IMG/VR virus record: IMGVR_UViG_3300021376_000252
Location: 1-29,714 of that record
Source of the DNA: a virus
Length of the DNA stretch: 29,714 nucleotides
Strand: one strand, 5' to 3'
Position numbers and translations under genes: made by a program
Part shown: positions 1 through 29,714 of the stretch, piece by piece
Numbering within the stretch: the first letter of the stretch is position 1
Layout of the letters: every line of letters begins with the position of its first letter
Notes under the pieces: model-generated
Told to the model about the DNA's origin: nothing
The model's database searches: none
The model's input: only the letters and a program-made list of their open reading frames with translations

Positions 1-11
1 AGAATTACAGC

Positions 12-173
12 ATGAACAAACAACCCATGACCCACGAACAACTGCTCGCCACCGTGATGGCAGAATACACCGCCAAGATCAACGCAGAGGAGAAGATCCG
101 CCAGGAGATCCGCCAAGGCATCCGCCCCATCCCTGCTCCGACCACCACCTGGAACATCAGCGACAGACACTAG
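12..173 (+). CDS. small hypothetical protein, 53 aa, GC-rich block
   Basis: This short ORF starts with ATG at 12 and ends with TAG at 171-173. The protein begins MNKQPMTHEQLLATVMAEYT and ends TTTWNISDRH. The middle part (about residues 8-38) is rich in E, K, Q, R and I and reads as an amphipathic helix; the tail contains a proline-rich patch (PIPAP). There is no signal peptide or membrane segment. A strong hairpin with a T-run follows within 10 bases, which supports a real transcription unit ending here. A second ATG six codons in (residue 6) is an alternative start. I do not recognise the family. The base composition is much richer in GC than the structural genes downstream. Its promoter would lie outside the window. 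Confidence 0.6.
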   Translation: MNKQPMTHEQLLATVMAEYTAKINAEEKIRQEIRQGIRPIPAPTTTWNISDRH

Positions 174-179
174 GGCACA

Positions 180-201
180 GGGGGCACACTGCCCCCTTTT
201 T
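180..201 (+). terminator. rho-independent terminator
   Basis: The sequence shows a 7-bp GC stem (180-186 GGGGGCA pairing with 190-196 TGCCCCC), a 3-base loop and then five Ts (197-201). It sits 6 bases after the stop of the 53-residue ORF. The next -10 box starts almost at once (204), so it would insulate the two units. Confidence 0.8.
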
Positions 202-203
202 CG

Positions 204-212
204 TGCTATGAT
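204..212 (+). promoter_or_regulatory. extended -10 promoter (TGC-TATGAT)
   Basis: TGC followed by TATGAT matches an extended -10 box for a host sigma-70 type polymerase. No -35 hexamer is visible, because the preceding terminator stem occupies that space. Start of transcription would be near 219, giving a leader of about 30 bases before the ATG at 249. The leader contains a small hairpin (232-236 with 243-247). Confidence 0.4.
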
Positions 213-248
213 TCAGGAGACAACCAAACGAGGGGCAGGGTCGCCCCG

Positions 249-455
249 ATGACGCAAACGGTCGCCACTCCCCCTGCCAACCCATGGGCAGCAAGGATGG
301 GCTCTACCTTCATCCTAGCACGGCGGCGCCGCCTCCCTCAAATCGTGTGCCACCTGGTGAACTGGTTGCAGACCCTCGACAGCGACCCCAAATGGTCTAG
401 GATACGTTCAAGCAGGGGGGGCAACCCCAACCACTCCCCTGCCCCCAGACAATGA
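249..455 (+). CDS. hypothetical protein, 68 aa, uncertain
   Basis: The ORF starts MTQTVATPPANPWAARMGST and has a basic patch ARRRR near residues 24-28. The GGGG/GGCAGGG-rich leader offers several G-rich stretches but no clean Shine-Dalgarno at the right distance. The last 17 or so codons run through what looks like the promoter and hairpin leader of the next gene, so the C-terminus may be read-through of regulatory DNA. The stop TGA (453-455) overlaps the next ATG (452) as ATGA, an arrangement typical of translational coupling, which argues that the gene is real. Long open frames arise easily in GC-rich DNA, so I stay undecided. No family recognised. Confidence 0.42.
   Translation: MTQTVATPPANPWAARMGSTFILARRRRLPQIVCHLVNWLQTLDSDPKWSRIRSSRGGNPNHSPAPRQ
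398..442 (+). promoter_or_regulatory. TAGGAT -10 box plus leader hairpin
   Basis: TAGGAT (398-403), followed by A, resembles a cyanobacterial -10 box. About 9 bases later a 7-bp stem forms between 412-418 (GCAGGGG) and 436-442 (CCCCTGC). The ATG at 452 follows 9 bases after the hairpin. The layout (-10 box, short spacer, G-run, C-run, ATG) repeats at 736-798. No -35 box is evident. The promoter lies inside the preceding ORF, so either that ORF is spurious at its end or the promoter is internal. Confidence 0.35.
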
Positions 456-733
456 CTAAGATCATCCCGTCCTCTCGCTTCGCTGCTCTGCTGGGTGACG
501 CCGAGCGGGTCGCTCAGATCCTGATCAACCGCCCCCAGGTGATCGGCGGTTTCCGTGCTGCCCTGCTGCTGAACCTCGCCCAGACCAACCGCCAGGGGCG
601 CCGTGCCCTCCAGTCCTGTGCCAGGGCAGCGAACCGCCACCATGTAGCGGGGAACTTCAACGACCGCGTGTTCAACAAGGCAAGCACCCAGCGCCTCGCC
701 ATGTGGGCACAGGATCGCCCATCCGCCGTTTGA
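452..733 (+). CDS. hypothetical protein, 93 aa
   Basis: The protein starts MTKIIPSSRFAALLGDAERV. It is mostly helical by composition (many A, L, R, Q, N), with a basic middle (residues about 47-62, RQGRRALQSCARAANRH) and no membrane segment or signal peptide. The ATG at 452 overlaps the upstream stop. Its own -10 box and a hairpin leader lie just upstream, so it can probably be expressed independently. High GC and NNC/NNG codons separate it sharply from the AT-rich structural genes. Two antisense ORFs cover the same DNA but have less plausible composition. I do not recognise a family and assign no function; a basic helical protein of this size could bind nucleic acid, but that is only a guess. 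Confidence 0.62.
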   Translation: MTKIIPSSRFAALLGDAERVAQILINRPQVIGGFRAALLLNLAQTNRQGRRALQSCARAANRHHVAGNFNDRVFNKASTQRLAMWAQDRPSAV

Positions 734-735
734 CC

Positions 736-772
736 TGCTAGGATAGCAGCAACGGGGGGCACACCACCCCCC
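736..772 (+). promoter_or_regulatory. extended -10 (TGC-TAGGAT) plus G6/C6 leader hairpin
   Basis: TGC-TAGGAT (736-744) begins three bases after the stop of the 93-residue ORF. A 6-bp all-GC stem follows (754-759 with 767-772, loop CACACCA). There is no T-run after the stem, so it is a leader structure rather than a clear terminator, although it could attenuate transcription. The gene starts at 798. Confidence 0.4.
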
Positions 773-797
773 ACCCAACCCATTCTCTTCTCAAACC

Positions 798-1076
798 ATG
801 CCTTCCTTCGTTATCAACGCCGACCCGATCTATCGTTCCTTCAGTGTTGACGAGTCAAGCGCAATCGCCAACGTGGAGATTGATGGCACCTTTGTAGAGA
901 TCATCTTCCAGAGCAACACCGAGAAGGCGTATCTGTTCAGCGCCAGTGATCGCTTCGTCGCCTATCTTTGCGCCGTGATTCAGTCACCAGATCTGCTGGG
1001 ATATTCCCTCGGTTCAGTGATAGCGAAAGCACGCAAGAATGGCGATCTGAATTACATCGAGGACCTCGACAGTTAG
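798..1076 (+). CDS. hypothetical protein, 92 aa, faintly KTSC-like
   Basis: The protein starts MPSFVINADPIYRSFSVDES. Its pattern is beta strands (IANVEIDGTFVEIIF), an aromatic patch (KAYLFSASDRF), then a helix ending SVIAKARKNGDL. This order (strand, F/Y-rich strand, helix, I..A...G.L) recalls the small KTSC-type domain found in phages and bacteria, but the hallmark residues are not clear and I hold the match at low confidence. The gene has its own promoter and hairpin leader and is the last of the GC-rich block; a 7-bp hairpin follows at 1088-1105. GC content is intermediate between the upstream block and the AT-rich region. Confidence 0.65.
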   Translation: MPSFVINADPIYRSFSVDESSAIANVEIDGTFVEIIFQSNTEKAYLFSASDRFVAYLCAVIQSPDLLGYSLGSVIAKARKNGDLNYIEDLDS

Positions 1077-1087
1077 TAACACTTAGC

Positions 1088-1105
1088 GGGGGCGATTGCG
1101 CCCCC
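1088..1105 (+). other. GC hairpin after the 92-aa gene, possible terminator
   Basis: A 7-bp stem forms between 1088-1094 (GGGGGCG) and 1099-1105 (CGCCCCC) with a 4-base loop. It lies 11 bases after a stop codon, but the DNA after it (CAAAGTATTC) has no T-run. It may act as a weak terminator, as mRNA 3'-end protection, or as the leader hairpin of a lost cassette. Confidence 0.5.
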
Positions 1106-1106
1106 C

Positions 1107-1309
1107 AAAGTATTCTTGTTGCGAAACAGTTAGTATAAAGAATAGAACAGTAAATTTTCGTTGATGGTGTAACGAATTGGATCGCCAAGCGGGTCCCATA
1201 TTTGACCCTCTCTAACCTACAAAAGTATCCAGACGATCGATAAATATTCTTTAGGATCCCTATTTCAAAAAAAATTCCCCCCAAAAAATTTTACCCCAGA
1301 AGTCGTATT
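1107..1309. other. gene-free spacer with weak hairpin, compositional boundary
   Basis: I see no convincing gene here. The spacer marks the change from GC-rich to AT-rich DNA. It contains a possible hairpin (1191-1195 GGGTC with 1204-1208 GACCC, 8-base loop), a late promoter (1239-1246) and A-rich and C-rich tracts just before the gene at 1310. The antisense frame crossing it has no supporting signals. Confidence 0.5.
1239..1246 (+). promoter_or_regulatory. T4-type late promoter (GATAAATA)
   Basis: The sequence GATAAATA fits the NATAAATA late promoter that T4-like phages use with a phage sigma factor (gp55) and sliding clamp. It lies in non-coding DNA 63 bases before the ATG at 1310 and would drive the cluster 1310-2016. 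Confidence 0.55.
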
Positions 1310-1549
1310 ATGCAACATCGAATCACTCATAAAACAAAAGACGGCACATTGAAAGAACAAGTATTTGATGATTTCAATGAATTTGCCGATAAAATTCAAG
1401 ACGTAGCAATGGATTATTATGCAGGCAATTTAGAGGTCGGCAATTTAGACGTTGAGACCATTTACACCAATATGATTAGAAAGGAGAAAGTCACTGATGG
1501 ATATAGTGGATTTGAAGGAAACATTGATTTACTTACAGAAGAAGATTGA
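1310..1549 (+). CDS. hypothetical protein, 79 aa, first gene of late cluster
   Basis: The protein begins MQHRITHKTKDGTLKEQVFD. A basic N-terminal 17 residues is followed by a strongly acidic remainder ending LLTEED. No motif is recognised. The gene is the first AT-rich gene after the compositional boundary and lies downstream of a GATAAATA late promoter. Its last 53 bases overlap the next gene in another frame. No strong Shine-Dalgarno is visible in front of the ATG. Its position beside a PAAR-like and gp25 gene suggests a baseplate accessory or assembly role, but that rests on context alone. Confidence 0.65.
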   Translation: MQHRITHKTKDGTLKEQVFDDFNEFADKIQDVAMDYYAGNLEVGNLDVETIYTNMIRKEKVTDGYSGFEGNIDLLTEED

Positions 1550-1688
1550 ACATCTTGAAGCAGAAGTAGCAGGGTTAAAAATTCCTGAGTTGATGTATAA
1601 ACGCCCTGGAAAAGAAGAACATGAAAACATTGCAGATTTTTTAAATGATGTCGAGATCCGTTTACAAAAGTTAGAATCAAATGACTAA
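1497..1688 (+). CDS. small coiled-coil protein, 63 aa
   Basis: The start ATG at 1497 is chosen because AAGGAG (1481-1486), one of the clearest Shine-Dalgarno sites in the window, lies 10 bases upstream, even though both lie inside the preceding gene. Residues 5-27 (LKETLIYLQKKIEHLEAEVAGL) show heptad spacing of L/I/V and read as a coiled coil. A short loop follows (PELMYKRPGKEEH), then a second helix (IADFLNDVEIRLQKLE). It overlaps the next gene by 8 bases. I do not recognise a family; a small helical-hairpin protein could be an assembly chaperone or a minor baseplate component. Confidence 0.65.
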   Translation: MDIVDLKETLIYLQKKIEHLEAEVAGLKIPELMYKRPGKEEHENIADFLNDVEIRLQKLESND

Positions 1689-2016
1689 ACCGATTGCAAT
1701 ATTTTTTGGAGTTGACAGTGGCGGTCAAGGTTTTTGTAATACGCAACCCGCTCCACTAAAAGCAAAAACCGAAGTAAAAAATACAGTATTTGCAAACAAA
1801 TCTGCAGTAATGGTTAACGGTGATGTATTGACTCCTGCTCCTGGAATCACGATACCAATTCCAGTTCCCGTTCCTTGCCAAAGTCCACGAATTGCTGTCG
1901 CCACAAGCAAGAAAGTGTTTGTAAATAAAAAAAACGTAGCATTACAATTAGATATTTTAAATTCTGCAAATAAAATTAATATTCCAAAAGGTGCGCCAAA
2001 CGTGGTTGCATCTTGA
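1681..2016 (+). CDS. PAAR-like protein, candidate tail spike tip (T4 gp5.4 position)
   Basis: The 111-residue protein has two similar halves: VFANKSAVMVNGDV (about residues 37-50) and VFVNKKNVALQLD (about 78-90). This fits the PAAR/DUF4150 pattern of a strand (V F x N) followed by V..gD turns, which builds the sharp cone capping contractile-tail spikes. A proline-rich link (PGITIPIPVPVP) separates the halves. The length is similar to T4 gp5.4. The N-terminus includes GGQGFC, with one cysteine there and another after the proline stretch (C64 or so), possible metal ligands. Location just before gp25 and gp6 supports a baseplate hub or spike role. The repeated-half pattern is what I see; the PAAR identity is an inference at moderate confidence. 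Confidence 0.6.
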   Translation: MTKPIAIFFGVDSGGQGFCNTQPAPLKAKTEVKNTVFANKSAVMVNGDVLTPAPGITIPIPVPVPCQSPRIAVATSKKVFVNKKNVALQLDILNSANKINIPKGAPNVVAS

Positions 2017-2022
2017 AAAGTA

Positions 2023-2031
2023 TGGTATAAT
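2023..2031 (+). promoter_or_regulatory. extended -10 promoter (TGG-TATAAT)
   Basis: TGG directly before a perfect TATAAT is an extended -10 box recognised by host sigma-70. No good -35 box at 16-18 bases is present. It lies between a stop (2014-2016) and the ATG at 2055 and differs from the late-type promoters around it, so the basic peptide is probably expressed at another time. Confidence 0.6.
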
Positions 2032-2054
2032 ATATAAGTTCAGATGAAAAAACT

Positions 2055-2198
2055 ATGGCAAAGCGTCCCTCATTTACAACTAAAGTAGTTGTCGAATCAA
2101 AACCCAAATCAACCCGTCAGGGTATGGGGAAAAATACGAAGTATTCTGCAACCAGTAGAAACGTAGCTCGCAAAAAATATAGAGGTCAAGGAAAATAA
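2055..2198 (+). CDS. 47-aa strongly basic protein
   Basis: The ORF reads MAKRPSFTTKVVVESKPKST, then RQGMGKNTKYSATSRNVARK, then KYRGQGK. It has 14 K/R and a single acidic residue, so a net charge of about +13, no hydrophobic segment, and many G, S and T. Such composition is typical of small nucleic-acid or ribosome-binding proteins. It has its own sigma-70 type promoter (2023-2031) and a clean terminator (2207-2231), an arrangement none of its neighbours shares. A competing ATG at 2044 in another frame gives only 14 codons. I believe similar short proteins occur in other cyanophages but cannot verify that here, and no function is assigned. Confidence 0.7.
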   Translation: MAKRPSFTTKVVVESKPKSTRQGMGKNTKYSATSRNVARKKYRGQGK

Positions 2199-2206
2199 TT
2201 ATACAG

Positions 2207-2231
2207 CGGCATCTTATGGTGCCGTTTTTTT
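2207..2231 (+). terminator. rho-independent terminator
   Basis: The stem 2207-2211 (CGGCA) pairs with 2220-2224 (TGCCG), extendable by a G-T and an A-T pair, followed by seven Ts (2225-2231). It closes the basic-peptide unit. A second weaker hairpin (2234-2239 AAAGGG with 2248-2253 CCCTTT) follows directly. Confidence 0.75.
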
Positions 2232-2286
2232 GTAAAGGGATAGCAACCCCTTTAAAAGTTCTGTTTAATCTTTAAGGAAAAAACAG

Positions 2287-2487
2287 ATGGCAAATTCAAA
2301 AATTGATATTGGTGAGGAATTTAAAAAATCGGGGATGACTCTGATATCAGATCCTGCAAGTGATCTTCTTTTAAAAAAAGCAAGTATTATGAAGCATACG
2401 ACTCCACCTAAAGATCGTTTATCTAGACCTTGTGGAGGAATTGACGGGTTTGATGATTTTGTGGAAAGATTTGAAGAAGGTACATAA
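2287..2487 (+). CDS. hypothetical protein, 66 aa, upstream of gp25
   Basis: The protein starts MANSKIDIGEEFKKSGMTLI. AAGGA (2274-2278) lies 8 bases before the ATG and supports this start. The first half is helical and charged; the second half has a T-P-P/R-P-C-G-G stretch and a C-terminal acidic helix (DDFVERFEEGT). No family is recognised. Its stop TAA is contained inside the late promoter of gp25, so it is tightly packed against the baseplate wedge genes and may be a small baseplate-associated or regulatory protein. Confidence 0.65.
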   Translation: MANSKIDIGEEFKKSGMTLISDPASDLLLKKASIMKHTTPPKDRLSRPCGGIDGFDDFVERFEEGT

Positions 2488-2490
2488 ATA
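2483..2490 (+). promoter_or_regulatory. T4-type late promoter for gp25-gp6 (CATAAATA)
   Basis: CATAAATA fits NATAAATA and lies 19 bases before the GTG of gp25. The TAA at 2485-2487 is also the stop codon of the 66-residue gene. It probably drives gp25, gp6 and the giant gene after them, since no other promoter is seen until 13198. Confidence 0.6.
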
Positions 2491-2509
2491 ACAATAAACT
2501 TCTTTAGTT

Positions 2510-2902
2510 GTGGTACAGGTTCAGACATTTAAAGACCTAAATGTAACTTTCAAATCACACCCAGTTACTGGGGATTTGATTGTCAGTAAAAATGAAGCTG
2601 CAATTAAGCAAGCAGTTACTAATTTACTACTTACAAATAAGGGTGAGAGATTTTTCAACAATCAACTGGGATCATCAATTTCAACATTTTTATTTGAACC
2701 ACTTGATGTTGGTACTGCAGCAATTATCAATTCTAATATAACAGAGGTGTTGAAAAAGTATGAACCTCGTATTAAAATAATAGCACTTGATACAACTCCT
2801 AATTATGACGATAATGGATTTGACGTTCAACTTGACTTTGAAATTATTGGTAGAGAAGACGGAACATTTAGTATCAATTTTTTCCTAGAGAGAACTCGGT
2901 AA
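2510..2902 (+). CDS. 25: baseplate wedge subunit gp25
   Basis: This 130-residue protein matches T4 gp25 (132 residues) in length and in its signature: an N-terminal region with HPVTGDLIVSKNEAAIKQAV, the GERFFNNQLGS motif (about 46-56), and the conserved E-P-R triad (residues 85-87, in KKYEPRIKI), which is the mark of the gp25/lysozyme-like family. In T4-like tails gp25 sits in the inner wedge and starts sheath assembly. GTG at 2510 is the only possible start: an in-frame stop lies at 2495-2497 and no upstream start codon occurs after it. There is no visible Shine-Dalgarno and the leader from the late promoter would be very short. The next gene follows without a gap. Confidence 0.93.
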   Translation: MVQVQTFKDLNVTFKSHPVTGDLIVSKNEAAIKQAVTNLLLTNKGERFFNNQLGSSISTFLFEPLDVGTAAIINSNITEVLKKYEPRIKIIALDTTPNYDDNGFDVQLDFEIIGREDGTFSINFFLERTR

Positions 2903-4705
2903 ATGCCATACGCACAAGTAGCAAATTTAGAATATAGTCAAATCAAAACTGCGTTAAAAGAGTATTTGAGATCTCATACAGATTTCACTGATTTTGATTT
3001 TGAAGGTTCTGTGTGGAGTAATTTACTTGACGTTCTTGCATATAATACGTATTATACTGCATTTAACACTAATATGGTGGTAAATGAGTTATTCCTAGAT
3101 TCTGCGACGTTAAGAGACAATGTAATTTCCATTGCGAAGCAACTAGGGTATAAACCAAAATCTAAAGTTGCTGCTGAAGCAGTACTTAGTTTCAATGTTA
3201 TTTTTACTGGTGGTACGATACCATCTACAATTTTATTGAAAAGAGGAACTGGATTTATTACAAATTATGATAATAAATTATATCAGTTTGTTGTTCTTGA
3301 TGATGTTAAAAAAGTTGTAACTGGTACAACTTCATTGTTCGAAAATATAAAATTTTATGAGGGGTCTGTAATCACTGATAATTACATTGTTAATACAGCA
3401 TTACAGAATCAAAGATTTATACTTAACAATCCTGGAATTGATACAAATTCAATTATTGTAAAGGTGTATGGTTCGAGTTTGAATTCAACATTTGAGTATT
3501 ACAACCCAGTAGACACTATTTTAGATTTGACGCCAACCACAAAGGGTTATTTTATAAACGAAATTGAAGACGAGCGTTATGAAATTTTCTTTGGAGATGG
3601 AATTTTAGGTCGAGGTTTGCAGAATGGGGAAGCTGTTGAGATTTCATACTTAGTAACAAGCGGATCAAGCACGAATGGCGCAAAAACATTTACATTCAAT
3701 GGTGTGCTGCTTGACGAGGATGGAAATAATTATATAACCGTAGTTAATAATGTTTCAACAGTTTCCGCAGCAAGCGGAGGTGCTGACATTGAATCTATCT
3801 CAAAGATTAAATATAATGCGCCAAAGTTTTATAGTACACAAAATCGTGCAGTAACAGCAACAGATTATGCTGCCATTGTACGTAACATTTATCCTGCAAT
3901 TTCAGACATTATTGTATTTGGTGGCGAGGACGCAAAACCACCAGAATATGGCAAAGTAAAAATTGCAATTAAACCAGAGAATGCTGCTTCTTTATCTCTG
4001 TTTACAAAAAATAAAATCATTACTTCTCTGAAATCATATTCTGTTGGTTCCGTTATACCAGAAATTGTAAACCCATCAATTTTGTATATTGAATTAACAT
4101 CTGGTATTTTTTATAATAGCAAAGTAACAACGGCATCGCCAGAAACTATTCGCAAAAAAGTAATTACTGGAGTTGAATCCTATATTGCTACAGCAGACAT
4201 TGAAAAGTTTGGTGGTAAGTTTAGATATAGTAAAATGGTTGGTGTAATAGATGACGCCGATCGTTCAATTAATTCTAACCGCACAACGGTTATGATGCGT
4301 AAGGATTTTTATCCTGGAATCAACTCTACATATTTTTATGAGTTGTGTTTTAATAATATGTTTGATTATGATGGCGACGTATCTCCAGTAATGTCATCGA
4401 CTGGGTTTGTTGTCAGTGAATATCCAACATTTACAGTATATTTGGAGGATAGAGGCGGTAAAATCATCCTATATAGATTAGATTCTTTAACTGGCGATAA
4501 AATAATTGTCAATGATTTTGTTGGCGATATTAAGTATGATTCTGGCGAGATTATGCTTTACGATCTAACAATTATTAAGGGTAGTTTTTTTGATAATAAA
4601 ATAGAAGTTAGAGTGAGACCAAAATATAATGATATTGTTGCATTAAGAGAGATGTATCTTGATGTTGATATCACAAATAGTAAATTTACTGCACTTCAAG
4701 AGTAA
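2903..4705 (+). CDS. 6: baseplate wedge subunit gp6
   Basis: The 600-residue protein is close to T4 gp6 (660) in length. Family features seen are: an N-terminal helical region containing LLDVLAYNTYYTAFNTNMVV, NELFLDSATLRDNVISIAKQ and LGYKP; a beta region with FFGDGILGRGLQNGE (about 229-243); NRAVTATDYAAIVRN (from residue 314); and GGEDAKPPEYGKVKIAIKP (about 341-359). These are the hallmarks of the gp6/gpJ baseplate family. gp6 dimers clamp neighbouring wedges and form the inner iris of the baseplate that opens on contraction. The ATG immediately follows the gp25 stop, so the two are probably translationally coupled. No anomalies. Confidence 0.93.
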   Translation: MPYAQVANLEYSQIKTALKEYLRSHTDFTDFDFEGSVWSNLLDVLAYNTYYTAFNTNMVVNELFLDSATLRDNVISIAKQLGYKPKSKVAAEAVLSFNVIFTGGTIPSTILLKRGTGFITNYDNKLYQFVVLDDVKKVVTGTTSLFENIKFYEGSVITDNYIVNTALQNQRFILNNPGIDTNSIIVKVYGSSLNSTFEYYNPVDTILDLTPTTKGYFINEIEDERYEIFFGDGILGRGLQNGEAVEISYLVTSGSSTNGAKTFTFNGVLLDEDGNNYITVVNNVSTVSAASGGADIESISKIKYNAPKFYSTQNRAVTATDYAAIVRNIYPAISDIIVFGGEDAKPPEYGKVKIAIKPENAASLSLFTKNKIITSLKSYSVGSVIPEIVNPSILYIELTSGIFYNSKVTTASPETIRKKVITGVESYIATADIEKFGGKFRYSKMVGVIDDADRSINSNRTTVMMRKDFYPGINSTYFYELCFNNMFDYDGDVSPVMSSTGFVVSEYPTFTVYLEDRGGKIILYRLDSLTGDKIIVNDFVGDIKYDSGEIMLYDLTIIKGSFFDNKIEVRVRPKYNDIVALREMYLDVDITNSKFTALQE

Positions 4706-4710
4706 TATAG

Positions 4711-7700
4711 ATGGCTCAAGTATCCAGAAAAATTTCTGCTCTTATTGAGGAACAACTTCCAGCATTTGTTTCAACAGAGTATGAAAATTTTACAAAACTT
4801 TTAGAAAGATATTACGAGCATCTAGAGAATCAAGGCAATCCTCTTGATATTATTAATAACATTACAAAATATGCAGATATTGATTATTATGAAGAAAATT
4901 TATTAACTCAATATACTTCTTTAACATCAAATGTATCTTCTTCGGATACAACAATTTATGTTGAAGATACAGCATCATTCCCAGAAAAGAATGGATACAT
5001 TAAAATTGATGATGAAATTTGTTTTTATAAAAGTAAAACATCCACATCATTTAATCAAGTTTCTCGCGGTGTAAGTGGTAACGTAACTTTAGGTGATTTG
5101 TATGACTCAACAGAGTTTGTAACAACTGCCGCTGCGCCTCATGAAAACGCAAAACTTGTTTACAATGTTAGTAATTTATTTTTGTATGCATTTGTCAAAA
5201 ATTTTGAATCACAATATCTAAATACATTTCCAGAAAAATATTTAAAGGGTCAGATAGATAAAAGAACTATAATTAAAAATATTGGAGATTTTTATAGTTC
5301 TAAGGGAACTGATAAATCAATCAAATTTATTTTTAATTCATTAATATCAAGAGAAGCAGAAGACGTTCCAGAAATTTATTATCCGAAAGATTTTACATTA
5401 AAATCTTCAACAGCAGATTGGATTACAACTTATTCTTTAAAGGTAAAAGTTTTATCTGGAACTCCAACTGAAATTATTGGCAAAAAAATAATTCAATCTC
5501 TTGATGAAAATAGACCAAATATGCTTTATGCATCTGCAATCATTGATAATGTCATTTTTAGAGGCACAGTAGATGGTGAAGATATTTACGAAATTATTCT
5601 TGATCCCGCCAGCGTAAACGGAACATTTGAAGTTGCCGCAAAAACAGTTTTAAAAAAACAAATTCTTGCTTCTGATGGAATAGGTAAAAAAATTAATGTA
5701 TTTTCTACTTTGGGGTGGAAGGAAAACCTCGGTAGAATTTTAGTAGGCAATGAAGTAATACAATTTAATGAAAAGAGTGTAAATCAATTTTATATTGAAA
5801 GGCGCTCAGCAGTAACTACACATGTGGTTGGTTCAAAAGTTTACAGTTACTCAACAGTATCTTGTGACAACGTAAATTTCTTAATTTTGGGTATAATTTA
5901 TAATTTAAATGTAAAGAATCCTGCCCCATACTCACTTAACGAAGAAAAAATACAATTTACTCCTCCTGGGTTTGAAACTGCAGATCCAATTATAACAAAT
6001 CAGTCAACAAATGCAACTAGATGGATTATAAATGAGACAAATGCTGTTCCTAATGCGGCGCTAAATCCGATTATTCAATCTGCAATATCGGACATCATTT
6101 CTGATGTGTCAGCAATTTTTGAAGACGATCAATACTATTATATTTGTTCCTCTGGATTACCATCTCACCAATTTTTAACAGCAAGCGAAACAAGAATACC
6201 ATCAAGCGAAAAAATACTGCGCTTGATAAGAAAGGTTCCAACAACAACCACGGAAGTATACCCAACAACAACTTCAGATATTGGAGTGTTTGTAAATGGT
6301 ACACTTGCTTTTGGGTACAGAGATGAAGAATACGTATCCTCTGGTAAAATTACAAAAGCCACAATTATTAAAAAGGGAACTGGGTATAAAAAACCTCCAT
6401 ATGTGTTAATTAACAATTTACCAGGTAAAGCGTCTTCTGTTTTAGCAGGAGAGGTTCTTCAGGATATTAATATTGAAACACAAGAATCATTTACTAGTAT
6501 TCCACAAGTTACAGTTACTGCTGGAAGAAACGCTGCTGTAAGAGCAATTGTAACCAGTGGAAAAATTACTAGTTTACAAATTGATAACCAAGGTGAATAT
6601 TATTCTTCTCCGCCAGTAATTGTAATTACAGATCTATCTGGGAGAGGTAAATTTGCAGATTATAAAGCAATCATATCATTAGATGGTAAATTAATTGATT
6701 TTGAAAAGATTTCCGAGGGAAAATTTTATACTCAAGAAAATGTTGTTGTACAAGTTATTGAAGATGCAAGATCAACCCCTTCTACAGTAGAAGTTGATAT
6801 TAAAAGATGGATAAAAAATAGAATTGCAAAAACAAAGTTATCTGTTGACGATAACAACGGAACTTTGTTTGAAACTTTTAGCACAAGACAATCAACGGCA
6901 AAAAAATACATTTACGGTACAGTAGCAAACCCAAGGCGTTTAAGAGTAGGTCTTGGTGATAATCTATCAAGTACCTTTGTAGAACCAACTACAAAAACAC
7001 ACTCTCCAATATTAGGATATGCTTACGATGGCAATCCAATATATGGTCCTTTTGCATATTCAAATCCTCTCGACTCTTCTTCATCTATAGTGAGAATGCA
7101 AAGCGGGTATACTTTAAAAAGTTCTAGAGTAGATGGACCCCCAATTTCTCAATATCCACTTGGATCTTTTATTGATGATTACGAATATGTAAATACTATA
7201 TTTTCTTCAAAATCTAGATTAGATGAAAATAATGGAAGATTTTGTATTACCCCAGATTATCCAGATGGTGTCTATGCATATTTTATTACTATAAATTCTT
7301 TAAACACTCCAATATTTCCGTATATTATTGGTCAAAATTATTATTCTCTTCCTGTTGATTCAAATTATAATTCGCCAATATCTCAAGATAACTTACCTAA
7401 AGAAAGTAAGAGATTAAGAACTGCTGGTATTCAAAAAAACGGCGATGAATTTGTTGGTATTGTTGATTTATCTTCTAACGGTGGCATTTCTGATGTAGAC
7501 ATTCAAAATTCTGTAGATTCTTTTTCTGTTGATTGTAAACTGTTTATTAATAATCAAAATACATCTGGTTTTGATGCTGCGGCATCAGTATCTTCTGTAT
7601 ATGGTAAGCAAGTCGAATCTATTGAATGTAAACAAACAAAATCACTAAAAATTGAAGCATCTGAAAACGTTTATCTTTTTGAAAATGATTTTATTCGTCA

Positions 7701-10700
7701 ACCAATAACGTCTGCTGTTGGACAGTTAATTGGCAATTCCTTTAATACAAATTCATTTATTTTGAGAAACGTTATTGGATCATTTGACAAACAATCGCCA
7801 ATAAATGCAGATATTAATGTTGTCAATATTTTAGTAGATCAAAATGCATCATATACGGTCAATTCTCAAGTTGAATTAACGGATTCAATTAATCCTGCTG
7901 CAGCAACTGGCATCATATTAGAGAATACTTCAAATCAAAATTCTTTGAAGGTGAAGGTTTTATCAGGAACTTTTGCTGTAGATAATACTAAATTTATAAA
8001 AAGTAATAATTTATTAGATACTGTTGGTTCCAAAATAATCTCAGTATCTTCTTTAAGTAAAAACATAAGTATTAATACATTAGACGATAAAATTGCCATC
8101 GTCAAGACATCTTCTCCCCACAATCTGACTGTCGGAGACCAAGTATCTGTAGATATAAACCCCAACGATTCTACAACACAAACCACTTATTATGTGCGTA
8201 ATAGATATTATCAAAAACTTATCTTATCTTCGCCATCTGTCACTTCTCAAATTACTGATACTGGCGTGGGATCTTTTGATCTATTAAACAGTGGAGATGC
8301 GTATACTACAAACGTTTATCCAAATGTAGAGTTGATATTTGTAGACCAAACAAAAGCGAGAAAAAATATTGGGAGAACAGGTGATGTTAAAAATGCAAAA
8401 GCCACTATAACTGTCTCTACTGGTGGGAAAGTAACTAGCGTATCAATTACTTCAAAAGGTTATGATTATAAAAAAGGAGATATATTAACAGTAACTGATG
8501 CATCTTTATTAAGATCTTCTACAACTACCAATACTCAAAGATTACGACTTCAGGTAGATCATGTTGGATTCTCTTTATTCAATACATCATTATCTGTTAG
8601 TGATCTAACAGGAATATCTATAAATGATATTTTAAAAATAGGTAATGAATTAATTCGAGTTACAGCGATTACTCCCGCAGAAAAAAAATTAACGGTGTCT
8701 CGTGGTATATCGTCTACAATTCCCACAAATCATTATAATAATGCAGAGATTACACTAAATTCAAATATTTACCGCTTTACTGTTGGATCTAGACCTTTAG
8801 GATCATCTTCAAATGCACCGTTTGTTCATTCTTATGATAGTAGTAAAAAAGAGTTAATTTTAAGGTATAATTACACAACATCTACCCCGTTGTCTATAGT
8901 ACAAAGCAGTTCTTTTACTGATTCAAGTACTCCCGCAAAACAAGTAAAAATTTCTGATGTTTATGATGCAGAGTATTTGTTAGAATTTTCTACTGACAAT
9001 ACAAATTTTGTAACAAATCCTGTTTTAGATGTTCAAAAATATTACAAATACAAATTCGATACTAGTCATTCATCAATGACTGGAGTATACTTGAATTTTT
9101 CTCCCAGCATTAATTTTAATATTGCTACTACAGAAAAACAATCTTCTGATATTGAACCAGGATTACTAAATTCTAATATTATATTTAAATTGGGGTTTGG
9201 ATCATTATCAAATTCAAATTCTTTTACTAAAAAATATCCAGTCAAATACTCCAAATATTATTACTTTGCAAAATCATCAATTAAAAAAATAAATTCACAA
9301 TCTTCTTATTTAAATGTTATTGAGGATTCGCTATCTGGTACAAAAAGTATTATATCCACAACTAATAATAGATTTGTTTACAAAATAGATTCTTTCCCGC
9401 AGTATGATGGGTCTGGCAATATTTTTTATACAACAACCTCTAAATTTGCAATAGGTAAAATAAATTCAATTTCTATTCAAAATTTTGGGTTAAATTATAC
9501 TAGGATTCCAATCGTTGAGGGAGTTTTTGTTGCAACTGAAAATTCTGCAACATTATCTGTAAATTACAATCCCATCGAAAAAAATATAAATTCAATTTCT
9601 GTTGTTTCTTCTGGTAGTAATTATTCAAAACCAAAGGCTGTCGTTACTGATGGAAATGGCGCTGATGCAGTTTTTGATGTTGTGCATGGTGGCGGAAAAA
9701 TATTAAATGTAGTTGTAAAAAATAAAGGGAAAAATTATACTTTTGCTCCTACTGTTAAAATTATAGAAACAGACGTAAAATTATTTTTTAAATCTACCAG
9801 TATTGGCATTCCACAATCTGTAAAAATTATATCGAATGGTTCTTCTTTCCATGCCGATAAATCGTTGCGATCGGATTACATAACAAATTATAATATATTT
9901 GTTAAAAATCATGACATAGACGCTTTTTCTGCTGGAGAAAAAGTGGTGCAAAGAAAAGTTTTGGGCGGAGTAGTTCAAGAAGTATTTTCTGGATATGTTT
10001 CCAAGTTTGGGTGGACTAAGGGTAGTAATCTGTTAAAACTAGAAAAAATTTCTGGAACTATTGATAAAAATTTATTACTATACGGAACATCAAGACAAAG
10101 AACTGCTAATATAACAGAATTTTATTTTTCATCTTTTTCTGAAGATATTAGAAGTTATTTTGATAACTATGGGACATACAATTCCGAAAAGGGTAAACTT
10201 GGCGCATCTTCTCAAAGAATCATTGACTCATATTTTTACCAGGATTATTCATATGTTGTAAAATCAAGAACGGCAATTAATGTCTGGAGAGATTTAATAA
10301 AACAAACAACTCATCCAGCTGGGTTTAAACTATTTGGAGAGATTATTATAGAAAGCGATGCTGTTGGAAAAATGAGTTCCTCTGCATCGTTCCAAAACAT
10401 ATCTCATATAAACCTTGCCCCCAAAACAGTTTCTGTTGTTGGCACTCGAAAATTTGTTACGCAAAATATCATATCTACAGATTCTTTAAACATTGAACGT
10501 GGAGTTGGATCAGTATTTCTTAATACTTATGATAATTCAGAAACTATTGCTGGAGAAATTATTTTAAGTGCGCCATTTAATGGTAACTTTAATCCTCGCA
10601 CTGGTCAAGTTGAAGGTACAAAAATATTTAATTTACTAGATAAAAAAACTGGGTTGGCAATAACTCCATTTAATGCTCAGCAATTAATAGTTACTTTAGA

Positions 10701-13194
10701 CGGGATTATTCAAGAACCAGGACTTGCATATAGAGTTTCTGGTTCTACAATTATATTTGACAAGCCCCCATTTGGTCCAAGAGTAGTAGAAAATCAATCT
10801 GTTAATGCACAAACTTTTTATTGTAAATTTATAAAATTTAAATCAAATACTTTTAATTCTCGATATCTGAGAAAATTGAAATCTATTGATTCTTTATTTG
10901 ATGGCGTTACCTCATCATTTGATTTGTATTACGATAACGGATCAATAGTAAAAACAGAGTCAAATGAAAATCTTATAGTAACTTTAAATGGTGTCCTTCA
11001 AAAAGCAAAACGAGAAAAAGATATTCCTTTTGGTAATTCATATTATATTTTAAGAAGTCCAAATCCATTAATAACAGATAAAATTATATTTTCTTCTGCT
11101 CCTATTAACCATGAGGATTTGTATACATCTCCAGAAAAAGAAATTGATGGATCCGAAAAATCATTTATTTATTCTGTTGGTAATTATACTCGCTTGACAA
11201 TACCAAAAAAATTAATTAAGTTTAAAGGTGGCGGTCCCTTCTTGCTAATTGATGAAGTTACTAAAAAAGTTGTTAACGTTGATGATCCAAAATATGTCCT
11301 TGTTTTTGTAGACGGAGTTTTGCAAAGAGAAATTGAATCATATGTCATTACTGGATCATTAATAACATTTACCAACAGATTAAATTATTCTATATTACCA
11401 ACAGGAGAAGAAACGACAGCAGATGTTTCTATTTTACTTTTGTATGGTAGAGAGTTAGAAAAAACAATAACTCTAAATGATTTTGAAACTTCTTGTTATT
11501 ATAACATTACAGAATTGACTATTTCTGGATCTGGTTCTTATAATAGTTTCAAATCTTATTATGGGAAAAAATCAAACGGTCCCGTTTGGGTATATCAAGA
11601 TAATAATATTTTTGGAAAAATTTTATATGATGAAAAAATTAGCGCGTCTGACTGGAAACTAACTATTACTTCTAATAACAATATTGCTTACAATAGTTCT
11701 ATTCCTTTAAAATTTTCATCTAATTCTAATTTAAAATTACCAGAAGAATTTTCCTTATCTGGAATATCTGTTTTAATTTCATTTGAAAGAGATGCTGATG
11801 GGTCTCGTGTATTATCTAGAGAAACAAATCGTTATTATTATAGATCTTCTTTACAAGATCGTATTTGGAACGAAACTAAAAGATTGGTTGCAAATATTTT
11901 GCCAGGGGATAAAATTAAAATAGATGGCGAAAATGATTACAGACAAATTAAATCTATTCCATCTAAAGTAAAATCAAAACAATTCAATATCAATCAACAA
12001 GTTTCTTCTGAAATTTACGCAAAAATTGGCGTATCAAATTACAATGATATAATTAGAGGCGAAGGATTAAGTGTAACAACTAGAGTTAAAAATGGAAAGG
12101 TTACTGAATTAATTTGGAACAAAAGAGAATTAGATTTATATTTTAAAAATGGCACTTTACTTCAACCAACTGCTTATCAATATTATACCAATCCAATACT
12201 TCAGTTCGTCCCAGAAAATGAATCTGGTGGTGGAGCAAAAGGAGAAGTAATTATTTACGATGGTCAAGTTATTGATGTTGTTTTAATTAGTGGGGGATCT
12301 GGTTATACACAACCACCAAAAGTTTTTGTTGCTAGAGGATACGACATTATCAAAGAAAATAGAAAAATTGATAGTGTAGTTTTAGTTAGTGCCGCAATCT
12401 CTATTAATCCAACTTTAGTAACAATATCTTCAATAATTGATGTTTATAGCAATGTCAGCGTTCATACTTACTATACTTCCACGCCACTAGTAACTCCAGC
12501 AAATGCTAGTAAAATTATAACTATACAAGTTTCTAGTTTAGAAAAAGTACGTACAGTCAATTCGTCTTTACAACACATTTCTAAATTGAGTGTTGAAGCT
12601 AACGTTGATAGTATTTCTAAAGTATCTTTAATTCATAAAACAAAAATTCAATCTATAGTTCCAACTATAACTACCACGTCTTCGACCGAAAGATTACTTT
12701 CTATGGTTGGTGGTGTCATAGATTATCTAGAATTAGGAACAAATAATAATGAATTTTATTCTCTAGGGAAACTTGGTAATACAGTTTATAACTTTATTGA
12801 TAATCTTAATAATGATACTGGTATTGCTAATGTGTCTGGGTATTCAATAGACATACTTGAAAGACATGTGGATTTAGGTACTATTGCAAATTATGATTTA
12901 AATCTGCCAAGAAATAATACCAGTGTTACTACAACTGGACAAATAATAAATTATGGAGTTCCAACTCTAAATGAATATGGAATGTTCTTGGATTCTGCCT
13001 TAAATACAACAGATACTACAATATATGTTGCAAATACAGATATTTTCCCCCCAAGTGGCAAGTTACTTGTCGGTAGTGAGGTTGTTTATTATGCTGGCAA
13101 ATCGTTTGGTGTTTTTACAGGAGTTATTAGAGGTTACAACAATACAACTCCACAGTCGCATCCTGCAGGTCAATATTTGAGAACTTGCAGTTGA
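4711..13194 (+). CDS. giant baseplate wedge protein in the gp7 position, 2827 aa
   Basis: The gene lies between gp6 and gp8, the place of g7 in T4, but the protein is over 2.5 times the length of T4 gp7 (1032). The N-terminus (ISALIEEQLPAFVSTEYENF, then a Y-x-x-L segment) is an alpha-helical part common at the start of baseplate proteins. Further on come: an FP...IGxE...RG module four times (about 79-145, 326-385, 1290-1355, 2765-2827); a YHYH-type domain (about 760-880; HSPILGYAYDGNPIYGPFAY, later DGVYAYF and FPYIIGQNYY); G-x-x-Y-x-x-P-x-V strand modules (about 550, 620, 1241, 1584, 1627, 1664 and 2521); the block SRTAINVWRDLIK...HPAGFKLFGE (about 1850-1880); and three D/N-G-x-x-Q modules (about 1990, 2090 and 2196). 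Probable role: outer wedge scaffold with added surface modules. No frameshift is seen. Several antisense ORFs are shadows. Confidence 0.85.
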   Translation: MAQVSRKISALIEEQLPAFVSTEYENFTKLLERYYEHLENQGNPLDIINNITKYADIDYYEENLLTQYTSLTSNVSSSDTTIYVEDTASFPEKNGYIKIDDEICFYKSKTSTSFNQVSRGVSGNVTLGDLYDSTEFVTTAAAPHENAKLVYNVSNLFLYAFVKNFESQYLNTFPEKYLKGQIDKRTIIKNIGDFYSSKGTDKSIKFIFNSLISREAEDVPEIYYPKDFTLKSSTADWITTYSLKVKVLSGTPTEIIGKKIIQSLDENRPNMLYASAIIDNVIFRGTVDGEDIYEIILDPASVNGTFEVAAKTVLKKQILASDGIGKKINVFSTLGWKENLGRILVGNEVIQFNEKSVNQFYIERRSAVTTHVVGSKVYSYSTVSCDNVNFLILGIIYNLNVKNPAPYSLNEEKIQFTPPGFETADPIITNQSTNATRWIINETNAVPNAALNPIIQSAISDIISDVSAIFEDDQYYYICSSGLPSHQFLTASETRIPSSEKILRLIRKVPTTTTEVYPTTTSDIGVFVNGTLAFGYRDEEYVSSGKITKATIIKKGTGYKKPPYVLINNLPGKASSVLAGEVLQDINIETQESFTSIPQVTVTAGRNAAVRAIVTSGKITSLQIDNQGEYYSSPPVIVITDLSGRGKFADYKAIISLDGKLIDFEKISEGKFYTQENVVVQVIEDARSTPSTVEVDIKRWIKNRIAKTKLSVDDNNGTLFETFSTRQSTAKKYIYGTVANPRRLRVGLGDNLSSTFVEPTTKTHSPILGYAYDGNPIYGPFAYSNPLDSSSSIVRMQSGYTLKSSRVDGPPISQYPLGSFIDDYEYVNTIFSSKSRLDENNGRFCITPDYPDGVYAYFITINSLNTPIFPYIIGQNYYSLPVDSNYNSPISQDNLPKESKRLRTAGIQKNGDEFVGIVDLSSNGGISDVDIQNSVDSFSVDCKLFINNQNTSGFDAAASVSSVYGKQVESIECKQTKSLKIEASENVYLFENDFIRQPITSAVGQLIGNSFNTNSFILRNVIGSFDKQSPINADINVVNILVDQNASYTVNSQVELTDSINPAAATGIILENTSNQNSLKVKVLSGTFAVDNTKFIKSNNLLDTVGSKIISVSSLSKNISINTLDDKIAIVKTSSPHNLTVGDQVSVDINPNDSTTQTTYYVRNRYYQKLILSSPSVTSQITDTGVGSFDLLNSGDAYTTNVYPNVELIFVDQTKARKNIGRTGDVKNAKATITVSTGGKVTSVSITSKGYDYKKGDILTVTDASLLRSSTTTNTQRLRLQVDHVGFSLFNTSLSVSDLTGISINDILKIGNELIRVTAITPAEKKLTVSRGISSTIPTNHYNNAEITLNSNIYRFTVGSRPLGSSSNAPFVHSYDSSKKELILRYNYTTSTPLSIVQSSSFTDSSTPAKQVKISDVYDAEYLLEFSTDNTNFVTNPVLDVQKYYKYKFDTSHSSMTGVYLNFSPSINFNIATTEKQSSDIEPGLLNSNIIFKLGFGSLSNSNSFTKKYPVKYSKYYYFAKSSIKKINSQSSYLNVIEDSLSGTKSIISTTNNRFVYKIDSFPQYDGSGNIFYTTTSKFAIGKINSISIQNFGLNYTRIPIVEGVFVATENSATLSVNYNPIEKNINSISVVSSGSNYSKPKAVVTDGNGADAVFDVVHGGGKILNVVVKNKGKNYTFAPTVKIIETDVKLFFKSTSIGIPQSVKIISNGSSFHADKSLRSDYITNYNIFVKNHDIDAFSAGEKVVQRKVLGGVVQEVFSGYVSKFGWTKGSNLLKLEKISGTIDKNLLLYGTSRQRTANITEFYFSSFSEDIRSYFDNYGTYNSEKGKLGASSQRIIDSYFYQDYSYVVKSRTAINVWRDLIKQTTHPAGFKLFGEIIIESDAVGKMSSSASFQNISHINLAPKTVSVVGTRKFVTQNIISTDSLNIERGVGSVFLNTYDNSETIAGEIILSAPFNGNFNPRTGQVEGTKIFNLLDKKTGLAITPFNAQQLIVTLDGIIQEPGLAYRVSGSTIIFDKPPFGPRVVENQSVNAQTFYCKFIKFKSNTFNSRYLRKLKSIDSLFDGVTSSFDLYYDNGSIVKTESNENLIVTLNGVLQKAKREKDIPFGNSYYILRSPNPLITDKIIFSSAPINHEDLYTSPEKEIDGSEKSFIYSVGNYTRLTIPKKLIKFKGGGPFLLIDEVTKKVVNVDDPKYVLVFVDGVLQREIESYVITGSLITFTNRLNYSILPTGEETTADVSILLLYGRELEKTITLNDFETSCYYNITELTISGSGSYNSFKSYYGKKSNGPVWVYQDNNIFGKILYDEKISASDWKLTITSNNNIAYNSSIPLKFSSNSNLKLPEEFSLSGISVLISFERDADGSRVLSRETNRYYYRSSLQDRIWNETKRLVANILPGDKIKIDGENDYRQIKSIPSKVKSKQFNINQQVSSEIYAKIGVSNYNDIIRGEGLSVTTRVKNGKVTELIWNKRELDLYFKNGTLLQPTAYQYYTNPILQFVPENESGGGAKGEVIIYDGQVIDVVLISGGSGYTQPPKVFVARGYDIIKENRKIDSVVLVSAAISINPTLVTISSIIDVYSNVSVHTYYTSTPLVTPANASKIITIQVSSLEKVRTVNSSLQHISKLSVEANVDSISKVSLIHKTKIQSIVPTITTTSSTERLLSMVGGVIDYLELGTNNNEFYSLGKLGNTVYNFIDNLNNDTGIANVSGYSIDILERHVDLGTIANYDLNLPRNNTSVTTTGQIINYGVPTLNEYGMFLDSALNTTDTTIYVANTDIFPPSGKLLVGSEVVYYAGKSFGVFTGVIRGYNNTTPQSHPAGQYLRTCS

Positions 13195-13197
13195 CAC

Positions 13198-13211
13198 TAT
13201 AAATATAAATA
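13198..13211 (+). promoter_or_regulatory. two overlapping T4-type late promoters
   Basis: TATAAATA occurs at 13198-13205 and again at 13204-13211, sharing two bases. They begin 3 bases after the stop of the giant gene and lie 32 bases before the ATG of gp8. Perfect matches to the T4 late consensus. Confidence 0.75.
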
Positions 13212-13243
13212 ACTCAGAAATATTCCCCCCACAGAGATTTTAG

Positions 13244-15100
13244 ATGGCAGCCATAATTTCAGAAAAATTTAGAATTTTTAATGCTCAACAGTTTTTAGAA
13301 TCTTTAACTGAAGGCACTACTGATGCTGGTCCCGATAGAAGCAGAATGTATTTCTTTATTGGTAGACCACAACGTTGGGATGCTTATGTAGAAATTTTTA
13401 ACCAGGGGTCTGGGGTAGGAGCTCCTGTCCCATTCCAACCTGGGGATACGGTTTATGTTGGTACGTCTTATGCAACACTGACATTTAAAGCAACAGTTAG
13501 AGCAGTTTACCCAAATAGTTTACTTCTTTTTGGAGTTGGTCCTACCACATCTTCTGCTCCTCTTGCAGGATCAACATTAAAAGGTTATCTGGGAACATCT
13601 GACACTGGTGCTCAGGCAATCACTGGCGTTTATAGATATGCTGACGAAAACGTGCCGCCAGTTCCCTTAGATAACCAAGAAGAATTAGTTTCTCTTTATA
13701 GAGAAATTATAGCGGCAAAAAGAATTACTTCATCTTACGCAAGATCTGTTGTTAGAAGGTATAACTGGGATTTAGTTGCAAATCCAAAGTATGACATGTG
13801 GAAACCAGATTATTCATCTACCCCCCTTGGAGGAGGGCAGATTGGTAAACAATCGGCAACTGGTGCTACTTCAATTGCCCAGGCAAAATATTATGTTATG
13901 AATAGTAATTACGAAGTATTTAAATGTTTGTATAATGGTGAATCGCCAGCAGATCCAGCTGGAAAAAATGCTGCGTTTGAACCAAAAACTAATCCATCTG
14001 CTGGACAGGGAACTTACAGTGGAGCACTTGGAATTTATTCAGAACCTACAGGATCATATATTTGGAAGTATTTGTTTACAATTCCAACTGATGACGTTTT
14101 AAGATTCCTTTCAACCGATTTTATGCCTATAGTTGAGAAAACTAATGCGTCTAGAGTTGCTACAGAAACTCTTGCTGTAAATGGCGCAATTTCTCATGTT
14201 CTTATAAGCGCAATCGGCGCTAATCATACAAACGGAACCTACTATGCTCCAGTAGTTGGAAATGGTAGTGGTGGTAAGGTGCAAATTATTATCTCTGCTG
14301 GTAAAGTAAATACTGTTAGTGTAAGTCAGTACGGAACTGGTTATACCTATGGATCTGTTGAATTAATTAGTGGTGTTCTTGCCACCGCCACTACATCGGC
14401 AAGAGGTCTTTTCACAGATGCTGCACTTACATCTCCAGCTACTGTTAATGTCAATGCAACTGGTTCTCTGGAGGTAATAATGTCTCCATTGGGTGGTCAT
14501 GGTTCTGATATGGAACAAGAGTTAAACGCAAAAAGAGTTATGACAAACATTCGTTTGACTCAAGTAGAAAGTGCTGGTGATTTTCCTATAGACAATGATT
14601 TTAGAAGAATTGGTTTAATTAAAGATCCATATGAGTTTGGAACAACAACTTTTGCTACTGCAGAAACTTTGAATGGGTTGAGAGCAGTAAAACTTACTGG
14701 AGCAACAGCAAATTTCACCCCAGATGAAACTATTACTCAAACTGTAACTAGTGGACTTGCTAAAGGTACTGTTGTTTCTTGGACTTTGGATAGTGGTTCT
14801 ACAACCGTGGGAGTTCTCAAGTATTTCCAATCTCCAGATCTTCACACTGACAACGGAGTGGTAAAACAATTTGAAAATAATCCAGCAAACCCAATTACTG
14901 GTGATACCTCACTTTCACAAGGATCTGTGGACAACACATTTTCTTCGTCTACTGGTTATCTTGGTGTTACATTTTCAAATGGTTTAGCTTCTCCAGAAAT
15001 TCAACCAAATAGTGGAAACGTAATTTATGTTGAAAATAGAAGATTAATTACTAGAGCAGCAGATCAAATTGAAGATATTAAATTGGTTATTGAATTCTGA
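13244..15100 (+). CDS. 8: baseplate wedge subunit gp8, enlarged
   Basis: The protein has 618 residues against 334 for T4 gp8. The N-terminus (MAAIISEKFRIFNAQQFLES) and the blocks GPDRSRMYFFIGRPQRWD, ARSVVRRYNWD, YYVMNSNYEVFKCLYN and GSYIWKYLFTIPTDDVLRFL (from residue 270) are what I know from cyanophage gp8. gp8 dimers join gp7 in the wedge arm. Extra length comes mainly from the C-terminal half: a G-x-G-Y strand module (about 324-378) and a region with VTSGLAKGTVVSWTLDSG (about 499-516). Two tandem late promoters lie upstream, so gp8 and what follows can be made independently of the upstream giant gene. The Shine-Dalgarno is weak. Confidence 0.88.
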   Translation: MAAIISEKFRIFNAQQFLESLTEGTTDAGPDRSRMYFFIGRPQRWDAYVEIFNQGSGVGAPVPFQPGDTVYVGTSYATLTFKATVRAVYPNSLLLFGVGPTTSSAPLAGSTLKGYLGTSDTGAQAITGVYRYADENVPPVPLDNQEELVSLYREIIAAKRITSSYARSVVRRYNWDLVANPKYDMWKPDYSSTPLGGGQIGKQSATGATSIAQAKYYVMNSNYEVFKCLYNGESPADPAGKNAAFEPKTNPSAGQGTYSGALGIYSEPTGSYIWKYLFTIPTDDVLRFLSTDFMPIVEKTNASRVATETLAVNGAISHVLISAIGANHTNGTYYAPVVGNGSGGKVQIIISAGKVNTVSVSQYGTGYTYGSVELISGVLATATTSARGLFTDAALTSPATVNVNATGSLEVIMSPLGGHGSDMEQELNAKRVMTNIRLTQVESAGDFPIDNDFRRIGLIKDPYEFGTTTFATAETLNGLRAVKLTGATANFTPDETITQTVTSGLAKGTVVSWTLDSGSTTVGVLKYFQSPDLHTDNGVVKQFENNPANPITGDTSLSQGSVDNTFSSSTGYLGVTFSNGLASPEIQPNSGNVIYVENRRLITRAADQIEDIKLVIEF

Positions 15101-15135
15101 TTTTTATTAATAACAAAATTACAAAATAGATCAAA

Positions 15136-18100
15136 ATGCCACAACAGACGAATCTTAGTGTATCTCCATATAATGACGATTTTAAAGCTAGTAAGAATTT
15201 TTATAAACTCTTGTTTAGACCTGGGTATTCAATCCAAACAAGGGAACTAAATTCTATACAATCTATTTTACAAAATCAAATTGAGAGTTATGGTAAATAT
15301 CAATTTAAACAGGGAGATTTGGTAGTACCAGGAGAAGTTTCTCTAAACACTAGATTAGATTATGTAAAACTATCTTCTGTTTCTGAAGTTGCAGTTAATG
15401 TAGATGGGGAGATCGTATTTAAAAAATATGACATTAAGACGTTAGTTGGACAAAAAATACAGGGTGTTACATCTGGTGTTATTGCGTCTATTTTGGCAGC
15501 AGAATATGCTACAGAATTTAGTTCTGATGTTTTGTATATAAACTACATTTCTAGTGGTGATGCATCTGACGAATCTACTTTTAGGCAGGGAGAAACTCTT
15601 GAAGTAGTTGGCGGGATTAATACACCATTACTTATTGTGGGAACGGATGGAAGCGTTTTGCCTACATCAATAGAAGTTGTAAACCCAGATACAGAAGCAA
15701 AATCTTTTGTAGAAAGCAGAGCAATGGGATTTGCTTCTGGAATAAATGTTCAGGAAGGAATTTATTTTGTTAATGGGTATTTTGTAAGAAATAATGCAGA
15801 ACTTTTAATTATAGACAAATATTACGATCAACCTTCCGCAAAAGTTGGATTTAAAATTGTTGAGGAAATTATAACACCAGAACAAGATGCTTCTTTGTAT
15901 GACAATTCAATTGGAAGTTCAAATCAATCTGCTCCTGGAGCACATCGTTTAAAAATTTCCCTAGTTCTACAAAAATATAATTATAATCAAGATACAGATA
16001 AGAACTTTATTCAAATTTTATCTGTAAAATCTGGCGTAATTCAAAAACAAATAAAACCATCAGATTACAATTTATTAGAATCAACTTTAGCTAGGAGAAC
16101 TTATGATGAATCTGGTGATTATGTTGTTGATAATTTTCAAATTGAAATAAGAGAATTTTATCAAAAAAATAATAACTTAGGCGTATTTACATTAGGAAAA
16201 GATGGTCTTGTTAATAATCTCCCCCCATCGGAGGCAGAAAATAAATTAATTGCTACGATTGGGGCTGGGAAAGCATATGTTAGAGGATATGAAATAGTAA
16301 ATAAAGAAACAAAATATATTACTTTAAACAAAGCAAGAGACACTTTAACTAAAGATAATCTCACATTAAAAACTAAGGGCGTTTCATTATTTAAGATTAC
16401 AAATTTACACGGATCAATTCCATTAAATGATGAGGGTTCTGAGGTAACTTCTACTCCAAATATATTTTTAAATTCTGTATTCAATGATGGATCGATTGGG
16501 TTAAATAATACAGAACCATCTACTGGTTTAAAGCAAACAACTTCTAGACGAGGGACTGGATTTGGAATCGATGATGCCATTAAAACCATATACATTGATG
16601 TTACTAACACCACAACTACACTAGGATCAATAACTGCGGCGACTTTTAGCACTATTTTAGATGATATATGGTTTATTAAGACAAGAACTGGATCAACTCC
16701 AGAATCTGTTGATTTTGCTATACCAATTTCTTTTTCAAAAGTAAAATTAACAACAATTGATAGCACTAGAACTTTTCTAGAGTTGACATTACTTGGCAAA
16801 AAAACTCTTTTAGATTTATTTTTAAAAGAGTACGATGATTCTGGTGGATCAAAACAAAGAGAAATATTTCTATCAAGATCCGATGCACTTGCTAATACTA
16901 ATAAATTCGGTCACATAGTTTCTTATAATGAAATTATCACCCCTGTTATTGGCATTGCTAAACCAAAAAATCTTTCTTTAATTGAAAGAGGTGAGGGGTT
17001 TGATCAAAATACTGATATCGTAATTTCCAAAGGAAAATTAACTGACGGAACTTCAGCTTATAATTCAACTTTTGGATTTAATTATTTCAATCCAGTATTT
17101 TTTACTCGATTACTTTTAGATAGTGTCGTACCACAAGATAATTTTGTAAGTCAAAGATTTACTACTGGTAAATATATTACAGGTTTGACGAGCGGGGCGT
17201 ATGCTGTTATAGAGGGATCCTCAACAACTTCATACTCTACTGGTAATATTCTATTTGTAAATACTTTATATGGAACTTTTGTTCCAGGAGAAAGCATTGC
17301 TGACGAATCTGGCAATGTATTACGTATAGCTAATGAAAACACAATTTCTCATTTTATTGTTGAGGCAAGAGGATCTGGTTACACATCTCCTGTGGTATTA
17401 CTAGACGGTGTTAGGTATGACTCTTCTTCTATAGAAATTTCTACAGAGGGCAGTAGCATTTTTAAAGTACTAATTAAAAATAGAGATTCTGTTCAAACAA
17501 GTTATTCTCAACCACCAGTAGTAACAATATCTTCTTCCAGTACACCAGGAGCATCTGCTTCAATTATACCAGTTTTAAATAGAAATACTGTTTTAACATA
17601 TTCTCCACAAAACGTTAAATCTTTCTATTCTACATATGGTTCTGGAAACGCATATTCGTTTACAGCAGATATTGATACAAACAAATCAAAATACTATGAA
17701 TCAAAAATAGTTGCTGACAATACTTTTTCTGGATCTGAGGGAAATAAATTTTTAGAGTGCTCCGCTTTTGGAGGAGATGCATCCAAAGATTTAGTCCAAG
17801 GCGACGTAATTATTTTTACTGATACTTTGGGTAAAACCATAAAATCTATAGTTCAATATGCTACAATGCCAGATGGGGTTAAAAAATCAAGAATTTATTT
17901 AGATTCTTCATTACCTGCTTCTATTGTAAATGCGTCGGTGTTAAGAATTAGACCAGCACTAGAGAATCTGTCTTCTTCTTTAATTTTACCCACTGGTAGT
18001 AAGCAAGTAACTTCTTTGATTAAAGATTCTTCTGACTCTAGATTAAAATATCATATTAGAAGAAATTTTGTGACTACAGGATCTTCAAGTGGTGGGTTAC

Positions 18101-21100
18101 TTACTTTTGCTGCTCAACTAGAATTTGGTACTCAACGTTTTGTTTCTTACGATGAAAGTAATTTCTTAATTACGGTACTGGATAGGGGATCTGCAAGAAA
18201 TGTTCAAAATGGAGATATTCTTTATATAAAACCATCATTTATTAATACTGTATCTTCCTCATCTTCTACTACTGGAGTAACTGCTGGTAGCGTAACCATT
18301 ACATTACCAAATAATTTCTTTACTGATTCTAGTGGTGTTGCAATTACAACAGGATTCCCCAAGTTAAAATTATCTGCAACAATAGAAGTTAGTAAAGCAA
18401 AACCAAGATTAAAAACTTCTGTATCAAATAAAAGAATTATAGTTGTTTCTGCAGGAGATAAAGTTATCCCTTTAAGGGGGCAAGATTACGATACAGAAGA
18501 AGTTGAAATTTATTCATATTCTGATGTCTACCGTTTAAGATATGTTTACGAAGGATCATCAACTAATCCCCCAACAGTAGATACAAATGGCAATTTAATT
18601 TCTGGAACTGATGTTACTAGTAGATTCACTTTTGATGATGGTCAAAGAGATACACATTACGATATATCTAGATTAGTATTAAAACCAGGATCTTCGTCGC
18701 CTACGGGTCAACTTGTAATTGCATTTGATTATTTTGACCATTCTCAGGGTGATTTTTGTACGGTAGATTCTTATTTGCATGAGGCTGGAGTTGGTTCAGA
18801 TGAAATTCCATCATTTAATTCAACTGTTTATGGGAATATTTCATTAAAAGACGTTATTGATTTTAGACCAAAAGCGGACAATTCGGTTATTATTTCTGGG
18901 TTCCAAGATTCAACTTTATTGGCACAACAAGATTATGTAAGTTTTAGAGGAGCGGGTGGGGTGTTTTCATCAACTCCAGCATCGGATAACTCTTTAGAGT
19001 ATACTATATCTTACAGCGAAAAACAATACTTGGATAGAATTGATGCGATCTTCTTGGACAAAAAGGGAAAATTTGTTGTTAAAGAAGGCAACTCGTCTCT
19101 AAGTCCAACAAAACCAGATTTACTTGATGATGCAATTGTATTGGGATATGTTTTTATCCCAGCATTTACGCAATCTAGTAAAGATATTCGTATAACACCA
19201 GTTGACAACAAGCGTTATACGATGAGAGATATTGGTAAATTAGAAAAGCGTATAGAACGTTTAGAATATTATACCACACTTAGCATCTTAGAGCAACAGG
19301 CATTAAACATGCAAGTGAAAGATGATATTGGATTAGATCGATTTAAAAGTGGATTTATAGTAGATAATTTTGAAACTCATAGAATTGGCAACTTAACTTC
19401 AATTGATTACAGATGCGCTATAGATACGCAGCAGGCGGTGCTGCGCCCTCAAGTTAAAGAAGACAGTTTATTACTCCAAGAAGTAATAACAAGAAAAGAT
19501 GAAAGAACTAATGCTGGTTATGTTAAAAATAATGATGTAATTACACTGCCTATATTAAGAAATACAAAACTTCTAGGGAATCCCAACGCTTCTAAAACAC
19601 TAAACCCAAATCCATTTGTTTTAGTTCAATATGTTGGTGATTTAAATATTTCTCCCAATATTGATCAATGGTATGATACTTCAATTGCACCACTAATTTC
19701 TGATAGCAATACAAATTTATTTTCAATTTATTCTGTTGCTGATGTAAAAAATTCGTTTGCTTCTTTTTATAATTCTTTTGTTGTCACTTGGATTGGCGCA
19801 AATAGGTCATTCTTTAATATTTCTTCTTTTGGAACTTCATCCAGTACAACTGCAACAGCATCAGTTACAAAAGCTTCTATTAGTAGTACATCAAATATCA
19901 GTCCTCAAAATAATGAAACTGCCCAAGGAGTGTCAGTAAATTCTTCTGGAAAAAATTCAGTAATTTCTTCAATTACTTATTATACAAGAAGTATTCCAAT
20001 TAAATATAATTTAACAAGGATGAAACCATCTACAAGATATTATGTTTTTATTGATCATATAGATGTAAATAGGTGGGTAAATCCAGACATAATTTACACA
20101 GGAATACCAGGAAATTCTCTATCAGTATTCAGTTCTAAAATTACAACAGATTTAAGTGGGAATGCTAGCGGTATTATTTTAATTCCCGCTGGGTATCCTC
20201 CGATTGAAAATACAACGTGGACTGGAGATGTGAACACTATGTTATATGATGATACTGCAAAGGTAGTTAGATTCCCAACTGGGATTAAAACAATTCGTTT
20301 TACATCTAGTTCAACAGATGCTGATACAAATTCTGTAGAAAGTTATGCAGAATCAAAATTTTATGCCGTGGGTTCGTTACCAGAAAATCCATCTAGCATT
20401 GTTTCAACAGTTCCTGCTATTTTTAAAGCAAACGAAGGTGTTCAAATTGTTGATACCGTTACAAGCAATAAAGAAAAACCAAGTCCTCTTTCGCAAACGT
20501 TTAAAGTTGAAAATTTTGAAGGCGGTGTTTTTGTAACAGGGATGGATTTATTCTTTGAACAAAAAAGTTCTACCATTCCTTTAAGAGTATATTTGACAAA
20601 CGTTGATATTGGCAAACCAGGAAAATATATTGTTCCTGGAACAGAATCTGTATTATTGCCCAATACTTATTTAAGAGTAATTGTAAGTTCGCAAGTTTCT
20701 CTAACTATAAAAGAAGAAATTAAGGGATCTAAATCTGGTGCTTTTGGACCGTTAGATTCTGTGCTTGATAAAAATAACGTTGTAGTTGCTCCCACATCTA
20801 CTGGGTCAGTTACATTGAATAACGATCAGGTTTATACTTTAGTTTTAAGTAATAACAATGGCATATCTTTTGTAGAAGATGAAGTATTAACTATTGCTAG
20901 CGTTACAAAATATAACGCCGCAACTGCTTCTTCAATAGCAGTAACCATTGTAAAAGATTCTGGTAAAATTGTAGATTTAAAAATTAAATCTGTTGGATCC
21001 AATTATGAAAGTGCTGTCCTATTAATTGAAAGTCCCCAATTGCCAGGAGGAAGTACTGCAACAGCAACTGTGGATGTTTCTGGTGGCAAAGTATATAATA

Positions 21101-23256
21101 CTGGCATATCATTATCTGGAAGTAGATACACAAGTCCACCAGCGGTCACTGTACGGGGTTCTGGGACTGGTGCAAGCGGTGCTGTTATAGAATCTATCAT
21201 AGAAATAGATACCCCCGCAGTGGTCATGGGAATCGCCGTAGACGATACTGTAGCGAAACCATCAACAACGCCAACAAGATTTAATTTTAAACATCCAGTT
21301 TATTTACAAAATAATACTGAATATTCATTTGCCGTAGAAACTGATTCTACCGACTATAGGGTATGGGCATCAAAATTAACAGATAAAGATGCAGCAACTG
21401 GCGTCGCAATCACTACTCAACCTTCTTTGGGTTCAGTTTATAAATCTCAAAATACTGATTCCTGGACAGAAGATTTATTTGAAGACATTAAATTTACTCT
21501 ATATCGTGCAGAATTTGATATTTCTAGAACTGCTAATTTATATCTAACTAACGCAAATCTGGGATATGAAAAATTATCTTTAGACCCTATTGAGACATAT
21601 GCGTTAGCAAATACTAATGCTACGTCGCCGTTATTTAAAAATAATAATTCAATTGTAAAAGTTACTCATAGAGATAATGGTTTTGAATCATCTGGAAAAT
21701 CGCACGTTTTCTTTAAAGCATTATCTAATGTCGGTGGATTTACATCTAGTGTTTTAAACAGTTCGTTGTTTAAAATTTCTAATGGAGGATTAGATTTCTA
21801 CAACATAGTTGGTCCAAATAGAGCAAGTTCAAATTCTAACGGTGGTGGAGCTGCTGTTCTAGCATCATTCAATAGGAAATACGAAAAACTCTTTGCGGAA
21901 ATTTCTTATTTACAAGCGCCAAAAACATCAATTGATACATTTGTAAGAACAACAAATATAATTCCAGTAGATTCAAATACACAAAACTACTCTTCATATT
22001 CTGTAAGTGATTATGAAAAAACATTTTTAAATCAAGAGCACTTCTTCTCAAATCAAAAAGTCGTTGCATCTAGAATTAATCAAATTTTAAATAATACAAA
22101 TAATTCATTACAATATAAATTAAATCTTTCATCAACAGTTGCATACCTCTCACCAGTAATTGATCTTAGAGTTTCTTCGGTAAAATTATCTTCAAATAGA
22201 GTCGAATCATCAACAGGAAAAGAAGATAGGTTTGGTAAGCGTTATCAAAAAATATCTCTATTGCCCTTGTATGAATTAAATATTGGCGGAATGGGCACCA
22301 CTGCAATTTTATTAAATCAAACTGTAGAGGGATTAACTTCTGGTGCAAAAGCAGAAGTCGTTAATTTTACCGCAACGCCGCCAACCATAAAAGTTAAAGT
22401 TACAAATAACGGCATATTCCGTCAAGATGAAAGATTATACTTTGGATTACAATCAATACCGACAGGAAATCTAAACGGAGTTAATGTCTCTATTAATCCT
22501 GGTGGAGTAGTATTAAAAACATCTAGTTTCACCATAGGTTCAACTATAGTTGCATTTAATCCAAGTGATACTACTAAAAAATATGATAATACGATAAGTG
22601 GAAAAGTTATTAATTGGGATCCTCAGGCAAAATTATTAACTATTGAAAATGATAAAAATCCGATATCTGGAGATTATACCAGTAAAATTACTCTCGGCAG
22701 TGCATTTACAAGAGCTGCTAATATTGCTGCTCAATCACCAGACATTTTTAGAGTTGGGGATTTAATTTTCTTTGATGGTATTCAAACGGGGGCAGAAAAG
22801 TGTTATGAAATTGGGGATATGAAATTCAGTAATGGAATAGATTTTGTTGATGAGACGGCAGCAAAAAATAGTTCTTCTGTTGCAAAATATGTAACTAAGG
22901 AAATAAGTATAAATTCTCCTGGAACAGCAATTGATACAAGATTAACTGTAAATGTTAAAGATGTAAGTAACCTAAAAGTTTTTTATAAATTTAAATTGGC
23001 ATCATCTCAAGAAAAATTTGATGATATTGGTTGGCGTGCTTTTAACATAGATGGTAATCCAGATGTAAATGAAATTGCAACTCCACAAAATTCATTATCT
23101 TCTCAAACTGAAACACAAGATGCTTACCAAGAATTAAAATTTAGTGTTTCTGGATTACCAGAATTTTCTTCTTTTGCAATCAAAATTGTTATGAAATCTG
23201 TTGATCCATCATACGCACCAAAAGTACAAGACATTAGGACAGTAGCTTCTTATTGA
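15136..23256 (+). CDS. giant DUF4815-type structural protein, 2706 aa (gp9/gp10 position)
   Basis: The N-terminus (SPYNDDFKASKNFYKLLFRP, then GYSIQTRELNSIQSILQNQI) is the classic start of the DUF4815 family, large virion proteins of T4-like cyanophages. Further family blocks are DGQRDTHYDISRLVLKPGS and FDYFDHSQGDFCTVDSY (about 1170-1205), KDVIDFRPKADN, and a helical segment RYTMRDIGKLEKRIERLEYY (from residue 1360). The middle (about 1610-1760) has YYTRSIPIKYNLTRMKPSTR and YVFIDHIDVNRW. Added beta modules: G-x-G-Y type near 614, 738, 775, 1945 and 1986; T-S-G-A type near 110, 683 and 2399. It follows gp8 by 35 bases, where T4 has g9 and g10, so a peripheral baseplate or fibre-connection role is likely. 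No Shine-Dalgarno or late promoter is visible in the 35-base gap, so it is probably co-transcribed with gp8. A 212-residue antisense ORF inside it is a shadow. Confidence 0.85.
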   Translation: MPQQTNLSVSPYNDDFKASKNFYKLLFRPGYSIQTRELNSIQSILQNQIESYGKYQFKQGDLVVPGEVSLNTRLDYVKLSSVSEVAVNVDGEIVFKKYDIKTLVGQKIQGVTSGVIASILAAEYATEFSSDVLYINYISSGDASDESTFRQGETLEVVGGINTPLLIVGTDGSVLPTSIEVVNPDTEAKSFVESRAMGFASGINVQEGIYFVNGYFVRNNAELLIIDKYYDQPSAKVGFKIVEEIITPEQDASLYDNSIGSSNQSAPGAHRLKISLVLQKYNYNQDTDKNFIQILSVKSGVIQKQIKPSDYNLLESTLARRTYDESGDYVVDNFQIEIREFYQKNNNLGVFTLGKDGLVNNLPPSEAENKLIATIGAGKAYVRGYEIVNKETKYITLNKARDTLTKDNLTLKTKGVSLFKITNLHGSIPLNDEGSEVTSTPNIFLNSVFNDGSIGLNNTEPSTGLKQTTSRRGTGFGIDDAIKTIYIDVTNTTTTLGSITAATFSTILDDIWFIKTRTGSTPESVDFAIPISFSKVKLTTIDSTRTFLELTLLGKKTLLDLFLKEYDDSGGSKQREIFLSRSDALANTNKFGHIVSYNEIITPVIGIAKPKNLSLIERGEGFDQNTDIVISKGKLTDGTSAYNSTFGFNYFNPVFFTRLLLDSVVPQDNFVSQRFTTGKYITGLTSGAYAVIEGSSTTSYSTGNILFVNTLYGTFVPGESIADESGNVLRIANENTISHFIVEARGSGYTSPVVLLDGVRYDSSSIEISTEGSSIFKVLIKNRDSVQTSYSQPPVVTISSSSTPGASASIIPVLNRNTVLTYSPQNVKSFYSTYGSGNAYSFTADIDTNKSKYYESKIVADNTFSGSEGNKFLECSAFGGDASKDLVQGDVIIFTDTLGKTIKSIVQYATMPDGVKKSRIYLDSSLPASIVNASVLRIRPALENLSSSLILPTGSKQVTSLIKDSSDSRLKYHIRRNFVTTGSSSGGLLTFAAQLEFGTQRFVSYDESNFLITVLDRGSARNVQNGDILYIKPSFINTVSSSSSTTGVTAGSVTITLPNNFFTDSSGVAITTGFPKLKLSATIEVSKAKPRLKTSVSNKRIIVVSAGDKVIPLRGQDYDTEEVEIYSYSDVYRLRYVYEGSSTNPPTVDTNGNLISGTDVTSRFTFDDGQRDTHYDISRLVLKPGSSSPTGQLVIAFDYFDHSQGDFCTVDSYLHEAGVGSDEIPSFNSTVYGNISLKDVIDFRPKADNSVIISGFQDSTLLAQQDYVSFRGAGGVFSSTPASDNSLEYTISYSEKQYLDRIDAIFLDKKGKFVVKEGNSSLSPTKPDLLDDAIVLGYVFIPAFTQSSKDIRITPVDNKRYTMRDIGKLEKRIERLEYYTTLSILEQQALNMQVKDDIGLDRFKSGFIVDNFETHRIGNLTSIDYRCAIDTQQAVLRPQVKEDSLLLQEVITRKDERTNAGYVKNNDVITLPILRNTKLLGNPNASKTLNPNPFVLVQYVGDLNISPNIDQWYDTSIAPLISDSNTNLFSIYSVADVKNSFASFYNSFVVTWIGANRSFFNISSFGTSSSTTATASVTKASISSTSNISPQNNETAQGVSVNSSGKNSVISSITYYTRSIPIKYNLTRMKPSTRYYVFIDHIDVNRWVNPDIIYTGIPGNSLSVFSSKITTDLSGNASGIILIPAGYPPIENTTWTGDVNTMLYDDTAKVVRFPTGIKTIRFTSSSTDADTNSVESYAESKFYAVGSLPENPSSIVSTVPAIFKANEGVQIVDTVTSNKEKPSPLSQTFKVENFEGGVFVTGMDLFFEQKSSTIPLRVYLTNVDIGKPGKYIVPGTESVLLPNTYLRVIVSSQVSLTIKEEIKGSKSGAFGPLDSVLDKNNVVVAPTSTGSVTLNNDQVYTLVLSNNNGISFVEDEVLTIASVTKYNAATASSIAVTIVKDSGKIVDLKIKSVGSNYESAVLLIESPQLPGGSTATATVDVSGGKVYNTGISLSGSRYTSPPAVTVRGSGTGASGAVIESIIEIDTPAVVMGIAVDDTVAKPSTTPTRFNFKHPVYLQNNTEYSFAVETDSTDYRVWASKLTDKDAATGVAITTQPSLGSVYKSQNTDSWTEDLFEDIKFTLYRAEFDISRTANLYLTNANLGYEKLSLDPIETYALANTNATSPLFKNNNSIVKVTHRDNGFESSGKSHVFFKALSNVGGFTSSVLNSSLFKISNGGLDFYNIVGPNRASSNSNGGGAAVLASFNRKYEKLFAEISYLQAPKTSIDTFVRTTNIIPVDSNTQNYSSYSVSDYEKTFLNQEHFFSNQKVVASRINQILNNTNNSLQYKLNLSSTVAYLSPVIDLRVSSVKLSSNRVESSTGKEDRFGKRYQKISLLPLYELNIGGMGTTAILLNQTVEGLTSGAKAEVVNFTATPPTIKVKVTNNGIFRQDERLYFGLQSIPTGNLNGVNVSINPGGVVLKTSSFTIGSTIVAFNPSDTTKKYDNTISGKVINWDPQAKLLTIENDKNPISGDYTSKITLGSAFTRAANIAAQSPDIFRVGDLIFFDGIQTGAEKCYEIGDMKFSNGIDFVDETAAKNSSSVAKYVTKEISINSPGTAIDTRLTVNVKDVSNLKVFYKFKLASSQEKFDDIGWRAFNIDGNPDVNEIATPQNSLSSQTETQDAYQELKFSVSGLPEFSSFAIKIVMKSVDPSYAPKVQDIRTVASY

Positions 23257-23257
23257 T

Positions 23258-23449
23258 ATGTCAGAATACTTGAAGGTAGAGGGTTATGAAGATTATGTTC
23301 GTGATTTGAATACAGGAGCAATTATAAACACGCAAAAAAAACCAACAAAATCATTTTCTTCTGAGTTCAAAACAATTCAGCAAGATCTAAATAATTTAAA
23401 GAATGAAATTAGTGAGATTAAATCGCTTCTTCAAAAATTATCTCCATGA
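23258..23449 (+). CDS. small conserved-looking protein with C-terminal coiled coil, 63 aa
   Basis: The protein starts MSEYLKVEGYEDYVRDLNTG. The first 25 residues form a compact motif (YLKVEG..DYVRDLNTGAIIN) of a kind I associate with small proteins next to tail-fibre genes in T4-like phages. The last 30 residues (FKTIQQDLNNLKNEISEIKS) have L/I heptads and read as a coiled coil. The ATG comes one base after the stop of the 2706-residue gene, and the TGA overlaps the next ATG (ATGA), so all three are probably coupled. A role as adaptor or chaperone for the following fibre protein is plausible but unproven. Confidence 0.75.
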   Translation: MSEYLKVEGYEDYVRDLNTGAIINTQKKPTKSFSSEFKTIQQDLNNLKNEISEIKSLLQKLSP

Positions 23450-24294
23450 CATTACGTAACGTAGCAAGAACTTTTACTCTAGATCAAGCAAGAATAGAAT
23501 TTAATTTTCTTGCTACGGATGTAAATACTTTATCAACAACACTTAATGAACAAATAGACGATAGAGTTTCATCGTTACTAATTGGTGGCACTGGAGTTTC
23601 TACATCTTATAATGATGTTGCGAATTCATTAACATTATCATTAGATTTTACTGAATTTGATACTACAAGTATTACTGAGGGCACGAATCTTTACTATACT
23701 GACGAAAGAGTTGATGATAGAGTTTCATCGTTACTAATTGGTGGCACTGGAGTTTCTACATCTTATAATGATGTTGCCAATTCATTAACATTATCATTAA
23801 ATTTTACTGAATTTGATACTACAAGTATTACTGAAGGAACTAACTTATATTATACACAAGCAAGATTTGATACTGCATTTACTGCTAAATCAACAACAAA
23901 TCTATCTGAAGGAACTAACTTATATTATACACAAGCAAGATTTGATACTGCATTTACTGCTAAATCAACAACAAATCTATCTGAAGGAACTAATCTTTAC
24001 TATACACAAGCAAGATTTGATACTGCATTTACTGCTAAATCAACAACAAATCTATCTGAAGGAACTAACTTATATTATACCAGTACAAGAGCAAATACTG
24101 ATATAGACAGTAGAGTTACAAAATCTTTTGTAGAACTTCTTGATATAAGTGTAGGAAAGATTTCTTCAACTGCTGCTCCTTCTACTGCGACTAGTACAGG
24201 AACAGCGGGTGAGATAAGATACGATGCACAATACATTTATATTTGCGTCGCAACAGATACTTGGAAAAGAGTTGCTATATCTACTTGGCCATAA
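23446..24294 (+). CDS. tail-fibre-like protein with tandem repeats, 282 aa
   Basis: Three parts are visible. The N-terminus (residues 1-37, MTLRNVARTFTLDQARIEFN...) is a helical attachment segment. The centre is made of repeats: a 52-residue unit (DDRVSSLLIGGTGVSTSYND...) present twice from residue 38, then a 25-residue unit (EGTNLYYTQARFDTAFTAKS...) present three times plus a partial copy from residue 130. The C-terminus (about 224-282) has a GEIRYDAQYIYICVATDTWK motif and ends RVAISTWP, familiar from phage fibre tips. The EGTNLYYT unit is a well-known beta/helix repeat in phage fibres. The repeats are almost identical in DNA, so the length of the shaft may vary between isolates. ATGA overlap with the preceding gene. 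Confidence 0.82.
   Translation: MTLRNVARTFTLDQARIEFNFLATDVNTLSTTLNEQIDDRVSSLLIGGTGVSTSYNDVANSLTLSLDFTEFDTTSITEGTNLYYTDERVDDRVSSLLIGGTGVSTSYNDVANSLTLSLNFTEFDTTSITEGTNLYYTQARFDTAFTAKSTTNLSEGTNLYYTQARFDTAFTAKSTTNLSEGTNLYYTQARFDTAFTAKSTTNLSEGTNLYYTSTRANTDIDSRVTKSFVELLDISVGKISSTAAPSTATSTGTAGEIRYDAQYIYICVATDTWKRVAISTWP
23557..23868 (+). repeat. two direct 156-bp repeats in the fibre gene
   Basis: Unit 1 spans 23557-23712 and unit 2 spans 23713-23868. The first 130 or so bases are nearly identical; they diverge at the end (codons TDERV against TQARF). Each encodes 52 residues with GGTGVSTSYND and TEFDTTSITEGTNLYYT. Confidence 0.85.
23833..24080 (+). repeat. three tandem 75-bp repeats plus partial fourth
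   Basis: Unit starts fall at 23833, 23908, 23983 and (partial) 24058, exactly 75 bases apart, each coding EGTNLYYT then QARFDTAFTAK. Units differ by only a few synonymous bases (for example AACTTATAT against AATCTTTAC). The array is in frame, so gain or loss of a unit would keep the protein intact. Confidence 0.9.
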
Positions 24295-24297
24295 ATA
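24290..24297 (+). promoter_or_regulatory. T4-type late promoter (CATAAATA) containing the fibre stop codon
   Basis: CATAAATA fits the late consensus. The TAA at 24292-24294 is the stop of the 282-residue fibre gene, and the next ATG is 23 bases downstream. Confidence 0.5.
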
Positions 24298-24320
24298 GTA
24301 TGAGTTATTATTGACTTAAA

Positions 24321-24500
24321 ATGACTGCATTAGAATTAAAGGATAAATTTCAATCTCAATTAAATGAGGCAACTTTGAAAATTATCAAAATTGAGGAAGA
24401 TCTTTCTAACGTAAAAGAATATAAAACCAAACTTGTTGGTGCATTGGAAGCGTTGGAACTATTATTACAACAGGTCGAAGAAATTAAAGCGGAAGAATAA
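24321..24500 (+). CDS. small coiled-coil protein, 59 aa (chaperone-like?)
   Basis: The ORF starts ATG at 24321 and ends TAA at 24498-24500: MTALELKDKFQSQLNEATLK, then IIKIEEDLSNVKEYKTKLVG, then ALEALELLLQQVEEIKAEE. Leu/Ile heptads run through almost the whole chain, so a long coiled coil or helical hairpin is expected, with an acidic end. It follows a late promoter. Position among fibre genes and small acidic coiled-coil character recall T4 gp57A-type fibre-assembly chaperones (79 residues), but I see no specific sequence match. A virion protein or regulator is equally possible. Confidence 0.72.
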   Translation: MTALELKDKFQSQLNEATLKIIKIEEDLSNVKEYKTKLVGALEALELLLQQVEEIKAEE

Positions 24501-24506
24501 TTAAAA

Positions 24507-24839
24507 ATGTCTGCAATTCCAGTTAATATTGTAATAGATAAGAATGCAAACTTTGATGCGACTTTTTATTTAAGCAATAAAGACGGCACCCCATTAAACT
24601 TAACTGGGTATACTGGGATTTCTGCACTTAAAAAAAGTTATGCTGCTACATCTAGTATACCGTTTACACTGACATTTTTAAATAGAACTCTGGGGGAAAT
24701 TAAAATATCCCTGACTGCAGCGCAAACATCCGTTTTAGATAGAAGAAGATATGTTTATGATATTTTAATAACGTCCACTAACAATTATAAGACAAGAGTT
24801 ATCGAAGGAATTGTTGAGGTTACTCCAGGAGTTTCTTGA
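24507..24839 (+). CDS. small beta-rich virion protein, 110 aa
   Basis: The protein starts MSAIPVNIVIDKNANFDATF. The pattern I-x-x-D-K-N-A-N-F-x-x-T, then DGTPLNLTGYTGISALKKSY, LTFLNRTLGEIKISLTAAQT and DRRRYVYDILI is a small immunoglobulin-like beta fold widely found beside tail fibres in phages (it resembles the N-terminal domain of BppU-type baseplate proteins). It ends in EGIVEVTPGVS. The family in T4-like cyanophages is presumed virion-associated. It starts 7 bases after the preceding coiled-coil gene and its stop shares one base with the next ATG (TGATG). Confidence 0.75.
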   Translation: MSAIPVNIVIDKNANFDATFYLSNKDGTPLNLTGYTGISALKKSYAATSSIPFTLTFLNRTLGEIKISLTAAQTSVLDRRRYVYDILITSTNNYKTRVIEGIVEVTPGVS

Positions 24840-25555
24840 TGGCTTACAATGTAAGAGTAGCAAACAATCAATATAGAATTGGATATAGGCCAAGTCCTCA
24901 ATATGCTGTTGATGTAAATTATGAAATACCATCAAAATCTACACAAAATTCTAATTTAATATTAGATAATATATCTTCTCAATTTAATAACACTAAAACT
25001 ACCTTTTCGTTATCAGTATCTAATACTCCATATTATCCTTTAAATTCTCAACAATTAATAATATCAGTTGATAATGTAGTTTTGGACCCTTCTGTTGATT
25101 ATACGGTTTCGTCCAATAGCATTATTTTCACTACTCCGCCAAACACAAATTCAACTTTTTTTGGCGTTGCTTTGGCAACTACAGCAGATTTGACAAGAAC
25201 TTTAAATTATGTAGTTGATAGCGGTTCCTTTCCCTTGTCTCCTGGTCCAAAAGGAAACATGACAATAGATGTAACGGGAACAATTGAATGTTGGACATTG
25301 ATATCAGATACTATTGGTAATTTAGAATTAGACATAAAAAAATGTAGCTACAATAATTTTCCAAATTTTTCTTCTATTGTTGGTACAGAACCTCCAAAGT
25401 TGGGAGTTTTAAACTCATCAACACAAAGAAAAAATAAAGATGAAAATTTAACTACTTGGCAGAAGCAGGTCAATGCTGGAGACATTTTTCAGTTTGAAGT
25501 TATCTACTCTGTCAACATAACCAGGTTTGTAATTTCACTTAAATTGAAATTATAA
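24839..25555 (+). CDS. virion protein with DGxxQ-type beta module, 238 aa
   Basis: The ATG at 24839 is preferred: it overlaps the preceding stop as TGATG. A TTG three bases upstream would add one residue. The N-terminus MAYNVRVANNQYRIGYRPSP is followed by a module about residues 62-98 (NSQQLIISVDNVVLDPSVDY, TVSSNSIIFTTPP) that closely resembles three modules in the 2827-residue protein. A probable carbohydrate- or protein-contact beta domain with SPGPKGNMTIDVTGTIECW comes next, then a C-terminal strand region. The G-P-K-G stretch is a single collagen-like fragment, not a repeat. Role: probably a small fibre or decoration subunit. The stop lies inside a late promoter. Confidence 0.72.
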   Translation: MAYNVRVANNQYRIGYRPSPQYAVDVNYEIPSKSTQNSNLILDNISSQFNNTKTTFSLSVSNTPYYPLNSQQLIISVDNVVLDPSVDYTVSSNSIIFTTPPNTNSTFFGVALATTADLTRTLNYVVDSGSFPLSPGPKGNMTIDVTGTIECWTLISDTIGNLELDIKKCSYNNFPNFSSIVGTEPPKLGVLNSSTQRKNKDENLTTWQKQVNAGDIFQFEVIYSVNITRFVISLKLKL

Positions 25556-25574
25556 ATACCTCTAGGTATAAATA
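25551..25574 (+). promoter_or_regulatory. two T4-type late promoters in tandem (TATAAATA)
   Basis: TATAAATA occurs at 25551-25558 and 25567-25574, 16 bases apart. The first contains the stop TAA (25553-25555) of the upstream gene. The gene at 25608 has the clearest late Shine-Dalgarno in the window (GGAG, 25597-25600). Two perfect promoters suggest high expression. Confidence 0.75.
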
Positions 25575-25607
25575 AAAGTAAACGCAACGCAATTTCGGAG
25601 AGTTTAA

Positions 25608-26996
25608 ATGGCACTTTTAGTAACAGATAATGGGGAAATTGAATCTCTACGTAATTTATTGAATCACACTCAATCTATTCCCAGAAATCTTATCCTGAAA
25701 CTTTTTACTAGTAATACATTTCCTACGGAGAGTGACGTTCCTTCTCAACTGGACTACTATGAACCATATGATAGTTCAAATACTCCTCAGTATGGTGCTG
25801 CACCAACCACTGGGTATCATCAAGTAATCAATAATAGAACTGATCAGGATTATACCAACCAATACGGTATCCTTTTGAACGGCAACCGTTGGAGTATCGA
25901 AACTCTTCCAACTGCAGCAGTTACCGTTAATGGTTCTGGGGTTGCTTCCACATATACAATAACAGTCGCGTCTAACGCTGGTATTAAAAAGGGCGATTAT
26001 GTAACTGGCGGTTCTGTTGGAACTGGCGCTTATGTTGTTGATATCGACAACTTATCTCTCCAAGTAAGTGTAAAGAATACGGGAACATTTACTACACAAC
26101 CATTGTCTTTTGGCAAAGGTAGAACTACCGCTTCATATCCAGAACAAACTTTCACATTTTCAGGCGCTGCTGGCGATGTTTATGGATATACACTTGTTCG
26201 TGCGAACAATATGCCAACAACCATTCATGGTGTTGTAGATGCTGCTCTTGCTGGCGTTGGTACACAAATAGTTAAAAGTGGAGTAAGAGGAACAATTGGA
26301 AATAATTATTTCACTCTTGCTGCGGTAACTTCAACTACAGCAGCAACTGGAGCTTCTGGTACATTTGAAGTGGACGTAACTTCAACTACTGGAATAGAAG
26401 TAAATCAACGTATTGTTGGGACTAACGTTGCGCCAGGAACCCGCGTAATTGGTATTGCTGGTACTACTGTATACATCAGTAAGTCCCTTCTAGGAGCTGT
26501 TAATGGAAACCTACAATTCAAGAAGAACGTAGGTCAAGAACTAACAAATGGGATGCGTGTTTCTCAAACCGCTACTCCAAATGGTATTGATACGGGTACT
26601 GTTATCATCGGTATTGATGAAGAAACAGCTGCTGCTGATGGAACTGTAAGGGTTTATCTAAGCAAAGTTCTAATTGATAACATTCAACCTTCAAATGGTA
26701 ACGACACAGTTTTATTTGATTACAGTAGAGTTACTGCTCTCGGTCATGGTTTAGTAAAGGGCGATTGTATCTATATTGCTCAGGGAACTGGTAATACTAC
26801 AACCGTTCCAGCAGCTTATACTGTATTTGAAGTTTATGATCAAGATACTTTTAGTACAACTAAAGCATTAGCGGGAACTGGTCCATTGACTCTTTATAGT
26901 TCAATCTTCTTTGCTGAAAGATTTACAAATGGTCCATATGCAATTCAAAATACTGGCGACCAAATTAAAGTAACATTAAATGTCAGCCTCGACTGA
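25608..26996 (+). CDS. tail/fibre structural protein with domain insertions, 462 aa
   Basis: The start (MALLVTDNGEIESLRNLLNH, then LILKLFTSNTFPTESDVPS), the block SYPEQTFTFSGAAGDVYGYTLVRAN (about 174-199) and the C-terminus FAERFTNGPYAIQNTGDQIKVTLNVSLD (435-462) match a family of small phage virion proteins of roughly 150-200 residues that I know only by pattern. Between these blocks lie extra stretches: about 100-170 (TVNGSGVASTYTITVASNAG, IKKGDYVTG) and about 205-430, with similar GTFEVDVTSTTGIEVNQRIVG and NGMRVSQTATPNGIDTGTVIIG units. These look like small beta domains inserted into loops. Codon third positions carry more C (AAC, GAC) than in the flanking genes, as in abundant phage virion proteins. 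Double late promoter, good ribosome site and a terminator make it a single-gene unit. Confidence 0.8.
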   Translation: MALLVTDNGEIESLRNLLNHTQSIPRNLILKLFTSNTFPTESDVPSQLDYYEPYDSSNTPQYGAAPTTGYHQVINNRTDQDYTNQYGILLNGNRWSIETLPTAAVTVNGSGVASTYTITVASNAGIKKGDYVTGGSVGTGAYVVDIDNLSLQVSVKNTGTFTTQPLSFGKGRTTASYPEQTFTFSGAAGDVYGYTLVRANNMPTTIHGVVDAALAGVGTQIVKSGVRGTIGNNYFTLAAVTSTTAATGASGTFEVDVTSTTGIEVNQRIVGTNVAPGTRVIGIAGTTVYISKSLLGAVNGNLQFKKNVGQELTNGMRVSQTATPNGIDTGTVIIGIDEETAAADGTVRVYLSKVLIDNIQPSNGNDTVLFDYSRVTALGHGLVKGDCIYIAQGTGNTTTVPAAYTVFEVYDQDTFSTTKALAGTGPLTLYSSIFFAERFTNGPYAIQNTGDQIKVTLNVSLD

Positions 26997-27021
26997 TTAA
27001 CACAATTGGATTTTTTATTAT

Positions 27022-27053
27022 GGGGGGGTTGGCAAACGATCCCCCCCTTTTTT
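27022..27053 (+). terminator. rho-independent terminator, G7/C7 stem
   Basis: Seven Gs (27022-27028) pair with seven Cs (27041-27047), with a 12-base loop, followed by six Ts. It lies 26 bases after the stop of the 462-residue gene and separates it from the fibre gene at 27072. Confidence 0.85.
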
Positions 27054-27071
27054 ATCTGCATAAGTTGATAT

Positions 27072-29714
27072 ATGTCGGTATTCTCGTATGCTGGTACTGG
27101 TAACATAACTTCCCACAGGTTTTTATTTTTAGGGGAGTCGGTTTCGTATAGCTATATTCCAGCAATTGAGGATATTTTTGTTCGCATAGATTTAGGTCCA
27201 CTTTTACTATCAACACCCACAGTTAGTATAGACCATGGTTCTGTAACACAGCAACAATCATATGCCCGCGAAGATTGGGGTTATATACGTTTCGAGCAAA
27301 GTCGTTATGCATTTGGAGACATAAAACTAGCAAGTAGTACAACATTTGTAGTTAAAAAGCACTACGTTGGTAGTGGTCAAATATTTGAATTTGGAAAATC
27401 ACAAACAAGATTAGTAGCCCCGTGGTTAGTTTCTGGTACAGTAAGAGTATCTGGTATAGGACAAACTAGATTTGTCCCCAATTTTAATGCTAATGGTATT
27501 GTAAACTTTAAATCTTTTACAAATATATCAAGATCAGTCCAGCACTTCGGTGCTGGCAAAATATTCTCAACATCACTCTCGTCCACTACACAATCGAGAG
27601 TATTCAACGCAAGTGGTCTTTTCCATGTTCATGGTGCGTCTAAACTGGGTAGAACCAGATCATATCATGGGGAAGGTACACTACCAACATTATCAACAAC
27701 AATAACCAATAAGACATTCTCTTATTCTGGTTCAGGATTTATACTGTCTCTATCATCTAAAATTGAAAATAGAGTATATTCTTATAATGGATCTTCAATA
27801 TTTGATTTTAATTATGCTGATTACGGATCAGTTTCACAATCTGCTTCTTCGTTTATACAATATTCAGATATTGATGTAATTACAAGTGTTAAGGAAGATT
27901 GGGGATTAATTAAAGATACATTTACCAGGTATCCATTTGGAACAAAAAGAATATCTGGAGTATCTGCATCTTCATTCCTACCATCATGGGTTGGATCTGG
28001 CACAATCGCTGTCTCTGGAAGAGCGATTATCAAACAAAAACCGTTGTGGATTGGTTACGGTGTTATTGATATTACTGGATTATCAGTACCAAACTTCTCT
28101 CTATTACATCCAGGTTCTGGTTCTCTCTTTAGTATTGGCGGAGGAGATGAGCGCAGCACTTACGCCTACAGAGGATCTGGTAAACTATTCACAAGAATAT
28201 CATCAGGAGAAGCAAATACAGAAGCATATGTTGGGTCTGGTGCTATCAATGTTTCTAGTTCTGCTGATTTCTCCTTTACTCCAAATTGGGTTGGAGGAGG
28301 AACAATTGAAGTTGGTGGTGGTGTAGGTGATGTATTAATCACACATTGTGAATCTGGATTCGGTCGTCTATTTAATATTTCTTCTAAAGAAGAGAGAAGA
28401 ACTTATTCTTATAATAGTTCTTCTATAGAATTCTTTGAGTATTTAGATTATGGATTAGTTGCCCAAAATTATACTTCAAACTCCGATAATGGTCTTGTAA
28501 CAGAACCAAGTACTGGAGGAGATGACTGGGGATTAATTAGAGATACCAGCACAAATTATCCATTCGGTGGCATACGGTTTGTATCTCAATCCAGAGATGT
28601 CCTGTCAAGATCCGCAGAATCTTCTGGTAGTATTAAAGTATTTGGTGCCAGCAAATTATTTGTTCTGCCAAGGCACAATGGAGAGGGAGTTCTCAAAGTT
28701 TCTGGCAACGCACACGAATCAAATACAGAAACATATGTTGGAGATTCCCAAATTAATATTTTTGGAGAATCAGTATCTTCTAATACAGATGTTTATTTGG
28801 GATCTGGCAATCTCTTTACAACTGCTGGGGCAGCAGAAGTATTCGGTGCCAATCCACCAGAAAATGTATCCTTGTTCAAACTTTCTGGTGTTGCTAATTA
28901 TGCATTCAGACCAAATTGGGTTGGATCTGGATATGTCAATATCGTCCCAGATATTGTTTACGTAACAGCAACTTCGTCTTATAAGGGTACTGGCAATCTA
29001 TTTAATATTTCGTCTAAGGAAGAAAGGAGGACCTATTCTTATAATGGATCCTCAATTGATTACTTTGAATATCTTGATTATGGTCTCGTATCGCAATCTG
29101 CTGTACAGTCCGAAGATTCTGGATACATTGTAGACAATAATGATGGAAGAACTGATTGGGGATTAATTAGAGATACTATTACAAATTATCCATTTGGTGG
29201 TTTGAGATTTGTATCTCTAACAAAACCAAACTTTAGTATAGGACACACAACATCTGGTTATCTGCCAGTGTTTGCTGGCGCCGCAGAATCTTTTGCTATA
29301 CCAGCAATAATCAAAGAATCAACAATTCTTGTTTCTGGTTCTGCTCATTCAGCAATTACCAACAATTATCTTGGTCAAGGATCGCTATTTAATATACAAT
29401 CTGCAGATATTAGCAGATCTCGTCAATATTATGGTTCTGGAACAATATTTGCAATCAATGGTGTTGCAGAATCGTTTGGTGCAAATCCACCAGAACAAAT
29501 TCTACCAATCAATCTTAATGGTTCTGCTAGCACTTCGTTTACTCCAAATTGGAATTCGTTTGGAACAATACGTGTAGAATCTGAACAGGCGTATGTAATT
29601 ACTACAAATGCTTATTCTGGATTTGGTCGTCTATTTGAGATATCTAGTAAGGAAGAAAGGAGAACTTACTCTTACAATACTTCTTCAGTTGTTGAATACG
29701 CTCATCTCGATTAT
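27072..29714 (+). CDS. large repetitive fibre-like protein, incomplete at 3' end (881+ aa)
   Basis: The frame opens at ATG 27072 (MSVFSYAGTGNITSHRFLFL) and stays open for 881 codons to the window end, so the stop lies outside. I checked the frame at several positions (27276, 27900, 28527, 29157, 29712) and it is continuous. The protein consists of a super-repeat of about 209 residues. Each contains an SSKEERRTYSYN...YLDYG block, a DWGLIRDTxTNYPFGGxRF block, and several shorter G-S-G-x-(hydrophobic)-x-x-S-G-x-A strands (for example SPxF, NWVGSGYVNI). Such glycine-rich strand proteins in cyanophages are thought to be tail fibre or adhesin-like virion proteins. No late promoter was found in front; transcription may read through the terminator or start from a diverged promoter. 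Smaller ORFs in the region are shadows. Confidence 0.82.
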   Translation, partial: MSVFSYAGTGNITSHRFLFLGESVSYSYIPAIEDIFVRIDLGPLLLSTPTVSIDHGSVTQQQSYAREDWGYIRFEQSRYAFGDIKLASSTTFVVKKHYVGSGQIFEFGKSQTRLVAPWLVSGTVRVSGIGQTRFVPNFNANGIVNFKSFTNISRSVQHFGAGKIFSTSLSSTTQSRVFNASGLFHVHGASKLGRTRSYHGEGTLPTLSTTITNKTFSYSGSGFILSLSSKIENRVYSYNGSSIFDFNYADYGSVSQSASSFIQYSDIDVITSVKEDWGLIKDTFTRYPFGTKRISGVSASSFLPSWVGSGTIAVSGRAIIKQKPLWIGYGVIDITGLSVPNFSLLHPGSGSLFSIGGGDERSTYAYRGSGKLFTRISSGEANTEAYVGSGAINVSSSADFSFTPNWVGGGTIEVGGGVGDVLITHCESGFGRLFNISSKEERRTYSYNSSSIEFFEYLDYGLVAQNYTSNSDNGLVTEPSTGGDDWGLIRDTSTNYPFGGIRFVSQSRDVLSRSAESSGSIKVFGASKLFVLPRHNGEGVLKVSGNAHESNTETYVGDSQINIFGESVSSNTDVYLGSGNLFTTAGAAEVFGANPPENVSLFKLSGVANYAFRPNWVGSGYVNIVPDIVYVTATSSYKGTGNLFNISSKEERRTYSYNGSSIDYFEYLDYGLVSQSAVQSEDSGYIVDNNDGRTDWGLIRDTITNYPFGGLRFVSLTKPNFSIGHTTSGYLPVFAGAAESFAIPAIIKESTILVSGSAHSAITNNYLGQGSLFNIQSADISRSRQYYGSGTIFAINGVAESFGANPPEQILPINLNGSASTSFTPNWNSFGTIRVESEQAYVITTNAYSGFGRLFEISSKEERRTYSYNTSSVVEYAHLDY
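27744..29714 (+). repeat. super-repeat of about 209 codons (about 627-633 bp)
   Basis: Anchors of the S-S-K block fall at lysine residues 230, 439, 649 and 860 (intervals 209, 210 and 211). The tryptophan of the DWG block is at residues 69, 277, 486 and 696 (intervals 208, 209 and 210). Copies two to four of the S-S-K block are nearly identical (SSKEERRTYSYN); the first is diverged (SSKIENRVYSYN). The DNA at 28377-28460 and 29007-29090 is very similar. Confidence 0.85.

Follow-up and report, generated by a model that had tools for sequence, protein, structure and literature searches.

The window analysed here, a stretch of 29,714 bases that makes up the entire viral record IMGVR_UViG_3300021376_000252, ends inside a repeat-built, fibre-like gene (Table 1). 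The region has the features of the structural region of a T4-like cyanomyovirus, namely baseplate matches (gp6-like, Pfam E 3e-15; gp8-like, 1e-10), pairs of the late promoter motif TATAAATA, and the gene order of Synechococcus phages S-CAM1 and S-CAM3. Two giant ORFs lie in the baseplate region (4711-13194, 2827 aa; 15136-23256, 2706 aa), and S-CAM1 and S-CAM3 have at a similar place a large gene labelled 'virulence-associated'. An ORF of 282 aa at 23446-24294 matched several fibre-type PHROGs and, below the cut-off, DUF285; it contains an identical pair of promoter-like hexamers at 23585 and 23741, and their spacing of 156 b hints at an internal repeat of 52 residues. An Rfam search of the window gave no match.

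The fibre-like ORF runs for 881 residues without reaching a stop, as the first-pass annotation had noted, because the contig ends there. A near-identical locus, L004 (4 mismatches to the window across 12,484 overlapping bases), carries the stop and gives a full gene of 1955 residues with the C-terminus ...PERTYGWIV. Further 3' in L004 are genes for an Mtd_N-domain protein and for a 1088-aa tail fibre with a CBM_5_12 domain, the latter also giving a below-cut-off match of pectate-lyase type. The fibre-like protein matches phrog_11522 (E 4.3e-154 for the part in the window, 0 for the full protein), a family already clustered in PHROGs v4 without assigned function, whose profile of 2130 columns is in the same length class. 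It contains 11.7% glycine and 13.2% serine, with a single methionine and a single cysteine. Pfam searches with the 1955-aa protein (P0002) and with P0005 returned no family at E <= 0.1, and a PDB sequence search with the whole 1955-aa protein returned no match at E <= 1. Weak Pfam matches of the part in the window (DUF1935, 0.29; a coronavirus spike family, 0.36) fell below the cut-off and were taken as chance.

Table 1 Features of the fibre-like gene and its surroundings. Positions are those of the window unless a locus (L number) is given.
Feature	Position	Strand	Remark
110-aa protein	24507..24839	+	phrog_1084 / phrog_3304 (L-shaped tail fibre assembly)
239-aa virion structural protein	24836..25555	+	phrog_10330
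Late promoter TATAAATA, first of pair	25551..25558	+	
Late promoter TATAAATA, second of pair	25567..25574	+	
Partner gene, 462 aa	25608..26996	+	phrog_10467; conserved
Terminator-like hairpin followed by T run	27022..27046	+	conserved between the two genes
Fibre-like gene, 881 of 1955 codons (5' part)	27072..29714	+	phrog_11522; full length L004:9842-15709
Module c0, residues 18-82	27123..27317	+	diverged first copy, orthologous across phages
Small units following c0, 145 residues	27318..27752	+	
Module c1, residues 228-290	27753..27941	+	
Units of ~20 residues after c1, 146 residues	27942..28379	+	
Module c2, residues 437-499	28380..28568	+	
Units of ~20 residues after c2, 147 residues	28569..29009	+	
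Module c3, residues 647-709	29010..29198	+	
Units of ~20 residues after c3, 148 residues	29199..29642	+	
Module c4 (last copy), initial 24 residues	29643..29714	+	
Insert domain of ~180 residues	L031:10595-11152		also L045, L021, L019, L020, L038, L090

Genes of the phrog_11522 type are present in many marine viral contigs. Scanning viral contigs with six aligned full proteins yielded 79 distinct loci among the best 80 of 100 relatives, a scan of genome contigs gave one relative, on a contig of a Synechococcus MAG, and a tblastn search of phage records returned 11 records, all from S-CAM1 and S-CAM3. Loci L001-L003, the window's own record, were excluded before counting. The gene is complete in 57 of 87 loci (including the best 80 of 100 relatives), and 33 of these are distinct at 97% identity. 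After this clustering 32 proteins were used, L072 having been dropped from the indel, period, module and promoter counts; the fibre gene of this locus (10037-17004) is broken into two ORFs, of 516 aa and 1806 aa, probably by a sequence error. Without it, complete relatives measure 1664-2558 residues. The S-CAM1 (AOV57854.1, 2130 aa) and S-CAM3 (AOV58599.1, 2558 aa) proteins, both labelled 'hypothetical protein' in their records, are 34% and 33% identical to the window's protein, and share with it the gene order, a late promoter ahead of the upstream gene, the hairpin and a C-terminal RTYGWI. Shorter and more distant proteins (1369-1529 aa) stand at the equivalent position, behind a phrog_10467 homologue, in S-SSM7 (SSSM7_110), Sf-FS3 (SfFS3_93) and S-SCSM2R ('TolB'). 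They match phrog_11522 at E 7e-13, 5e-15 and 4e-35, respectively, and all three genomes have the intergenic hairpin and TATAAATA 50-52 b ahead of the upstream gene. By eye, the annotated start of SSSM7_110 looks too late (L093, about 10080-10152), and an upstream TTG would give it an N-terminus like that of Sf-FS3. Among open-licence papers we found no literature on this family or its repeat number, and no paper on phage S-SCSM2R.

The expression layout around the gene is shared by relatives. Exact TATAAATA occurs at four sites in the window, all on the + strand (13198, 13204, 25551 and 25567); the first two overlap as a pair (13198-13211) immediately 5' of the gp8-like baseplate gene at 13244. 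For cyanomyovirus S-PM2, one account gives NATAAATA as the late promoter (PMC2984593). Among 75 loci with a complete upstream gene, which overlap (several contigs occur twice) and so are not independent, the 150 b before the upstream gene contain TATAAATA in 73 and at least two copies of it in 62, and the 150 b before the fibre gene contain it in none. It recurs within 150 b past the fibre stop in 55 of 62 loci. Over all loci, the + strand carries 0.207 motifs per kb and the - strand 0.003. The phrog_10467 partner gene has a homologue in 80 of 90 loci, and the other 10 stretches begin inside the fibre gene or within ~350 b of it. Of 38 distinct sequences separating the two genes, 36 contain a hairpin followed by a T run that a strict pattern recovers, and the remaining two have a hairpin with a variant C run. 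When 20 of these 38 sequences were aligned, four of nine predicted pairs had at least one both-sided change, although the covariation term was small (-0.68). With a G+C-rich hairpin, a T run and compensatory changes, the element has the features of an intrinsic terminator and is predicted to be one.

These results agree with the first-pass annotation that the gene follows a terminator and has no evident promoter, since the hairpin is present and no TATAAATA, even with one mismatch, occurs between it and the start codon. The annotation had also called the expression signal unexplained. This is now largely answered by the doubled late promoter upstream and the conserved hairpin, with the step between them supplied by reasoning: the order of promoter, partner gene, hairpin, fibre gene and next promoter is conserved, so the fibre gene would depend on read-through, and it is probably transcribed in this way. 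Late transcription would start at the doubled TATAAATA that precedes the phrog_10467 gene and would probably be attenuated at the conserved hairpin, leaving fewer fibre transcripts than partner transcripts. Alternatively, the hairpin might protect or process the 3' end of the partner mRNA, with the fibre gene served by its own promoter of an unrecognised type. A conserved hairpin and T run right before a gene would indeed block transcription if efficient, and an AT-rich stretch (..ATTG..T..ATTATG) just 5' of the hairpin is similar in many relatives. However, the late promoter motif is absent from the 150 b before the fibre gene in every one of the 75 loci and the bases from hairpin to start codon are poorly conserved between clades, and we regard a separate promoter as unlikely. 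A sigma-70 scan of the window found 32 sites against 33.4 expected and was therefore uninformative.

The protein itself is built on two nested repeat levels, a unit of ~20.5 residues throughout and a super-repeat confined to the N-proximal part. Each super-repeat consists of a module of ~65 residues, with the motif SSKEERRTYSYN...DYGLV...DWGLI...YPFG, followed by ~145 residues of small units, and the module recurs every 209-211 residues. The small unit is glycine-rich and reads about [YHWF]-x-G-S-G-x-[IL]-F...A-E-S, with 43 anchored units in L013. In the average of 32 proteins, self-matching is strongest at an offset of 20, with 82, 81, 41, 83, 40 and 21 among the next. A glycine Fourier peak at 20-21 residues, or about half that, was seen in all nine proteins tested; in three of the nine the whole-protein peak did not exceed the best of 50 shuffles (L013, 9.1 against 10.4; L011, 6.6 against 8.2; L077, 6.4 against 10.3). 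We also considered whether the giant neighbouring ORFs share the small unit and rejected this, as a double-unit profile fits well only the fibre gene and its S-SCSM2R equivalent; two window ORFs reached E 0.16-0.17, and the other candidates and all shuffled controls were unmatched.

The super-repeat had been proposed in the first-pass annotation from two series of anchor residues, and both hold exactly (SSK lysines at 230, 439, 649 and 860; DWG tryptophans at 69, 277, 486 and 696). Local alignment recovers it in 10 of 10 pairs of the five copies, with z = 10 to 75 (100 shuffles each). The growth by one residue per copy that was read from the same anchors is seen in the window (209, 210, 211) but not in relatives, whose module-end steps run 208, 209, 211 (L014), 247, 246, 246, 253 (L027) and 247, 246, 242, 252 (L049), and we regard it as a coincidence. 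The first copy is diverged, as described, with 29-35% module identity to the others against 43-67% among those. The accompanying statement that later copies are more alike applies only to the middle pair c2/c3 (67%), as the last copy, c4, is again divergent (43-55%). In modules c1-c4 (window 27753-29198 and L004) the ends are conserved (YSYN..., D[WY]..I...YPFG), and a middle of ~20 residues is highly variable and a candidate surface loop.

The 1955-aa protein has five modules. The fifth is cut by the window end and complete in L004, where it ends at residue 920, and ~1035 residues of small units then lead to the stop. Further copies downstream had been anticipated, an expectation only half borne out, as the downstream sequence adds no module beyond the completed fifth. 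In 30 of 32 proteins 801-1048 residues follow the last module; the remaining two, both of the S-CAM3 clade, have 1383 and 1585. The window's period of 209-211 contrasts with 242-252 in the S-CAM1-type L049, and the S-CAM1 protein has a longer module (~100 residues), whereas that of S-CAM3 has globular inserts and fewer recognisable modules. Module matches number four in S-SSM7, four in Sf-FS3 and one in S-SCSM2R. The module profile scored seven in L048, two of which are halves of one module, giving six; in the S-CAM3 clade it overlooks one or more diverged modules that are visible by eye, so that three there is a lower bound. Structure prediction of one unit, suggested in the first-pass annotation, was carried out and yielded no fold: AlphaFold2 gave no structure for a single-chain super-repeat (window residues 224-520; mean pLDDT 45.7, pTM 0.17) from an input of 61 related segments from viral-contig loci, where 108 such segments are listed. 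A trimeric fibre would explain this failure, without being proved by it.

Furthermore, the shaft contains optional domains in some relatives. Proteins otherwise 91-95% identical differ by the presence or absence of a block of 180-185 residues near residue 208 (L031/L084, L045/L027, L021/L027 and L019/L027), and in L020/L015 the difference appears as 41+146. The block is non-repeat sequence, occurs as two sequence types (~45% identical) at one site, and had no match among Pfam and PDB sequences. Its AlphaFold2 model is a beta sandwich (pLDDT 67, pTM 0.72), which among solved structures best matches reelin repeats (Foldseek E 3.8e-6; Z 13.7, rmsd 3.0, 142 residues), followed by matches that include carbohydrate-binding modules of families 35 and 36. 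Similar domains are predicted in other cyanophage fibre or baseplate proteins. The S-SCSM2R equivalent (L091:16131-20240) combines an N-terminal module and small units with FG-GAP repeats inserted in the shaft (PF14312, E 5e-43). The window's protein has neither the reelin/CBM-type insert nor FG-GAP repeats. The modelled insert domains support an attachment role of the family, with the qualification that fold likeness alone shows no function.

The genomic place and neighbours of the gene, the composition and repeat architecture of its product and the swappable domains of relatives lead us to read the protein as most likely a fibre shaft. Like tail fibres in general, it is a long chain made of short glycine-rich repeats and varies in length by steps. 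In T4, the long tail fibre proteins gp34 and gp37 are long, repetitive, late-transcribed and encoded near baseplate genes, and the 1955-aa protein resembles them in outline. It shares no sequence match with them, and Pfam and PDB sequence searches placed it in no known fibre family, gp34/gp37 included. The protein could instead be a structural virion part that does not bind a receptor, such as a whisker, baseplate strut or connector, with the Mtd_N and CBM proteins recognising the host. The recognition-type domains of the downstream genes (Mtd_N, CBM_5_12) would suit such a division, as would the uniform repeat region of the window's protein, which has no globular insert. We nevertheless think it quite improbable, because sugar-binding-type or FG-GAP domains in the shafts of relatives fit surface-exposed recognition, and stepwise length change suits a fibre better than a fitted strut.

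Copy numbers, which the first-pass annotation had proposed to compare among related phages, differ by whole super-repeats. The super-repeat step is clade-specific, being 208-211 in L013 and L014, 242-255 in L047, L049 and near relatives (the last step in L008 is 262), and mostly 250-275 in more distant proteins. Compared with L013, to which it is 72% identical, L014 lacks exactly 210 residues, i.e., one super-repeat, and separately 82 residues, i.e., four small units. The other whole-unit indels (L078/L080, 259; L073/L078, 262; L085/L051, 267; L027/L041, 246; L047/L008, 246 as 94+152) each approximate the spacing of their own clade. The second copy in L014 is a hybrid, composed of parts of L013 copies 2 and 3 (c2/c3). 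Its left part is 65% identical to L013 at the equal position and 31% to the next copy, and its right part is 67% identical to the next L013 copy and 18% to its own position, with the junction at residue 480, within the module. Such a hybrid matches the expectation for recombination between adjacent copies. The same sliding test did not resolve the junction of L047/L008 and gave no score for the left side of L046/L080. Linker identity between the extra L013 unit and its neighbour reaches only 40%, which is below the L013/L014 divergence, so the extra unit predates the split of the two. This comparison favours a loss in L014, or else a gain in L013 from another phage, over a fresh duplication.

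Assembly can collapse repeats, and the probable sequence error in L072 is a reminder that these copy differences might be metagenome assembly artefacts. We consider this very improbable. In four pairs compared, intragenic copies are 58-64% identical at the DNA level with a longest shared word of 20, and are thus too different for collapse by the usual mechanism; in addition, the same proteins were found again in independent contigs, and the isolate genomes S-CAM1 and S-CAM3 show the architecture.

A tree of 81 copies from 16 of the 32 proteins, in which 44 of 78 inner branches were well supported and 21 open, separated the end copies from the middle ones. The c0 copies of 8 phages cluster (support 100/100), as do the last copies of 7 phages (97/78), and middle copies mostly cluster by lineage. 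With end copies conserved between phages and middle copies turning over, growth is internal and not toward the 3' end. The first-pass annotation had suggested extension at the 3' side through added copies, and although the first copy is the most diverged in the window, this is hardly credible, given the orthologous last copies, the lineage-specific middle copies and the module-free tract behind the last module (~1035 residues in the full protein, 801-1048 in 30 of 32 proteins). Its broader claim, of a fibre-like protein built through super-repeat duplication, is supported. In the mechanism that we propose, recombination between adjacent copies would lead to in-frame gain or loss of whole super-repeats. 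Length would then change stepwise, with both end copies and the C-proximal 800-1050 residues retained.

Taken together, our analyses make it likely that the gene product forms the long shaft of a tail-fibre-type protein in a T4-like cyanophage, with its length changed by super-repeat recombination and its expression late, by attenuated read-through. From this reading we infer a location in the virion, a role as attachment fibre, a probable trimer and the read-through itself. Changes in repeat number are a known kind of event in phage fibres; collagen-like repeats in Streptococcus phages form fibres with variable repeat number, whose length changes by whole repeats. Those differ from the present protein in unit sequence and unit size, and the window's protein has two nested levels. 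In S-TIM4, mutations under selection have been described in a different tail-fibre-type protein, of 2235 aa (PMC6224464). One account lists g34 and g37 among the T4 genes missing from cyanomyoviruses, and allows that some 'missing' tail fibre proteins may be structural proteins without known function (PMC2984593). A bolder proposal, which we hold only tentatively and think more doubtful than the fibre reading, is that the family is a functional stand-in for the T4 long tail fibre genes, which many cyanomyoviruses lack, with reach set by how many super-repeats of 210-260 residues the N-proximal half holds, optional sugar-binding-type domains in the shaft and an amount set by the conserved attenuator that separates it from the partner gene. 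The nesting of the repeats, the turnover of inner copies between conserved ends and the conserved attenuator-like layout appear to be new, and we found no literature on them among open-licence papers.

Stepwise super-repeat change is thus a plausible way for cyanophages to alter the length of a probable host-attachment fibre. Wide recurrence, a fixed gene place and length change in whole steps make the relation between fibre length and host range testable, for instance with S-CAM1, S-CAM3 and S-SSM7. The layout of promoter, gene, hairpin and gene would likewise allow tests of dosage control during late transcription.
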